From NCBI GenBank assembly GCA_020725115.1, contig DYFR01000007.1, positions 46,188-110,187 of the forward strand: a stretch of DNA of 64,000 bases. The letters are read 5' to 3'. Numbering within the stretch: position 1 is the first letter of the stretch; each line of letters opens with the position of its first letter. The position numbers and the translations under genes were made by a program. This stretch comes from Thiohalomonas denitrificans. GTDB lineage: Bacteria; Pseudomonadota; Gammaproteobacteria; Thiohalomonadales; Thiohalomonadaceae. The notes below the pieces were generated by a model. It was not told the origin of the DNA. It made no database searches and saw only the letters and a list, made by a program, of their open reading frames with translations. This document shows, one piece after another, positions 1-64,000 of the stretch.

Positions 1-2
1 AC

Positions 3-464
3 AGCCTGTGCCATGTGCGCCCGCCGCTGCGCAGCCAGCGCGACCGCGACGGCCTGCGCGCCGCCCTGGCCGAAGGCGTGATCAGCGCCGTCTGCTCCGA
101 CCACCAGCCCCACGACGCCGACGCCAAGCTGGCGCCGTTCCCCGCCACCGAACCGGGCATCTCGGCACTGGAGACCCTGCTGCCGCTCACCCTGCGCCTG
201 GTGGACGAGGGCGTGCTGCCGCTGCACGAGGCCATCGGCCGTGTCACCTGGCAGCCGGCCAACATCCTCGGCCAGAGCGCCGGCACCCTCAGCCTGGGCG
301 CCCGCGCCGACATCTGCATCGTCGACCCGGAGCGCTACTGGACGGTGAGCGCGAAGAATCTGGTGAGCCGCGGCAAGAACACCCCATTCCTGGGCTGGGA
401 GCTGAAAGGCAAGGTGACCCATACCCTGCTCGACGGCAAGCTGGTATACGAAAACGCGCACTGA
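3..464 (+). CDS. pyrC: dihydroorotase or dihydroorotase-like protein, C-terminal part (5' end outside window)
   Basis: The reading frame is open from the window edge, so the start lies upstream. The visible 153 residues carry the class I dihydroorotase C-terminus: a SDHQPHDADAK segment (the position of the DHAPH metal and catalytic motif), an ATEPGIS segment, and the closing TLLDGKLVYE. The protein would form or cleave carbamoyl aspartate/dihydroorotate in pyrimidine synthesis, or act as the catalytically dead PyrX partner of aspartate transcarbamoylase found in pseudomonads. The Asp of SDH is retained here, whereas I recall SHH in Pseudomonas PyrX. The N-terminal HxH metal ligands that would decide the matter are outside the window. 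pyrK follows 92 bp downstream, which fits a pyrimidine cluster. Confidence 0.8.
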   Translation, partial: SLCHVRPPLRSQRDRDGLRAALAEGVISAVCSDHQPHDADAKLAPFPATEPGISALETLLPLTLRLVDEGVLPLHEAIGRVTWQPANILGQSAGTLSLGARADICIVDPERYWTVSAKNLVSRGKNTPFLGWELKGKVTHTLLDGKLVYENAH

Positions 465-474
465 CAAAACCTTG

Positions 475-536
475 GTCCGCAAATGAACGCGAATAAACGC
501 AAATGTTGTTCTGACCCAGTGTTTATTTGCGGATTC
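475..536. repeat. intergenic palindrome, family A (copy 1)
   Basis: The left arm (475-504) is three degenerate 10-nt units of the form CGC[A/G]AAT[G/A]AA after a leading gtc. A shorter inverted arm at 521-536 (gtttatttgcggattc) matches its outer part. It lies between the pyrC-like gene and pyrK. Related copies are at 36633-36772 and 45795-45926. Confidence 0.7.
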
Positions 537-556
537 CCTGATTCGAAATCTGGAAC

Positions 557-1438
557 ATGACCACTAAACCACACCGCGACACCGTCTACCTCGAAGACGC
601 CGAGATCCTCAGCCACCAGCACTGCGCCGGCGAGCAGCACATCCTGCGCGTGAAGGCACCGCAGATCGCCACGCACGCCCGCGCCGGCAGCTTCGCCCAC
701 ATCACCGTCGATCCGCAGCGGCCGCTGCGCCGGCCCATCTCCATCATGCGCGTCGATGTGCGCAGCGGCGAGGTGGAGTTTCTCTACAAGGTGTTCGGCG
801 AGGGCACCACGCTGCTGTCGAAGCGCCAGGTGGGCGAGAAACTGAGCATCCTCGGCCCCATCGGCACGCCGTTCACGCTGCACATGGAGCGGCCGCGCCC
901 GCTGCTCATCGGCGGCGGCGTCGGCATCCCGCCCATGGTGTTCGTCGCCGCGGAGACGCTGGCGGTGAAGGGGGCGTATCAGCCCTTCGTGATCATGGGC
1001 TCGGAGGTGCCGTTCCCGTTCCAGGCACAGCCGTCGAAGATCATGGTGCCGGGGATGAGCGCGGAGGTGATCGCCGCCATGCCGCTGCTGGAGGACTGGG
1101 GCATCCCGTCCCGTCTCGCCAGCCGCCAGGGCTATACCGGCTGCCACGACGGCTTCGTCACCGACGTGGCGCGCAACTATCTGGAGGCCCTGACGCCGGA
1201 GCAGCGCAAGGAGGTGGAGGTGTTCGCCTGCGGCCCGCACCCGATGCTGGAGGCGGTGGCCGCGCTGGCGCGGGAATACCATCTGCCCTGCCAGGTGTCG
1301 ATGGAGGAGTTCATGGCCTGCGGTATCGGCGGCTGCGCCGGCTGCACCATCGAGGTCCAGACCGACACCGGCCCGGCCATGAAGCGCGTCTGCGTCGACG
1401 GGCCGGTGTTCGACGCCCGCGCCGTCTTCCCCGCCTGA
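557..1438 (+). CDS. pyrK: dihydroorotate dehydrogenase electron-transfer subunit (PyrK type)
   Basis: A 293-residue protein of the ferredoxin-reductase fold. It has the FAD-binding RPLRRPISI segment near residue 55, the nucleotide-binding loop LLIGGGVGIPP near 115-125, the FACGP motif near 223-227, and a C-terminal [2Fe-2S] cluster with Cys255-x4-Cys260-x2-Cys263-x15-Cys279. PyrK passes electrons from the class 1B PyrD flavin to NAD+. The matching class 1B pyrD lies at 62218-63195 in this window. The ATG is the first in-frame start after the palindrome. A stand-alone oxidoreductase is the alternative, but spacing of the cysteines and the pyrimidine neighbours favour PyrK. Confidence 0.85.
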   Translation: MTTKPHRDTVYLEDAEILSHQHCAGEQHILRVKAPQIATHARAGSFAHITVDPQRPLRRPISIMRVDVRSGEVEFLYKVFGEGTTLLSKRQVGEKLSILGPIGTPFTLHMERPRPLLIGGGVGIPPMVFVAAETLAVKGAYQPFVIMGSEVPFPFQAQPSKIMVPGMSAEVIAAMPLLEDWGIPSRLASRQGYTGCHDGFVTDVARNYLEALTPEQRKEVEVFACGPHPMLEAVAALAREYHLPCQVSMEEFMACGIGGCAGCTIEVQTDTGPAMKRVCVDGPVFDARAVFPA

Positions 1439-1473
1439 CCCCGCCAAGGCATGCCCTGACCCGCAATGGCAGG

Positions 1474-1494
1474 ATACGGGACATATCCCGTATT
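1474..1494. terminator. small hairpin downstream of pyrK
   Basis: The arms atacggga and tcccgtat face each other around a short loop, followed by a weak T-containing stretch (ttcctgt). It could end the pyrC-pyrK transcript, but the U-tract is poor. Confidence 0.35.
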
Positions 1495-1628
1495 TCCTGT
1501 CGAAGAACCATCTGCACGACGCTCCAGCGGCCGTGCAGGTTCTTTCAGAGGCCGGGGCAAGACTGCTAGAATGTCGCGCTTCGCCGCCCACCCCGCCCCG
1601 CGGCTCACCCGGATTCAAGGCCTTTCCC

Positions 1629-3749
1629 ATGTTTGCCAATAAATTGCTGTTGCGGTTTTTCCCCTTTCTGGCCTGGTTTCCCATCAATTCGATCATCCTG
1701 CGCGGCGACCTGATCGCCGGCGTCACCGGCGCCCTGGTGCTGGTGCCCAAGGCCATGGCCTATGCGCAACTGGCGGGGCTGCCGGTTTATTTCGGTCTGT
1801 ACACCGCCTTCATCCCGGCCATCCTGGGCGCACTGTGGGGTTCATCGCGGCAGCTGGCCACCGGGCCGGTAGCCATCGTTTCCCTGATGACCGCCGCCGC
1901 CGTGGCGCCGCTGGCGGTGCCGATGACCGAAGATTTCATCGGCCTGGTACTGCTGCTCACCCTGATGGTGGGTTTGATCCAGTTCGGCCTGGGCGCACTG
2001 AAGCTGGGCACCATCGTCAATTTCGTCTCGCATCCGGTCATCCTCGGTTTCATGAATGCGGCGGCGATCATCATCGCCCTGTCCCAGCTCGACATGCTGC
2101 TCGGCATTCCCAAGGGACGCAGTGACTCCTTCCTGGTCGATATCTGGGAAATGTTCACCTACCTGCCGCTGACCCACCTGCCTACCCTGGCGATGTCGGT
2201 GTTCGCCCTGGCACTGATGCTGGTGCTGAAAAAATACGCCCCCAAACCCAGCGTGCTGATCGCCGTGGTGATCACCATCGTCGTCAGCGTAGTCATCGGC
2301 TATGAGCACAAATCCAGCGTCACCCCGGCGCATATCGCCGATCCCGCCGCCCGTGAGCTGGTCGTGGGCTATGCCGAAACCAGCGTGCGCATCAACGAGC
2401 TGATGACCGGCATCACCGCCAACTCGGCGCAGCTGCGCAACCTGGAAAAGGAGGGTGACCTGCGCACTGCGGTCAACGTGCGCCACCAGATCGATCACGA
2501 CAAGCTGGACATGGCCAGCCTGGAGGCGGCCAACAAGACGCGCCTGCACCAAATCCGCATGCTGCAGTTCGAACGCGCCCAGGCACCGGAAGACCAGGCG
2601 GCGGCACTGTATGTGCAAGGCACGGTTCCCGTCGGCGTGGAAACCGATGGCCGTCTGTGGCACATCAAGAAGGTCGAGGGCGACAGCGTGCGTCTGGTGG
2701 GCGGCGGCGACGTGGTCGGCAACATCCCGGCCGGCCTGCCCTCCTTCCGCCTGCCCACGCTGACCTGGGATGCGATGATGTCGCTGTTCTCCGCCGCGCT
2801 GATCATCGCCCTGGTGGCCTTCATGGAATCCATCTCCATGGCCAAGGCGATGGCCACCAAGTCCAAGCAGAAGATCGACCCCAACCAGGAGCTGGTTGGC
2901 CAGGGCATGTCCAATATCGGCGGTGCCTTCTTCCAGGCCTATCCGGCCTGCGGCTCCTTCACCGGCTCGGCCATCAACCTGCAGGCCGGCGCCAAGACCG
3001 GCTTCGCCATGGTGTTCAACGGCCTGTTCGTCGCCGTCACCCTGCTGTTGCTGACCCCCTATCTCTACCACCTGCCCAAGGCCGTGCTGGCGGTAATCAT
3101 CCTGCTCGCCGTCACCGGCCTGATCACGCCCAAGGCACTCAAGCACACCTGGCAGGCCAGCCGTGCCGACGGCATCGTGGCGCTGACCACCTTTGTGGTC
3201 ACGCTGCTGGCAGCGCCGCATCTGGACAAGGGCATCATGGTGGGCGCCGTGCTGGCCATCGTGCTGTACCTGTATCGCACCATGAAGCCGCGCGTGGCCC
3301 AGCTCGGCCGCTACAAGGACGGCACCCTGCGCGACATCAAGGTCAACCCGGATCTGCCCACCAGCCCGCACATCATCGCCATGCGCTTCGACGGCTCGCT
3401 CTACTTCGCCAACGTGGCGTACTTCGAGGACACCGTGCTGGAGGCGGTGGCGGACAAGCCCAGGGCCAAATACCTGCTGGTGGTGGGCGATGCCATCAAC
3501 CAGATGGATGCCTCGGGCGAGGAAATGCTGCACAGTCTGGTGGAGCGGCTGCACAGCTCCGGCATGCAGCTCGTCTTCTCCGGCCTGAAGAAACAGGTGC
3601 TGGATGTAATGCGCGCCACCGGCCTGCATGAACTGGTTGGCCAGGAAAATATCTTCGCCACCGAGGATCAGGCCATTACCGCCATCTATGAACGCCTGGG
3701 TGATGAAGCGGCCGATGATCTGTTCTGCCCGCTGACGGCCCGTCACTGA
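1629..3749 (+). CDS. SulP-family inorganic anion transporter with STAS domain
   Basis: A 706-residue inner-membrane transporter. The SulP core begins with WFPINSIILRGDLIAG and contains the conserved PKAMAYAQLAGLP and GPVAIVS segments. Further membrane helices continue through ACGSFTGSAIN, and the protein ends in a cytoplasmic STAS domain (from about residue 575, MRFDGSLYFANV). Substrates of the family are sulfate, bicarbonate or other anions; which one applies is not visible. Between helices, residues about 226-360 form an unusual hydrophilic, helix-rich insertion just before the conserved VVGNIPAGLPSF. I chose ATG 1629 (MFANKLLL) over an upstream in-frame ATG at 1533 because family homology starts there. 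Confidence 0.88.
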   Translation: MFANKLLLRFFPFLAWFPINSIILRGDLIAGVTGALVLVPKAMAYAQLAGLPVYFGLYTAFIPAILGALWGSSRQLATGPVAIVSLMTAAAVAPLAVPMTEDFIGLVLLLTLMVGLIQFGLGALKLGTIVNFVSHPVILGFMNAAAIIIALSQLDMLLGIPKGRSDSFLVDIWEMFTYLPLTHLPTLAMSVFALALMLVLKKYAPKPSVLIAVVITIVVSVVIGYEHKSSVTPAHIADPAARELVVGYAETSVRINELMTGITANSAQLRNLEKEGDLRTAVNVRHQIDHDKLDMASLEAANKTRLHQIRMLQFERAQAPEDQAAALYVQGTVPVGVETDGRLWHIKKVEGDSVRLVGGGDVVGNIPAGLPSFRLPTLTWDAMMSLFSAALIIALVAFMESISMAKAMATKSKQKIDPNQELVGQGMSNIGGAFFQAYPACGSFTGSAINLQAGAKTGFAMVFNGLFVAVTLLLLTPYLYHLPKAVLAVIILLAVTGLITPKALKHTWQASRADGIVALTTFVVTLLAAPHLDKGIMVGAVLAIVLYLYRTMKPRVAQLGRYKDGTLRDIKVNPDLPTSPHIIAMRFDGSLYFANVAYFEDTVLEAVADKPRAKYLLVVGDAINQMDASGEEMLHSLVERLHSSGMQLVFSGLKKQVLDVMRATGLHELVGQENIFATEDQAITAIYERLGDEAADDLFCPLTARH

Positions 3750-3772
3750 CCCGCAGACGGCTGGCGTCCGGC

Positions 3773-3808
3773 AAGTGCAGAGGCATGCCTGAACAGGCAT
3801 CCTCTGCA
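3773..3808. terminator. hairpin downstream of the SulP gene
   Basis: The arms gtgcagaggcatgcctg and caggcatcctctgcac pair with one bulged base. No strong U-tract follows. It lies 24 bp after the SulP stop codon and probably is a transcript end or mRNA 3' structure. Confidence 0.4.
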
Positions 3809-3912
3809 CCCGCAGCGCTTGTCATGCCATGCGCTGCAGCGGATAGTGTGCGCAGGAGGCGCCCATGGTTCGACATCCGGCACCATTACCTGACATGGGT
3901 TTGCACTGACTC

Positions 3913-5388
3913 ATGTTGCTGCTGCTCCCCTTCGATCGCCGCGTGGACTGGAAGCGTCCGCCGCTCGTTACCCTCGCATTCATTCTGCTCAACTGCGCCG
4001 TCTTCTTCCTGTTGCAGGGCGACGATGAAGACCGGCTGGAAACGGCCTACACGTACTATCAGGACAGCACGCTGCCCGACATCGAGTTCCCGCTTTATGC
4101 TGCCTACCTGCGCCAGCAGGGCCGCTACAACGAGGTAAAGGCCTTCGAATCCGCCTACCGGACAGAGGATGGTCACATCAGGGATCCGGCACCCGGACTG
4201 TCGCAGTACCTGGACTTCGATTACGGCTTCATCAGCGCACTGAAAGGCGGCCAGCTGCTCCCGGCCGATGATCCGCGCCAGCCCCAGTGGCACGAACAGC
4301 GCACCCGGTATGAACAGCACCTTGATGCCGCCTTCATCCATCGCTACGCCTTGCGCCCGGCGCTGGTGACGCCCATCACTGCCGTCAGCCACATGTTCCT
4401 GCACGGCGACCTGTGGCATCTGCTCGGCAACATGGTGTTCCTGTTCATCGTCGGCTTCGTGGTGGAGACCATCCTCGGCCGGCGCTGGTACCTGGGGTTG
4501 TACCTGTTCGCCGGCCTGTGCGCCGCCGCTCTCGACATCGCCCTGCGGCCCGACGATCTCAACTACCACATCGGCGCCTCCGGCGCCGTGTCCGGCATCA
4601 TGGGCGCCTATGCCGTGCTGTTCGGCCTGCGCCGCATCGCCTTCTTCTACAACGTGCTGTTCTGGTTCGATCGCATCACCGCGCCGGCCATCATCATGCT
4701 GCCGCTGTGGCTGGCCAACGAACTGCTGCAACAACTGCTCAACAGCCACAGCAACGTCAACTACCTGGCCCACATCGGCGGCCTCATCGGCGGCGCCCTG
4801 TTCACCTGGGCGGCAAAGCACTATGACCGTCAAATCGACATCGCCTACATCGACGCCCCGCAAAAAGAGGCCGCGCGCCGCGATCTGCTGGCGCAGGCAC
4901 AGCGCCTGCTGGCCGAACTCAAGCCGCAACAGGCCAAGCCGATCCTGGCCAAGCTGCTGCGCGAGACGCCGGACGACATCGAACTGCTGACCCACCTCTA
5001 CCACGCCAGCCGCTTCCAGCCCGACGGCGACGACTACCACCGCTACGCGCGCCAGCTGCTGGCGCTGCCCGCAACGCCGATGAGCGAGCGGCTGCGCCTG
5101 TTCGACGAATACAGCCGCCTGGCGCAACCGGGGCCGCGTTTCGAAACCGGCGAGGCCCTGGGGCTGGCGCGCCGCTTCCTCGCCGGCGACCGCATCAAGC
5201 CGGCGGAACAGCTGGTGCTCGGCGTGCTGCGCCGCGAACGGCAGCACGCGGAACTGCCCGCTTTGCTGTTGTTGCTGGCACGGCAGGGAGAGAAGGAACG
5301 CGCCACCGCCTATCTGCGCACCCTCGTCACCCACTTCCCGACGGCCAACGAAGCCCGCATTGCCCGCGCAATGCTGGAGTCGGCTTGA
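3913..5388 (+). CDS. rhomboid-family intramembrane serine protease with C-terminal helical repeat region
   Basis: A 491-residue membrane protein. The rhomboid core shows HMFLHGDLWHLLGNM (about 159-173), the nucleophile motif GASG (221-224, Ser223), and the catalytic His in AHIGG (His287), so the Ser-His dyad is intact. A long insertion (about 35-150) separates the first helix from the core. The C-terminal 190 residues are hydrophilic and helical with TPR-like spacing. Rhomboids cleave transmembrane substrates; the target here is unknown. The gene stands alone between SulP and the accessory island. Confidence 0.8.
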   Translation: MLLLLPFDRRVDWKRPPLVTLAFILLNCAVFFLLQGDDEDRLETAYTYYQDSTLPDIEFPLYAAYLRQQGRYNEVKAFESAYRTEDGHIRDPAPGLSQYLDFDYGFISALKGGQLLPADDPRQPQWHEQRTRYEQHLDAAFIHRYALRPALVTPITAVSHMFLHGDLWHLLGNMVFLFIVGFVVETILGRRWYLGLYLFAGLCAAALDIALRPDDLNYHIGASGAVSGIMGAYAVLFGLRRIAFFYNVLFWFDRITAPAIIMLPLWLANELLQQLLNSHSNVNYLAHIGGLIGGALFTWAAKHYDRQIDIAYIDAPQKEAARRDLLAQAQRLLAELKPQQAKPILAKLLRETPDDIELLTHLYHASRFQPDGDDYHRYARQLLALPATPMSERLRLFDEYSRLAQPGPRFETGEALGLARRFLAGDRIKPAEQLVLGVLRRERQHAELPALLLLLARQGEKERATAYLRTLVTHFPTANEARIARAMLESA

Positions 5389-5482
5389 GGCAAGGTAAGT
5401 CAATGCATAGTGGATCGCTATTCTATGAGGCCGGAACACCGCTGCCCAGCAAACATGAATTCGTATATAAGGATGGCAGCAT

Positions 5483-6034
5483 TCACAATATTTGAACGAC
5501 AAACTCATTGAACAGCTTGTTATTCCATCTCACGATATATTGAATGAATTCCTTTCCACCCGTTGTCACAATTACTGCGTGGCAGGCCCTAACTTCTTCG
5601 CTTTCGTTATAGGCGCGCTCTGAGGGTTGTTCTAGCGATAGGAGTCTTGCTCCACCGAGTTCTGAGCTGACGATTTCAGCGATCACGCGTTTTGTTTCAT
5701 CACTGTCGCAACCAGGTAATTCAGTTGTGGCTAGTTCCGCGAGGCCTGATGCCACCCACAGTGCGCCAGCGAACGCGAGCACTGCCGTCTTGCCAACTCG
5801 GCCTGATATTTCTACGGGGGTCTGTTTGGCTCGTTCGATAAGTGCGCGCCTTTTCATGAGGTATGCAGGGAAGCCAACAATCCAAAACAGCAGTGTCAAT
5901 GTCGCCCATGCACCGGCCGAGATGTTGAACAAACTTTTGGCGCCAGGCACCTTACCGATTCCCGTACTGGTGGCATCCAGATACACCCATACCGCCGAAA
6001 GTGCGATTAAGCTCACCAATATCACATTCCACAT
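5483..6034 (-). CDS. small membrane protein of unknown function
   Basis: A 183-residue protein with two clear hydrophobic helices near the N-terminus (MWNVILVSLIALSAVWVYL and WATLTLLFWIVGFPAYL) and a third around 85-100, then a soluble C-terminal domain ending FNEFVVQIL. The start at 6034 is chosen because GGAGGG lies 6-7 bases upstream; an in-frame ATG 18 bases earlier would overlap that site. I do not recognise a family. It lies at the left edge of the accessory island and points opposite to the rhomboid gene. Confidence 0.6.
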   Translation of the reverse strand: MWNVILVSLIALSAVWVYLDATSTGIGKVPGAKSLFNISAGAWATLTLLFWIVGFPAYLMKRRALIERAKQTPVEISGRVGKTAVLAFAGALWVASGLAELATTELPGCDSDETKRVIAEIVSSELGGARLLSLEQPSERAYNESEEVRACHAVIVTTGGKEFIQYIVRWNNKLFNEFVVQIL

Positions 6035-6326
6035 ACCTATCCCTCCAGACATTCAATAACTCCGAGTTTGACGCGAGTGATGGTCACGGACCACGATGCA
6101 CCAGACTGGCTTTCCGCATTGTTGCGGCAGGTGCATAGATAACATCAGTACACGTCAGAATATGTCGCGGTGGATGTGGATCACGCCCTCGGACAAAGGA
6201 AGGCTCTGGTTCAGGTTGACTTCTAATAGCTGGTGCGGGATTCTTCTGAGCGGGGCGCGTCGGTGTCATTTAAGGGATATTGAATTGACTGCACGTGACA
6301 CTGGCTCATGCGGAAAGGAGGATGTG

Positions 6327-6647
6327 ATGGCCAATAAAATCGATTTACCCAGCAATTGGGTGTGTAACGGTTCCGAACTGAAGCCCAAGACCAACGCTTC
6401 GTCATCGAATACATGGATTCTTAGTGGCAAGGAGATCAAGCCAAAGATAGGGGCCACTTCATCGAATACCTGGCTGTGGGATGGGAGGGAATTGAAACCG
6501 AAGATTTCCGCAAATTCGTCCAATATATGGGTGGTGGATGGGGGTAAAGTAAAGCCCAAAGTGGGTGCCAATTCATCCAATACCTTTGATATTGGCAGGG
6601 AGCCGATTCTTGTAATCGCCGGAAAGATCGCTTTGCGTCTTTGGTAG
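6327..6647 (+). CDS. short protein of tandem 19-residue Trp/Lys-Pro-Lys repeats
   Basis: A 106-residue protein preceded by an excellent ribosome binding site (GGAAAGGAGG at 6312-6321), which decides the start. After a short leader it consists of four consecutive repeats of about 19 residues, consensus SNTWxxxGxE[LI]KPKxxAxS, closed by a degenerate fifth unit and a hydrophobic tail (LVIAGKIALRLW). There is no signal peptide and no catalytic motif. Regular Trp-x4-Gly-x3-Lys-Pro-Lys spacing suggests a beta-rich solenoid or binding surface. The function is unknown. It sits in an AT-richer patch left of the IS element. Confidence 0.7.
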   Translation: MANKIDLPSNWVCNGSELKPKTNASSSNTWILSGKEIKPKIGATSSNTWLWDGRELKPKISANSSNIWVVDGGKVKPKVGANSSNTFDIGREPILVIAGKIALRLW

Positions 6648-6765
6648 GTTAGGCAAGCCAGACGCTATGGATTTCGTCATGCATATTCGTGAAATGTCCG
6701 CGGTGCCAATAGGGGATCAACTGGCAATTGTATTTTGTTAATAATTGTAAACGAGATGGGGTTGG

Positions 6766-7086
6766 GTGGTTATGAAGGTGGATACTGAGGCGCAGCGTGT
6801 TGTCATCGATCTTGTCAGTGGCTGCATAAGAGAAGTAATTGTCGAACTATTTGATAAGAAAAGCGAATTGGATAATTCGGGTGATAAGCATGACGATGTT
6901 ATGAGGCAGATAGTCATGGCAAGGATTGATGTGTTAGGAAAAGTAGATGAGTATCTGCTTAAGCCCCTCAATGAGCACTACCTGTTTATTGAAAATGGTT
7001 CTGATGTTATTGAGCCGGGGATGCTTTTTTCAGCTCATGAGGAAATGATGGCAAAATTTAAGCGAAAAATTCTGCAAGGGTTGTGA
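6766..7086 (+). CDS. hypothetical protein, AT-rich orphan
   Basis: A 106-residue, largely helical and acidic protein with no membrane segment and no motif I recognise. The first codons are GTG GTT ATG, so translation starts at GTG 6766 or ATG 6772; a G-rich stretch upstream fits either. Base composition is visibly more AT-rich than neighbouring chromosomal genes, which suggests acquisition by transfer. It ends 31 bp before the left inverted repeat of the IS3-family element. Confidence 0.5.
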   Translation: MVMKVDTEAQRVVIDLVSGCIREVIVELFDKKSELDNSGDKHDDVMRQIVMARIDVLGKVDEYLLKPLNEHYLFIENGSDVIEPGMLFSAHEEMMAKFKRKILQGL

Positions 7087-7147
7087 CAGGGATTGTTGGG
7101 CGGTGAAAATGGCGTAGTGATCCTGCCCCGGTTTCTCGGACACTCAG

Positions 7148-8008
7148 TTAAGCCACATGCCGCAGTTCAAATGCCTCGGGCGAGAGATAGCCCAGGCGCG
7201 AGTGCAGGCGTTTCCGATTGTAATAGACTTCGACGTATTCAAACACATGGTCTTTGGCGACTTGCCGGGTGATAAAGCGTTCGCCGTGAATAGCCTCGAC
7301 CTTGAGGCTGTGGTTCCAGCTCTCCATGGCGGCATTGTCGTAGCAGTCGCCCTTCTTGCTCATGCTGCACACCAGGCCGTTTTCCAGCAGTAGACGCTGA
7401 TAGTCGCCTGAGCAGTATTGGCTGCCGCGGTCGGAGTGGACGATGACGCCACGGGGCCGCTTGCGGCGCCACAGCGCCATCTGCAAGGCATCACAGACCA
7501 GCCTGGCCGTCATGCGCTCCGACATGGCCCATCCGACTACTAAACGTGAGTACAGGTCGAGCACCACTGCCAGGTAGAGCCAGCCCTCGTCGGTGGCGAT
7601 GTAGGTAATGTCACTCACCCACTTCTGGTTCGGCGCCGTGGCGCTGAAGTCCTGCTCCAGCAGGTTGGGCGCTACCGGCAGGGAGTGGTTGGAGTGGGTC
7701 GTCGCCTTGTACTTGCGCGCCGCCTTGGCGCGCAGGCTGTTGGAGCTCATCAGATGTGCGACCCGGTTCTTCCCCACGCGCTGCCCTTCCTCCCGCAGAT
7801 GCCGGGTGACACGCGGCGCGCCGACACGGCCCTTGTGCTCTTCGTGTATCCGCCGGATATCGTCCGTCAGGCGCTGATTGGCCTGCGCCCGCGCTGACGG
7901 CGGCCGGTTGCGCCAGTCGTAGTAGCCACTGCGCGACACATCCAGCACCCGGCACATCAGTGCAACCGCATGATTCTCCTCGTGGCGGCGAATCATGGCG
8001 TACCTCAC
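7148..8008 (-). CDS. IS3-family transposase OrfB (DDE integrase domain)
   Basis: A 286-residue rve-type integrase. The catalytic triad is in SDITYI (first Asp), HSDRGSQY (second Asp) and NAAMESW (Glu). The N-terminus has the HTH_21-type segment (SRSGYYDWRNRPPS). It is read mainly as an OrfAB fusion after a -1 frameshift in orfA: the -1 frame is open from the slippery site to the conserved SRSGYYDW region. The GTG at 8008 overlaps the orfA stop codon (GTGA) and could also permit separate expression. Confidence 0.92.
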   Translation of the reverse strand: MRYAMIRRHEENHAVALMCRVLDVSRSGYYDWRNRPPSARAQANQRLTDDIRRIHEEHKGRVGAPRVTRHLREEGQRVGKNRVAHLMSSNSLRAKAARKYKATTHSNHSLPVAPNLLEQDFSATAPNQKWVSDITYIATDEGWLYLAVVLDLYSRLVVGWAMSERMTARLVCDALQMALWRRKRPRGVIVHSDRGSQYCSGDYQRLLLENGLVCSMSKKGDCYDNAAMESWNHSLKVEAIHGERFITRQVAKDHVFEYVEVYYNRKRLHSRLGYLSPEAFELRHVA

Positions 8009-8322
8009 TTCGACTGCTTGGCGAAGTACGCCGTCGCTTTTTTTAGGAAGGCGTTTTCCTCTTCCACCCGGGCCAGCTCCCGCTTCAGCCGGGCCAACTC
8101 GGCGTGCTGGAGCTTCTGCTCCTCGGTGGTCAGCCCCTCCAGCCGGCGCCGCTGCCGCCAGCTGTAGATCTGACTTTCCGCCAACCCCAAATCCCGCGCG
8201 GCTGCCGCTACACCATCCTTCTCGGCACGCTTGAGTGCCTGCTCTTTGAACTCGGCGCTGTACTGCTTGCGGGCCTTTTTCTCGTCTTGCTGCTTTGCTT
8301 TCATTTGTTCACCTCGGGTCAA
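8005..8322 (-). CDS. IS3-family transposase OrfA (helix-turn-helix/leucine zipper)
   Basis: A 105-residue protein with the typical OrfA layout: basic start, HTH (RKQYSAEFKEQALKRAE, then DLGLAESQIYSWRQ), and a C-terminal leucine-zipper coiled coil (LARLKRELARVEEENAFLKK). It binds the IS ends and regulates transposition. The start may be ATG 8322 or ATG 8304. The C-terminal LKK codons form the frameshift site that joins it to OrfB. Confidence 0.9.
   Translation of the reverse strand: MTRGEQMKAKQQDEKKARKQYSAEFKEQALKRAEKDGVAAAARDLGLAESQIYSWRQRRRLEGLTTEEQKLQHAELARLKRELARVEEENAFLKKATAYFAKQSK
8038..8044 (-). promoter_or_regulatory. programmed -1 frameshift slippery site (A AAA AAA)
   Basis: On the minus strand the orfA codons CTA AAA AAA give a perfect A_AAA_AAA heptamer. 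A -1 slip enters the orfB frame, which has no stop before its conserved domain. This is the standard way IS3 elements make the OrfAB transposase. Confidence 0.8.
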
Positions 8323-8563
8323 GAGTTTATTCTCTTAACCGGGTGTCCGGGGAGTCGGGGCAGGATCACTTTCGGAATACCCCACCGACTTGGCAAGCAA
8401 GTTGCTCACGGCTCGAAAAAATATCGATAGATAGCTCATGCCGCGTGCCAGACCTCGACAGTCCGATACGTCGCCGTCGAATGGGGGTTGACGCGAGCCG
8501 CCCATGAACGGGATTCGAGTAATTCGGATATCGGACTTATTGACGAGCCAGTGTAATATGGAC

Positions 8564-9811
8564 TCAGGACAGTCTGTCCAACATGTTGGCTTTGCTCAAG
8601 GCGTCGCGGACACGAACTGAAAGGTCACAAACTATTAGTACCAAGGACTCATTGGGATCGTTGGAAACAATAGACAACCAGGGGGCTTCCTCGCTATGCC
8701 AGTTTTTGAATTTTGGAGCGAACTCACGATCAGGAACGTCAGAATGCCAAGCCCACCACTCGCTGTTCTTTCCTATCATCTCGAGGTCTTTGTTCATTAC
8801 CTCATAGATATCGTGCCATTTGGACGAGTCGAAAGTTACAGCCTCGGACTTGCGTCTAATTCCCCAGAAAAACCTTTGTAAACCGGCTCCATAAAACTCG
8901 AACCGCAGGTACAGATGTTGCTCGCGTTCCTTTACGAAGGTCACTCCGAATCCGACGCAAGCTTGCCACCCCGACGAAAGCCCGTCATCCCAAATAAGCC
9001 CAAAGCCATGGGTCTCTAGAGATTCTGACAGTCGGTTTTTGAAATCCAGCAAGAGACGCCGTTTTACATCATCAAAGCATCTAAATACCGAGAATGCGGC
9101 AGCGATATTTGTTGGCGATTCGGTAATTATGCTGGTTGTTTCATGTTGTGCCGACATATCCATTTCTCCGTTTATTTGTTCTGACACGAACGTTGTCAGC
9201 TCCTCAATAAATACCCTGACTACCGGCGCCTGAGATTTGCAGGAACACAAATTAAGCCAGGTTACAATGTCGCGATACGTTATCTGTAAAAAATTGCCAC
9301 TTTGTGATAGATAGGTTCGTTCGTTTGGTGTGATGCTTTTTTCTGATGGCTCTGTATTTCCTATATAGATCAGGAGCCAGTTTTTTGTTCCAGATATTTC
9401 TTTTAAAAATTTTGCATAATCATGCAGTTGATTGGGCGGGTCGGCGGCCCAAGGCTTATTCTCGATGCCGACAATGCCGGTGCCCGGGATGTCCAAATAT
9501 ATATCGATACGCCTCTGGCCATTTGCCTGCTTTTCTGTGGTGACACGGCATTCCTTGGTATTTGTAATCCAATTCGCATCCGGGCGGAGTGTCTCGAAAA
9601 ATGCGTCGATGAACGCGGAGCCTTGACCGTGTTTTCCGGCAGGGTCAAGCAGGCTGGCCATACACCATGACAAGCCCATCTCGTCGGTCCGGAGAAAATC
9701 AAAGATGCGGAACTCTGGGGCAAGGCGACTGGCAAACCGCCGTTTGGCTTCGCCCAGAACTCTGCTGTTGATGCTGATGGAAGAGAGAAGGTTTTTGACG
9801 TTTTCTGTCAT
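8564..9811 (-). CDS. PD-(D/E)XK nuclease-superfamily protein
   Basis: A 415-residue protein from ATG 9811; a TTG nine bases earlier would overlap the WYL gene by four bases. The nuclease core is RIDIYL (Asp103) followed by GIENK (Glu117-x-Lys119) and a QLHDYAKFL helix, the pattern of the PDDEXK_4-like family seen in conflict islands. The C-terminal half is unassigned. It is the last gene of the five-gene minus-strand set. The predicted activity is DNA cleavage, but it is untested. Composition is more AT-rich than the upstream genes of the set, so it may be a later addition. Confidence 0.72.
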   Translation of the reverse strand: MTENVKNLLSSISINSRVLGEAKRRFASRLAPEFRIFDFLRTDEMGLSWCMASLLDPAGKHGQGSAFIDAFFETLRPDANWITNTKECRVTTEKQANGQRRIDIYLDIPGTGIVGIENKPWAADPPNQLHDYAKFLKEISGTKNWLLIYIGNTEPSEKSITPNERTYLSQSGNFLQITYRDIVTWLNLCSCKSQAPVVRVFIEELTTFVSEQINGEMDMSAQHETTSIITESPTNIAAAFSVFRCFDDVKRRLLLDFKNRLSESLETHGFGLIWDDGLSSGWQACVGFGVTFVKEREQHLYLRFEFYGAGLQRFFWGIRRKSEAVTFDSSKWHDIYEVMNKDLEMIGKNSEWWAWHSDVPDREFAPKFKNWHSEEAPWLSIVSNDPNESLVLIVCDLSVRVRDALSKANMLDRLS

Positions 9812-9816
9812 ATTAA

Positions 9817-10830
9817 TCAATCGCTTTCGTAGTGTGACACTGTGTTTGTCAGCGTTTGCTTGATCTCGGTAAGCAGGTGTTTAGGGCCTCGAACCTTGAT
9901 GTTTGGACCCTGCGACAATATCCACCACCGCAACTGCCACGAGTCTGCCACGGTGGCGGCAAGCAGGTGTTCGTCGCCATCCTGCACAAGCTTCTGATCT
10001 TCACTGAGCGGGGTTTCGCCCAGGATCCGCGCCAGCCAGTCGACGACGCGGGCTTTAAGCTTGATAGATTTGCCGTTGCCGAACTGAAACGCTCCCAATT
10101 GGATGTATTCATCGATGTTGAAGCCCTTGGGCGGCCTGATGCGGTCGGTCAGGCGCTCGGCGCGGCTGATGCGATGCAGTGCATAGATGCGTATGTCGTC
10201 GTACCCATAGGCCGTGGCGACGAGGTAGGTGATCGGGCCGCGCTGTACCATGGCGAGCGGATGGAGGACGCGGGTCTGGGGTTCATCGGCGTCCATGGAC
10301 TGATAGTCCACTTCTAGCTGTATCTCGTTCAGCAGCGCACCCTGGACGGTTTCGAGTACCGCTTGATCAATCTTCGGTGGGAGCAGGGGCAGCGCCGGTG
10401 GAATGTTGCGCACCTTGTCGGCCCACTGCGCAAGCCCGGGATGCTGTTTCTGGCTGGCAAGCTTGTTGGCCGCCTGACGGAAGCGCGGCTCCACCGCCTT
10501 GAGCACGCTGGCCGGCAGTAGCGGCCGAATCGTTTCCTCGATCATGCGCAGGGACAGGGCTTCCGCCACGTTGACGCCCGGCACGTCAGACGAGGCGCCC
10601 TTGGCCCAATGCCAGCCAAACGGTTGACCCTTATCATTGCGTTCAATCGACGGAAATACCGCCACCAGGCTGTCCAGGTCGCGCTCAACTGTGCGCTTGG
10701 TCACCTTGTAGCCGAGTTCCGCCAACTCCTGAGTCAGTTCCGCCGCCGTCTTGCCCGGCCGGTGGCTGGGCAACAGCTTGAGCAGCTCCCATTGGCGGGT
10801 GAGGGTATTGCGGCTGCTGTCACTCGGCAT
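9817..10830 (-). CDS. WYL-domain transcriptional regulator
   Basis: A 337-residue protein. The N-terminal winged HTH (LTRQWELLKLLP through KRTVERDLDSLV) is followed by a WYL domain around 170-240 (LHPLAMVQRGPITYLVATAYGYDD, then IYALHRISRAERL) and a WCX-like C-terminal domain. WYL regulators sense ligands, often nucleic-acid products, and control defence genes. Start ATG 10830 is chosen over one 57 bases upstream because it begins family homology and overlaps the end of the previous gene by 11 bases, implying translational coupling. Confidence 0.86.
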   Translation of the reverse strand: MPSDSSRNTLTRQWELLKLLPSHRPGKTAAELTQELAELGYKVTKRTVERDLDSLVAVFPSIERNDKGQPFGWHWAKGASSDVPGVNVAEALSLRMIEETIRPLLPASVLKAVEPRFRQAANKLASQKQHPGLAQWADKVRNIPPALPLLPPKIDQAVLETVQGALLNEIQLEVDYQSMDADEPQTRVLHPLAMVQRGPITYLVATAYGYDDIRIYALHRISRAERLTDRIRPPKGFNIDEYIQLGAFQFGNGKSIKLKARVVDWLARILGETPLSEDQKLVQDGDEHLLAATVADSWQLRWWILSQGPNIKVRGPKHLLTEIKQTLTNTVSHYESD

Positions 10831-12286
10831 GGTCTGTCCCTTGAAAGTGGCGTGCCACACGAACCATGGCCCAGGTATCCCGTTCACAATATTTCAGCAA
10901 GCCATCACGAAGCTGGGCCTTGCGCTCGGTGCTGGTTTCCGGCTGCAATATCTCGGCGAACGCGGATTGAGCCATGCCGCCGTCGGCAACTTCCAGATCG
11001 TCGTAGGCCAATTCTGGCGCGATGCTGGGGAGCACTGCCTTGATGGACCAGGAGCCCCGCATCTCGGGGTGGTAGTAATGCGTACGGGCGATGGGCAGCA
11101 GATCGACGATACGGTCGATGGCGGCCATCAGTGCCGGCGCTAGGTCGGGGTAGGTCTCGGCAAGCTCCCGCATACGGGTGCGCTCGAAAGGGGCGAAGTA
11201 GACGAAGATCGGACCTTCGGTGCCCAGTGCCGCAACCAGCGCCTCGGCAAAGGCGCGGCGCGGATCGCCGGTACCATCAGCAAGATATTCCAAGTGGGCA
11301 ACGTCGCCCGTGGCATTCTCGACGTGACACGACCACTGGAAGGGGACCTGGGCATAGGGGCGGGTCCCCGCCCAAATGGGCACAACGAACTGGATGGTCT
11401 CGAAGTCGAGATAGTAGCGCGGCCAACCCATGCCCCGCAGGAGTGTCGCGGCCTCGGCATCCAGCACCGGGGTGTTGTCACGGGTCGCCTGCCAGACGCG
11501 GATGTGTTTGGGGCTGGACAGTCGGCCTTCCGGTATGGAACGAATATCCTCATAGCCCTCGGCCCGCAGTTCATCCGCCAGCTTGCCTGCATACGGAAGC
11601 ACTTCGGGTGGGTAAATGTCCTCATCCCCTTCATCGGGCGAACAGAAACCGAAGAAGGGACAGTCGAAGGGATCGCTGCATTGGGTGCCTGGCGCCGTCT
11701 CCGGATCTGCGCCATCCAGGGTGGCGCGGGCCGCATCGATCCACGCGGGTACCTCGGGTTCCAGTGGCGCGATCTCGTCGGTGATATCCGTGTGGGCAAG
11801 CAGGCCCTCATAGCGGCCATCGCCCGGATAGATGAAGGAGGTATCGATGTGAGCGATTTCGACACGCGAGAGGGCAACACCAGCCTTGCGCGTTACCCAA
11901 GATTGCACCGCAGCGTCGGTGAGATGGTACGGCTTGACCTTGGTTGCGGATTTGACCTCGGCCATGCGCCACTCATTGCCATCCGGCAGCAGAAGATCGG
12001 CGCGTACCAGTACACCGTCGGCCTGGAAGGTGGCCTCGAACAGAGGGCGAGGCGGCTCCCGCAGCACGCGGGCGGTATCGGCCAGCGCCTGCTTGAGATC
12101 CTCTGCGTCGATGAGCACACCGCCCGGTTGGAGGTCGCGGGCAATATCGCCCACCTGATGGCCTGCTGCAAACCGTGCGGCGCTCCACGGGTCTTCCTCG
12201 GCCAGCTCCGGGCGATGAATCTGCAGCCATAGCCGCCGGGGGCATTGGCGGTGGGCGAGGATGCGTGATTTCGAGAGTCCGTGCAT
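10820..12286 (-). CDS. DUF2779-type fusion: Cas4-like Fe-S nuclease plus DEDD exonuclease domain
   Basis: A 488-residue protein. The N-terminal half resembles Cas4/RecB nucleases: LSKSRILAHRQCPRRLWL at the start (Cys15), the catalytic EVKS motif (Glu110, Lys112), and Cys203, Cys209 and Cys215 (CSDPFDCPFFGFC) completing a four-cysteine Fe-S set with Cys15. The C-terminal half has an RNase H-like DEDD exonuclease signature: LDFET (Asp294, Glu296) and YCERDTW (Asp470). I take ATG 12286, preceded by AAGGA, not an upstream start lacking homology. It lies between the FtsZ-like and WYL genes. The predicted role is processing foreign or damaged DNA; this is inference. Confidence 0.8.
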   Translation of the reverse strand: MHGLSKSRILAHRQCPRRLWLQIHRPELAEEDPWSAARFAAGHQVGDIARDLQPGGVLIDAEDLKQALADTARVLREPPRPLFEATFQADGVLVRADLLLPDGNEWRMAEVKSATKVKPYHLTDAAVQSWVTRKAGVALSRVEIAHIDTSFIYPGDGRYEGLLAHTDITDEIAPLEPEVPAWIDAARATLDGADPETAPGTQCSDPFDCPFFGFCSPDEGDEDIYPPEVLPYAGKLADELRAEGYEDIRSIPEGRLSSPKHIRVWQATRDNTPVLDAEAATLLRGMGWPRYYLDFETIQFVVPIWAGTRPYAQVPFQWSCHVENATGDVAHLEYLADGTGDPRRAFAEALVAALGTEGPIFVYFAPFERTRMRELAETYPDLAPALMAAIDRIVDLLPIARTHYYHPEMRGSWSIKAVLPSIAPELAYDDLEVADGGMAQSAFAEILQPETSTERKAQLRDGLLKYCERDTWAMVRVARHFQGTDHAE

Positions 12287-12302
12287 AACTGTCCTTGCCT
12301 GA

Positions 12303-13316
12303 TCATTGCGTGAATGGGGCTGCAAGTCGTGCAGTCGCTTCTTGAACGGCTTGTGCTGTCCACTCACGCTTGCCTGTCGAAACAAGGCTGAAGGCCCTAC
12401 GTCCGCTGCCGGCCCAATCTGGCCGAATAATAACACTTACGCCTAAGGCGGCAGATGGCGTCAGATATTGCGATAACGCCGCACAAGTCTGCTGGAACTC
12501 GTCCATGGACAAGTCTTGTGTGGCATGGAACCATGCCAGCACGGAACCTTGTCGTTCCATCGTCCATGTGGCCACGGCTTGTCTCATCGCACGATGGCAG
12601 TCGTCTTGCCACTCAATGGCGTGACACCGGGCGATAGGGCGACCTTGCGTCAAGTGGTCGCGTATCTCATCGGCAGTTATGACGGTCACGGCATCGTTCT
12701 GTTGGAACCACCCATCCAGCAGCAACGCGGCTGTATGTATTTCTGCGTCTGGATTATCTGCCTCGATGCGCAGCACACCGTGGAGGTGCTGCTCCATGGC
12801 TGAATCCAAGGGTCTGGCTGTGTACGAGCCATCGCGACCCAGCAATAGAACCGCGCGAAGTCCGATTCGCTGATACAGGCTGATATGTCTGGCCCAGTAC
12901 CATGCCGCCCTCGGAACATTCGGGTCTGTGCTGTCGACAACGAGTATGGCGGCGGTGCAGCTGTCCAGTTGGGTATGAAGCCAGTCCTCTTCGAGTTGTG
13001 GACCGGATAGGCCGGGATCGCTGCAAGGGTCGCTGCCGGGCGATGTCATGCAGCCTGCATGCATTCGTGCCAGCGCATCGCTTGCCCTGCGCCCCAGTCC
13101 AATTACGAAGGGATGCCCGGAACTTATTCCATGGGTAGCGCCGGTTTTCCAGGCAAACGTCGCGTGACCACGCTCTGACAGGTTCGGGTCGTACAGGGCA
13201 CGCAGCGATCGGGTATCGGCCTGCTGTTTCACGAAGGCGTTGGCCACCTCCCAGCGGGCGGCGGCCCCCAGCGCGATGCCCGTTCCGATAAGTTTCAAGG
13301 CTTGACGTCGTTGCAT
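12303..13316 (-). CDS. divergent FtsZ/tubulin-superfamily protein with N-terminal signal or anchor (tentative)
   Basis: A 337-residue protein from ATG 13316 (GAGGGTGA upstream). It starts MQRRQALKLIGTGIALGAAA, a twin-arginine-like leader or membrane anchor. FVIGLGRRASDALARM resembles the FtsZ nucleotide-binding start, and the C-terminal part (VLAWFHATQDLSMDEF, then GVSVIIRPDW and FSLVSTG) resembles the second FtsZ domain (NITGGxDLTLxEV ... VTVIATG). The GGGTGTG loop of true FtsZ is not present; DSTDPNVPRAA occupies that region. GTP binding is therefore doubtful. It sits 11 bp after the AAA gene and 16 bp before the DUF2779 gene. It could be an unrelated secreted protein. Confidence 0.45.
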   Translation of the reverse strand: MQRRQALKLIGTGIALGAAARWEVANAFVKQQADTRSLRALYDPNLSERGHATFAWKTGATHGISSGHPFVIGLGRRASDALARMHAGCMTSPGSDPCSDPGLSGPQLEEDWLHTQLDSCTAAILVVDSTDPNVPRAAWYWARHISLYQRIGLRAVLLLGRDGSYTARPLDSAMEQHLHGVLRIEADNPDAEIHTAALLLDGWFQQNDAVTVITADEIRDHLTQGRPIARCHAIEWQDDCHRAMRQAVATWTMERQGSVLAWFHATQDLSMDEFQQTCAALSQYLTPSAALGVSVIIRPDWAGSGRRAFSLVSTGKREWTAQAVQEATARLAAPFTQ

Positions 13317-13327
13317 GGCAATCACCC

Positions 13328-15430
13328 TCAGTGGACAAAGCCAATGCTGCGGCGTCGACCGTCTTCCTTGACGGCGCATTCCTCACCCAGTGCATCGAGC
13401 AGCAGGTGGGCGGTCGCGAACGGGCGGAAGCGGTGCTGACGGGCCGCGGCCGCATAGTCACCTGGCGTCAGCACACCCAGACCGGCGAGCCGATGCCGCA
13501 GCCCCGGCTCGGGTTGGGGCAGGCCAAGCGCGGCGCATTGCCGCACGAACATCTCCCAGGCCTGCTCCGGCAGCAGGTAGTCAAATTTCAGCTTGAGGTC
13601 GAACCGGCGCAGAGCAGCCTGATCCATGTTGTTCATCAGGTTGGTCGAGGCGATGAAGATGCCGGGGAAGCTCTCCATCTGGGTCAGCATCTCGTTGACC
13701 TGAGTGACCTCCCAGGAGCGCTCGGCGTTGCGGCGATCCTGCAGAAAGCTGTCCATCTCATCGATGAGCAGCAAGGCCCCCTCGCTTTCGGCCTCGCGGA
13801 AGGCCTTGGCGATGTTCTCCTCGGTACCGCCCACCCACATGGACAGCAGGTCGGAGGCGCGCTTGACCAGCAGCGGCATTTCCAACCGGTCGGCCAGCCA
13901 GCGGCCAAAGGCCGTCTTGCCGGTGCCGGGCGGACCATACAGGCACACCCGGCCGCTCTTGTTGCGCGACAGCCCATCGGCGATGGCGTTCAGGTCGGCA
14001 CTGGTATTGATGAATCGCGGGTCGTACCAGGACGGCAGCTGGTTGGGGTCGTTTTTCTTCAGCGGGGGATGGCCCTGGGTGGTGAGCGTATTGCCGATGA
14101 GACGTTCCAGCGCAGCTGGCACCTGCTCGTCCGTCAGCTCGCTGCGAATGCTGTTCACCACATGGGCGGCACGCTCCACCACGGCCGGCGCCAGGGCCTC
14201 GGCATGGGCGATGCGGGCGATGGCATCGCCCGGCAGCAGATCGGCGCACAGCTCGGTCATGATGCGCTCGCGCTGACGGCGCGGCGGCACCGGCAACTCG
14301 AACACCATATCGAAGCGGCGTACGAAGGCCGGCTCCAGCCCACGTATGGAGTTGGACAGCCACAGGGTCGGCACCGGGTTGTCTTCCAGCATGCGGTTCA
14401 GCCAGCCCTTGTTGGTTTCCGCGGTGCTGCGCTTGCCCCAGAAGGATTCACCGTCTCCGAAGATATCCTCCACCTCGTCGAACAGCAGCAGCGACTGGCG
14501 TGTGCCCAGGATGCTCTGGGCGGCGCGCAGGGCACGCAGGCGGTTGGTCCCGGTGATGGCATCACCATCGTTGTCTTCGCGTGCCACCTCGAACAGCTCG
14601 CAGCCGAAGGTCTGGGCCAGTACACGGGCAAACTGGGTCTTGCCGGTGCCGGGGCTGCCGTGGATGTAGATGTTTACACCCTTGTTGCGCTGGATGACGG
14701 CCTGGCGCAGATAGGGTACGACCACATCCAGATCGCGCTGAATGTGCTGGTAGTCGACCAGGCCCAGAGTCGGCGGGTTACACGGGGCAATCATCTCGCG
14801 CAGCAGGGTCAGGGGATCCTCGACGGAGCTTGCCATGCGGCCCGGCAGGCTCGTCGAGAGCAGATCGAGTTTTCCGGTAAGGGACATGCCGTTGCTGTGA
14901 TCAACCTTGATGAGGCCGGACTGTGCCAGTCGCCCCCGCGAGGAGAGTGCCTCCTTTACCTGTTGCTCGGCCGAGCCCAGCAACACCGACAGGGCCATAT
15001 ACAGACGGGTGGTCGACATAGGCCCCGCAAGATCGAGCGCCACATCGAGCTGCGGTGCATTGTAGGCAATGACCACAAACTCCAGGATCCGGCGCGAGGT
15101 CTCATCCAGGTTAATCAAGTCCGCGAGACGTCTGGCGTTGTGGTGCAAAATCTCAGGGATCGTGGCATCGGCCAATTCACGCTCGGCCGTGGCGTGCTGC
15201 TTACGCAGCTCTGCAAGAATCCTGTTGCGGTCAAACTTGGGCGAGTCAGGATCAGTCCACTTTCCCAGACCGATGGTTTCGGCCAGGTTGTCGTCACGAA
15301 AACTCGAGCTACCGATGAACTCCTTGTGGCCCCCAAGCGGGACAAGCAGGCGCAGAATCCACAGGCGCACGATGTCGCCCTGCTCAATGGCGAATGATGG
15401 AGGGGAAGAGTGGTGTAGTGGGCGGCGCAT
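13328..15430 (-). CDS. double-AAA+ ATPase of the candidate conflict operon
   Basis: A 700-residue protein with an unassigned N-terminal region of about 250 residues and two AAA+ modules. Module 1 has Walker A GSPGTGKT (258-265) and Walker B LLLFDEVEDIF. Module 2 has Walker A GPPGTGKT (499-506) and Walker B LLLIDEMDSF; the second module resembles the FtsH/Cdc48-type spastin group (WVGGTEENIAKAF, ASTNLMNNMDQAALRRFD). Such proteins form hexameric remodelling machines. It is the first gene of the five-gene minus-strand set, with direct repeats 27-60 bp upstream. The substrate is unknown. Confidence 0.82.
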   Translation of the reverse strand: MRRPLHHSSPPSFAIEQGDIVRLWILRLLVPLGGHKEFIGSSSFRDDNLAETIGLGKWTDPDSPKFDRNRILAELRKQHATAERELADATIPEILHHNARRLADLINLDETSRRILEFVVIAYNAPQLDVALDLAGPMSTTRLYMALSVLLGSAEQQVKEALSSRGRLAQSGLIKVDHSNGMSLTGKLDLLSTSLPGRMASSVEDPLTLLREMIAPCNPPTLGLVDYQHIQRDLDVVVPYLRQAVIQRNKGVNIYIHGSPGTGKTQFARVLAQTFGCELFEVAREDNDGDAITGTNRLRALRAAQSILGTRQSLLLFDEVEDIFGDGESFWGKRSTAETNKGWLNRMLEDNPVPTLWLSNSIRGLEPAFVRRFDMVFELPVPPRRQRERIMTELCADLLPGDAIARIAHAEALAPAVVERAAHVVNSIRSELTDEQVPAALERLIGNTLTTQGHPPLKKNDPNQLPSWYDPRFINTSADLNAIADGLSRNKSGRVCLYGPPGTGKTAFGRWLADRLEMPLLVKRASDLLSMWVGGTEENIAKAFREAESEGALLLIDEMDSFLQDRRNAERSWEVTQVNEMLTQMESFPGIFIASTNLMNNMDQAALRRFDLKLKFDYLLPEQAWEMFVRQCAALGLPQPEPGLRHRLAGLGVLTPGDYAAAARQHRFRPFATAHLLLDALGEECAVKEDGRRRSIGFVH

Positions 15431-15457
15431 GGTGGAGTCTCCCGGTGGTGTTTGAGA

Positions 15458-15491
15458 GACAGTATGCGTCGTGGTACGACAGAATACGTCG
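15458..15491. promoter_or_regulatory. tandem direct repeats upstream of the AAA gene, candidate operator
   Basis: Two 14-bp direct repeats, gacagtatgcgtcg (15458-15471) and gacagaatacgtcg (15478-15491), match at 12 of 14 positions and are spaced 20 bp apart, about two helical turns. They lie just upstream of the first gene of the set, which itself encodes a WYL regulator. Binding by that regulator is inference. Confidence 0.5.
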
Positions 15492-15708
15492 CACTTAGGG
15501 GCTGTTACGGCAGGTGCGGGTAGGTCGCCCGTGAAGAATATTATGGGAGAGGCCGATTAGTCGGGCGACATGGCCGCTCCACGCGCCGCCATCGCCCGGC
15601 ATAGCCAGACCCACAAGTCACCTGATGAGCAAGTTCGGCGTTCTCTGCACCTCCGCGCCTCACATGGGTGGTGGAAGGTCCTTGTCGTCTTCGCGTTGGA
15701 TTCTGCGT

Positions 15709-17226
15709 TTATGTTTTTGCCGTCAGGGTGGTGACGGTGGCGAGGTATTGCTTCACTTCGGCGGCGATGGGATGTTCGGCGTAGCGCTGCGCCAGCAGTT
15801 GCAGGATCGGCAGCGCCTTGTGTTCCTGGTTCAGTCCTTCGCTCAGGGCACGCGCCACCAGCAGATAGAGCCGGGGGATATCGGCGTGGCCGGGATGGCG
15901 TTTGTGAAAGCCGTTGCCGAGCGCCACCAATGATTTGTATTCGCCGATGTTGAACATGGTCTGCGCCAACGGATACACCTGATCGGGGCTGTCCAGTTTG
16001 AATTCCGGTTCGGCCTTGATGCAGTCACGCCACACCTGCACCGCCTTGGCACGATCCGAACCCTTCAGCAGCAGGCCGATGTATTCGGCGCCGTGGCCGG
16101 TGAGCCGCTTGACGTCGCCGGTCAGTGCCAGCAGGCGGTGAAAACGGTCGCGCAATGTTCGGTCGGCGCGGTTCTGCAACACGCGCGCGCGCAACATCGT
16201 TACTGCCTGCTCCAGCCTTCCCTCCTGGATCAGGGCCTCCACATCACCCAGCAGCGGGTGCTCCCGCGTCTGCGCCGGGTCGGTGGCGGCCAGAGCCTCC
16301 ACGTCCACATCCACGGCCAAACCGAGACGATGATGGTACTGGAACAGCACGTAGCCCATCAGGGTGAACATCACCAGGGTGAAGTAGCCGTTGAGCAACA
16401 CCGCCACCGGGATGATGATGGCAAACACCTTGTCCATGAAGGCCTCGGTTATGCGCTCCGCCTCCCCCGCATCGATCTCGTCCTCCTCCATCCCCTGCAA
16501 CGCCAGCATGTCACCCCCCAGTCGCTCGGTGAGCAGGTCGAGGATGACGTTGGGGCCGCTGGAGAGTATGCCGAGCAGAAAGAACAGCGCCAGGTAGGGC
16601 ACGCCAATGCGGGCGATCATGCCGAACAATACCGAGGGATTGATCGCGGCACCGATGTTGCGCTCCACCGCCAGCGCCATGATGCTGGCCGGCAGACACA
16701 GCATGACCACCATGTAATACACCATGGCCGCGACCGGACCGAGCATGGCACCGACGACTGCCAGCGGCAGGAACAACACCATGAAGACCACGAACTGCTT
16801 GAGTGCCAGATCGAGACCATCACCGCTCAAGGACTGCAGTACTGCCGGCGCCTGTTCGTGGCCACGCGCGCGATGGGTAAGCAGGGTATAGGCGTATTTG
16901 TAGAACAGCAGCAACAGCACCAGTTGCATCAGCAGGGCCGAAAACGAACGGTAACCCACCAGTGCGCTCAGTGCGGTAATGACCAGCAACAGCACCAGCG
17001 GCTGAGCCTGAAACGGCAGGGCGAAGAAAGCGGGCAGACGGTTCCAGAACGGCGGCACCAGATCATCGGTACCCACCTCCAGCGCCGGCTCGCGACACAG
17101 GGGACAGGCGGGCGGACCCTCCGGGTTCTCCTTGGACAGGCAGGAAGAACAGAAATTGATGCGGCAGCGCTCGCAGGCCCAGCGCGCCGTGCGCTGGGGG
17201 TGATACTTGCACATTACCCTGGCCAT
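15709..17226 (-). CDS. zinc-finger, multi-pass membrane protein with C-terminal TPR-like region
   Basis: A 505-residue protein from ATG 17226, which has a purine-rich upstream region (AAAGGAAG). The N-terminus is a B-box-like zinc finger with paired cysteines and a His (CKYHPQRTARWACERC, then CSSC and CPLC). About five to six hydrophobic helices follow (residues about 60-310), then a 190-residue helical repeat region (TPR-like) ending VTTLTAKT. It lies just downstream of pilU in the same orientation, with a gap of about 150 bp. No specific function is known to me; a link to twitching motility is only positional. Confidence 0.7.
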   Translation of the reverse strand: MARVMCKYHPQRTARWACERCRINFCSSCLSKENPEGPPACPLCREPALEVGTDDLVPPFWNRLPAFFALPFQAQPLVLLLVITALSALVGYRSFSALLMQLVLLLLFYKYAYTLLTHRARGHEQAPAVLQSLSGDGLDLALKQFVVFMVLFLPLAVVGAMLGPVAAMVYYMVVMLCLPASIMALAVERNIGAAINPSVLFGMIARIGVPYLALFFLLGILSSGPNVILDLLTERLGGDMLALQGMEEDEIDAGEAERITEAFMDKVFAIIIPVAVLLNGYFTLVMFTLMGYVLFQYHHRLGLAVDVDVEALAATDPAQTREHPLLGDVEALIQEGRLEQAVTMLRARVLQNRADRTLRDRFHRLLALTGDVKRLTGHGAEYIGLLLKGSDRAKAVQVWRDCIKAEPEFKLDSPDQVYPLAQTMFNIGEYKSLVALGNGFHKRHPGHADIPRLYLLVARALSEGLNQEHKALPILQLLAQRYAEHPIAAEVKQYLATVTTLTAKT

Positions 17227-17379
17227 GCTTCCGCACTTCCTTTCGCTGCGCTGGATACGGCAAACCAGATACAAGCGGATGTGCGCGCTACGCGCACGCT
17301 GGTCCGAATGGCAAACAAATACGAGCGCAACGAGTTCCTTCCCTTGTCTCTTTTCTCTGCGCTCAGGCCGGGCCGCACA

Positions 17380-18537
17380 TCAATAGCGGTGCTTGCCGCC
17401 GAGCGGGATCTTTTCGCTCTCGTCAACCTCCAGCGACAGTCCGTCCAGGCCGGAAGCAAGATCTTCGGGGGTTTCGATTTCCCCCAGCTTGATCATCAGT
17501 CGCACCTCATTGGCCGAGTCGGCATTGCGCAACGCCTCTTCCATGGTGATGTGGCCATCGCGGTACAACTCATACAGCGCCTGATCGAAGGTACGCATGC
17601 CGGCCTGGGCGCCCTTCTTCATCTGCTCCTTGAGCATGTGCACCTCGCCCTTCAGGATCAGATCGGCCATGAACGGGGTGTTGATCATTACCTCTACCGC
17701 CACACGGCGGCCCTGACCGTCGGCGCGCGGGATCAGGCGCTGCGCCACCACCGCCTTGAGGTTGAGCGACAGATCCATCAGCAACTGCTGACGCCGATCT
17801 TCCGGGAAGAAGTTGATGATGCGATCCATGGCCTGGTTGGCGTTGTTGGCGTGCAGGGTGGCCAGGCAGAGGTGGCCGGTTTCGGCGAAGGCAATGGCGT
17901 GTTCCATCGTCTCGCGGTGGCGGATTTCACCGATCAGGATCACGTCGGGCGCCTGGCGCAGGGTGTTGACCAGGGCGTCCTCGAAGGTGTCGGTGTCGAT
18001 GCCCACCTCGCGCTGGGTGACGATGCAGCCGGCATGCTGGTGCACGTATTCGATGGGGTCTTCCACGGTGATGATGTGGCCGTGGCTGTTCTTGTTGCGG
18101 TAATCCACCATCGCCGCCAGCGAGGTGGACTTGCCGGAGCCGGTGCCGCCGACGAACAGCACGATACCGCGCTTGGTCTGGGCCAGCTCTTCCAGAATCG
18201 GGGGCAGGCTGAGGTCGGCGAAGGAGGGGATCTTGGTTTCGATCTTGCGCAGCACCATGCCGACCTGGTTGCGCTGCTGGAACACGTTGACGCGGAAGCG
18301 GCCGATACCGGAACGGGACAGGGCGAAGTTGCACTCGCGCGTGCGCTCGAAGGTCTCGCGCTGATCCTCGTTCATGATGCCGTACACCACCTGCCTGGCC
18401 TGATCCGGCGTCAGGCTGGCCTTGGCCACCGGCGCGATCTGGCCATTGACCTTCATGCTGGGCGGAATGCCGGCGGTAATGAACAGGTCGGAGGCGTTCT
18501 TGTGCACCATCAATTTGAGCAGCTGATCGAATTCCAT
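17380..18537 (-). CDS. pilU: PilT/PilU-type pilus retraction ATPase, PilU
   Basis: A 385-residue hexameric secretion ATPase. Visible features are Walker A GGTGSGKS (130-137), the Asp box ITVEDPIEYVH, Walker B ILIGEIRHRETM, and the His box TGHLCLATLHANN. The longer C-terminus with LKGEVHMLKEQMKKG fits PilU more than PilT. It acts at the cytoplasmic base of type IV pili and assists PilT-dependent retraction. It follows pilT by 15 bp, so the two are co-transcribed. Confidence 0.93.
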   Translation of the reverse strand: MEFDQLLKLMVHKNASDLFITAGIPPSMKVNGQIAPVAKASLTPDQARQVVYGIMNEDQRETFERTRECNFALSRSGIGRFRVNVFQQRNQVGMVLRKIETKIPSFADLSLPPILEELAQTKRGIVLFVGGTGSGKSTSLAAMVDYRNKNSHGHIITVEDPIEYVHQHAGCIVTQREVGIDTDTFEDALVNTLRQAPDVILIGEIRHRETMEHAIAFAETGHLCLATLHANNANQAMDRIINFFPEDRRQQLLMDLSLNLKAVVAQRLIPRADGQGRRVAVEVMINTPFMADLILKGEVHMLKEQMKKGAQAGMRTFDQALYELYRDGHITMEEALRNADSANEVRLMIKLGEIETPEDLASGLDGLSLEVDESEKIPLGGKHRY

Positions 18538-18552
18538 GCCGGAGTCCCCTGA

Positions 18553-19590
18553 TTACTTGAATGCATCCTTGTTGGCGGCGCGCAGGCGCGCCTCCTGCTT
18601 GCTGACCGTGCCGCGCTGCACCAGCTCCACCAGATTCTGATCCAGCGTCTGCATGCCGTACTGCTGACCGGTCTGGATCGCCGAGTACATCTGCGCCACC
18701 TTGTCCTCGCGGATCAGGTTGCGGATGGCTGCAGTGCCGATCATGATTTCGTGTGCCGCGATACGACCGCCGCCCACTTTCTTCATCAACGTCTGCGAGA
18801 TGACTGCGCGCAGCGACTCGGACAGCATGGAACGCACCATGTCCTTTTCCGCCGCCGGGAACACGTCGATGATACGGTCGATGGTCTTGGCCGCAGAACT
18901 GGTGTGCAGGGTGCCGAATACCAGGTGACCGGTTTCGGCCGCGGTCAGCGCCAGACGAATGGTTTCCAGGTCGCGCAACTCACCCACCAGGATGATGTCC
19001 GGGTCTTCACGCAGCGCCGAGCGCAGCGCCTCGTTGAAGCCGAGGGTGTCGCGATGTACCTCACGCTGGTTGATCAGGCACTTCTTCGACTCGTGCACGA
19101 ATTCGATGGGGTCTTCGATGGTGAGGATGTGGCCGTACTCGACATTGTTCTTGTAGTCGATCATGCCCGCCAGGGTGGTGGACTTGCCCGAGCCGGTGGG
19201 GCCGGTGACCAGCACGATGCCGCGCGGGTTGTCGGAGATTTCCTTGAAGATGGGCGGGCAGTTCAGCTCTTCCAGGCTGAGAATCTTGGAAGGGATGGTA
19301 CGGAATACCGCACCGGCGCCGCGGTTCTGGTTGAAGGCGTTGACGCGGAAGCGGGCCAGTCCCTTGATCTCGAACGAGAAGTCGGTCTCGAGGAATTCTT
19401 CGAAATCCTTGCGCTGCTTGTCGTTCATGATGTCGTAGACCATGCCATGCACGGTCTTGTGTTCCAGCGCCGGCACATTGATGCGGCGCACATCGCCATC
19501 GACGCGTATCATCGGCGGCAGACCGGCGGAGAGATGCAGGTCTGACGCGCCGTTCTTGACCCCGAAGGCGAGAAGTTCGGTAATATCCAT
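18553..19590 (-). CDS. pilT: twitching motility retraction ATPase PilT
   Basis: A 345-residue protein with start ATG 19590 preceded by GGGGG. It shows Walker A GPTGSGKS (130-137), Asp box LTIEDPIEFVH, Walker B ILVGELRDLET, His box TGHLVFGTLHT, and the C-terminal AIRNLIRE motif needed for retraction. PilT depolymerises type IV pili. It is divergent from yggS, the usual gammaproteobacterial arrangement. Confidence 0.95.
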   Translation of the reverse strand: MDITELLAFGVKNGASDLHLSAGLPPMIRVDGDVRRINVPALEHKTVHGMVYDIMNDKQRKDFEEFLETDFSFEIKGLARFRVNAFNQNRGAGAVFRTIPSKILSLEELNCPPIFKEISDNPRGIVLVTGPTGSGKSTTLAGMIDYKNNVEYGHILTIEDPIEFVHESKKCLINQREVHRDTLGFNEALRSALREDPDIILVGELRDLETIRLALTAAETGHLVFGTLHTSSAAKTIDRIIDVFPAAEKDMVRSMLSESLRAVISQTLMKKVGGGRIAAHEIMIGTAAIRNLIREDKVAQMYSAIQTGQQYGMQTLDQNLVELVQRGTVSKQEARLRAANKDAFK

Positions 19591-19676
19591 ATATTCCCCC
19601 ACCAGAAGAATGTTGTTATTCGCCCGCTTGCAGTGTGGCCCGGGCGGCGGATGCAACTAAAGTATAACGCGCGCGC

Positions 19677-20414
19677 ATGACGCACAACCTTGACAATCTT
19701 CACGCCCGGCTGGTCGCGGTGCGCGACGCCATCGCGGCGGCGGAACGAAACCACGGCCGCACCCCCGGCGCGGTCGCCCTGTTGGCGGTGAGCAAGACCC
19801 AGCCGGCGCAGGCCATACGGGCGGCAGCGGCGGACGGCCAGCGCCTTTTTGGCGAAAACTACCTGCAGGAGGCCTTGGCCAAGATGGCGGAATTGACCGA
19901 TCTGGATCTGGAATGGCACTTCATCGGCCCGCTGCAGAGCAACAAGACGCGCCCCGTCGCCGAACACTTCGCCTGGGTACACGGCGTCGACCGGCTCAAG
20001 CTGGCCGAGCGCCTGTCCGCCCAGCGTCCGGCCGCACTGCCGCCACTCAATGTCTGCCTGCAGGTCAACATCAGTGCCGAGGACAGCAAGTCCGGCTGCC
20101 GCCTGGATGAACTGCCGGCGCTGGCCCGCGCCGTGGCAGCCTTGCCGGGCCTGCGCCTGCGCGGCCTGATGGCCATACCCGCCCCGGCCGAGGGGCTGGA
20201 ACAGCAACGCCTTCCTTTCCACCGCCTGCGCCAGGCGCTGGAGGTGCTCAACGCAGACGGCATGGCGCTCGATACCCTGTCCATGGGCATGAGCGACGAC
20301 CTGGAGGCGGCCATCGCCGAGGGTGCCACCCTGGTGCGGGTGGGCAGCGCGATCTTCGGCGCCCGGCAGGCGAAACCAGAAAATCTGTCGCGGAGCCGCA
20401 GAGGCGCAGAGTAA
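19677..20414 (+). CDS. yggS: YggS/PROSC-family PLP homeostasis protein
   Basis: A 245-residue single-domain PLP-binding barrel with the lysine in LLAVSKTQP (Lys40), the FGENYLQE motif, WHFIGPLQSNK, and LSMGMSDDLEAAI near the C-terminus. It regulates pyridoxal phosphate and amino-acid pools. Family homology ends at GSAIFGAR; the last dozen residues (QAKPENLSRSRRGAE) are encoded by the left arm of a dispersed family B palindrome, which also supplies the stop codon. Confidence 0.92.
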   Translation: MTHNLDNLHARLVAVRDAIAAAERNHGRTPGAVALLAVSKTQPAQAIRAAAADGQRLFGENYLQEALAKMAELTDLDLEWHFIGPLQSNKTRPVAEHFAWVHGVDRLKLAERLSAQRPAALPPLNVCLQVNISAEDSKSGCRLDELPALARAVAALPGLRLRGLMAIPAPAEGLEQQRLPFHRLRQALEVLNADGMALDTLSMGMSDDLEAAIAEGATLVRVGSAIFGARQAKPENLSRSRRGAE

Positions 20415-20505
20415 TGCCCGGCTTTTCGCTGTGGCCACCACCCGGCGCGGTGGCGCGGATATGACTCAAGAGACTTGGCTTTGATATCTCTGCGTCTCTG
20501 CGTCT
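20389..20505. repeat. intergenic palindrome, family B (copy 1), overlapping the yggS 3' end
   Basis: The left arm (20389-20411) contains 8-nt units like CGCAGAGG/CGCAGAG; the right arm (20488-20504, ctctgcgtctctgcgtc) is its inverted counterpart. Between them are 76 bases with a GC-rich dyad (cacccggcgcggtgg). It lies between yggS and proC. Confidence 0.7.
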
Positions 20506-20618
20506 GGGAAATATGTTCCAGACATTTCCAACCGACTACATCCATGTAGTCGTCTGCGGCATAGTGGTTTCGACGGTATACTTTTGGCCCCTACGGCCCA
20601 GGCACGGATTCTTCGATT

Positions 20619-21449
20619 ATGAACGACAGCAACATCGGATTCATCGGCGGCGGCAACATGGCGCGCAGCCTCATCGGCGGTCTGGTGGCCGACGGCGTGG
20701 CGCCGCAGCGGTTGTGGGTGGCGGAGCCCGATGCCGAGCGGCGTGCCGCCCTCGCGGCCCAGTTCGGGGTGCACATCACGGCCGACAACAGCGAGCTGGC
20801 GGCGACGGTGGATGCCCTGGTGCTGGCGGTCAAACCGCAGCAGATGAAGGCCGTGTGCGGCGAGATCGCCTCCACGGTGCAGTCCCGCAAACCGCTGCTC
20901 ATTTCCATCGCCGCCGGCCTGCGCCTGGAGGCCCTGCAGCGCTGGCTCGGGGGCGAGCTGGCCCTGGTGCGCACCATGCCCAACACCCCGGCCCTGGTAC
21001 AGAGCGGGGCCACCGCGCTGTATGCCACGCCGCAGGCCAGCAAGGCACAGTGCGAACTGGCCGAGGGCATCATGCGCGCCGTCGGATTGACCCTGTGGCT
21101 GGACGACGAGGCTCAGATGGATGCTGTTACCGCCCTCTCCGGCAGCGGACCCGCTTATTTCTTCCTGGTGATGGAGGCGATGCAGCAGGCCGGCGTCCAG
21201 CTCGGACTGACGGCGGAAAGTGCCCGCCTGCTCACCCTGCAGACCGCTTTCGGCGCCGCCAAGATGGCGCTGGAAAGCCGCGAGGACGCATCCACCCTGC
21301 GCCGCCAGGTCACCTCCCCCGGCGGTACCACCGAGCGTGCCGTCGGTATCCTGCAGCAGGGTGAACTGGAGGCATTGTTTGCCCGCGCCCTGAGCGGTGC
21401 CCGCGACCGCTCGCAGGAACTGGCCAGCCTGCTGGGAGATGCGCAATGA
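20619..21449 (+). CDS. proC: pyrroline-5-carboxylate reductase
   Basis: A 276-residue enzyme catalysing the last step of proline synthesis (pyrroline-5-carboxylate to proline with NAD(P)H). The N-terminal Rossmann motif is IGFIGGGNMARSLIGGL, VRTMPNTPA is at about 122-130, and the C-terminal signature ALSGSGPAYFF through TSPGGTT is intact. Length is normal. Its last codons overlap yggT by 4 bp (ATGA). Confidence 0.96.
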   Translation: MNDSNIGFIGGGNMARSLIGGLVADGVAPQRLWVAEPDAERRAALAAQFGVHITADNSELAATVDALVLAVKPQQMKAVCGEIASTVQSRKPLLISIAAGLRLEALQRWLGGELALVRTMPNTPALVQSGATALYATPQASKAQCELAEGIMRAVGLTLWLDDEAQMDAVTALSGSGPAYFFLVMEAMQQAGVQLGLTAESARLLTLQTAFGAAKMALESREDASTLRRQVTSPGGTTERAVGILQQGELEALFARALSGARDRSQELASLLGDAQ

Positions 21450-22027
21450 ATTCCTACCTCTCCTCACCGCTGGCCTTTCTGATCTCGACCCTGTTCAGCC
21501 TCTACATCCTGGTGGTGATGCTGCGTTTTCTGCTGCAGCTGACCCGCGCCGATTTCTACAATCCGCTGTCGCAGTTCATCGTCAAAATCACCACCCCGGC
21601 TCTGCGTCCGCTGCGCCGCCTCATCCCCGGCTGGGGCGGGGTGGACGTGGCGGCCCTAGTGCTGATGTTGCTGCTGCAGATGCTGTCGGTATGGCTGGTA
21701 TTCCTGCTGGCCGGCCGCGGCGCTGACCCGCTTGCGCTGCTGATCGTTTCCATCGCCCAACTGACGGATCTGGCCTTCAATGTCTTCATCTTCGCCATCC
21801 TGATCCAGGCGGTACTGAGCTGGATCACCCCCGGCACCTACAACCCGGTGACCAGCGTGCTGTTCAGCCTGACCGAGCCGGTGCTGCGCCCGCTGCGCCG
21901 CATCGTCCCGCCCATCAGCGGCTTCGACCTGACGCCGCTGGTGGCGATCCTCGGTCTGCAGGTACTGCGCATGCTGGTGATGCCGCTGTTCGGTCTGCTG
22001 GCCGGGAGCGGATCGCTGGCCCAGTAA
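21446..22027 (+). CDS. yggT: YggT-family integral membrane protein
   Basis: A 193-residue protein with two YggT repeats, each with two helices. The characteristic motifs are LQLTRADFYNPLSQFIVKITTP-like (about 31-52) and ILIQAVLSWITPGTYNPV (about 114-131), each followed by LRPLRRxIP. The family is involved in osmotic or division-related functions in various bacteria. It overlaps proC by 4 bp and yggU by 1 bp (TAATG), so translation is coupled. Confidence 0.93.
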   Translation: MNSYLSSPLAFLISTLFSLYILVVMLRFLLQLTRADFYNPLSQFIVKITTPALRPLRRLIPGWGGVDVAALVLMLLLQMLSVWLVFLLAGRGADPLALLIVSIAQLTDLAFNVFIFAILIQAVLSWITPGTYNPVTSVLFSLTEPVLRPLRRIVPPISGFDLTPLVAILGLQVLRMLVMPLFGLLAGSGSLAQ

Positions 22028-22323
22028 TGGCCGGCTGGTTCCGCTGGCAGGGGGCCGACCTGCTGCTCACCGTCCGCCTGCAGCCGCGTGCCAACCGTGA
22101 CGAAATCGTCGGCCCCCACGGCGACAGCCTGAAGATCCGCATCACTGCCCCGCCGGTGGAGGGACAGGCCAACGCCCACCTGATCCGCTTTCTGGCCGGA
22201 GCCTTCGACGTCAGCCGCAGCCAGGTCAGTCTGGTCAGCGGCGATACTGCCCGCAGCAAGCAGCTGCGCATCCAGTCCCCCCGCCGCTTGCCCCCTGAAG
22301 CTATGATTCAACCTGCAATATGA
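22027..22323 (+). CDS. yggU: DUF167 family protein YggU
   Basis: A 98-residue small alpha/beta protein with the family motifs VRLQPRANRDEIVG and ITAPPVEGQANAHLIRFLA and the closing SGDTARSKQLRI. The function is not established in the family. It closes the yggS-proC-yggT-yggU cluster; the start overlaps the yggT stop codon. Confidence 0.9.
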   Translation: MAGWFRWQGADLLLTVRLQPRANRDEIVGPHGDSLKIRITAPPVEGQANAHLIRFLAGAFDVSRSQVSLVSGDTARSKQLRIQSPRRLPPEAMIQPAI

Positions 22324-22334
22324 GACACTACTCA

Positions 22335-22362
22335 TTGTCATTGTTAAAATTTTCGATATATT
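22335..22362 (+). promoter_or_regulatory. candidate sigma-70 promoter for the dynamin-like gene
   Basis: TTGTCA (22335-22340), a 16-bp AT-rich spacer, and TATATT (22357-22362), 83 bp before ATG 22445. The AT-rich tract stands out in an otherwise GC-rich region. Confidence 0.45.
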
Positions 22363-22444
22363 GGTGCCATTACAACGATCTCCAGCGCCCGGGTCGGACA
22401 TGCGACGGACCGAAGGGGCGGATAACAAGGACAGAAGGCGAATC

Positions 22445-24409
22445 ATGGCGAACCAACGCTTCGACCGACAGATGCAGGCCTACGGCCAGTGGAAGACGGC
22501 ACTCCTTGCCGGCATCGAGCGCTATCAGCGCTGGCTGGACGGCAACAAGATGGGGGATGCCGAAGACGAACTGCGCATCTACGAGGTACTGGAAGCACTG
22601 CGCGCCGATCGCCTGACCATCGCCTTCGTGGCCGAATTCGCCCGCGGCAAGACCGAGCTGATCAACGCCATCTTCTTCTCCGAATACGACCGCCGCCTGC
22701 TGCCCTCCGAGGCCGGCCGCACCACCATGTGCCCCACCGAACTGTTCTGGGACAGCAATACCGACAAGGCCTATGTGCGCCTGCTGCCCATCGAAACCCG
22801 CCTGTCCGATACCAGCATCGCCGAGTACAAGCTGGAACCGATCAACTGGACCCACATCGAACTGGATCTGTCCTCGCCCGACAACATGGCGGAAGCCTTC
22901 CAGGAGATTGTCAAGGTCAAGAAGGCGACGCTGGATGAGGCGCGCAAGCTGGGGCTGTACAGCGATGCCGAAGCCCATATGCACATGCAGAACGGCAAAC
23001 TGCCGAGCCAGATCGACATCCCCCTGTGGCGCCACGCCCTGATCAGCTTCCCCCATCCGCTGCTCAAGCAGGGCCTAGTGATCCTCGATACCCCGGGCCT
23101 CAATGCCCTCGGTTCGGAACCGGAACTGACCCTCAACATGCTGCCCAACGCCCAGGCGGTGGTCTTCGTGCTGGCCGCCGACACCGGCGTCACCAAGTCC
23201 GACCTGGAGATGTGGCAGCACAACGTCAAGCCACTGCGCAGCGGCCACAAGAAGGGGCTGTTCGTGGTGCTGAACAAGGTCGATACCCTGTGGGACGAAC
23301 TGAAGACGCCGGCCCATATCGAAAAGACCGTCAAGGATCAGTGCATGCGCGCCGCCCAGACCCTGGGCATCGATGCCGACCAGATCTATCCCGCCTCGGC
23401 GCAGAAAGGCCTGCTGGCCAAGATCCGCCACGACAAGGACTTGCTGGCACGCAGCAACATCCTGGCGCTGGAAAACATCCTCGCCGGCGAGGTGCTGCCC
23501 TACAAGCAGAGCCTGGTGCGTGAACACATCCTCGCCAGCATCGGCGCCATGGTCAAGGAATCGCACGACATCCTCGCCACCCGCCTCGCCTCGGCACGCA
23601 AGCAGCTGGAAGAACTGAAAGGCCTGTCCGGCAAGAACAACGACGTCATCGAGCTGCTGATGAAGAAGACGCGCGACGAACAGGTGGCCTATTACAAGAA
23701 TGTGGAAAGCTTCCAGGCCAACAAGCGCATCATCCAGGAACAGTCCAAGAGGCTGGGCGACACCATCAACCTCGCCGCCCTGGATCAGCTGGTGGCGGAA
23801 ACCCGCAAGTCCATGTCGGACAGCTGGACCACCCACGGCCTCAAGGCCGGCATGAAGACCTTCTTCGACGGTATCAGCGCGCGCCTGTCCGAGGTCTCCG
23901 AATTCGCCGACCAGCTCAATCGCCTGGTGATCACCATCTACCGCACCTTCCATCAGGAACACGGTATCGCCGAGATCAAGCCGGCACTGTACTCGCTCAC
24001 CAAATACAAACAGGAATTCCAGCAGCTGTATCAGGAGGCGGAGGCCTTCCGCAGCAGCCCGGTGACGACCATGACCGAGCAGCATTACGTCATCAAGAAA
24101 TTCTTCATCTCCCTGGTCAGCCATGCCCGCAACATCTTCTTCAAGGCACAGCGCGATGCCGAAGGCTGGAGCAAGGCGGCAATGTCGCCCCTGGTCAAAC
24201 AGATCAAGGAACACAAGGAGACCATGGAGCAGCGCCTGGAAAACCTGCGCAAGATCAACGAATCCCGTGACACCCTGCAGTCACGTATCGAGGAGCTGGA
24301 AAAGTCCAGCGCGGCCCTGATGAAACAGTACGCCGAGGTACGCAGCATCCTCAACACCATCAACCAGCCACTGGAAGCGATCGAGGAACCGGCGGCCAAG
24401 GCCGGCTGA
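22445..24409 (+). CDS. dynamin-like GTPase
   Basis: A 654-residue protein. The start MANQRFDRQ is chosen because an upstream in-frame ATG would sit in the promoter's -10 region. The GTPase domain has G1 FARGKTEL (about 67-74), a threonine-rich switch segment AGRTTMCPTE, G3 DTPGL, and G4 LNKVD. The C-terminal 330 residues are long helices with coiled coils (HKETMEQRLENLRK and later), as in bacterial dynamins that remodel or guard membranes. It stands alone after yggU and converges on the UreH-like gene. The membrane target is not visible; no obvious transmembrane helix is present. Confidence 0.82.
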   Translation: MANQRFDRQMQAYGQWKTALLAGIERYQRWLDGNKMGDAEDELRIYEVLEALRADRLTIAFVAEFARGKTELINAIFFSEYDRRLLPSEAGRTTMCPTELFWDSNTDKAYVRLLPIETRLSDTSIAEYKLEPINWTHIELDLSSPDNMAEAFQEIVKVKKATLDEARKLGLYSDAEAHMHMQNGKLPSQIDIPLWRHALISFPHPLLKQGLVILDTPGLNALGSEPELTLNMLPNAQAVVFVLAADTGVTKSDLEMWQHNVKPLRSGHKKGLFVVLNKVDTLWDELKTPAHIEKTVKDQCMRAAQTLGIDADQIYPASAQKGLLAKIRHDKDLLARSNILALENILAGEVLPYKQSLVREHILASIGAMVKESHDILATRLASARKQLEELKGLSGKNNDVIELLMKKTRDEQVAYYKNVESFQANKRIIQEQSKRLGDTINLAALDQLVAETRKSMSDSWTTHGLKAGMKTFFDGISARLSEVSEFADQLNRLVITIYRTFHQEHGIAEIKPALYSLTKYKQEFQQLYQEAEAFRSSPVTTMTEQHYVIKKFFISLVSHARNIFFKAQRDAEGWSKAAMSPLVKQIKEHKETMEQRLENLRKINESRDTLQSRIEELEKSSAALMKQYAEVRSILNTINQPLEAIEEPAAKAG

Positions 24410-24430
24410 TCCCTGACGCAACCGGGAAAT

Positions 24431-24620
24431 CTCACCGCCGAGGCGCAGAGGACACAAAGCTGTTCAATGCGCCAGTGGATCTCATCCAGTTCATGCAAGC
24501 CGGACATGGCGTAGCGATGTCCGGCGATTCCCCGATATCGCTGTACCTTATGGGCCTAAGGCTGCCGGATGAAACCCAACCATGTTGTTTCTCTGCGTCC
24601 TCTGCGCCTCGGCGGTAAAA
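24431..24620. repeat. intergenic palindrome, family B (copy 2), between convergent genes
   Basis: The left arm (24431-24459) and right arm (24588-24620) are inverted copies around the core accgccgaggcgcagagga. Within the 128-bp spacer is a second hairpin (gccggacat facing atgtccggc, 24498-24524). It fills the gap between the dynamin-like gene and the UreH-like gene and may act as a bidirectional transcript end. Confidence 0.75.
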
Positions 24621-24638
24621 ACTAGTGCAGTTTGCTGG

Positions 24639-25325
24639 TCAGATCATCGCCGCCTCATACAGCATATAGATACCGAAACCCATCACCACCACACCGGCAC
24701 TGCGACGCACCCACAACAGGCGCAGCCAGGCCGCCAGCTTGCCGGCCACCAGGCCCATGGTCAGCAGGTTGGGCAGGGTGCCGACACCAAAGGCGAGCAT
24801 GAGCAGGGCACCGTCCAGCGGACTGCCGGAGGAGATCGACCAGATCAGGGTGCTGTAGACCAGACCACAGGGCAGCCAGCCCCATACCAGGCCGAGGGCC
24901 AGCGCCTGCAACGGTGAACGCACGGGAATGAAGCGGCGCCCAATGGGTTCGACAAAGCGCCAGACCAGATGACCCACACGCTCGACCTTGGCGAGGCCAA
25001 ACCACCAGCCCCCCAGATACAGTCCCATCGCCACCAGAAAGATGCCGGCCAGCATCAGCATGCCGACGCGTATTTCGTGCAGCGCGCCCATGTTGGCGGC
25101 AATCAGGCCGACGCCCCCCATCAGGGCCCCGGCGAAGGCGTAGCTGATCAAGCGTCCGCCGTTGTAACCGAACAGATAGGGCAAGAACTGCGTGGGCCGG
25201 CCGCGCACCGCTTCGGGCAGACCGAAAGACAGGGCACCGACAATGCCGCCGCACATGCCGACGCAATGCACGCCGCCGAACAGCCCGACGAAAAAGGCGG
25301 CGATATAGGAAATTTCAGCATGCAT
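24639..25325 (-). CDS. sulfite exporter TauE/SafE-type (UreH-like) membrane protein
   Basis: A 228-residue protein with six hydrophobic helices. The diagnostic metal-handling motifs are GGVHCVGMCGGI (about 18-29) and GWLPCGLVYSTLIW (about 149-162). In other proteobacteria such proteins are encoded next to cbb3 oxidase assembly genes and act in metal (copper or nickel) trafficking. No oxidase gene is adjacent here, so the role is inferred from family only. Confidence 0.82.
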   Translation of the reverse strand: MHAEISYIAAFFVGLFGGVHCVGMCGGIVGALSFGLPEAVRGRPTQFLPYLFGYNGGRLISYAFAGALMGGVGLIAANMGALHEIRVGMLMLAGIFLVAMGLYLGGWWFGLAKVERVGHLVWRFVEPIGRRFIPVRSPLQALALGLVWGWLPCGLVYSTLIWSISSGSPLDGALLMLAFGVGTLPNLLTMGLVAGKLAAWLRLLWVRRSAGVVVMGFGIYMLYEAAMI

Positions 25326-25394
25326 GGGCAGACATCCGGCAGCAGGTAAGTGAGGCGTGTATCATAGCCCCTTCGCCGTTTTCACCCAAACATC

Positions 25395-26873
25395 ATGTCG
25401 TCAGAAAACAAACCTACACTGCTGAAATCCAAGATGTTCTGGGTAGGTGTGTTGTACTTCGCCGAAGGCTTTCCGCTCGGCGTGTTTTTCGACGTGTTTC
25501 CGGTGCACTTTCGCCAGCAGGGGGTGAATCTCTCCGAGATCGGTTTTCTCAGCCTGCTCGGTCTGGCCTGGACCCTGAAATTCCTCTGGGCACCGGCGGT
25601 GGATCACTATCGCCATCACCGTCGCTGGATGGTGCTGGTGGATCTGGGCATGGGTACCGTGATGCTCGCCATGGCCATCGATGCCGGTTTCGGCCCCTGG
25701 ACCTGGATCGCCATCGGCCTGTTCACCCTGCTCTCCGCCACCAACGACATCGCCATCGACGGCTACACCATCGAGCTGCTGGACAAGCGTGAGCTCGGCC
25801 TGGCCAACGGCCTGCGCATCGGCTTCTACCGCGTCGGCATGCTGGCGGCCGGTTTCGTGCTGATCCTGAGCGATTACATCGGCTGGACCGGTACCTATTT
25901 CACCGCGGCACTGCTGTTCGTGCTGATCGCCCTGGCCTGCCGACAGGCGCCGGCCGAGCGGCATGTGGAGCGGGTGCACGGCCTCAGTCTGCGTGCCGAA
26001 CTGCGCGGCCTGCTGGCCCATCCCCTGCCCTTCGCCAGCGTACTGCTATTCCTCCTCGGCACCCTCTGGCTCATCAACCGTACCACGCGCTGGTCCGAAA
26101 GCCTTGAGCAGTTCTGGCTCTACGCCTTCGGCGCAGCGGGCCTGGCACTGCTGATCAGCGTGCTGCGCCACCACCACAACGGTAACGGCGGCGCCCGCAC
26201 ACTGACCGAGGGGCCGATGTTCGGCACCCTGCTGGCCATGTTGGCGCGCCCCTACATGCTACCCATCATCGGTTTCATCCTGATCTTCAAGCTGGGCGAT
26301 GCCGCCATGGGCTTCATGGTCAAGCCGTTCTGGGTCGATGCGGGTTTTTCCGCCAGCCAGATCGGCCTGGTGTCGGTCAACCTGGGCCTGATCCTGTCCA
26401 TTGCCGGCGGCCTTGCCGGCGGCTGGTTCACCGACCGTGTCGGCATCTTCCGTGCCCTGTGGGTGCTGGGGCTGTTTCAGGCCTTTTCCAACCTGGGTTA
26501 TGCCTGGGCCGCCACGGTCATGCCGCTCGGCACCAGCAACGAGCTAATCCCGTTTTCCCATCAACTGCTGATGTATACCGCCAGCGGCCTGGAATCATTT
26601 ACCGGCGGCCTCGGCACGGCCGCCTTTCTCGCCTTCCTCATGGCCATCGTCGACAAGCGGCACTCCGCCACCGAATACGCCCTGCTGTCCTCGGTGTTCG
26701 CCCTGAGCCGCTCCGTGGCCGGCTGGGCCGGCGGCTTCGGTGCCGAGACCATGGGCTATGCCGACTATTTCCTGCTCACCTTCTTCCTCGGCTTTCCCGC
26801 CTTCCTGTTGCTGCCCTGGGTATACCGCATGCTGTCGCCGGTCAGCGGCAAAAATTGCGATAAGGCAACTTGA
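25395..26873 (+). CDS. AmpG-like major facilitator superfamily permease
   Basis: A 492-residue, roughly 12-helix transporter. The N-terminal YFAEGFPLGVFFDVFPVHFR and WTLKFLWAPAVDHY segments and the DIAIDGYTIELL segment match the AmpG (muropeptide permease) and PAT branch of MFS. AmpG imports anhydro-muropeptides for cell wall recycling. Substrate assignment is by family resemblance; no recycling genes are nearby. It is divergent from the UreH-like gene across 70 bp. Confidence 0.72.
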   Translation: MSSENKPTLLKSKMFWVGVLYFAEGFPLGVFFDVFPVHFRQQGVNLSEIGFLSLLGLAWTLKFLWAPAVDHYRHHRRWMVLVDLGMGTVMLAMAIDAGFGPWTWIAIGLFTLLSATNDIAIDGYTIELLDKRELGLANGLRIGFYRVGMLAAGFVLILSDYIGWTGTYFTAALLFVLIALACRQAPAERHVERVHGLSLRAELRGLLAHPLPFASVLLFLLGTLWLINRTTRWSESLEQFWLYAFGAAGLALLISVLRHHHNGNGGARTLTEGPMFGTLLAMLARPYMLPIIGFILIFKLGDAAMGFMVKPFWVDAGFSASQIGLVSVNLGLILSIAGGLAGGWFTDRVGIFRALWVLGLFQAFSNLGYAWAATVMPLGTSNELIPFSHQLLMYTASGLESFTGGLGTAAFLAFLMAIVDKRHSATEYALLSSVFALSRSVAGWAGGFGAETMGYADYFLLTFFLGFPAFLLLPWVYRMLSPVSGKNCDKAT

Positions 26874-26962
26874 CCTCCATTTAGCCGTTATTCGCCGCTT
26901 TTTTCTGGCGTTCACACCAGTACTGACTAGACTTCCGATCGAACCTCACTGAGGAATCCGTC

Positions 26963-27592
26963 ATGCCCATCCTGACCGGACGCGATCACTGTCTGCGCAA
27001 TCCCGCCCACGCCCTGCGAACCTACGGCGCCGGCGTCTTTCTCAGCGCCCTGCTCAAGCAGAAGACCAGCCTGCTGCAAGTGCTGTCCGAGCATTTTTCG
27101 GCGCATGGCTTCCCCATGCCGGGCGAGCTGGGGCGTGCCTACCGTCTGGCGGCATTGCTGGAGCGCCGCATGGCGTGGTTCTACGCCGCACTCGCCGAAC
27201 GCTTCGCCTTCGAACCGGAGGCCGCGGCCCTGTTCCAGGAATTGAGCGAGGAAGAGGAGGAACACGGTCGCCTGATGCAGCTCTGCCGCTATACCGTAAT
27301 GCTGAATCCCTCCATCCACTTCGTGCCCCGCCTGCACGACGCGGACGTCAAGGCCTTGCTGCGGCGCCTGCGCTGCTTGCGCAGCGAGATACATACACTC
27401 TCGCTGGATCAGGCCTTGCGCCTGACCGAGGAACTGGAGTGCAGCGAGATCAACATCATCTTCGACAAGCTGCTGTTGCAGGCCATGGGTGCGGCCACCG
27501 AACCTTTTGCCGACGCACTGCAGCGTGCGGGAGATCACGCCACCTCGGTACCGGTGCGTATCGACCGCCTGCGGCAGCAAGTGGCCGCCTGA
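26963..27592 (+). CDS. ferritin-like (rubrerythrin-type) helical protein, tentative
   Basis: A 209-residue soluble, all-helical protein. A Glu-rich helix (LFQELSEEEEEHGRLMQL) gives an ExxH-type pair after an upstream helix with Glu (LLERRMAWFYAAL), and a second pair comes from LTEELECSEINIIF, suggesting a diiron ferritin-like bundle. No rubredoxin cysteines are present. Upstream AGGAAT supports ATG 26963. A strong terminator follows. Function, perhaps iron or oxidative stress, is inference. Confidence 0.6.
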   Translation: MPILTGRDHCLRNPAHALRTYGAGVFLSALLKQKTSLLQVLSEHFSAHGFPMPGELGRAYRLAALLERRMAWFYAALAERFAFEPEAAALFQELSEEEEEHGRLMQLCRYTVMLNPSIHFVPRLHDADVKALLRRLRCLRSEIHTLSLDQALRLTEELECSEINIIFDKLLLQAMGAATEPFADALQRAGDHATSVPVRIDRLRQQVAA

Positions 27593-27642
27593 CAGGTTTC
27601 ACTACGCCCCTGGGGGCGTCCCATGAAGGCTCTCCGGCCTTC

Positions 27643-27687
27643 CAGCCCCCGCACCGCCGGCCGGCGGTGCGGGGGCTGACCTTTTTT
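27643..27687 (+). terminator. rho-independent terminator after the ferritin-like gene
   Basis: A perfect 18-bp GC stem (cagcccccgcaccgccgg against its complement, no loop apart from the central bases) is followed after four bases by TTTTTT (27682-27687). Confidence 0.85.
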
Positions 27688-27706
27688 GGGGCCTACGGTT
27701 TTCAGG

Positions 27707-28486
27707 TTAGAACGGATAGTCGTAGTCGATGGTGAGCGGCGCGTGATCGGAAAAACGCTGCGCCTTGTAGATATCGGCAGCACGTACCTTGGCGCACAGA
27801 CCCGGCGTGATCACCTGATAGTCGATGCGCCAACCCACGTTCCTGGCCCAGGCCTGGCCACGATTCGACCACCAGGTATATTGCTCGGCACGCGGGTCAA
27901 CCGCACGGAAGGCGTCGACAAAATCCCAGGGGCCGAATACCTGATCGAGCCAGGCGCGCTCCTCGGGCAGGCAGCCGGAGTTCTTCTGGTTGCCCTTCCA
28001 GTTCCTGATGTCGATCTCCTTGTGCACGATGTTGAGATCGCCACAGATGACCCACTCGCGCCCCGCCTCGCGCATCTGCTGCAGGCGCGCGCCGAAACGC
28101 TGCAGAAAACTGAATTTCACCTGCTGCCGCTCATCGCCTGAAGAGCCCGAAGGCAGATAAAGGGACACGACGCTGAGCGGGCCGAAATCGGCCTGGATAT
28201 AACGGCCCTCGGCATCCATGTCCTCAAACCCGGCGCCCAGCGCGGTGATCACCCGATCCGGTTTACGCCGGCTATAGATGGCAACGCCGCTGTACCCCTT
28301 CTTCTCCGCATCGACAAAATATGCGTGGTAACCCTGCGGATAGTGCAGCACCACATCAAGCTGATGCTCCTGCGCCTTGGTCTCCTGCACACAGACCACA
28401 TCGGGCTGCTGTGCCAGCATCCATTCAAAGAAGCCCTTGCTGCTGGCAGAGCGGATGCCGTTCAGGTTGGCGGTGATGATGCGCAT
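27707..28486 (-). CDS. xthA: exodeoxyribonuclease III (AP endonuclease)
   Basis: A 259-residue enzyme of the EEP fold. The catalytic residues are visible: Asn7 region (TANLNGIRSA), Glu in VQETKAQ (about 35), Tyr-containing SLYLPSG, GDLNIVH (Asp and Asn), and the final SDHAPL (Asp-His). It repairs abasic sites and 3' blocked ends. In Pseudomonas the crc gene, an inactive relative, sits near pyrE; here the catalytic set looks complete, so xthA is the better call. Confidence 0.9.
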   Translation of the reverse strand: MRIITANLNGIRSASSKGFFEWMLAQQPDVVCVQETKAQEHQLDVVLHYPQGYHAYFVDAEKKGYSGVAIYSRRKPDRVITALGAGFEDMDAEGRYIQADFGPLSVVSLYLPSGSSGDERQQVKFSFLQRFGARLQQMREAGREWVICGDLNIVHKEIDIRNWKGNQKNSGCLPEERAWLDQVFGPWDFVDAFRAVDPRAEQYTWWSNRGQAWARNVGWRIDYQVITPGLCAKVRAADIYKAQRFSDHAPLTIDYDYPF

Positions 28487-28549
28487 GTGATCTCTCTGTC
28501 AAATGAAATTGCACCGCGTCCTTTGCGCTTCAGCGGTGTAGTTCTGCTG

Positions 28550-29269
28550 TCATCCCGCCGGCGGGAAAACATCCCGGTAGCTGGCGTAGACGGCGCCAAA
28601 GGTCACCGGCAGCAACACCAGCAGGCCGAGGCCGAAGGGGATCACCGCGATTGCCGCCAGTACGATGTAGACGACACCGAACAGCAGCAGCGGCAGGATA
28701 TTGGCCAGACAGGCGGCAAAACTGCTCTTCATGGCAGCCACCGGCTGTGCGGCGGCAAACATGACCAGTGGCACGGCATAGAAAAATGCCATGGCAAGCA
28801 ACAGCCCGATAACCGACATCAGCAATAGCGCCAGCAACATGCCCACGCCCAGCCCCGCCGTCATCATGTCGTGACCGCCCTCGCCCATCATCCCCGCCAT
28901 ACCCATGCCGCCACCGATGAGCACCAGCGTGATGAGCATGAACAGAATATTCACTCCCAGCATCACCGCTCCAAGCACCAGCACCGAATTGCGCGTGCCG
29001 GTTTCCTTGAAGGCGATGAACAGATGGTTGATATCCATTTCGCGCTGCTCGGACAGCTCGCGTGCTGAATACAGTACGCCACCGAACAGGCCGGGCATGA
29101 TCAGCGCGAACAGGAGAGAACCCAGTACCGGCACCAGATTGAGTATGACCGCGATCACGAACAGCAGGATCATGAACACGATCCACATGCCGGGATTGCG
29201 CTTGAATATCTCCCAGCCGCCGCCGTACCAGGCCAGCCCCTTGCCGAAATCCACGCTCTGCGTCTGCAT
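28550..29269 (-). CDS. BPSS1780-family membrane protein
   Basis: A 239-residue protein with ATG 29269 preceded by GGAGG at 7 bases. It begins QSVDFGKGLAWYGGGWEIFKRNP and has about six hydrophobic helices, with a Met/Gly-rich loop (GGGMGMAGMMGEGGHDMM) between helices 3 and 4. The family is widespread in proteobacteria without a known function. The Met-rich loop could bind metal, but that is speculation. Confidence 0.75.
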   Translation of the reverse strand: MQTQSVDFGKGLAWYGGGWEIFKRNPGMWIVFMILLFVIAVILNLVPVLGSLLFALIMPGLFGGVLYSARELSEQREMDINHLFIAFKETGTRNSVLVLGAVMLGVNILFMLITLVLIGGGMGMAGMMGEGGHDMMTAGLGVGMLLALLLMSVIGLLLAMAFFYAVPLVMFAAAQPVAAMKSSFAACLANILPLLLFGVVYIVLAAIAVIPFGLGLLVLLPVTFGAVYASYRDVFPPAG

Positions 29270-29400
29270 AACTGCCTCCATGTGATGTTGGTTGCGACTG
29301 CGGCGAAGCATAGCAACCGGGCCGGACAAAAACAGCCCGCGTTGGCGCGAAAGTCTTGGCTGAGGTTAGAATACGGCCCCCAGTCCCTTCGGTGAACGTC

Positions 29401-30045
29401 ATGCAGGATTACAAGCGCGAATTCATTCAGTTTGCCATCGACAACCAGGTGCTGCGCTTCGGCCAGTTCACCCTCAAGTCGGGCCGCATCAGCCCCTATT
29501 TCTTCAACGCCGGCCTGTTCAACACCGGCGTCCAGCTGGCCCGTCTCGGCCGCTATTACGCCGCGGCGATCCAGGATTCCGCCATCGCCTTCGACACCCT
29601 GTTCGGCCCCGCCTACAAGGGCATCCCGCTGGCCAGCGCCGCCGCCATCGCCCTGGCCGAACACCATGACCGCAACGTGCCCTGGTGCTTCAATCGCAAG
29701 GAGGCCAAGGATCACGGCGAGGGCGGCAGCATTGTCGGTGCGCCGCTCCAGGGCCGCATCCTGATCATCGACGACGTGATCACCGCCGGCACCGCCATTC
29801 GTGAATCCATGGAGATCATCCAGGCTGCCGGTGCCCAGGCCGCCGGCGTGGTCATCGCACTGGATCGCCAGGAGCGCGGCAAGGGTGAGCTGTCGGCCAT
29901 CCAGGAGGTAGAACAGAATTTCGGCATGCAGGTGGTGAGTATCATCACCCTGGCGGATCTGATGCAGTATCTGGAGGGTGACGCCGCACTCGGCCAGCAC
30001 CTGGAGGCCGTACGCGCCTATCGCAACGAATACGGCGTCAAGTAA
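29401..30045 (+). CDS. pyrE: orotate phosphoribosyltransferase
   Basis: A 214-residue enzyme converting orotate and PRPP to OMP. It has [18 protein letters not shown] at the N-terminus, the flexible-loop region [11 protein letters not shown], and the PRPP-binding motif [14 protein letters not shown] (about 120-133). ATG 29401 (MQDYKREF) matches the family start; an in-frame ATG at 29356 is rejected. It continues the pyrimidine theme of the window. Confidence 0.95.
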
Positions 30046-30048
30046 CTC

Positions 30049-30306
30049 GTGGTGGAATGCAGGCCCGGCTGCGGCGCCTGCTGCATCGCCCCCTCCATCT
30101 CCTCGCCCATTCCCGGCATGCCCGATGGCAAACCGGCCGGGGTACGCTGCATACAGCTCGATGCCGACAACCGCTGCCGCCTGTTCCGCTCGCCGCTGCG
30201 GCCGGCGGTGTGCGGCGGTTTTCCGCCCCGTCCCGACACCTGCGGTGCCAGCAACGGGGCAGCACTGCATCTGCTGGCCGAACTGGAACGCGTTACGGCG
30301 CTGTAG
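30049..30306 (+). CDS. YkgJ-family cysteine cluster protein
   Basis: An 85-residue protein with a CxxxCGACC cluster at the N-terminus (CRPGCGACC), then RCIQLD, RCRLF, and [12 protein letters not shown], the layout of YkgJ/UPF0153 zinc- or iron-cluster proteins. It starts with GTG three bases after the pyrE stop, so translation is coupled. The function is unknown. Confidence 0.8.
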
Positions 30307-30307
30307 C

Positions 30308-30512
30308 CCCCCCGAAAACACCGTTAGTCTCGCCAAGACGCCAAGCGCGCCAAGAAAAACACCGTATTCAGGTCCAAGGCCAGCGAACATTCGCCCAGAG
30401 GACTGGGCTCCTACGAACCCGTAACACTGTAATGCATCACGTGTTAGGTCTTGTTTTCTTGGCGCGCTTGGCGTCTTGGCGAGAGACCGTTCGCTGTTTC
30501 GGGGGAAACACC
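30308..30512. repeat. intergenic palindrome, family C, with long near-perfect arms
   Basis: The inner arms (30327-30360 and 30453-30486) are built of 8-9 nt units such as CGCCAAGA/CGCCAAGCG and are nearly identical when inverted. Weaker pairing extends outward through cccccgaaa-type sequence to about 50 bases per arm. The loop contains a family D-like element (cgcccagaggactgggctcc). It lies between the convergent YkgJ-like and TSUP genes. Confidence 0.8.
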
Positions 30513-30523
30513 GCATGCTGCCC

Positions 30524-31291
30524 CTAACCCAGCAACAGCTTCAGTCCCACCAGCACCGTCACCACCTCGAATACCCGCTTGATCCAGCGATTGCCCTTGG
30601 CGATGGCCAGGTGGGCGCCCAGATAACCGCCCAGCAGCGAGCCGAGCAGCAAGGCCGGCAACCAGTCCCAGCGCACCTCGCCCAGGGTACCCAGCACCAG
30701 CGCACCGGCACCGTTCCAGAACACGCCCACCAGCACCAGCGTGTAGGCCACGGCACGCTGGTAGTCGAGGCCGAACCAGCGCACCAGCCACAGGGTCACG
30801 AACAGGCCGGTGCCGGAGGTAAGCGAGCCGTTGAGCACGCCGATGGCGAACAGGCCGAGACCGCCCAGCCACAGCGCACGGCCACTGCGATGACACGGCG
30901 CATACTCCTGCCCCAGTTCACGCTTCAGTGCCGAGTACAGCCCCAGGCCGATGGTGAGCAGGCCCAGGGCCACCTGGGCGCCGCGATCCGGTACGTGCAG
31001 GATCACGCTGGCACCCAGCACCACGCCAGGCAAACCACACGCCAGGATGAACAGCACGAAGCGGCGCTCCAGATGGGAACTGCGCAGGTGGCGTACCGTG
31101 GCACCGACACCGAGGGCGACGCTGGCAATCTTGTGGGTGGCCAGGGCAATGGCGAAGGGGAGGCCGAGAAAGATCAGCACCGGCAGCTGCAACAGGCCCG
31201 CTCCACCGCCGGCAAAGGCAGAAAAGGCATTGGCAACCAGGGAGATAATAAACAGCAGCAGGTGTTGCGACGGATCCACGACGGAGTTCAA
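30524..31291 (-). CDS. TSUP-family permease (TauE/SafE)
   Basis: A 255-residue membrane protein with about eight helices arranged as two repeats, each with the family pattern (NAFSAFAGGGAGLLQLPVLIFLG; LNGSLTSGTGLFVTLWLV). The family exports sulfite, sulfoacetate or other small organosulfur anions. Start is TTG 31291 or GTG 31279; neither has a strong ribosome site. Substrate unknown. Confidence 0.82.
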   Translation of the reverse strand: MNSVVDPSQHLLLFIISLVANAFSAFAGGGAGLLQLPVLIFLGLPFAIALATHKIASVALGVGATVRHLRSSHLERRFVLFILACGLPGVVLGASVILHVPDRGAQVALGLLTIGLGLYSALKRELGQEYAPCHRSGRALWLGGLGLFAIGVLNGSLTSGTGLFVTLWLVRWFGLDYQRAVAYTLVLVGVFWNGAGALVLGTLGEVRWDWLPALLLGSLLGGYLGAHLAIAKGNRWIKRVFEVVTVLVGLKLLLG

Positions 31292-31360
31292 ATGACGCGC
31301 TAGGGGAGTGACAGTATACTGTAAGCCTTGCTGTCTGCGGCTATCAGGAGAATTACCGCC

Positions 31361-31999
31361 ATGCGTTTTCTTTCTATCCTACCGGCACTGCTTGTCGCCC
31401 TGGGCCTGGCGCTGCCGGGCAGCGCCTTTGCCGCCATCAAATGCTGGACCAACAAGGAAGGGGTTCGTGAATGTGGCAATATCGTGCCACCGGAATACGC
31501 GCAAAAGGAAACCCGCACCGTCAATGAGCGCGGCATAACCATAGAGGTAAAGGAGCGCGCCAAGACACCGGAAGAGCTGGAGCAGGAACGGGCCGCGCGG
31601 GAGACCGAGGAGCGACGTCTCGCCGAAGAACAAAAACGCCAGCAGGATCAGGCCAGCTATGACCGCATGCTGCTGTCCACCTTCACCGTCGAGCAGGATC
31701 TGCTCGATTCCCGCGACCGCGCCACCGGTGCCGTCGACGCCTCCATCGAAGTCACCCTTGCCGTTATCGCCTCCCTCAACCGCAAGCTGGACGACTACAA
31801 GAAACGGGCCGCCGCACTGGAGCGCGGCGGCAGCCCGCTACCTGCCGAACTCAAGGAAGACATGGCTGCGCTGGAAAAACAGATCCAGGACAAGGAGGAG
31901 TACATCGACAGCAAGAAGCAGGAAAAGGAATTGCTGCTGGAAAAATATGCGGCCGATCTGCAACGCTATCGTCAGCTCAAGAGTGTGCGGCCGCGCTGA
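31361..31999 (+). CDS. exported protein with DUF4124-like N-terminus and coiled coil
   Basis: A 212-residue protein with ATG 31361 preceded by AGGAG. The signal peptide is MRFLSILPALLVALGLALPG and ends SAFA. The mature N-terminus AIKCWTNKEGVRECGNIVPPEY resembles the DUF4124 domain with its Cys pair. The rest is a Glu/Lys/Gln-rich coiled coil (about 60-210). It is probably periplasmic. The function is unknown. Confidence 0.7.
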   Translation: MRFLSILPALLVALGLALPGSAFAAIKCWTNKEGVRECGNIVPPEYAQKETRTVNERGITIEVKERAKTPEELEQERAARETEERRLAEEQKRQQDQASYDRMLLSTFTVEQDLLDSRDRATGAVDASIEVTLAVIASLNRKLDDYKKRAAALERGGSPLPAELKEDMAALEKQIQDKEEYIDSKKQEKELLLEKYAADLQRYRQLKSVRPR

Positions 32000-32037
32000 A
32001 GACCGAGAAAAATGGAGCCGGGGGCTGGGGCATGAAG

Positions 32038-32078
32038 CCCACCGCCGTCATGACGGCGGCGTGACGCATGCTTCACGC
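32038..32078. terminator. dyad between convergent genes
   Basis: A perfect inverted core (caccgccgtcatgacggcggcgtg) is flanked by a weaker outer pair (catgaagc and gcttcacg). It lies between the DUF4124-like gene and slmA and could stop both transcripts, though no U-tract is visible. Confidence 0.45.
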
Positions 32079-32096
32079 GTAGCTCTGACGGGCCAC

Positions 32097-33643
<1,547 letters not shown>

Positions 33644-34885
33644 TTAACTCTTGTCATTCTTTTCCTGGTCGGTGCCCGGTGGTCCCAGCTCTTCCACCCG
33701 CATCGACTCCTGGGACATGAACAGCAGCGACGAGGGCATGTCCTCGCCCTCGGGCGGTTCGTCGACAATGATGCCGCTGTCCTGCTGCATCGCGGCGGCC
33801 TTGGCGGCATCCGGGCGCACCTGCTTGGGTTGAACCTGTTGCAGATGCTCCGCCAGCGCCGTCAATACATCCAGCGACTCGGCCAGGCGCACCTCAAAAT
33901 TGTGCTGGCGCCGGCCGCTCCACATCTCCACTGCCTGCTTCACCACCGCCACCAGATCACCGCGCACGATGCGCCCCGCCACCGTGGTGAACAGGACAAA
34001 GGCCACCACCAGTGTCACCAGCCCCACACCGAATACGGTCAGAAAGGCCGTCTGCTGCACGGTGCTCAGGGCAGCAAGGCGAGCCGGCGCCCAGTAGATC
34101 AGACTCCAGGCGGTTCCCGTTATGGCAACCGAATAGGTGGCAGGCATACCCTGCAGGCCGGCATCACCGGCGGCACCCAGCATCAGGTGTTTTCCGTTCG
34201 CGCCCCCCTGTCGCAGCTCCACATAGCCGCCGTCCGCCGGTAGCAGAGGCCGCAACCAGTCCCGCAACACCGCCACATCCAGGGTCACCAGCAGGCTGCC
34301 GACCATACCCTCGGGACCCGCCACCGGACGCAGCATGTCGATGTGCTGCACCTGGGTGCCATACAGGTGGGCCTCCACCAGCGGAACCTGTCCGCTCTCC
34401 GCGATCCGTGCCAGCTCCAGGCAGGCATAACTCAGCGGCGGCACCGACGTCTCATCCACCCGTTCGTCACCGAGCGCGATAAAGCGTATCCGCAACACCG
34501 AGGGAAACAGTTCGCGCAGGCGGCTGACATGCTCATCCAGCGTCGCCTGATCACCTGCCGCCATGGCCGCCACCACCGCCGGGGCACGTCCCGTGGCCGC
34601 GATGACATCGGTATACCCCTGCAGCCGTCCCGCCAGATGATCCGCCATGCGATCGGCCTGGCCATGGGTCAACGCATCGCGTCGCTCCTGACCCAGCAGT
34701 GCAAACTGCAGGTAGGTCAGGGCGGCCACCACGATCAGCACCACCAGGGCAACCACCAGCAGGGGCATCACCATCACGCGAACATTCAATCCGCGGGTGG
34801 GCTTTTTCTGCTCCGGCTCGGCGCCGGGAAACGGCGCGGGCTCGGCGGCGGGCTTTTTGCGAAATTTATCGAACAGTGATGTCAC
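33644..34885 (-). CDS. membrane protein matching the N-terminal sensor region of AlgC-type phosphomannomutases, no mutase domain
   Basis: A 413-residue protein with a Pro-rich cytoplasmic start, a transmembrane helix (MVMPLLVVALVVLIVVAALTY, about 38-58), a Cache-like periplasmic region, a second helix (TAFLTVFGVGLVTLVVAFVLF, about 285-305) and an acidic tail. The periplasmic part (LPPADGGYVELRQGG-like, VPPLSYACLELAR) matches what I know of the N-terminal extension of large AlgC/XanA enzymes. The gene is exactly where algC sits in Pseudomonas (dut-algC-argB), yet the catalytic phosphohexomutase domain is absent; argB begins 39 bp downstream. Confidence 0.65.
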   Translation of the reverse strand: MTSLFDKFRKKPAAEPAPFPGAEPEQKKPTRGLNVRVMVMPLLVVALVVLIVVAALTYLQFALLGQERRDALTHGQADRMADHLAGRLQGYTDVIAATGRAPAVVAAMAAGDQATLDEHVSRLRELFPSVLRIRFIALGDERVDETSVPPLSYACLELARIAESGQVPLVEAHLYGTQVQHIDMLRPVAGPEGMVGSLLVTLDVAVLRDWLRPLLPADGGYVELRQGGANGKHLMLGAAGDAGLQGMPATYSVAITGTAWSLIYWAPARLAALSTVQQTAFLTVFGVGLVTLVVAFVLFTTVAGRIVRGDLVAVVKQAVEMWSGRRQHNFEVRLAESLDVLTALAEHLQQVQPKQVRPDAAKAAAMQQDSGIIVDEPPEGEDMPSSLLFMSQESMRVEELGPPGTDQEKNDKS

Positions 34886-34912
34886 GGCGCTTAACTTCCC
34901 TGGTAGAACCGA

Positions 34913-35368
34913 CTAATTGTGGCCGGTATGACCAAAACCGCCACTGCCGCGGACGCTCGCCTCGAACTCATCCACCACCTCGAAGGCGGCCTGGACCACA
35001 GGGATGAACACCATTTGCGCAATGCGCTCGCCGGCATTGATGGTAAAGGAATCGCTGGAGCGGTTCCAACAGGAGACGAAAATCTGCCCCTGATAGTCGC
35101 TGTCGATGAGGCCCACCAGATTGCCCAGCACGATGCCCTTCTTGTGGCCCAGGCCGGAGCGGGGCAGCAGCACCGCCGCCAGCCCCGGGTCGCCGATGTG
35201 AATCGCGATGCCGGTGGGAACCAGGTGGGATTCACCGGGTTTCACCTCCAGCGGTGCCTCGACACAGGCGCGCAGATCGAGGCCGGCGGAGCCGTCGGTG
35301 GCATAAGCGGGGAGGGGAAACTCGCTGCCGATGCGCGGATCAAGGATTTTTAGTTCGATTTTTCGCAT
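34913..35368 (-). CDS. dut: dUTP diphosphatase (deoxyuridine 5'-triphosphate nucleotidohydrolase)
   Basis: A 151-residue trimeric dUTPase. All five motifs are present: [40 protein letters not shown], and the C-terminal [10 protein letters not shown] arm. It lowers dUTP and supplies dUMP for dTMP synthesis. It follows coaBC by 9 bp in the conserved coaBC-dut order. Confidence 0.97.
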
Positions 35369-35377
35369 ATTCGTCGC

Positions 35378-36586
35378 TTATCCCTTCGATTTCTTGCCAC
35401 TGGCAGCATAACGCCCAGCCACCAGGGCGACCAATTGCCGCGCCAAATCGCTCTTGGGCGCCTCGTCCAGGCTTGTGCCGCCATCCGCCCAGAACACCTG
35501 CAAGGCATTGCTCTCGGCCTCGAAGCCGCGCCCGGCGCCGACCCAGTTGGCGGCGATCATGTCCAGCCCCTTCTGTGCCAGTTTGCCGCGGGCGTAGCGC
35601 TCCAGCTCATCGGTCTCGGCGGCAAAACCCACCGTGAACACTGCCGGCCGCGCCGCACTGATAGTAGCCAGAATATCCGGGTTACGTGTCAGCTCAAGGG
35701 CTATCGCCGCCCGTTCCTTCTTGATCTTGGCATGTTCCGCTGTAGCCGGGCGGTAATCGGCCACCGCTGCCGCGGCCACCAACAGCTCAAACTGCTCCTG
35801 CTCCACCGCCGCCAGCATCTCGGCGGCGCTCTCCACATCGACACGGCGCACCCCCGGCGGGGTGGGCAAGGCCACCGGCCCGGCCACCAGCACCACCTCG
35901 GCCCCGGCCGCGGCCAGGGCGGCGGCCACGGCGAAACCCATCTTGCCGGAACTACGGTTGCCGATGAAACGTACCGGGTCGATGGCCTCGCGCGTCGGCC
36001 CGGCGGTCACCAGGGCACGTACGCCGCTCAAGGGGCCGGAGGCAAACAGCTCGCCCGCCAGGCGCGCCAGCTCGGCCGGTTCCAGCATCCGGCCCGGCCC
36101 CACCTCGCCACAGGCCTGTTCGCCGCAGCCGGGGCCGAACAAACGTATACCGCGGGCGGTGAGACGCCGTACATTCTCCTGGGTCGCCGGCGCCTGCCAC
36201 ATCTGCTGGTTCATGGCCGGGGCCAGGGCAATGGGCGCGGCGCTAGCCAGGCACAGGGTGGCGAGCAGGTCGTCGGCGCGGCCGACAGCGAGACGGGCCA
36301 GAAAATCCGCGCTGGCCGGGGCCACCAGCACCAGCTCGGCCCAGCGCGCCAGCTCGATGTGATCCATGCCGGCCTCGGCGACGGCATCGAACAGCTCGCT
36401 GCGCACCGCGTGGCCGGACAGGGCCTGAAAGGTCAGGGGGGTGACGAACTCGGTGGCGCCGCGGGTCATCACCACCCGCACCTCGGCCCCGGCACGGCGC
36501 AGCAGCCGCACCAGCTCGGCCGCCTTGTAGGCGGCGATGCCACCGGTCACGCCGAGAAGTATGTGTCTGTTCACTAACCCGTTCAT
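35378..36586 (-). CDS. coaBC: bifunctional phosphopantothenoylcysteine decarboxylase/phosphopantothenate-cysteine ligase
   Basis: A 402-residue coenzyme A biosynthesis enzyme. The N-terminal CoaC flavoprotein has [14 protein letters not shown], the His-containing [13 protein letters not shown], and PAMNQQMW. The C-terminal CoaB has [25 protein letters not shown] and the TVGFAAET strand. ATG 36586 (MNGLVNRHI) is chosen over one 54 bases upstream because it starts homology and the upstream part lies in a palindrome arm. Confidence 0.95.
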
Positions 36587-36591
36587 GGCCG

Positions 36592-36855
36592 AGAAGTATA
36601 AAGAAGAAAGGTACAAGGGGCGAGGGAATGAAGTCCGCAAATGAACGCGAATGGACGCAAATTGGGCAGCCGATCAAAGCCGAGAGACTGCCCCACCGCC
36701 TCACCTTACCTGGTGAGCGTCGCCCTCTGTAATACGCTGAATATTCGCGTCTATTTGCGTTCATTCGCGGACTAATTGAGTTTTTAGCTTATATCGGCGC
36801 GCGCACAGCGCATTCCACCCCTTGTATCCCGCCCCTCGTATCCCGTACCTTCTTG
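36592..36855. repeat. outer palindrome, family E-like, around a family A copy
   Basis: The left arm (about 36604-36630, aagaaaggtacaaggggcga) and right arm (about 36809-36855) are inverted relatives. The right arm is longer because it holds duplicated units (cccttgtatcccgc, ccctcgtatcccgt). The family A palindrome at 36633-36772 sits between the arms. It is in the divergent coaBC-radC gap. Confidence 0.55.
36633..36772. repeat. intergenic palindrome, family A (copy 2)
   Basis: The 30-nt arms (36633-36662 and 36743-36772) match at 26 of 30 positions when inverted. All four mismatches are A/G transitions, mainly within the CGC[A/G]AAT units. The spacer is 80 bp. It lies in a divergent intergenic region, so it cannot serve only as a terminator. 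Confidence 0.8.
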
Positions 36856-36876
36856 GCTTCACAAAGGAGGTGAACC

Positions 36877-37551
36877 ATGGCCATCAGGGACTGGCCCGCG
36901 GCGGAACGGCCACGGGAAAAATTGCTGCAGCGGGGCGCCGATGCCCTGTCCGACGCCGAACTGCTGGCGATCTTCCTGCGCACCGGTGTGGTGGGCATGA
37001 GCGCGGTGGATCTGGCGCGGCACCTTATCAGCGACTTCGGCGGTCTGCGCCCGCTGCTCGAGGCCGACTGCAAGAACTTCTGTCGTCACAAGGGGCTGGG
37101 CGAGGCCAAGTACGTGCAGCTGCAGGCCACCCTGGAGCTGGCACGACGCCACCTGCTGGCCACCCTGCAGCGGGGCGATGCCCTCACCTCGCCGGACGAC
37201 ACCCGCCGTTTTCTCGCCGCCCGCCTGCGCGGCTATGCGCATGAGGTGTTTGCCGCCCTGTTCCTCGACAACCGCCACCGCGTCATCGCCTTCGAGGAGC
37301 TGTTCAGTGGTACCATCGACGGCGCCTCGGTGCATCCGCGCGAGGTGGTCAAGCGCGCCCTGGCCCACAACGCCGCCGCCCTGATCCTGGCCCACAACCA
37401 CCCTTCCGGGGTGGCGGAGCCGAGCCGGGCCGACGAGTCCATCACCCGCCGCCTGCGCGAGGCGCTGGGGCTGGTGGAGATCCGGGTGCTGGATCACCTC
37501 ATCATAGGTGATGGCGAAATCGTCTCCCTGGCGGAACGGGGTTTGATCTGA
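36877..37551 (+). CDS. radC: RadC/JAB-domain DNA repair-associated protein
   Basis: A 224-residue protein with a strong ribosome site (AAAGGAGGTGA). The N-terminal helix-hairpin-helix-like region ([28 protein letters not shown]) is followed by a JAB/MPN metalloprotease-like domain with [27 protein letters not shown], and the distal Asp (PSRADESIT). The biochemical role of RadC is unsettled. It precedes rpmB-rpmG as in many gammaproteobacteria. Confidence 0.94.
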
Positions 37552-37571
37552 GGAACAGTATCTGGTATAAA
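37543..37571 (+). promoter_or_regulatory. candidate sigma-70 promoter for rpmB-rpmG
   Basis: TTGATC (37543-37548), a 17-bp spacer, and TATAAA (37566-37571). It overlaps the last codons of radC and lies 53 bp before the rpmB start codon. Confidence 0.55.
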
Positions 37572-37623
37572 ACGCGGCTCCTCGCCGGGAGGCGGGAAGA
37601 ATTTCCGTTCGGAGGCAAGAATC

Positions 37624-37860
37624 ATGTCCAGAGTATGCAAGGTCACGGGCAAGGGCCCGATGTCCGGTAACAACGTATCGCACGCGAACAACAAGACGCG
37701 CCGTCGCTTCCTGCCCAACCTGCAGAGCCACCGCTTCTGGGTTGAGAGCGAAAACCGTTTTGTCCGCCTGCGTGTTTCCACCAAGGCCATGCGCACCATC
37801 GACAAGAAGGGCATCGATGCCGTTCTGGCCGAGCTGCGCGCCAATGGCGAGAAGGTCTAA
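37624..37860 (+). CDS. rpmB: 50S ribosomal protein L28
   Basis: A 78-residue basic protein. [21 protein letters not shown] and [12 protein letters not shown] are the L28 signature, and [17 protein letters not shown] follows. A GGAGG site precedes the ATG. It is the first gene of the rpmB-rpmG operon. Length matches the E. coli protein. Confidence 0.98.
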
Positions 37861-37871
37861 GGGGAACAACC

Positions 37872-38039
37872 ATGGCCAAAGGCGCACGCGACAAGATCAA
37901 GCTGGTGTCCACCGCTGACACCGGTCACTTCTACACCACCACCAAGAACAAGCGCACCATGCCCGAGAAGATGGAGATCAAGAAGTTCGATCCCGTCGTC
38001 CGCAAGCATGTTGTGTACAAGGAAGCGAAGATCAAGTAA
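37872..38039 (+). CDS. rpmG: 50S ribosomal protein L33
   Basis: A 55-residue protein that begins [20 protein letters not shown], continues [20 protein letters not shown] and ends VYKEAKIK. Length equals the E. coli L33. It lacks the CxxC zinc pairs, so it is the zinc-independent form. It starts 11 bp after rpmB. Confidence 0.97.
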
Positions 38040-38061
38040 CGCTTCCTCGCCTCCGAATAGC

Positions 38062-38089
38062 AAAAATCCCGGCTCAAGCCGGGATTTTT
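38062..38089. terminator. rho-independent terminator of rpmBG, bidirectional
   Basis: The stem aatcccggct/agccgggatt with a CA loop is flanked by A5 on the left and T5 on the right, so it can terminate rpmG on the plus strand and the desaturase gene on the minus strand. Confidence 0.92.
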
Positions 38090-38111
38090 GTTTCCGGGCC
38101 GGGCGCCTTCG

Positions 38112-39284
38112 TCAGCCGGTTGTCGAACGCCAGGCGCCGATACGCCGCGCAAACTCCTGCAAGGCCGTCACCCCCGAGGCCTCCGCCTCGCGCCGCCACT
38201 GCTCCAGGGCCGCCAGCGCCTGGGCCTGACTGCCCGCCGCCCCCTGCCATATCTCCTGCAGGCGCTCGCGGAAACGGTAGACCGTCGCCAGTACCTCACT
38301 GCGGGCCAGCACCTGTTGCAGACGCTGACGCGCGCCGCTGTCGTCAAGCGATGCCTCCCGCAGCAGCAGCGGACGGGCCTGGCACAGCAACGGGTCGCTG
38401 CCGGTACGCCGCAGCTCGGCACGATAGGCCGCCCGGATAACCTGATGACTGTAACGCGCCAGCACCTGCATGCGGTGCATGGCGAGGGTGTGCAGCGTAT
38501 CCAGGCCGGGGCTGACCGCCGCGCGCAACAGCCGCACCGGCGGTGGGGCGATCTTCTTTACCTGCGCCAACCCGACCCGCTCCAGGGCGCGGATATAGAG
38601 CCAGCCGATATCGAATTCCCACGGCAGGCTGGACAGTCTGGCCGAGCCGGGGAAGGCATGGTGATTGTTGTGCAGTTCCTCGCCGCCGATGAGGATGCCC
38701 CAGGGCACAATGTTGCTGGACGCATCGGGGCTGGCGTAGGTGCGGTAGCCGAAATAATGGCCGATGCCGTTGATGACGCCGGCGGCGAACACTGGCACCC
38801 AAATCATCTGCAGCGCCCATACCGTGATGCCGATGGGGCCCAGCAGCAACACGTCCAGCCCCAGCATCAACACGATACCGAGATAGGGATGGCGGCTGTA
38901 CAGACCGCGCTCCAGCACATCGTCCGGCGTACCCTTGCCATAGGTGGCCAGCGTGGCGTCGTTGTCGGCCTCGCGCCGGTACAATTCGGCCCCCTCCAGC
39001 AACACCTTCCTCAGGCTGAGTACCTGCGGGCTGTGCGGGTCATCGGCGGTTTCGCACCTGGCGTGGTGCTTGCGGTGTACCGCCACCCACTGCCGCGTCA
39101 CCATGCCGGTGGTAAGCCAGAGCCAGAAACGGAAGAAATGGCTTGCCGCCGGGTGCAGCGTCAGCGCACGGTGCGCCTGATGGCGGTGCAGGAAGATGGT
39201 GACGGCGGCGATGGTGACATGGGTCAGTAACAGCGTATAGGCAACAACACCGAACACACCCAGGTTCAGCAGACCATGATTCAT
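38112..39284 (-). CDS. membrane fatty-acid desaturase (delta-9 type)
   Basis: A 390-residue integral membrane diiron enzyme with the three histidine boxes HRHQAHR (about 33-39), HRKHH (about 70-74) and HNNHH (about 200-204), and hydrophobic helices between them. It introduces a double bond into acyl-CoA or lipid-bound acyl chains, helping control membrane fluidity. The C-terminal 150 residues are a hydrophilic helical extension. ATG 39284 is chosen over one 63 bases upstream. Confidence 0.88.
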   Translation of the reverse strand: MNHGLLNLGVFGVVAYTLLLTHVTIAAVTIFLHRHQAHRALTLHPAASHFFRFWLWLTTGMVTRQWVAVHRKHHARCETADDPHSPQVLSLRKVLLEGAELYRREADNDATLATYGKGTPDDVLERGLYSRHPYLGIVLMLGLDVLLLGPIGITVWALQMIWVPVFAAGVINGIGHYFGYRTYASPDASSNIVPWGILIGGEELHNNHHAFPGSARLSSLPWEFDIGWLYIRALERVGLAQVKKIAPPPVRLLRAAVSPGLDTLHTLAMHRMQVLARYSHQVIRAAYRAELRRTGSDPLLCQARPLLLREASLDDSGARQRLQQVLARSEVLATVYRFRERLQEIWQGAAGSQAQALAALEQWRREAEASGVTALQEFARRIGAWRSTTG

Positions 39285-39435
39285 GGCGGGGAAAACCTCA
39301 CGGAGATCAGGGACGGCGGTACGTCGCCCACACCTGTTGGAACACACGTCAGGTGAAACGTTTCAAGAGTAGACGCCCTTGTCGCACAACGCCATCTGGC
39401 CTTTAAAAGACCTGTTTACTGCCAATCCGCGTTAT

Positions 39436-39465
39436 TTGTACACGTTTGCGGAAAGTGGGTATAGT
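39436..39465 (+). promoter_or_regulatory. candidate sigma-70 promoter for the EAL-HDOD gene
   Basis: TTGTAC (39436-39441), an 18-bp spacer and TATAGT (39460-39465), 72 bp upstream of ATG 39537. Confidence 0.45.
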
Positions 39466-39536
39466 GAACGCCCCCCTGCCCGCATGACGACGGCGCCGGT
39501 GTGGTCAGGCAGCAGCAATACGGACGATCGGGCAGC

Positions 39537-40783
39537 ATGGATGATATCTACGTCGGGCGCCAGCCCATCTACAACCGCAAACTGGACGTCATCGGCTACG
39601 AGCTGCTCTATCGCAGCGGCCAGGACAATCAGGCGCAATTCCTCGATGGCGATCAGGCCACCGGCGAGGTAATCCTCAATACCTTTCTCGAGCTCGGCCT
39701 GGAAAACATTACCGGCCGTTATCCCGCCTTCATCAACATCAGCCGCAGCTTTCTGGTGGGCGACAAACCCCTGCCGTTTTCCCACAAGCGGGTGGTACTG
39801 GAGGTGCTGGAAGACATCGAGCCTGATGCGGCACTGATCGACGGCCTGCGTCGGCTGGTGCAGAGCGGCTACATCATCGCCCTGGATGACTTCGTCTACC
39901 GCCCCGAACTGGAACCGTTGCTGGAGCTGGCCCACATCGTCAAATTCGATGTGCTCGGCATTGATCCGGCGGTACTGGCCAGCCGGGTGCAGGCACTGAA
40001 ACACCGCAAGGTGCGTCTGCTGGCGGAAAAGGTCGAAAGCCATGAGGAGTTCGAACACTGCAAGCGGCTCGGCTTCGATTATTTCCAGGGCTATTTCTTC
40101 AGTAAACCCAACATCGTGCGCGGCCGCAGCCGCCCGGTAAACCGGCTGGTAATGATGAATCTGCTGGCCGAACTGCAGCGCCCCAGTACCGACATCAATG
40201 CGCTGGAAAAGCTGGTGGCGCAGGACGCCGCCCTCACTTACCGCCTGTTGCGCTATGTCAACTCGCCCTGCGTGGCCATCCGGCGCAAGGTGGAGTCGCT
40301 GCGCCGTGCCCTGATCATCATCGGCGCCAGCACCATCAAGAACTGGATCACCCTGATCCTGTTCACCCGCCTCGACGACAAGCCGCGTGAACTGATGGTG
40401 ACCGCGCTGGTGCGGGCACGCATGTGCGAACTGCTGGGCGCTGCCCACCGTCACGACGGCCTGGATCGCTTCTTCACCGTCGGCCTGCTTTCGGCCATGG
40501 ATGCGCTGATGGATCAGCCGATGGAGGAGCTGCTCGATGAACTGCCACTGGTGGAAGAGGTGAAGACCGCGCTGCGTTCACGCGACGGGCAGCTGGGCCA
40601 GGTACTGGAACAGGTGTTGCTCTACGAATGGGGGGCCTGGGATCGCCTGTGCCAGAGTCTCGACAGCGCCACCTATCGTCAGTCTTACTTCGATGCCGTG
40701 CGCTGGGCCGGAGACAGCCTTTCCGCCCTGATCGACCCCAAGGCGGAAACCCCGGCGGCGGTGCAGGCCCGGCCGCGGGCCAG

Positions 40784-40787
<4 letters not shown>
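39537..40787 (+). CDS. EAL-HDOD domain signalling protein (probably no phosphodiesterase activity)
   Basis: A 416-residue cytoplasmic protein. The N-terminal EAL-like domain starts DIYVGRQPIYNRKLDVIGYELLYR; the signature Glu-Ala-Leu is replaced by Glu-Val-Leu in VLEVLED, and the rest of the site is eroded, as in YuxH/CdgJ-type proteins. The C-terminal HDOD domain (about 200-390) has LVAQDAALTYRLLRYVNSP. Such proteins act as regulators of motility or pilus function without turning over c-di-GMP. Its stop overlaps the convergent hydantoinase-like gene by 4 bp. Confidence 0.85.
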
Positions 40788-42757
<1,970 letters not shown>

Positions 42758-42840
42758 GGTCAGGGAGGATCCGTACAGGGACACGCCGCCTATTGTACGG
42801 TGCCGGAAGGGAAAACCTCACATACCGTCAAACCTGCGGC

Positions 42841-43923
42841 TCAGATCACCACCACGCGGTTGCGGCCTTCCTCCTTGGCCTGATACAGCGCATCGTCGGC
42901 GCGGCGGATCAGGGTGCGGACATCATCGCGGGCCGCGGCCTGGGTCAGACCCAGACTGATGGTGAGACGGATACGCTGCTCGTCACACTCTATCAGCTCA
43001 TGTTCCACACCGGCACATATGCGCTCGGCCACCCTGGTGGCAATGGCCAGCGGGGTATCCTCCAGTACGATGATGAATTCCTCACCACCGAAGCGGCCGA
43101 CGATATCGAATTCGCGCAACAGCAGTTGCAGCTTGGTGGCGATGCACTGCAGCACCTTGTCGCCGGCCAGATGACCGTAGGTGTCGTTGATCTGCTTGAA
43201 ATGATCCACGTCGGCCATGATCAGGCACAGCTCGGCGCCACGGCTACCGACCGTGGCCAGCGCCGACTCCAGCTCGTGCAGCACCGTCTCGCGGTTGGCC
43301 AGGCCGGTGAGGGCATCGCGCCCCACCTTGTCACGCAGGTGGCGATGCTCGTGCTGCAGGCTGTCCACCGACTCGCGCAGCGCCGCCACCCGGGCCGAGT
43401 GATAGGTTTCCACGGCCAGGTTCATATCCAGCGAGGTGATCTTGAGGATGAAGGCACGCAAGGCCGCATAACCGGCGTGATCGTGCTGCAACTCTTCCGG
43501 TATCGCCTCGATCAGCAGCTGTTGCAGATGGCGGTAAGAGGCCTGGTACAGGCTGAGCGGGATATTGCGCAGGGCATGGATCTCGCCGACGCGCAGACGG
43601 TCGGCAAAATAGACTTCGCCCTCGAACTCCTGCCCCAGACTGAGCAGGTAACCCTGCTGGGTACGCTTGAGGCGCTCCAGGTTTTCCCGATTGCCGATGG
43701 CGCGCATGATCTCGGGGAAGCGCTGCTGGAAATCATAAAAGCGCTCCACCAGCGCCGTGGCCTGCGGCATGATCACCGCCTGGTGCAGGCGCTGCGCCTG
43801 GATACGGTCGGCAGCACCCAGCTCCAGCAGATCCAGCCGGTTCTGGCGTGCAACGGCATCAAAGCCGTAACGGGCACAGATGTCCGCCGCTCCCTCGGCG
43901 GTGTGTGCAGTTTCTTGTTTCAT
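42841..43923 (-). CDS. globin-coupled diguanylate cyclase
   Basis: A 360-residue protein. The N-terminal 160 residues resemble a globin-coupled sensor (FYDFQQRFPEI; proximal His candidate in RVGEIHALRNIPLSLYQASY). A short coiled coil leads to a GGDEF domain with DALTGLANR, DVDHFKQINDTYGH and GRFGGEEF (active-site GGEEF). The RxxD inhibitory site (REFD) sits five residues before GGEEF and is intact. It should make c-di-GMP in response to oxygen or another heme ligand. Confidence 0.85.
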   Translation of the reverse strand: MKQETAHTAEGAADICARYGFDAVARQNRLDLLELGAADRIQAQRLHQAVIMPQATALVERFYDFQQRFPEIMRAIGNRENLERLKRTQQGYLLSLGQEFEGEVYFADRLRVGEIHALRNIPLSLYQASYRHLQQLLIEAIPEELQHDHAGYAALRAFILKITSLDMNLAVETYHSARVAALRESVDSLQHEHRHLRDKVGRDALTGLANRETVLHELESALATVGSRGAELCLIMADVDHFKQINDTYGHLAGDKVLQCIATKLQLLLREFDIVGRFGGEEFIIVLEDTPLAIATRVAERICAGVEHELIECDEQRIRLTISLGLTQAAARDDVRTLIRRADDALYQAKEEGRNRVVVI

Positions 43924-44082
43924 GGCGTATGGTGCTGTGAACTTACGGCCCGTTTATAGTGTCTTTGGCAGCGTAGCATCAACTGCCTGTTTGGTCGGAC
44001 GCGAATAACCGCGCGGAATGATAAACTAATGCCGCGCCCGTGTTAAGTGATCCAGATATAAATCAATAAATCGAGCCCAGTC

Positions 44083-45027
44083 ATGGATACGGACACCCTG
44101 ATCGACGTACAGCACCTCACCCGCTATTACAGTACCCACCGCGCCGTGCACGATCTCAGCTTCCAGGTTCGCCGCGGCGAGGTGCTGGGCTTTCTCGGTC
44201 CCAACGGCGCCGGCAAGTCCACCACCATGCAGATGATCACCGGCAACCTGGCCCCCAGTGAGGGGCGGGTGCTGATCAACGGCATCGACCTGCTCGACGA
44301 GCCGCTGCGTGCCAAGGCGGCGCTGGGCTATCTGCCGGAGCAGCCGCCGCTGTACCGCGAGCTGACGGTGGATGAATACCTTACCTATTGCGCACGCCTC
44401 AACCGCATCCCCGGTGCACGCGTGCGTGCGGCGGTGGAGACGGCGCGCGAACGCTGCGGCCTGAGCGACGTGGGCCGCCGCCTCATCGGCAATCTGTCCA
44501 AGGGCTACCAGCAGCGCGTCGGCATTGCGCAGGCCATCATCCACGCCCCGGCGGTGGTGATCCTCGACGAGCCCACCGTGGGCCTCGACCCGATCCAGAT
44601 CCGCGAGATCCGCAGCCTGATTCGCGAGCTGTCGGCGGAACACAGCGTGATCCTCTCCACCCACATCCTGCCCGAGGTCCAGGCCACCTGCGACCGCGTG
44701 CAGATCATCAACCAGGGCGAGCTGGTGCTCACCGATACCATCGACGGCCTGACCCGGCGCATGCAGCGTTCTTCCCTGCATGTGACGCTGCGCTTCCCGC
44801 CCGCACTCGCCAGGCTGCAGGCCATCGACGGCGTGCAGGAGGTGGAGCCGCTGGAGGAAGGCAGCTACCGGCTGCACCATGTGCCGGAGGTGAATCCTGC
44901 CGAGGCCGTGGCCGTCGCTGCGGTACATCACGGCTGGGGCCTGCTGGCGCTGACGCCGGAACACGCCTCGCTGGAAGACATCTTCGTGCAGCTCACCCGC
45001 AGTGAACCGGTGGAGGAGGCAGCATGA
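44083..45027 (+). CDS. ABC transporter ATP-binding protein (GldA-like)
   Basis: A 314-residue ATPase with Walker A GPNGAGKST (about 46-54), Q-loop in YLPEQPPLYREL, signature NLSKGYQQR, Walker B VVILDEPTVGLD, and the His switch STHILPEV. The C-terminal 90 residues form the extra domain typical of GldA/ABC-2 exporters. It overlaps the permease gene by 4 bp and belongs to the GldA-GldF-GldG-DUF4340 set found in many proteobacteria outside gliding bacteria. Confidence 0.9.
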   Translation: MDTDTLIDVQHLTRYYSTHRAVHDLSFQVRRGEVLGFLGPNGAGKSTTMQMITGNLAPSEGRVLINGIDLLDEPLRAKAALGYLPEQPPLYRELTVDEYLTYCARLNRIPGARVRAAVETARERCGLSDVGRRLIGNLSKGYQQRVGIAQAIIHAPAVVILDEPTVGLDPIQIREIRSLIRELSAEHSVILSTHILPEVQATCDRVQIINQGELVLTDTIDGLTRRMQRSSLHVTLRFPPALARLQAIDGVQEVEPLEEGSYRLHHVPEVNPAEAVAVAAVHHGWGLLALTPEHASLEDIFVQLTRSEPVEEAA

Positions 45028-45785
45028 TGATCGGCCATATCGCCGCACGTGAGTTGCGCACCCTGTTCCTCTCGCCGCTGGCCTGGAGCATCCTGGCGGT
45101 GGTGGAGTTCATCCTTGCCTGGCTGTTCCTGTCACAGCTCGATCAGTACGTGCGCCTGCAGGCGCAGATCGCACTGATGCAGTCGCCGCCCGGACTCGCC
45201 GAGGTAATCGTGGCGCCGCTGTTCGGCAGTGCCGGCATCGTCATGCTGCTGGTGGTGCCGCTGGTCACCATGCGCCTGGTGAGCGACGAACGCCGCAGCC
45301 GCACCCTGCCGCTGCTGTTCTCCGCACCGGTATCAATGACCGAGATCATCCTCGGCAAGTATCTCGGCGTGATGGCCTTTCTTTCCCTCATGCTCGGTCT
45401 CATCGCGCTGATGCCGCTGTCGCTGCTGCTCGCCGGCAGTCTCGACCTGGGCCAGTTCGCCAGCGGCCTGCTCGGCCTGTTCCTGATGCTGGCCGCCTTC
45501 GCCGCGCTGGGCCTGTACATCTCCACGCTCACGGCGCAGCCGACGGTAGCGGCGGTGGCCAGTTTCGGTGCCCTGCTGCTGCTGTGGGTGATCAACCTGG
45601 CAGGCAACGCGGTGGACGATTCCGGCTCGCGCGGCATCTTCGCCTGGCTGTCGCTGCAGCAGCACTACGAAGCCCTGCTGCGCGGCATCTTCAACAGCAG
45701 CGACCTGGCGTACTACCTGCTGTTCATCGCCGTGTTCCTGGTCTTCGCCGTGCGGCGCCTCGACGCCGACCGGTTGCAACACTGA
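45024..45785 (+). CDS. ABC-2 type transporter permease (GldF-like)
   Basis: A 253-residue membrane protein with six hydrophobic helices. It starts MIGHIAARELRTLFLSPLAWSILAVVEFILAWLF and has the LVTMRLVSDERRSRTLPLLFSAPVS segment common to GldF-type permeases. It pairs with the upstream ATPase. Its substrate is unknown. Confidence 0.88.
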   Translation: MMIGHIAARELRTLFLSPLAWSILAVVEFILAWLFLSQLDQYVRLQAQIALMQSPPGLAEVIVAPLFGSAGIVMLLVVPLVTMRLVSDERRSRTLPLLFSAPVSMTEIILGKYLGVMAFLSLMLGLIALMPLSLLLAGSLDLGQFASGLLGLFLMLAAFAALGLYISTLTAQPTVAAVASFGALLLLWVINLAGNAVDDSGSRGIFAWLSLQQHYEALLRGIFNSSDLAYYLLFIAVFLVFAVRRLDADRLQH

Positions 45786-45794
45786 TATCAACCT

Positions 45795-45926
45795 GTCCGC
45801 GAATGAACGCAAATACCCGCGAATGCCGGCTGTCTTGGAAAGGGTGCGGTTTCACCCGTGGAGTAGTATTTTCTCAACCCATGAAACGTCCTATTAAGTT
45901 GCGTTTATTGGCGTTCATTTGCGGAC
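45795..45926. repeat. intergenic palindrome, family A (copy 3)
   Basis: The left arm (45795-45824, gtccgcgaatgaacgc then aaatacccgcgaat) and right arm (about 45897-45926, ending gttcatttgcggac) are inverted copies across a spacer of about 72 bp. It sits between gldF-like and gldG-like genes that otherwise look co-transcribed. Confidence 0.78.
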
Positions 45927-45945
45927 TCAACGATCTTTAACCATC

Positions 45946-47331
45946 ATGGAAGCAAACAAGAAGAACCGCCGCATCCTGCGCCTGCAAGGCGCCACCTTCG
46001 CCGTGCTGTTTCTCGCCGGCATCGGCCTGCTCGCCTGGCTCAGTACGCGCTACCACTTCCAGTCCGACTGGACCGCCGCCGGCCGCCACACCCTGGCGCC
46101 GGCCAGCGTCGCCCTGCTGGCGGAGCTGAAGGAACCGCTCCAGATCACCGCCTTTGCCCGCCAGAGCGAACTGGTGGCGACGCGGCGCCAGATCGGCGAC
46201 CTGGTGGGCCGCTATCAGCGCCACAAGTCCGATCTGCAGTTGCGTTTCGTCGACCCGGACATGGAGCCGGAACGGGTGCGCGCCGAAGGCATCAGCTTCG
46301 ACGGCGAAATGATTGTCGAATACCAGGGCCGCAAACTGCACGTACAGCAGATCGATGAACAGACGCTCACCAACACGCTGCACAAGCTGGCCCGCGCCGG
46401 CGAGCGCAAGGTGGTGTTTCTGGAGGGTCATGGCGAACGCAACCCGGAAGGTGCCGCCAATCACGATTACGGCGCCTTCGGCGAGCAGCTGCGCAACAAG
46501 GGCTTTCATCTCGTCCACCTCAACCTGAGCGCAACGCCGGCCGTGCCCGCAGATGCCGCGCTGCTGGTGATCGCCAGCCCGCAGGTGGATCTGTTCCCCG
46601 GCGAGGTGCGGCTGATTCAGAACTACGTGGAACAGGGCGGCAACCTGCTGTGGCTGGCGGAGCCGGACGGACGGCGCCAACTCGATCCCCTGGCGGCGCA
46701 ACTGGGCCTGTCGTTCCATCCCGGTACGGTGGTCGATCCCACTACGCAACTTCTCGGTATCGACAACGCGGCCTTCTCGGTGGTGGTGGACTATCCGCCC
46801 CATGCGGTCACCCGCGACCTCGCCAGCGTCACGCTGTTTCCCTATGCCGCCGCCCTCGATGCGGACCAGGTGGACGCGCCGTGGCAGGGCACGCCACTGC
46901 TGCGCACCGTGCCGCGCAGCTGGGCGGAGACCGGCGCGTTGCAGGGTGCCATCAGTTATGACGCCGGCAGTGACATCCCCGGCCCGCTCACCCTGGGCAT
47001 CGCCCTGGAACGGGCGCGGCCGACGGAGGGCGATGCGGAAGAGGATCGTCACGACGGCCCGCAGCAGCGCGTGGTGGTGATCGGCGACGGCGACTTCCTC
47101 GCCAACAGCTACCTCGGCAACGGCGCCAACCTGGAACTGGGCGAACGCCTGCTCAACTGGCTCAGCCATGACGATGCGCTGATGCATGTTCCGCCCAGGG
47201 CCGCGACCGACACGCGCCTGGAACTGACGCCGCTGCTCTCCGGCATCATTGGCATCAGCTTCCTGATCATCATCCCCGGCGGCCTGGTGATCGCCGGCGT
47301 GGTGATCTGGCTCAAGCGCCGCAAGCGGTGA
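45946..47331 (+). CDS. GldG-like ABC-associated membrane protein
   Basis: A 461-residue protein with an N-terminal helix (ATFAVLFLAGIGLLAWL), a large extracytoplasmic region, and a C-terminal helix (GIIGISFLIIIPGGLVIAGVVIWL) followed by KRRKR. It has the DUF4350/GldG pattern (VVFLEGHGERNP; DYGAFGEQLRNKGF). GldG works with GldA and GldF as an exporter complex. ATG 45946 is chosen because the upstream nine codons lie inside palindrome A3. Confidence 0.85.
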   Translation: MEANKKNRRILRLQGATFAVLFLAGIGLLAWLSTRYHFQSDWTAAGRHTLAPASVALLAELKEPLQITAFARQSELVATRRQIGDLVGRYQRHKSDLQLRFVDPDMEPERVRAEGISFDGEMIVEYQGRKLHVQQIDEQTLTNTLHKLARAGERKVVFLEGHGERNPEGAANHDYGAFGEQLRNKGFHLVHLNLSATPAVPADAALLVIASPQVDLFPGEVRLIQNYVEQGGNLLWLAEPDGRRQLDPLAAQLGLSFHPGTVVDPTTQLLGIDNAAFSVVVDYPPHAVTRDLASVTLFPYAAALDADQVDAPWQGTPLLRTVPRSWAETGALQGAISYDAGSDIPGPLTLGIALERARPTEGDAEEDRHDGPQQRVVVIGDGDFLANSYLGNGANLELGERLLNWLSHDDALMHVPPRAATDTRLELTPLLSGIIGISFLIIIPGGLVIAGVVIWLKRRKR

Positions 47332-47377
47332 GGCGGACGGGGTTAAACGCAAAGCGCGCCAAGAATTGCAAAACCTC

Positions 47378-47465
47378 AACGCAGAGGCACAGAGACGCAG
47401 AGAACACCGGGAAGGACAAATACCGAAGTCCTCTGCGAGCTCCGCGCCTCTGCATCTCTGCGTTG
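47378..47465. repeat. intergenic palindrome, family B (copy 3), with an adjacent family C half-arm
   Basis: The left arm (47378-47402: aacgcagaggcacagagacg) and right arm (47431-47465: ctctgcgagctccgcgcctc, then tgcatctctgcgttgg) are inverted. Immediately upstream (47345-47372) is a C-like arm (aaagcgcgccaagaattgc) without its partner. It lies between gldG and the DUF4340 gene. Confidence 0.72.
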
Positions 47466-47493
47466 GATTTTTGGGATTGAAATGAGGTGGCAC

Positions 47494-48357
47494 GTGAACA
47501 AGCGCAATCTGCTCAATCTGGTGTTGTTGCTGGCAGTGGTCGGGCTCGGCCTGCTGGCGTGGCTGGAGCCAGGGCGCAGCCCGGAGCCGCCGGCAGTGAA
47601 GATCACGATGCTCGATCCGGGCAGCGTCGAGCGCATCCGCATCGAGCGGCCCGCAGATGTGGTGGAGATGCTGCGCCGCGATGGCCGCTGGCAACTGACG
47701 GCGCCGCTCGTTGCGCCCGCCAACAGCGTCCGTACCGATGCCATCGTCAGCATCGCCGCCATCGAAAGCCTCAACCAGCAGAACATCGCCGGTCTCGACC
47801 TCACCACCTACGGCCTGGCCGAACCGAAGGCACGACTATGGCTCAACGACACGCTCATCGAGTTCGGCGGCGCCGCGCCGCTGGACAACCGCCGCTATGT
47901 GCGCGTGGGCGACACCCTGCACCTGATCCCCGATCTGCGCTACTACCAACTCATCGGCCACTGGAACGGCTACGTCAGCCTGCGCCTGCTGGAAGAAGGC
48001 ACACAGCTGGATCGTATCGAGCTGCCGGCCCTCACGCTGGTGAATCATGAGGGCAGCTGGCGGCCGGAACCGATCCCCGAACACTGGTCCGCCGACGCCG
48101 CCACCGCGCTGGCACAGCACTGGCTCAATGCCCAGGCCATGGCGGTACGCGAACAGAAGGGCGAACTGGCGGGCGAGGCGGTGCGGCTGCATGTGCGCGG
48201 CCAGGAACAGCCGCTGCGTTTCATCATTGCCGCGTACGAACCGGAGCTGGTGTTGCAGCACCTGGACCTCGGCCTGGCCTACCATCTCGTGGCCGGGCGC
48301 GGCGCGGATTTGCTGCAATTGCCGGCGCCCACGGATATCGACGTGCAAACTGACTAA
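47494..48357 (+). CDS. DUF4340 domain-containing protein
   Basis: A 287-residue protein with one N-terminal helix (LLNLVLLLAVVGLGLLAWL) and an extracytoplasmic domain beginning VKITMLDPGSVERIRIERP. DUF4340 proteins accompany GldFG-type exporters. I prefer the GTG at 47494, which has GAGG six bases upstream, over ATG 47482, which has no ribosome site; the difference is four codons. Confidence 0.82.
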   Translation: MNKRNLLNLVLLLAVVGLGLLAWLEPGRSPEPPAVKITMLDPGSVERIRIERPADVVEMLRRDGRWQLTAPLVAPANSVRTDAIVSIAAIESLNQQNIAGLDLTTYGLAEPKARLWLNDTLIEFGGAAPLDNRRYVRVGDTLHLIPDLRYYQLIGHWNGYVSLRLLEEGTQLDRIELPALTLVNHEGSWRPEPIPEHWSADAATALAQHWLNAQAMAVREQKGELAGEAVRLHVRGQEQPLRFIIAAYEPELVLQHLDLGLAYHLVAGRGADLLQLPAPTDIDVQTD

Positions 48358-48363
48358 AGCTCC

Positions 48364-48425
48364 GTGGGAGCCTGATTCATCGGGCGATGACCAGCGCCGC
48401 TATCGCCCGATAAATCGGGCTCCTA
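48364..48425. repeat. intergenic palindrome, family D (copy 1)
   Basis: The left arm (48364-48388, gtgggagcctgattcatcgg then gcgat) and right arm (48402-48425) are inverted copies; the motif tcgggc-gat/atc-gcccga recurs. It lies between the DUF4340 gene and mutM. Confidence 0.75.
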
Positions 48426-48447
48426 CGACACCTGAACATCACAGCCC

Positions 48448-49263
48448 ATGCCCGAACTCCCCGAAGTCGAAACCACCCGCCGCGGTATTGCGCCGCACCT
48501 CACCGGCCATACCGTCGCCGATGTGATCGTGCGCCATCCGCAGCTGCGCTGGCCGGTGCCGCGCGGTCTCGCCGGCAAGCTGCGCGGCTGTATCATCCAG
48601 GCGGTCGAACGCCGCGCCAAATACCTGCTGCTACGCTTCGGGCACGGCACGCTGATCCTGCATCTGGGCATGTCCGGCAGCCTGCGGCTGATCGATGCGG
48701 GCGCGCCCGCCGCCAAGCATGAACACTTCGATTTGGTGCTCGACACCGGCCGCGCGCTGCGCCTCACCGATCCGCGCCGCTTCGGCGCCGTGCTGTGGAC
48801 CCGCAACGACCCGGCACAACACGAACTGCTGCGCGACCTCGGCCCCGAGCCACTGGGCGACAACTTCGATGCCGATTATCTTTATCTCGCATCACGCAAA
48901 CGCACAACCGCCATCAAGCTGTTCATCATGGACAGCAAGGTAGTGGTCGGCGTGGGTAACATCTACGCCAGCGAGGCGCTGTTTCGCGCCGGCATCCATC
49001 CCGGTCGTGCCGCCGGTTCACTGTCGCACGAGCGCTGTGCACGTCTGGTGGCCGCTATCCGGCAGGTGTTGCATGAGGCGATCCGGCAGGGCGGCACCAC
49101 GCTGCGCGACTTCACCGGCGGCGACGGCAAGCCGGGCTATTTTGCGCAGGAGTTGCGCGTCTATGGCCGTGCCGGCGAGCCATGTACCGCCTGTGGTGCT
49201 ACCATCAAACAGATGCGCCAGGGCCAGCGTTCCACCTATTACTGCCCGCGCTGCCAACGTTGA
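48448..49263 (+). CDS. mutM: formamidopyrimidine-DNA glycosylase
   Basis: A 271-residue base-excision repair enzyme for oxidised purines. The catalytic N-terminus PELPEVET (Pro after the initiator Met), the K in a [12 protein letters not shown] loop region, [14 protein letters not shown] helix-two-turn-helix, and a C-terminal zinc finger (CTACGATI ... CPRCQR) are all present. Length is normal. It is a single gene between palindromes D1 and D2. Confidence 0.96.
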
Positions 49264-49267
49264 TGCG

Positions 49268-49339
49268 CTGTTCGCCCACGGAGTGGGCTCCTACCGAGAG
49301 TGTGGCGGCGATGTAGGAGCCCACTCCGTGGGCGAACAG
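49268..49339. repeat. intergenic palindrome, family D (copy 2), perfect 27-nt arms
   Basis: The arms 49268-49294 and 49313-49339 are perfect inverted copies (core cccacggagtgggctcctac) with an 18-base loop. The left arm begins four bases after the mutM stop codon. Confidence 0.88.
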
Positions 49340-49383
49340 GTGTTGCTTGACGTCATATCCATTCATCGACATATAGCACCGGC

Positions 49384-52020
49384 ATGAACGACCTCCATCC
49401 CAGCAATTCCGTCGTCTGGTACCAGCTCACCCCCGAGCAGGCTGTAGCGCAGCTCGGCAGCGACGCGGTGCATGGTCTTGGCGCGGAAGAGGCTGCGGCG
49501 CGACTGGCGCACTACGGCCCCAACCGCCTCGCCGAGAAATCGCGGCCCGGCCCCTTCGCCCTGTTTCTTGCCCAGTTCCGCAATTTTCTGATCGTGGTGT
49601 TGTTCGGCGCTGCACTGCTTGCCGCTGCGGTCGGCGAGTTGCTGGATGCGGCAGTGATCCTTGTCGTGCTGCTGCTCAATGCCCTGCTGGGCTTCTATCA
49701 GGAGTATCGCGCCGAACAGACCCTGGACGCGCTGCGCAAGATGCTGTCGCGCCGCGCAACCGTGCGCCGCGGTGGACATGTGACCGAGATCGATGCCGAA
49801 CAACTGGTGCCCGGCGACGTGGTGCTGCTGGAGGCGGGCGATCAGGTTCCGGCAGACGGCCGCGTGTTGCAGGCGCACAGCGTAGAGATAGGCGAAGCGG
49901 CGCTGACCGGCGAGTCATTGCCGGCAGGAAAGTCCGTCGCAGCGCTGACACAGCACGATGTGCCGCTGGCCGAGCGCAGCAACATGGCCTACATGAACAC
50001 GGTGGTGACGCGCGGCCGTATCGAGCTGCTGGTGACCGCCACCGGCATGGACACCGAGATGGGCAGGCTCACCGGCCTGCTGGCAGCGGCAGAGGAACAT
50101 CCGACGCCGTTGCAGGTGCAGCTCGATCAGGTGGGCAAGCGCCTCGCTGCCATCGCCGGTGGCGTAGTGATGCTGATCTTCATTCTGGGCCTGCTGCGCG
50201 ATCAGCCGCTGGTACAGAGCATTCTCACCGCCATTGCCCTGGCGGTCGCTGCTATCCCGGAAGGCCTGCCTGCGGTGGTGACGGTGACACTGGCGGTGGG
50301 CATGCACCGCATGGCGAAGAAGCGCGCCATCGTCAAGCGACTGGCCGCGGTGGAAACGCTGGGTTGCACCACAGTGATCTGTTCCGATAAGACCGGCACG
50401 CTCACCCTCAATCAGATGCAGGCGCGCGCACTGTATTTCCGCGGCCGCCGGATTGCGCTGGATACGCAGGATGACGGCGGCGACCTGGACGCGCTGCTGG
50501 TGCCGGCGGCGCTGTGCAACGACAGCCGCCTGGAACATGGTCGCGTCATCGGCGACCCCACCGAAGGTGCACTGATCACCCTCGCCAGCGAACAGGGCAT
50601 CGACATCGATCATCTGCTGCGGCACTTTCCCCGTCTGGCCGAAGTGCCGTTCGATTCGGCGCACAAGTTCATGGCCACCTTTCATCTGGAAGGTGATCAG
50701 GTCGCCGTGTGGATCAAGGGTGCACCGGATGTATTGCTCGAATACTGCACTGAGGCGCTGACGGCGGATGGCGTGGAAACCATCGATTCGGCACAGCGCG
50801 CCGCGCTGGCTCAGGAAAATGAATTCATGGCCGGCGAGGCGATGCGCGTGCTGGCCGTCGCCGAGAGACGTATCCCCGCCGCGCACTTTGATGCCGACGG
50901 CGACCTGAAGGCCTGCATCCGGGAGCTGACCTTCATCGGCCTGATCGGCATCATCGATCCGCCGCGACCGGAGGCGCGCGAAGCGATCCGTCTGTGTACC
51001 TCGGCCGGCATCGAGGTCAAGATGATCACCGGCGATCACCGCGCCACGGCGCGTGCCGTGGCGCGTGAACTGGGACTCATGGGCGAGGTGCTGACCGGCG
51101 CGGAGCTCGATCAGTTGCAGGGCGACGCACTGATCAAGGCCATCCGCCATGCCTCGGTGTTCGCACGCGTCGCGCCGGAACACAAGGTACTGATCGTGCG
51201 AACCCTGAAAGGGGAGGGCGAGGTTGTGGCGATGACGGGTGACGGCATCAACGACGCACCCGCCATAAAGCATGCCGACATCGGCGTCGCCATGGGTCTC
51301 ACCGGCACCGAGGTGACCAAAGAGGCGGCCGACATGGTGCTCACCGACGACAACTTCGCCACCCTGGTCGGTGCGGTGCAGGAAGGGCGCACCATTTATG
51401 ACAACATCGTCAAGTTCGTACGCTTCCAGCTCTCCACCAACATCGGTGCCATCCTCACCGTATTCAGCGCACCGCTGGCCGGATTGCCGGTGCCGTTCAC
51501 CCCGATCCAGATCCTGTTCATCAACATCATCATGGATGGCCCGCCGGCGATGACCCTCGGCCTGGAGCCGGCGCGGCCCGGCCTGATGGAAGAGGCACCG
51601 CGCCCGCGTGAGGCTCGCATCCTCACCCTGGGCCGCCTCGGCCGCCTGCTGGCCTACGGCATCACCATGACCGCAGGTACCCTGGGCGTGATCTACTTTG
51701 CCCTGCAACACTATCCGCAGGCCTATGCGCTCACTCTGGGTTTCACCACCTTTGTGTTCTACCAGCTGTTCAACGTGTTCAATGCCCGCGCCGAATACGG
51801 CAGCGCCTTCAACGGCAACTTCTTCCGCAACGGCAAATTGTGGCTGGCACTGACGGGGGTAGTTCTGATGCAGGTGCTGGTGGTTCACTGGACACCGCTG
51901 CAACAGGTGTTCCGCACCACCGGACTTGCGCCGGAGCACTGGCTGCTTGCCGTTGCGATCGCCTCCTCGATCCTTCTGCTGGACGAGGCACGCAAGCTGC
52001 TGCGCCGGCTGTTGGCCTAG
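49384..52020 (+). CDS. P2-type (Ca2+-ATPase-like) cation-transporting P-type ATPase
   Basis: An 878-residue pump. The actuator TGES motif is in EAALTGESLPAGK, membrane helix 4 has the ion-site AIPEGLPAVVTV, phosphorylation is at Asp335 in SDKTGTLT, the nucleotide domain has KGAPDVLL, and the hinge is MTGDGINDAPAI. The C-terminal helices include ILFINIIMDGPPAM (M6 ion site). It resembles SERCA/PacL-like Ca2+ or Na+/K+ pumps; the ion specificity cannot be read with certainty. Confidence 0.9.
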   Translation: MNDLHPSNSVVWYQLTPEQAVAQLGSDAVHGLGAEEAAARLAHYGPNRLAEKSRPGPFALFLAQFRNFLIVVLFGAALLAAAVGELLDAAVILVVLLLNALLGFYQEYRAEQTLDALRKMLSRRATVRRGGHVTEIDAEQLVPGDVVLLEAGDQVPADGRVLQAHSVEIGEAALTGESLPAGKSVAALTQHDVPLAERSNMAYMNTVVTRGRIELLVTATGMDTEMGRLTGLLAAAEEHPTPLQVQLDQVGKRLAAIAGGVVMLIFILGLLRDQPLVQSILTAIALAVAAIPEGLPAVVTVTLAVGMHRMAKKRAIVKRLAAVETLGCTTVICSDKTGTLTLNQMQARALYFRGRRIALDTQDDGGDLDALLVPAALCNDSRLEHGRVIGDPTEGALITLASEQGIDIDHLLRHFPRLAEVPFDSAHKFMATFHLEGDQVAVWIKGAPDVLLEYCTEALTADGVETIDSAQRAALAQENEFMAGEAMRVLAVAERRIPAAHFDADGDLKACIRELTFIGLIGIIDPPRPEAREAIRLCTSAGIEVKMITGDHRATARAVARELGLMGEVLTGAELDQLQGDALIKAIRHASVFARVAPEHKVLIVRTLKGEGEVVAMTGDGINDAPAIKHADIGVAMGLTGTEVTKEAADMVLTDDNFATLVGAVQEGRTIYDNIVKFVRFQLSTNIGAILTVFSAPLAGLPVPFTPIQILFINIIMDGPPAMTLGLEPARPGLMEEAPRPREARILTLGRLGRLLAYGITMTAGTLGVIYFALQHYPQAYALTLGFTTFVFYQLFNVFNARAEYGSAFNGNFFRNGKLWLALTGVVLMQVLVVHWTPLQQVFRTTGLAPEHWLLAVAIASSILLLDEARKLLRRLLA

Positions 52021-52048
52021 TTCCCTGTGGGGCGGCCCTCTTCGTCGC

Positions 52049-52603
52049 TTATGGCTCGCGCCAGCGGTAAGGCTCCAGCGCTACCAGGCTCACGCCACCG
52101 AGACTGTCGCTGGCGGGGTCATAGCGGCCATTACCGTTGATATCTTCGTAACGCAGCTGGAGCTGGAAGCGAATGCGCGGTGGGCCGGGAAGCTCGGTAT
52201 CCAGGTAATCGCCGTGTTCGACGCGGTAGATGAGGAGGCCTTCCACCGGCTCGTAATACCAGCGCCGCGGGATCATTTGCTCCGGCGCCAGGGGGCCATC
52301 CAGGCGCTGGTAATTGGCGGGTGCGGGATCGAGATACTCCATGGGGTTGGCACGATCCATGGCGGCAACGGCCTGCAGACCGCCGCGCAGTACGCGCTCC
52401 ATCACCTGGATGCCAATGGCGCTTTGCAGGACGCCCACGGTGTGAATCACGGAAGTCTGCTCCGCCACAATGCGCAGCTCCCAGATGCGGCGCGACGCAA
52501 TGACGATGAAGATCAGGATCAGAAGGGTGATGATTGCCAGCTGACCGATGCGGTGCTGGGTATGCTCGTGTTGCAGTGGCCGGGGTGATGGATGTGTGGT
52601 CAT
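52049..52603 (-). CDS. mshF: MshF-like pilus accessory protein (tentative)
   Basis: A 184-residue protein with one hydrophobic segment (IGQLAIITLLILIFIVIA, about 19-36) after a short His-rich leader and an extracytoplasmic domain with YEDINGNGRYDP, a possible calcium loop. It occupies the mshF position after mshG and has a similar layout (single N-terminal helix, alpha-helical start). Direct sequence identity to MshF is not something I can confirm. Confidence 0.55.
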   Translation of the reverse strand: MTTHPSPRPLQHEHTQHRIGQLAIITLLILIFIVIASRRIWELRIVAEQTSVIHTVGVLQSAIGIQVMERVLRGGLQAVAAMDRANPMEYLDPAPANYQRLDGPLAPEQMIPRRWYYEPVEGLLIYRVEHGDYLDTELPGPPRIRFQLQLRYEDINGNGRYDPASDSLGGVSLVALEPYRWREP

Positions 52604-52611
52604 GAGTATTT

Positions 52612-52676
52612 GTGGGAGCCCGATTCATCGGGCGAATACGGCTTCGATAAGGCGCGGCGGGCACGGCCCGCCCTAT
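52612..52676. repeat. adjacent family D half-element and family G palindrome
   Basis: 52612-52635 has the family D arm with its small inner dyad (cccgattcatcggg). 52651-52676 contains ggcgggcacggcccgcccta, a GC-rich dyad that recurs at 63813-63836. They lie between mshG and the mshF-like gene, partly over the latter's start region. Confidence 0.65.
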
Positions 52677-52719
52677 CCAACCATTCGGAACCGTTGCCTG
52701 CGGCGGAATGTACCAAAGC

Positions 52720-53943
52720 TCACCGCCGTGCCAGCTGGGTGAGGTCCCACATGGGCAGGAATACGCCGAGGGCGAGGATCAGCACCATGATGCCGATGGC
52801 GATGATCAGGATCGGCTCGATGGCTGAACTGAGGTTCTTCAGATCGTAGTCCACCTCGCGCTCGTAGAATCCGGCAACTTCTTCCATCATGTCGTCGACC
52901 GCGCCGGTCTCTTCGCCCACCGACATCATCTGCAGCACCAGCGGGGTGAACATGGCGCTGGCGGCGGCGGTGCGGGTGAGGCTGTCGCCACGTTCAATGC
53001 CGTTGCGCATGTTGCGGATGCGTTCGCCGACAAAGTCGTTGTCCACCGCCTGGGCCACCACACTGAGCGCCTGGATCAGCGGTACACCGGCGCGGGTGGA
53101 CATGGCAAAGGAGCGTGCAAAGCGCGACAGCGTGGCGCGCAGGATGATGCTGCCGACGATGGGCAGACGCAGCTTGAGCTTGTCCCAGCGGTATTTGCCG
53201 GCCTCGGTCTTGACATAATAGCGGGTGCCGATAACGGCAAGAACAAAACCAACCAGCATGTATTGCCACCAGTTGACGAAGAACTCCGAGGTGCCGATGA
53301 GCAGGCGCGTCTGCCAGGGCAGCTCCAGATTCATGCCACGGAATACTCCGGCGAAGGCGGGGATCACAAAGACATTGATGACACCGATGGCAATGCCGAT
53401 GGCGATCAGCACAAAAGCCGGATAGCGCAGCGCTGCCTTTACCCGATTACGGGTATCGCGCTCCAGCTCCAGGTACTGCGACAGCTGCAGAAAGGCGGTA
53501 TCGAGCTGGCCGGTGTTTTCGCCCACACGCACCATGCTGATCATCAGCGGCGTGAAGATGGCCGGGTAGCGGCTCAGGGCGATGGATAGTTCGCGCCCAC
53601 TTTCCAGTTCTGCCCGGACCTGATGCAGCGCTTCGGACAGCACCAGGTTGCGCGATGTTTCCGCCAGGCCGGTGATGGCGCGAATGATCGGGACGCCGGC
53701 CTTGGCCAGGGTGTACATCTGGCGGCAGAACAGGATCAGATCATCCAGCGACGGATTGCTGGCGCCGAGCCGGCGCTTGAACTCTTCAAACAGATTGCGC
53801 TGTTCCTTGACTTCACGAATGTCGATGGGCGTGATGCCGCTGTTGAACAGCTGGCTGGCGACGGCATCGGCCGAGCCGGCTTCCACCTGCCCGGTCACCA
53901 TATCGCCGCGGCCGTTGCGCGCCTTGTAGTGGAACTGCGGCAT
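52720..53943 (-). CDS. mshG: MSHA biogenesis platform protein MshG (GspF/PilC family)
   Basis: A 407-residue inner-membrane protein with two GspF repeats (FCRQMYTLAKAGVPI near 95 and FARSFAMSTRAGVPL near 285), each followed by the SLTRTAA/ELSIALSRYP-type pattern and hydrophobic helices, with the closing EPILIIAIGIMVLILALG. It anchors the assembly ATPase MshE to the pilus machinery. Its start overlaps the mshE stop by one base. Confidence 0.9.
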   Translation of the reverse strand: MPQFHYKARNGRGDMVTGQVEAGSADAVASQLFNSGITPIDIREVKEQRNLFEEFKRRLGASNPSLDDLILFCRQMYTLAKAGVPIIRAITGLAETSRNLVLSEALHQVRAELESGRELSIALSRYPAIFTPLMISMVRVGENTGQLDTAFLQLSQYLELERDTRNRVKAALRYPAFVLIAIGIAIGVINVFVIPAFAGVFRGMNLELPWQTRLLIGTSEFFVNWWQYMLVGFVLAVIGTRYYVKTEAGKYRWDKLKLRLPIVGSIILRATLSRFARSFAMSTRAGVPLIQALSVVAQAVDNDFVGERIRNMRNGIERGDSLTRTAAASAMFTPLVLQMMSVGEETGAVDDMMEEVAGFYEREVDYDLKNLSSAIEPILIIAIGIMVLILALGVFLPMWDLTQLARR

Positions 53944-55682
53944 CAGCCATGAGCTCCTGCGCTGGCGACCTGCTCAAGCAGTTCGTCCTCGCCGGCAACC
54001 CGCAGCACCTCTTCCAGCGTGGTAATGCCGGCAACGGCATAGTCCAGTGTATTGAGGGCGAGGGGGCGAAAGCTGGCGCTGCCCCTGACGGCGTGACCGA
54101 AAGCGGCGGCATCGTTACGGCGCAGGGCGTCGGCCATGGGTTGATCGAGTTCCAGCAGTTCGAACACGCCGATGCGGCCGTGATAGCCGCTGTTGTTGCA
54201 GTGCGGACAGCCGCTGCCGCGCTGGAATTTCAGGCCATCGGCCTGCGTTCCGAGCAGGTTGCGCAGCCAGGCCTGCTCCTGTGCCTCCGGTGTGTAAGGC
54301 GCGGTGCAACTGTCGCAGATGCGGCGCACCAGGCGCTGGGCGATGATGGCCTGCAACGCAGTGGCGACCATGTAGCCGGGGATACCCATATCGATAAGAC
54401 GGATGGCCGTGCTGATGGCGTCGTTGGTATGCAGGGTCGACAGCACCAGATGACCGGTGATGGAGGCGCGCAGACCGATTTCGGCGGTTTCCTGGTCGCG
54501 CATTTCACCCACCAGAATGATGTCCGGATCCTGGCGCAGCGCCGTGCGCAGCACGCTGGCGAAACTGAGGCCGATCTTGGTGTTGACCTGTACCTGGTTG
54601 ATGCGTGGCAGGCGATACTCAACCGGATCTTCCACGGTAATGATCTTCTTCTCTGCCGAGTTGATTTCCGACAGTGCCGCGTACAGCGTAGTGGTCTTGC
54701 CGCTACCGGTAGGGCCGGTGACCAGCACCATGCCGTGCGGGCGGTGGATGTTGCGGCGGAAGCGCTGCAGGATATCGGCGGGCATGCCCACCAGATCCAG
54801 ATCCAGTATGCCGCCCGATTGATCGAGCAGACGCATGACCACCGACTCACCGTATTGAATCGGCATGGTGGCAACGCGCACATCGATATTGCGATCCTTG
54901 ACACGGATGTTGAAACGACCATCCTGCGGCATGCGTTTTTCGGAGATATCGAGACCCGACATCAGCTTGAGGCGCGATACCAGGGCAGTGGCGATGCGTT
55001 TCTCTTTCATCACCTGTTCATGCAACACACCGTCGATGCGCTGGCGAATGCGCAATACCGATTCATCCGGTTCGATATGAATATCGGAGGCGCCGATCTG
55101 CACCGCATCCTCGAAGATGGATTGCAGCAGTTTGACCACCGGCGCTTCGGTGACATCGCTGCTTTGTGCCAGTGTCGCCAGATCGAAATCCGTTTCGGAC
55201 AATTCATCCGACAGTTCTTCTGCCAGGGTGGTGATTTCATCGGTACGGCGGTAGACCTGATCGATGGTGCGCAACAGCTCGGCTTCACGCACCACCGCCT
55301 CGCGGATCGGACGCTTGAGGATGCGCGCCAGTTCGTCATAGGCGAAGATGTCGGTGGGATCGGCCATGCCGACCAGTACATTTTCCTGGGCGGCGTCGAG
55401 CACGATGACCCGGTAGCGTCGTGCCAGCGTCTCGGGGATAAGGCGTACGGTATCCGGCTTGTACTTGTAGTGCTTGAGATCGATGAAGGGGATTTGCAGC
55501 TGGCGCGAGAGAAACTCCAGCAGCTGATCCTCGGCAAGATAACCGATGGCGATCAACGTGCGGCCCAGCTTGAGGCCGCTCTTCTTCTGCTCGGCCAGGG
55601 CATTCTGCAACTGTGTTTCCGAGATTACCTTGTGCTCGACCAGCAGATCGCCGATGCGGATCTTCTTTTTCGGAATCATCAT
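53943..55682 (-). CDS. mshE: MSHA pilus assembly ATPase MshE with MshEN c-di-GMP-binding domain
   Basis: A 579-residue GspE-family ATPase. The N-terminus has two consecutive MshEN motifs (RIGDLLVE...LQNALAEQ, then KLGRTLIA...LLEFLSRQ), which bind c-di-GMP in the family. The ATPase core has Walker A GPTGSGKT (323-330), Asp box ITVEDPVEYRL, Walker B ILVGEMRDQET, and a tetracysteine zinc site (CDSC, CPHC). It powers pilus extension. The start may be either of two adjacent ATGs. Confidence 0.94.
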   Translation of the reverse strand: MMIPKKKIRIGDLLVEHKVISETQLQNALAEQKKSGLKLGRTLIAIGYLAEDQLLEFLSRQLQIPFIDLKHYKYKPDTVRLIPETLARRYRVIVLDAAQENVLVGMADPTDIFAYDELARILKRPIREAVVREAELLRTIDQVYRRTDEITTLAEELSDELSETDFDLATLAQSSDVTEAPVVKLLQSIFEDAVQIGASDIHIEPDESVLRIRQRIDGVLHEQVMKEKRIATALVSRLKLMSGLDISEKRMPQDGRFNIRVKDRNIDVRVATMPIQYGESVVMRLLDQSGGILDLDLVGMPADILQRFRRNIHRPHGMVLVTGPTGSGKTTTLYAALSEINSAEKKIITVEDPVEYRLPRINQVQVNTKIGLSFASVLRTALRQDPDIILVGEMRDQETAEIGLRASITGHLVLSTLHTNDAISTAIRLIDMGIPGYMVATALQAIIAQRLVRRICDSCTAPYTPEAQEQAWLRNLLGTQADGLKFQRGSGCPHCNNSGYHGRIGVFELLELDQPMADALRRNDAAAFGHAVRGSASFRPLALNTLDYAVAGITTLEEVLRVAGEDELLEQVASAGAHG

Positions 55683-55695
55683 CTCTGTCCCGTCA

Positions 55696-56727
55696 TCATT
55701 CCAGCGCCTTCAGCCGGGTGCGCACATGTTCCTGCAGCTGCGGCGGCAACGCCCCGGCGGCAGCCTGCTGATAGGCCTTGATCGCATCCTCGCGCCGCCC
55801 GGCCTGTTCCAGGGAGATGGCCATCCCGGCCCACCAGCCGGCCTGCTGCGGCTGGAGTGCAAGGGCGCGGCCATAACTCTCGATGCTGTCGTCATAGCGT
55901 AGTTCGCGCTGGTACAGCGCGCCGAGGAAGGCGAGGTAATCGGGCCGTGTGGTGGCGGCGTGGAGCGACTGCTCCAGTACGGTGACGGCGGCACCGGCCT
56001 GCCCCTGTTCGACACGCAGTCGCGCCAGCAACAGGGCCAGGGTCGGATTCCGTGCGAACAGACGGCGCCCCTGCTCCAGCACCTCGTCAGCCTCGATCAG
56101 GCGGCCGGCACCAAGCAGCATGGCCGCCAGGGTTTCGCGTGCCAGCAGGTGCTCGCTGTCGAGCCGCAATGTGGTGCGGAAAGCGGACTCGGCCGCGGCA
56201 TGATTGCCGCTGCGCAGCGCATGGATGCCCTGCTGATATGCATGTTCAGCCTGTTGCCGGGGCGACGGTGGTCGCACGGTTTTTTCCATGGTTATCGGCC
56301 CTGGCGCCGGCTCGGATCGTGCCATGCTCCGGGGTTCGGGTTTCAGCGTGATCTTCGGCGGCGGGGTGCCGGTTTCGATGCTTGCAGGTTCGGGCGGCGG
56401 CGCAACGGCAGGCGACGGCGGTGCCATCCCGGCAACTTCGGCGACGGGTTCGTTCACGACCGCGGCGGCCATCACCGGCGGTGCTGCCGGTACGGCAGCC
56501 GCGGTAGCAGCGACAGGTTGTTGCGGTGTGCTGTAACGCTGCCAGACCAGCCAGGCAATCGTGGCGGACAGCACCAGCAGCAAGGTGGCAAGAACCATGA
56601 TCAGGCTGCGCCGCACTCCGCTGGTGGGTGCGCGACCTCCCATGCCCTGCATCATGCCGACGGGCAGACGCTGTTCAGTGGCGCGACGCGCCTCCAGATC
56701 GCGCAGCATGTCATTAATCAGGCTCAT
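55696..56727 (-). CDS. mshN: MshN-like TPR protein
   Basis: A 343-residue protein starting MSLINDMLRDLEARR, the MshN/PilB-neighbour signature, followed by a transmembrane helix (SLIMVLATLLLVLSATIAWLV), a Pro/Ala-rich linker, and a TPR domain (about 180-343: ALRSGNHAAAESAFRTTLRL and repeats). It probably scaffolds pilus assembly in the periplasm. ATG 56727 overlaps mshM (ATGA) and is preferred over a more upstream ATG. Confidence 0.85.
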   Translation of the reverse strand: MSLINDMLRDLEARRATEQRLPVGMMQGMGGRAPTSGVRRSLIMVLATLLLVLSATIAWLVWQRYSTPQQPVAATAAAVPAAPPVMAAAVVNEPVAEVAGMAPPSPAVAPPPEPASIETGTPPPKITLKPEPRSMARSEPAPGPITMEKTVRPPSPRQQAEHAYQQGIHALRSGNHAAAESAFRTTLRLDSEHLLARETLAAMLLGAGRLIEADEVLEQGRRLFARNPTLALLLARLRVEQGQAGAAVTVLEQSLHAATTRPDYLAFLGALYQRELRYDDSIESYGRALALQPQQAGWWAGMAISLEQAGRREDAIKAYQQAAAGALPPQLQEHVRTRLKALE

Positions 56728-57659
56728 GGCTGACCCTGCTCCGCAAACCAGGGCTGTCCCAGCCACCAGGCCAGGACAGCAAGGGTGACTATGGCGATCA
56801 GTGCCATGGCCATGAGCAAGCGCTGTTTCCGCACGCCTTCATTCGTGTGTACATCCTCCGTATCATGCGCCGCCATTTCCACATGCTGTCTGGCGACATC
56901 CCTCACGCCCTGGCCGTAGCCCGCCATCAGCGCCTTGTGCGAAAGGATGTTGACCAGCCGCGGTATGCCGCGGCTGAAACGGTGCAGCGCGTCAAGGGCA
57001 TCGGGGGCGAAGCGTACGTTGCCCTGGGCTCCCGCCACCAGCAGGCGATGGGCCACATAGGCCTCCATGCCTTGCCGATCGATGGGCGGCAGACGGTAGG
57101 AAAAGGTGATGCGCTGGCGCAGCTGGCGGTTGGCGCGCTCACCAAGACGCTCATCCAGTTCAGGCTGGCCGAACAGCACTACCTGCAGCAGCTTGCGCTT
57201 TTCTGTTTCCAGATTGGTCAGCAGACGCAGCGCCTCCAGGGTTTCGCCCGGCATGGCCTGGGCCTCGTCGATGAGCAGCACCACCTGCTTGCCTTCGGCA
57301 TGCAGTTGAATCAGGCGCCGCGTAACCTCTTTTACCGCACGGTGCTGACCCACATTGCGGGCCAGTTCCAGCCCCAGTTCCTCGGCCAGTGCCAGACCGA
57401 GGGCCGGCGGGGTGAGATAGGGATTGGGAATGTAGGCGGTGTAAAAGGTGTTGCGATCCAGAGAATTGAGCAGCTTGCGGCACAGCAGTGTCTTGCCGGT
57501 GCCTACTTCGCCGGTAACCTTGATGAACCCCTCACCGCCGCCCAGCGCCACCATCAGCGTATCGAGGGCATCGCGATAGTGGCCGTGACCGAAGAAGAAC
57601 TGTGTATCCGGCGTCAGGCTGAAGGGATGCTCGCGCAGGCCGAAATGTTCCAGGTACAT
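56724..57659 (-). CDS. mshM: MSHA biogenesis ATPase MshM (ExeA/GspA family)
   Basis: A 311-residue protein. It begins MYLEHFGLREHPFSLTPD, has Walker A GEVGTGKT (50-57), Walker B VVLLIDEAQAM, and a C-terminal transmembrane helix (LLMAMALIAIVTLAVLAWWL). ExeA-like ATPases help the secretin or pilus complex through the cell wall. It is separated from mshL by 131 bp containing a degenerate repeat half-arm. Confidence 0.9.
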   Translation of the reverse strand: MYLEHFGLREHPFSLTPDTQFFFGHGHYRDALDTLMVALGGGEGFIKVTGEVGTGKTLLCRKLLNSLDRNTFYTAYIPNPYLTPPALGLALAEELGLELARNVGQHRAVKEVTRRLIQLHAEGKQVVLLIDEAQAMPGETLEALRLLTNLETEKRKLLQVVLFGQPELDERLGERANRQLRQRITFSYRLPPIDRQGMEAYVAHRLLVAGAQGNVRFAPDALDALHRFSRGIPRLVNILSHKALMAGYGQGVRDVARQHVEMAAHDTEDVHTNEGVRKQRLLMAMALIAIVTLAVLAWWLGQPWFAEQGQP

Positions 57660-57738
57660 CGCGCGCCCTCACCCGTTCGTATCGTGCGGGAATGGCTTTA
57701 TTGCCGGCTCAGCGTGCGGACGCACCGAACGACACGCA

Positions 57739-57783
57739 TGACTTTCCTTTGCGCCCTTCGCACCTTTGCGTCTTTGCGCTGGA
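57739..57783. repeat. degenerate single arm of family B type inside the msh operon
   Basis: Units of the form CTTTGCG/CCTTCGCA/CCTTTGCG/TCTTTGCG occur in tandem (57743-57779) without an inverted partner nearby. It lies between mshL and mshM and may be a remnant. Confidence 0.5.
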
Positions 57784-57790
57784 TGTTTGA

Positions 57791-59500
57791 TCACGGCTGC
57801 TGATCGAACTGGCGGAAACCGGCCGAGGAGCGGCGCAGCTCGCGCGCCCACTGTTCATTGCCTTCCACCACGGTGGGCTTGAGCAGGATCACCAGTTCAT
57901 TCTTGCTGGTGGCCTGGCGGGTATGGCGGAACAGCGCGCCCAGCAGCGGGATGTCGCCCAGCAACGGCACCGAGGCCTGTTCGTCGCGGGTCTTGTTCTG
58001 CATCAGGCCGCCGATCACGACAATCTGGCCATTCTGCGCGCGGATCACGCTGTCGGATTCGCGCACGGTGCTGGAGGCCAGCGGCATGCGCAGGGTGGTG
58101 GTCGTCACCGTCACGTCCTTGATCTGCTCGCGCACCTCGCTCACCGACGGGCGCACGTGCAGGATGATGTCGCCCTCCTCGCTGATCTGCGGTGTAACGT
58201 CCAGGGTGACGCCGGAGAAGAACGGCGTCAGCTCGACGCTGACGTTGGGCGTGGCGGTGGTGGTCGTGGTAGTGGTGCTGGTATTGACGTCGGTGACGAA
58301 GAATTCATCCGCACCGACCTTGATCACCGCCTTCTGGTTATTCAGCGTGGAGATGCGCGGGCTGGACAGTACCTGCACGTTGCCCTGGCTCTTCAGCAAC
58401 TCGATGAAGGCGGTGAAGTTGTTGCCGGTGAAGGCGGCGGCGAAGACGCCGCCAAAGGCGGTGGTGGCCGCCCCGCTGGTGATGGTGCCGGCCGGCGGTG
58501 TCATGTTCATGGCTGAACCGCTGATGCCGCTGACCCCGCTGCCGCCGAAGATGCTGCCGCCGCCGATCTGGCCCAGCACCAGGGTGTCGTTCTTGCCCTG
58601 GGTGAGAGAGGACCAGTTGATGCCGGCCTGGAAGCCGTCGGACAGTTCGACCTCAAGGATGCGCGCCTCCAGGATCACCTGACGCTGGGTGACGTTCTGC
58701 GTGGTATCCAGATAACGCTTCACTTCACGCAGTTCGGACGGCATGGCGCGCACCACCACGATACCGGATTGGGCGCTGACCGACACCGAACGTCCGGGCT
58801 CGCTGCCGACGATCATGCGCAGGGTATTTTCCAGTCCCGGCCAGAAGTTGGACAGGGAGTCGGTGGTGATCATGCTGGTTTCAGAGGTACTGGTGGTGCT
58901 GCTGGTGGTGCCGTCGCTGCTGGTGCCGCCAGTGCGCGATATCTGCGTGGCGCCGGCGCTGATCTTGCTGCTGCCGGTGCGCTTGATGTCGAGATAATTG
59001 ACGTGGAAGATGCGTGTCTGCAACACATTGGGCAGTACCTGGAAATTGTCGCCGCGGCGCTCGAAGTCATAGCCGTAGGTGTCGCGTACCATTTCCATCA
59101 CTTCGGGCAGGGTGACATTCTTCATGTCCAGGCTGATGCTGCCGCTAACGTCGGGATGCACCATCATGTTGTAAGAGGTGCCTTCGACCAGGCTGAGAAA
59201 GAAATCGCGTGCCGTGGCACGGCGCACCTTGACGTCGAAGCGCGGCTCGACCGCCGTCAGATCTGCGCCGGGGATATTGAGCTGAATGGTCGGCAACAGG
59301 GCATCGCTGACTGCGGCGGTTGGCGTGGCCTGTTGTGTCTTCGGGGTGGCAGCAACGCCTTCGTCGCGCAGCGCGGCGTGAATTTCATTGAGCGTGCTGC
59401 GCTGCGGCACACCCTGGCTGGCGCAACCGGCCAACAACAGTGCCAGTGCAAAGAACGGCAGACGGGTCATGGGCTTCAATCCTGTTGTCATGTGCATCAC
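57791..59500 (-). CDS. mshL: MSHA outer-membrane secretin MshL
   Basis: A 569-residue lipoprotein secretin. The signal ends in a lipobox (LALLLAGC). The N-terminal domain has RRATARDFFLSLVEGTSYNMMVHPDVSG; the secretin core has VEPGRSV/IVGSEPGRSVSVSAQSG and the C-terminal VTPQISEEGDIILHVRPSV and GQIVVIGGLMQNKT. Ser/Thr-rich linkers are around 195-215. It forms the outer-membrane pore for the pilus. Its start overlaps the mshK stop (TGATG); in-frame ATGs at 59491 and 59470 are alternatives. Confidence 0.93.
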   Translation of the reverse strand: MMHMTTGLKPMTRLPFFALALLLAGCASQGVPQRSTLNEIHAALRDEGVAATPKTQQATPTAAVSDALLPTIQLNIPGADLTAVEPRFDVKVRRATARDFFLSLVEGTSYNMMVHPDVSGSISLDMKNVTLPEVMEMVRDTYGYDFERRGDNFQVLPNVLQTRIFHVNYLDIKRTGSSKISAGATQISRTGGTSSDGTTSSTTSTSETSMITTDSLSNFWPGLENTLRMIVGSEPGRSVSVSAQSGIVVVRAMPSELREVKRYLDTTQNVTQRQVILEARILEVELSDGFQAGINWSSLTQGKNDTLVLGQIGGGSIFGGSGVSGISGSAMNMTPPAGTITSGAATTAFGGVFAAAFTGNNFTAFIELLKSQGNVQVLSSPRISTLNNQKAVIKVGADEFFVTDVNTSTTTTTTTATPNVSVELTPFFSGVTLDVTPQISEEGDIILHVRPSVSEVREQIKDVTVTTTTLRMPLASSTVRESDSVIRAQNGQIVVIGGLMQNKTRDEQASVPLLGDIPLLGALFRHTRQATSKNELVILLKPTVVEGNEQWARELRRSSAGFRQFDQQP

Positions 59501-59823
59501 TCGGCAGGTACAGGTTTTTTGACGGCAACGGGCAGCAGTTGCAAGGTGAGCTGGCGCCCCTGGTGGTGCAGACGCACCTGTGCCGGCAGGATTTCAACTA
59601 CCCGTGCGCCGCTAATGGTATCGCCCACGCTGACGTGACGACCGTTAATGATGGCGCTGCGGCGTTCGCGGGCAATCAGGGTGGAGCTGAGCACAAACCG
59701 GGTATCGGCGGCGGGGCTGCCGGTGCTCGCCGTGCCACCCGGCGGGCGCATCGGATCCTCCAGCGCCATCACGCCTTGTGCCATCATGCCCAGCAGCAGG
59801 GCTGTTATCAGCCATCTATACAC
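59497..59823 (-). CDS. mshK: MshK-like pilus accessory protein
   Basis: A 108-residue exported protein with a signal peptide (MYRWLITALLLGMMAQGVMA), then EDPMRPP as in MshK/PilP-type proteins, and a small beta domain (SAIINGRHVSVGDTISGARVVEI). It probably bridges the inner-membrane complex and the secretin. It starts with GTG and overlaps mshJ by 8 bp. Confidence 0.82.
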   Translation of the reverse strand: MYRWLITALLLGMMAQGVMALEDPMRPPGGTASTGSPAADTRFVLSSTLIARERRSAIINGRHVSVGDTISGARVVEILPAQVRLHHQGRQLTLQLLPVAVKKPVPAE

Positions 59824-60472
59824 CGATCCAGCCCTCGTTCAGGCTCAGGGTATGCACCACGATGGTAATCCGTGCCGCCGGGTATTTATCCATGGTGATC
59901 TCCAGCTCATCCCAGTACAGCGTCCAGGGCAGGGACTGCAGCTCGCGCACATAGGCCAGCGCATTCATGTAACTGCCTTCGAATTCCAGGCGCACGCCAT
60001 GGCGCCAGATGCCGGCATTTACCGGAACCTCACCTGTGGCCGCCTCGATCAGCGGGCGGGCTGCCAGGCTTTCGATGCGCACCAGCCTGAGGCCGGACTG
60101 GCGCAGGATGACCTCTTCCAGTACCCGCGTCATCTGCTGTGGCGCAATCAATCCCTGCACGGCGCCGGCGATCTGGCTGTCCAGTGCGGCGATCTGGCCG
60201 GCGAACTGTTGTTGCAGGCGCTGGTTGTCAGCATCAGGGTCAACGCTCTGGCGGCGCAGAATCACCTGCGTCTGTTCGTCAAAGGCGGCGATCTCCTTTT
60301 GCAGGCCACCGATGCGCTCCAGCGCACGTTTCTGCTGCGCCTCCAGCGGGGCAAACAGCGCTACCTGGGCCAGCATGTAAAGCACCGCCACGAGGGCAAG
60401 AAACAGCATGCCGCGCTCGCGCAGGGAAAGCGTGTCGATACGCTGGCGCAGCTGTTCGATACGTTCCTTCAT
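59816..60472 (-). CDS. mshJ: MshJ-like (PilO-type) alignment subcomplex protein
   Basis: A 218-residue protein with one helix (GMLFLALVAVLYMLAQVALF), a coiled coil (residues about 40-100) and a PilO/GspM-like domain ending VRELQSLPWTLYWDELEITMD. It works with the PilN- and PilM-like proteins encoded just upstream. Its ATG overlaps the upstream stop (ATGA). Confidence 0.85.
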   Translation of the reverse strand: MKERIEQLRQRIDTLSLRERGMLFLALVAVLYMLAQVALFAPLEAQQKRALERIGGLQKEIAAFDEQTQVILRRQSVDPDADNQRLQQQFAGQIAALDSQIAGAVQGLIAPQQMTRVLEEVILRQSGLRLVRIESLAARPLIEAATGEVPVNAGIWRHGVRLEFEGSYMNALAYVRELQSLPWTLYWDELEITMDKYPAARITIVVHTLSLNEGWIGV

Positions 60473-61071
60473 TTCTTGTCCGCCTTTTCGGTCAGCAGCA
60501 CGAAATCCACCTGCTGCGGCGCCTTCTCTGCCCGACTCAGGCTGAACTGGCGAAACTCCACGCCACTGAACGCGGGCTCGGCAGAAAGGCGTTGCAGGTA
60601 TTGCGGCACCTGTTCCGGGTTGAGTGCGCTGCCGTGCAGCTCCATGGCGCTGCCGCCGCGGCGCAGGCCGATACGGGTAAGCCACAGCTGTGGCAGCCGT
60701 TGCCGTGCCAGGCCTTCCAGATGGGCAGAATAGCCGCTGGTATTGCCGCTGCTGCGATCAGCCAGATGCGCCACCACCTGCTGCTTGCTGCGCAGTTCCG
60801 TGCGCAGCTGGGCCACCGCCTGTTCCAGCGCCATGCTCTTGCTGCGTTCCGGCATGGCGCGCGCCAGTTCGGTTACCCGTTTGGCGGCATCGTCACGCTG
60901 GCGCTGGAACTGCGCCACCTGTGACTCCAGATTGCGCGTCTGCCAGGCGGCATAGCCAAAGAACACCACCATGCCCAGGGCCACCATGGCGGCACCCTGC
61001 AACATGGTCTTGGCGGAGAATATTTTCTCCTGTTTGCGAAACAGCGGCTGGTAGAGATTGATCTGCTGCAT
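60469..61071 (-). CDS. PilN-like MSHA biogenesis protein (MshI2)
   Basis: A 200-residue protein with a short cytoplasmic PilN-type start (MQQINLYQPLFRKQEKIFSA), a helix (GAAMVALGMVVFFGYAAW), a coiled coil, and a periplasmic ferredoxin-like domain. The INLYQP motif is the PilM-binding element of the family. Start ATG 61071 overlaps the mshI stop codon. Confidence 0.86.
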   Translation of the reverse strand: MQQINLYQPLFRKQEKIFSAKTMLQGAAMVALGMVVFFGYAAWQTRNLESQVAQFQRQRDDAAKRVTELARAMPERSKSMALEQAVAQLRTELRSKQQVVAHLADRSSGNTSGYSAHLEGLARQRLPQLWLTRIGLRRGGSAMELHGSALNPEQVPQYLQRLSAEPAFSGVEFRQFSLSRAEKAPQQVDFVLLTEKADKK

Positions 61072-62123
61072 CACAGCGCCCTCTCTTCCACGCGTAGCGC
61101 TGCACCGATGGCGGGCAGGCAACGGCCCTGCAATTCATCGCTCAGGGTCTGTTCGCAGTCCAGTACGGTATTGAGATCGAGCATGCGTACCGGCAGCCCC
61201 AGGTTGCTGCCCAGATAGCCGAGCAAGCCGGGGATGGGCTGGGTCAGGGGTGCCAGCACCAGCCCGCTCACCGGCGGCATGCCGAAGTGACTTTCAAAGT
61301 AATCCAGGGAGCGCTGTATTTCGAGCACGATGGAATCGAACAGGCGGCTCAAGCCCTGCCCGAGCTCGTCATCGGCGACATCGAGGGTAAATTCACCCTC
61401 TTCATGTGACGTTCCTGTTGCCGGCAACTCGGCGGCGAGCTGATCGGTGCCGAACTCCAGGTTGCGGGCCAGAAACAGGCTGCCCTGACGGGTGAGGGTG
61501 AGCAGGCCGCCGCGTGGCGTGAGGTGGAGCAGGGCAAGCCCGCTCCTGTCCTCCGGCAACAGGGCCGCAATATTGCGCTGGGCCAGTTCGGCAATATCGA
61601 TGACGCCCAGATTCACATGGGAATGCTCAAGCAGGTTGATGTGCTCCTGCACGGTGGCGATGCGTGCCACCACCACATACATCATCTTGGTGCGGCCGCG
61701 CTGGCCCTCGACATCGAACACGTCGATGACGGCATCATCGACATGGAAGTTGATGAGATCCTTGATGCGCCAGCGTACCGCGGCCTTCAGTTCGGTGGCA
61801 TCGACCTCGGGTGCCTCCACCAGCTGCAGGCTGGAGTGATCGGCATCCATCAGGCTGGTGCAGTCGGCGGCATCCAGGTGATATTTTCCCGCCACAGCGA
61901 CCAGCACGCTGTGGCGCTCGGTCGCGGTCGGGGCAGGGTGAAATTCGCACAGGGAGAGATGCGGGGGCGCATCCGACCCGCCCCGGCTGATGCGGGCGAT
62001 ACCGATTCCTTCGCTATGGATGCTGATCCCTGTCAGACCGCTGACGCTCTTCTTTCTTTTTAGTAGCGAAAACAGGGGCTTATCTCCTCGGCTGTACAAA
62101 CTCACGATCCCGGAGTGTGACAC
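61071..62123 (-). CDS. mshI: PilM-like MSHA biogenesis protein MshI
   Basis: A 350-residue cytoplasmic protein of the actin-like PilM family, with LTGISIHSEGIGIARI at the start, VDATELKAAVRWRIKDLI near 105-122, and FDSIVLEIQRSLDYFESHFG near 262-281. It nucleates the PilN/PilO-like inner-membrane platform. It begins with GTG 62123 or GTG 62105; the CRP-like site at 62116-62131 overlaps the first, which favours the second. It is the first gene of the msh operon. Confidence 0.86.
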   Translation of the reverse strand: MSHSGIVSLYSRGDKPLFSLLKRKKSVSGLTGISIHSEGIGIARISRGGSDAPPHLSLCEFHPAPTATERHSVLVAVAGKYHLDAADCTSLMDADHSSLQLVEAPEVDATELKAAVRWRIKDLINFHVDDAVIDVFDVEGQRGRTKMMYVVVARIATVQEHINLLEHSHVNLGVIDIAELAQRNIAALLPEDRSGLALLHLTPRGGLLTLTRQGSLFLARNLEFGTDQLAAELPATGTSHEEGEFTLDVADDELGQGLSRLFDSIVLEIQRSLDYFESHFGMPPVSGLVLAPLTQPIPGLLGYLGSNLGLPVRMLDLNTVLDCEQTLSDELQGRCLPAIGAALRVEERAL

Positions 62124-62131
62124 GTCTCACA
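62116..62131. promoter_or_regulatory. perfect TGTGA-N6-TCACA dyad, candidate CRP/Vfr site
   Basis: The 16-bp sequence tgtgacacgtctcaca has both consensus CRP half-sites in exact spacing. It lies at the 5' end of mshI; a TATAAT-like box is upstream at 62182-62187 on the minus strand. At that distance the site would fall downstream of the transcript start, so it would more likely repress, unless another promoter is used. Confidence 0.5.
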
Positions 62132-62217
62132 TTGTCACGACGATAATACAGGTTCTTGCTAAGAATCAACTATAGCAAACAATTATAACCCACTGAAAAA
62201 CCTGGCTAGTTTTGTAC

Positions 62218-63195
62218 TCATTTGTTCGTGCAGCAGCTGTTGCGCGCTGCCGGTGAGTTCAACGTCAGGCTGCCGGTGAGCTGGGACACCCCGGTCAGGC
62301 CGTGCCGCTTGAGGTAGGCGGCGATGCCGGCGTTGATCTTGGAGCACACCAGCGGGTCGTAGAACAGGGCAGTGCCGATCCCCACGGCGGTGGCGCCGGC
62401 GATGATGAACTCCAGGGCATCCTCGGCGCTGGTGATGCCGCCCTGGCCGATGATCGGGATGCCGTGGTCGCGGCAGACCTGGTAGACCTGGTGGGTGCGC
62501 AGCAGAGCCACCGGCTTGATGGCCGGGCCGGACAGGCCGCCCTGGTTGTTGCCCAGGATCGGGGTGCGGCTCTCGATGTCGATGGCCATGCCCATCAGGG
62601 TGTTGATCACCGCGAAGGCATCGGTGCCGGCCTCGATGCAGCCGCGGGCATTGCCGGCGATGTCGGTCTGGTTGGGCGACAGCTTGGTGATGAGCGGCTT
62701 GCTGGTGGCCTTGCGCACCACCTCCACCACCCGGGCGGACATCGCCGGGTCGTTGCCGAAGGCCACGCCGCCGGCCTTGACGTTGGGGCAGGAGATGTTG
62801 ATCTCGATGGCGTCGATGGGCGAGTCGTCGAAGATGCGCGCCACCTCGGCATACTCCTCCACGGTGGAGCCGGAGATGTTGGCGATGAAACGGGTTTCCT
62901 CGAAGTCCAGCGTCGGCAGGATCCTGTCCACCACGTGGCGCGCGCCGGGATTCTGCAGGCCGATGGCGTTGAGCATGCCTTGCGGGGTTTCATACACCCG
63001 GTGCGGCGCATTGCCCAGGCGCGGCTCCAGCGTGGTGCCCTTGAGGCACACCGCCCCCACCTCGCGGTTGGAGTAGCCCTTGACCCGGGTGTATTCCTCG
63101 CCGAAGCCGACGCAGCCGGACAGCAGCACCAGGGGCGAGGCGAAATTCATGCCGCAGAAGTCCACGGCGAGGAGTTGTTTGTCTTGGGTATGCAT
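62218..63195 (-). CDS. pyrD: dihydroorotate dehydrogenase, class 1B catalytic subunit
   Basis: A 325-residue FMN enzyme. The class 1 catalytic cysteine is Cys136 in NISCPNV (class 2 enzymes have Ser). Also present are [28 protein letters not shown], and [21 protein letters not shown]. It lacks the N-terminal membrane helix of quinone-linked PyrD. It should pair with PyrK (557-1438) to use NAD+. The C-terminal about 25 residues ([16 protein letters not shown]) are unusual and contain a Cys pair. Confidence 0.93.
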
Positions 63196-63202
63196 GAGAG
63201 CT

Positions 63203-63292
63203 CAGATACAAGAGGAAAGTTAAAAGATACAAGGGAAGAATCGGGAGGAACAGGGGTTTTTCTTGTATCTTGTAACTTTCCTCTTGTATCTG
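63203..63292. repeat. intergenic palindrome, family E, between divergent pyrD and trmL
   Basis: The arms 63203-63233 and 63262-63292 match at 30 of 31 positions when inverted (agatacaag units flank aggaaagtta). The 28-base loop is Gly/purine-rich with a T5 tract. The arms reach to within a few bases of both start codons. Confidence 0.88.
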
Positions 63293-63297
63293 CCGCT

Positions 63298-63762
63298 ATG
63301 TTCCACATCGTCCTGTTCCAGCCGGAGATCCCGCCCAACACCGGCAACGTCATCCGCCTGTGCGCCAATACCGGCGCACAGCTGCATCTGATCAAGCCGT
63401 TGGGCTTCGAGCTGGACGACCGGCGCCTGCGCCGGGCCGGGCTGGATTACCACGAATACGCCACCCTGAAGGTGCACGACCGCTATGAGGATTTCCTGTG
63501 CGAGGTGCGGCCGGCGCGGGTGTTCGCCTGTACCACGCGGGGCAGGCAAGATTACAGCGCGGTAGCCTATCGTGACGGCGATGTGCTGCTGTTCGGCAGT
63601 GAAAGCCGCGGCCTGCCGCAGGAACTCATCGACAGCCTGCCGCCGGAACAGCGCCTGCGCATCCCCATGTGTCCGGGCAACCGCAGCCTCAACCTGTCCA
63701 ATGCGGTAGCGGTGATTCTGTACGAGGCGTGGCGGCAGAATGGGTATGAAGGGGCTAAATAG
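63298..63762 (+). CDS. trmL: tRNA (cytidine/uridine-2'-O)-methyltransferase TrmL
   Basis: A 154-residue SPOUT methyltransferase. It starts [26 protein letters not shown] and has the knot motifs [35 protein letters not shown]. It methylates the wobble base of tRNA-Leu isoacceptors. No Shine-Dalgarno sequence is visible because the family E arm occupies the upstream region. Its last codons are shared with the repeat at 63754. Confidence 0.95.
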
Positions 63763-63881
63763 GTGTTCCGAATTTGTAACCAGGCATAGGGCGCCCCATG
63801 GGCGCCGTGCTGCGGCGGGCACGGCCCGCCCTATGACACACCGAAGATAAGGTGGATACCAATTCGGAACACTTATTTAGG
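63754..63881. repeat. inverted repeat downstream of trmL with nested family G dyad
   Basis: The left arm (about 63754-63781, ctaaataggtgttccgaatt) and right arm (about 63856-63880, aattcggaacacttatttag) are inverted relatives. Between them 63813-63836 repeats the GC-rich element found at 52651-52676 (gcggcgggcacggcccgccc). Confidence 0.7.
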
Positions 63882-64000
63882 GGCTAGGAATGTACTCGCT
63901 ACGCGCTCGTGTTTGTTTTAATACTGTGTGCGCGCAGCGCACTCCTTCCCTAGCCCCTAGCCCCTAGCCCCTAGCCCCTAGCCCCTAGCCCCTAGCCCCT
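63878..64000. repeat. family F repeat with tandem TAGCCCC heptamers, cut by the window end
   Basis: A left half taggggctagga (63878-63889) is inverted relative to a tandem array of TAGCCCC (from 63951 to the window end, about seven copies visible). A purine/pyrimidine-alternating segment (gtgtgcgcgcagcgcac) lies between. The array may continue past the window. Confidence 0.8.

Follow-up and report, generated by a model that had tools for sequence, protein, structure and literature searches.

A candidate WYL-regulated conflict module with a tandem AAA ATPase and exchangeable partners, among them an FtsZ look-alike, in Thiohalomonas denitrificans

In the window, the 64,000-nucleotide stretch of Thiohalomonas denitrificans DNA analysed here, five adjacent genes encode a tandem AAA ATPase, an FtsZ look-alike, a DUF2779 protein, a WYL regulator and a PD-(D/E)XK nuclease. 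The block lies within an insertion, and relatives of its AAA gene recur elsewhere with DUF2779, WYL, PDC-S26 nucleases and FtsZ relatives. Our preferred reading, held tentatively, is that the five genes form a WYL-controlled conflict module in which the AAA protein would remodel a target, the two nucleases would destroy invader nucleic acid and the FtsZ look-alike would serve as bait. The evidence speaks for a module with exchangeable partners more than for a fixed five-gene system, and the FtsZ look-alike is the surprising part of this cassette.

All five genes are intact from ATG to TGA and span positions 15430 to 8564 of the minus strand. Their order is the AAA ATPase (13328..15430, 700 aa; ORF and Pfam), the FtsZ-superfamily protein (12303..13316, 337 aa), which has a twin-arginine N terminus (MQRRQALK) and no GGGTGTG loop, the DUF2779 protein (10820..12286, 488 aa), with a putative Cas4-like PD-(D/E)XK half and a DEDD-type exonuclease domain, the HTH-WYL-WCX regulator (9817..10830, 337 aa; Pfam and PADLOC) and the PDDEXK_4 nuclease (8564..9811, 415 aa; Pfam), which belongs to the PADLOC candidate family PDC-S26. 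The ORF coordinates confirm the minus-strand block and the spacings described in an earlier note on this DNA: gaps of 11 bp between the AAA and FtsZ-like genes and 16 bp between the FtsZ-like and DUF2779 genes, an 11-bp overlap of the DUF2779 and WYL genes, and 5 bp between the WYL and PD-(D/E)XK genes. This tight packing fits an operon; promoter-like sites in the block were no more numerous than chance (two seen against 2.5 expected, none above chance), and thus the joint transcription of the five genes is something that we infer.

The domain identities given in the earlier note, its FtsZ-like guess included, are supported by Pfam and PADLOC and, for the FtsZ part, by fold and profile. Pfam AAA (PF00004) matched twice in the AAA protein, with P-loops in both modules, and its nearest solved relatives are the Cdc48/p97 ATPases. 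A Cdc48-like ring pulls proteins apart, as is established for Cdc48. The DUF2779 assignment is clear (Pfam, E 3.3e-45); the N-terminal half of the protein gave a weak PADLOC Cas4 match (E 0.0076), and the sequence of the DUF2779 protein, read by eye, shows cysteines of the Cas4 type and acidic residues of the DEDD type. DUF2779 has been grouped, in the part of the source used here, with presumed 3'-5' exonucleases and found with the PD-(D/E)XK-like DUF83 domain (PMC3985635). The regulator has Pfam WYL and WCX matches. The nuclease matches Pfam PDDEXK_4 (E 6e-22) and the PADLOC PDC-S26 model (E 1.3e-39, residues 4-387 of the frame given), in whose name the "S" stands for a single gene.

The block sits inside a 10.3-kb insertion (5376..15718), with a rhomboid-like gene at 3913-5388 on one side and, on the other, the gene of a TPR protein at 15709-17274. 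The flanking-gene comparison took in four congeners, two of which lack the insertion: the homologues of window positions 15719 and 5375 are 133 bp apart in G016 and the corresponding gap is 150 bp in G015, against 10.3 kb in the window; G014 and G017, in which at least one flanking gene was not found, are uninformative. These gaps bear out the accessory region postulated in the earlier note, and the IS element mentioned there is real: an IS3-type insertion sequence on the minus strand (7116..8370), with two transposase ORFs (7148-8008 and 8005-8322) and terminal inverted repeats of 37 nt (7116-7152 and 8334-8370) that are 84% complementary, adjoins the nuclease end. On the plus strand, window positions 6096-6647 encode a small protein with several NTWxxxGxExKPKxxAxSSN-type repeats and no Pfam match above the cut-off.

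In 2-kb windows, the G+C content is 0.51-0.57 over the IS and the nuclease end (5001 to 11000) and 0.615-0.645 over the stretch from DUF2779 to AAA. This step hints at a composite origin, and the block may therefore consist of stacked cassettes, with AAA-DUF2779-WYL as one unit and the PDC-S26 nuclease and the FtsZ look-alike as separate accessory genes, the five not acting together. We consider this quite possible, if on balance improbable: the IS at the nuclease end and the PADLOC entry for PDC-S26, listed apart from any set, agree with it, while the gaps of 5-16 bp and the one overlap, on one strand and across all five genes, argue against it.

The distribution of the genes bears on the same question. 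The searches for relatives of the AAA protein and the FtsZ look-alike scored about 8000 candidates, and the set of AAA loci comprised 107, namely 79 from records and 20 from genomes of the host's class (together 99 genomic loci) and eight on plasmids, six of them drawn from 15 AAA-bearing plasmid records and two reached via DUF2779 matches. Of the 369 genomes of the class that were sampled, 23, including the window genome, have the AAA at E<=1e-60; it is absent from the three same-genus or same-family genomes among those listed. Gene order was counted from tblastn coordinates, and nuclease counts comprise tblastn and PADLOC matches only; the ORF calling took in some antisense frames, and clusters c4 and c6 were ignored.

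In 18 of the 87 AAA loci (of 99) with enough sequence, AAA is directly followed by DUF2779 in the same orientation, and WYL is the next gene on the same strand in 11/87 and on the opposite strand in 5/87; the order AAA-DUF2779-WYL was found in 8 of 73 loci. Where the sequence reached 5 kb to either side of AAA (45 loci), WYL lay within this distance of it in 30, DUF2779 in 15, both in 12 and neither in 12, and at the same distance the plasmid loci presented WYL in 8/8 and DUF2779 in 4/8 (two of these four fetched by DUF2779). Loci with AAA, DUF2779 and WYL occur in beta- and gammaproteobacteria, in Verrucomicrobiota (L073, L081) and on alphaproteobacterial plasmids. Most AAA loci are without DUF2779, and DUF2779 is often found without AAA, for out of 29 plasmid records with DUF2779, 15 loci were examined, and 11 of these gave no AAA match.

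The neighbourhood search across genomes proposed in the earlier note thus gave a divided answer: AAA, DUF2779 and WYL recur in unrelated hosts, but the five-gene set in the same order was not found. In the available sequence, the complete set of five was seen at none of the 107 other AAA loci, 24 of the 99 genomic loci being shorter than 12 kb and hence incomplete, and the partners of AAA are optional and vary in order and strand among loci. Therefore, on the sequence available, the single five-gene system that the note had envisaged, as a fixed unit, is rejected. This variation in order, strand and presence of the partners also favours stacked cassettes. Against them stand six loci, each of which combines four of the five types of gene: an FtsZ relative, AAA, DUF2779 and WYL in L010 (Thauera), L051 (Halothiobacillaceae) and L151 (a Rhodoferax plasmid), PDC-S26, an FtsZ relative, AAA and WYL in L017, and PDC-S26, AAA, WYL and DUF2779 in L073 and L155. 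L023, whose nuclease match (E 5e-6) is 8.8 kb from AAA, was left out of these six. An Aliarcobacter plasmid (L156) carries PDC-S26-DUF2779-WYL, the WYL gene by annotation, with AAA absent. Judging from these gene neighbourhoods, AAA-DUF2779-WYL is probably the core, with FtsZ relatives and PDC-S26 as putative exchangeable partners.

Three of the 99 loci have an FtsZ relative no more than about 1.3 kb away from AAA. Assuming one FtsZ gene per 3 Mb, the expected number would be 0.43 for the flanks as a whole (P 0.01) and 0.15 for distances up to 2.3 kb (P 5e-4, with a limit chosen once the data had been seen). A further hit of the FtsZ-profile scan, in L062 (E 5e-4, 108-residue frame), was dropped. 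The loop-less FtsZ family of the window was found in none of the 99 genomic and eight plasmid AAA loci (wide profile A6, E<=0.1), which indicates that FtsZ relatives of the ordinary kind, not those of the window's family, accompany AAA elsewhere. This absence weakens the conflict-module reading and strengthens that of stacked cassettes. In viral contigs, search A1 turned up no relative and search A2 a single AAA relative. From human faeces comes a contig labelled as phage (L169; Bacteriophage sp. MT835507, an unverified record), in which an AAA with 42% identity precedes a WYL match.

Some of the neighbours at AAA loci belong to known or candidate defence systems (PDC-S26, PDC-M27, BREX-2). 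In the Rhodoferax L151, PDC-M27 A, B and C follow WYL, each with E 1.9e-182 or better, and in Sphaerotilus (L170) the BREX-2 genes pglZ and brxD and a WYL gene precede AAA, which is followed by Sir2 (by annotation). The 29 loci with sequence for 7 kb in either direction have 158 neighbours, of which 110 were drawn at random; their 25 commonest families, listed with no random-locus control, include PDDEXK_4 (3), Sir2 (3), GajB models (2) and FtsK-gamma (2, best E 1.1e-16). Two Sir2 proteins from AAA loci had no PADLOC model match. Directly upstream of AAA in Diaphorobacter (L152, 10821-11816) is an FtsK-gamma-like protein (E 1.4e-5, below the Pfam cut-off).

Other neighbours point to RNA. L145 (7704-14759) starts with AAA and continues with two genes that look phosphatase-like by eye, then Sir2, a gene of 212 aa, RtcB and finally PrfH; L041 has AAA-Sir2-RtcB, L040 has RtcB and Sir2 divergent from AAA, and in L153 RtcB comes after AAA with a Sir2 remnant between them (by eye). 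The FtsZ look-alike family occurs in similar company: in L178 (9263-13181), from a genome of the host's class, one of its fragments lies immediately upstream of RtcB and part of PrfH, with a 64-residue AAA match further on, and in L172 (12584-14386), a plasmid of Thiodictyon, a complete member is next to prfH. These associations keep in play an RNA-damage role, in which AAA and its partners would act in ribosome or tRNA repair with RtcB, PrfH and Sir2. RtcB2-PrfH protects E. coli from colicin E3 according to the part of the source drawn on (PMC9223846). Nevertheless, the window block showed neither RtcB nor PrfH and has two predicted nucleases, RtcB occurs at only 4 of the 107 AAA loci, and we regard this role as improbable. 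The same Thiodictyon plasmid (pTs485) also contains, at 24081-26888, an AAA gene of the window family that an IS607-type element interrupts; an FtsZ paralogue, Sir2 and WYL are close by.

The FtsZ-like protein of the window has no match in Pfam, NCBIfam or PADLOC, and its assignment comes from models and profiles. A first structure model, built with 6 sequences, was weak (pLDDT 44), with FtsZ/tubulin in its first 21 VIA rows; the second displays the two-domain FtsZ/tubulin fold, predicted over residues 66-316. Foldseek alone put methyltransferases (first model) and spermidine synthases (second model) at the top; no such match reached E<=0.001, and these rankings were given no weight. When the 369 genomes were searched with the wide family profile A6, three of the five non-self matches were genuine FtsZ, in the C-terminal domain (E 6e-8 to 3e-6), the FtsZ of the remaining genomes being below the threshold; another non-self match, L177 (E 8.6e-4), was dropped as a TGS GTPase by eye. 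An hhalign comparison of the family with FtsZ gave P 0.0028 over 111 collinear columns, but a probability of only 11% (earlier, with 6 sequences, P 0.012, 62 columns and 3.7%), and in the opposite direction an FtsZ profile did not pick up the window protein. By these fold and sequence criteria, the protein is a predicted member of the FtsZ-tubulin superfamily, the second model and the profile search ruling out that the FtsZ-like call was a misreading.

What the protein does not have is the GGGTG(S/T)G nucleotide loop: DSTDPN stands at its place in the window protein, and the glycine-rich loop is missing there in 18/18 members of the family; the FtsZ relatives of Rhodoferax and Thauera have GGATGTG and GGGTGSG, respectively. 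Because this GTP-binding loop is missing, the filament-forming role that had been considered for the protein is doubtful for the window copy. The loss, together with some shortened family members (P0135-P0138), could mean that the look-alike is a decaying, functionless FtsZ copy and the rest an ordinary accessory operon. This is very improbable, since the frame is open, with its start 11 bp past the AAA stop, and the family includes at least 13 further full-length relatives with conserved residues and 24-65% identity. Full-length members have 311-337 aa, and the window protein ends about 20 residues past the FtsZ-like fold. With a narrow alignment, no relatives of the look-alike were found in 19 other genomes of the host family or in 397 other genomes of the phylum sample.

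The twin-arginine motif was recognised by eye and with a pattern. Fifteen of the 18 family members begin with M-x-R-R and then a short hydrophobic stretch, in one case after an annotated N-terminal extension, and the remaining three start downstream of this point. The Rhodoferax FtsZ relative, which is not detectably in the window's loop-less family by BLAST, begins similarly (MNRRKLFQLLG). The motif pattern fits just 5 of the 763 ORFs of at least 150 aa called in 79 AAA loci, some of them spurious (18/763 begin MxRR), and TatC is present in the window genome. FtsZ is a cytosolic GTPase, and a twin-arginine start on one of its relatives is for this reason a surprise in itself. Export of the look-alike is predicted from these N termini; an uncleaved membrane anchor is also possible. 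The look-alike might thus be Tat-exported or membrane-held and act at the division site or envelope, for example by blocking the division of the infected cell once released by AAA. The predicted FtsZ fold is compatible with such a role, but the hydrophobic stretch is short and the motif is missing in the AAA-adjacent FtsZ relatives of L010, L017 and L051, which leaves this a rather unlikely explanation. A broader proposal, in which an AAA-nuclease immune module would employ exported or membrane-held, periplasm-facing FtsZ homologues without their GTP switch as bait or as a weapon at the division site, is unlikely as well, although less so.

In the conflict module that we tentatively prefer, the WYL protein would hold the genes low until an infection signal is sensed, as BrxR represses its island. 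Phages make FtsZ inhibitors. The FtsZ look-alike, its predicted fold kept and its GTP loop lost, could bind invader proteins or complexes that target the host FtsZ; the AAA ring would then engage the bait-invader complex and unfold or strip it, and the DUF2779 protein (Cas4-like and 3'-5' exonuclease) and the PDC-S26 nuclease would degrade the exposed nucleic acid. The twin-arginine start argues against the bait role, as the export that it suggests would keep the look-alike from cytosolic FtsZ. If confirmed, the module would add to the defence catalogue a mobile WYL-regulated ATPase-nuclease system with a broad bacterial distribution and would connect immunity with the FtsZ fold. A testable question arises as well: do dead FtsZ copies act as bait for phage proteins attacking division?

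The earlier note knew of no described system with this set of five genes, and we found no description of it in the open-licence papers searched. PADLOC gave no set that links DUF2779, the window AAA and the FtsZ relative, and DUF2779 matches its models weakly; in PADLOC-DB, the window nuclease matches PDC-S26, and PDC-M27 A/B/C is the set that comes after AAA-DUF2779-WYL in Rhodoferax. The second AAA module of the window matches IetA models (E 4.3e-36), but with 116.5 of the 510 bits of the NCBIfam cut-off, and no protease domain is encoded among the five genes, so that we do not class the block as IetAS. IetS, the partner in IetAS, is a serine protease. The WYL protein of the window resembles BrxR-type regulators, of which BrxR represses its defence island (PMC9122601), in its HTH and WYL domains and its position beside defence genes; as far as that source was drawn on, it differs in being the fourth of five genes, and repression by it is an analogy. 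FtsZl1 and FtsZl2 are, like the window family, divergent FtsZ-superfamily proteins outside cell division, and in the parts of the source used here they keep the GGGTG(S/T)G loop and have long C-terminal parts (PMC2875224, Makarova and Koonin 2010). In contrast, the look-alike family has no loop and mostly a twin-arginine start, and presents neither a coiled coil plus helical domain nor a C-terminal region of about 300 aa, which separates it from both as they are described there.

Further close parallels are the MoxR-vWA ternary and GTPase-tubulin-HSP70 conflict systems. The five-gene block differs from them in having a classical Cdc48-like tandem AAA, not MoxR (bpMoxR 21.8 bits against a cut-off of 27, with classical AAA best), and no vWA, TRAFAC GTPase or HSP70 genes, and the term DUF2779 is absent from PMC7159879. 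According to the passages used here, the two kinds of systems resemble the block in combining an AAA+ ATPase or GTPase core with exchangeable partners, which include FtsK-related and rare FtsZ/tubulin domains, and inactive enzyme homologues have been proposed in them as decoys for invader proteins (PMC7159879, Kaur et al. 2020).
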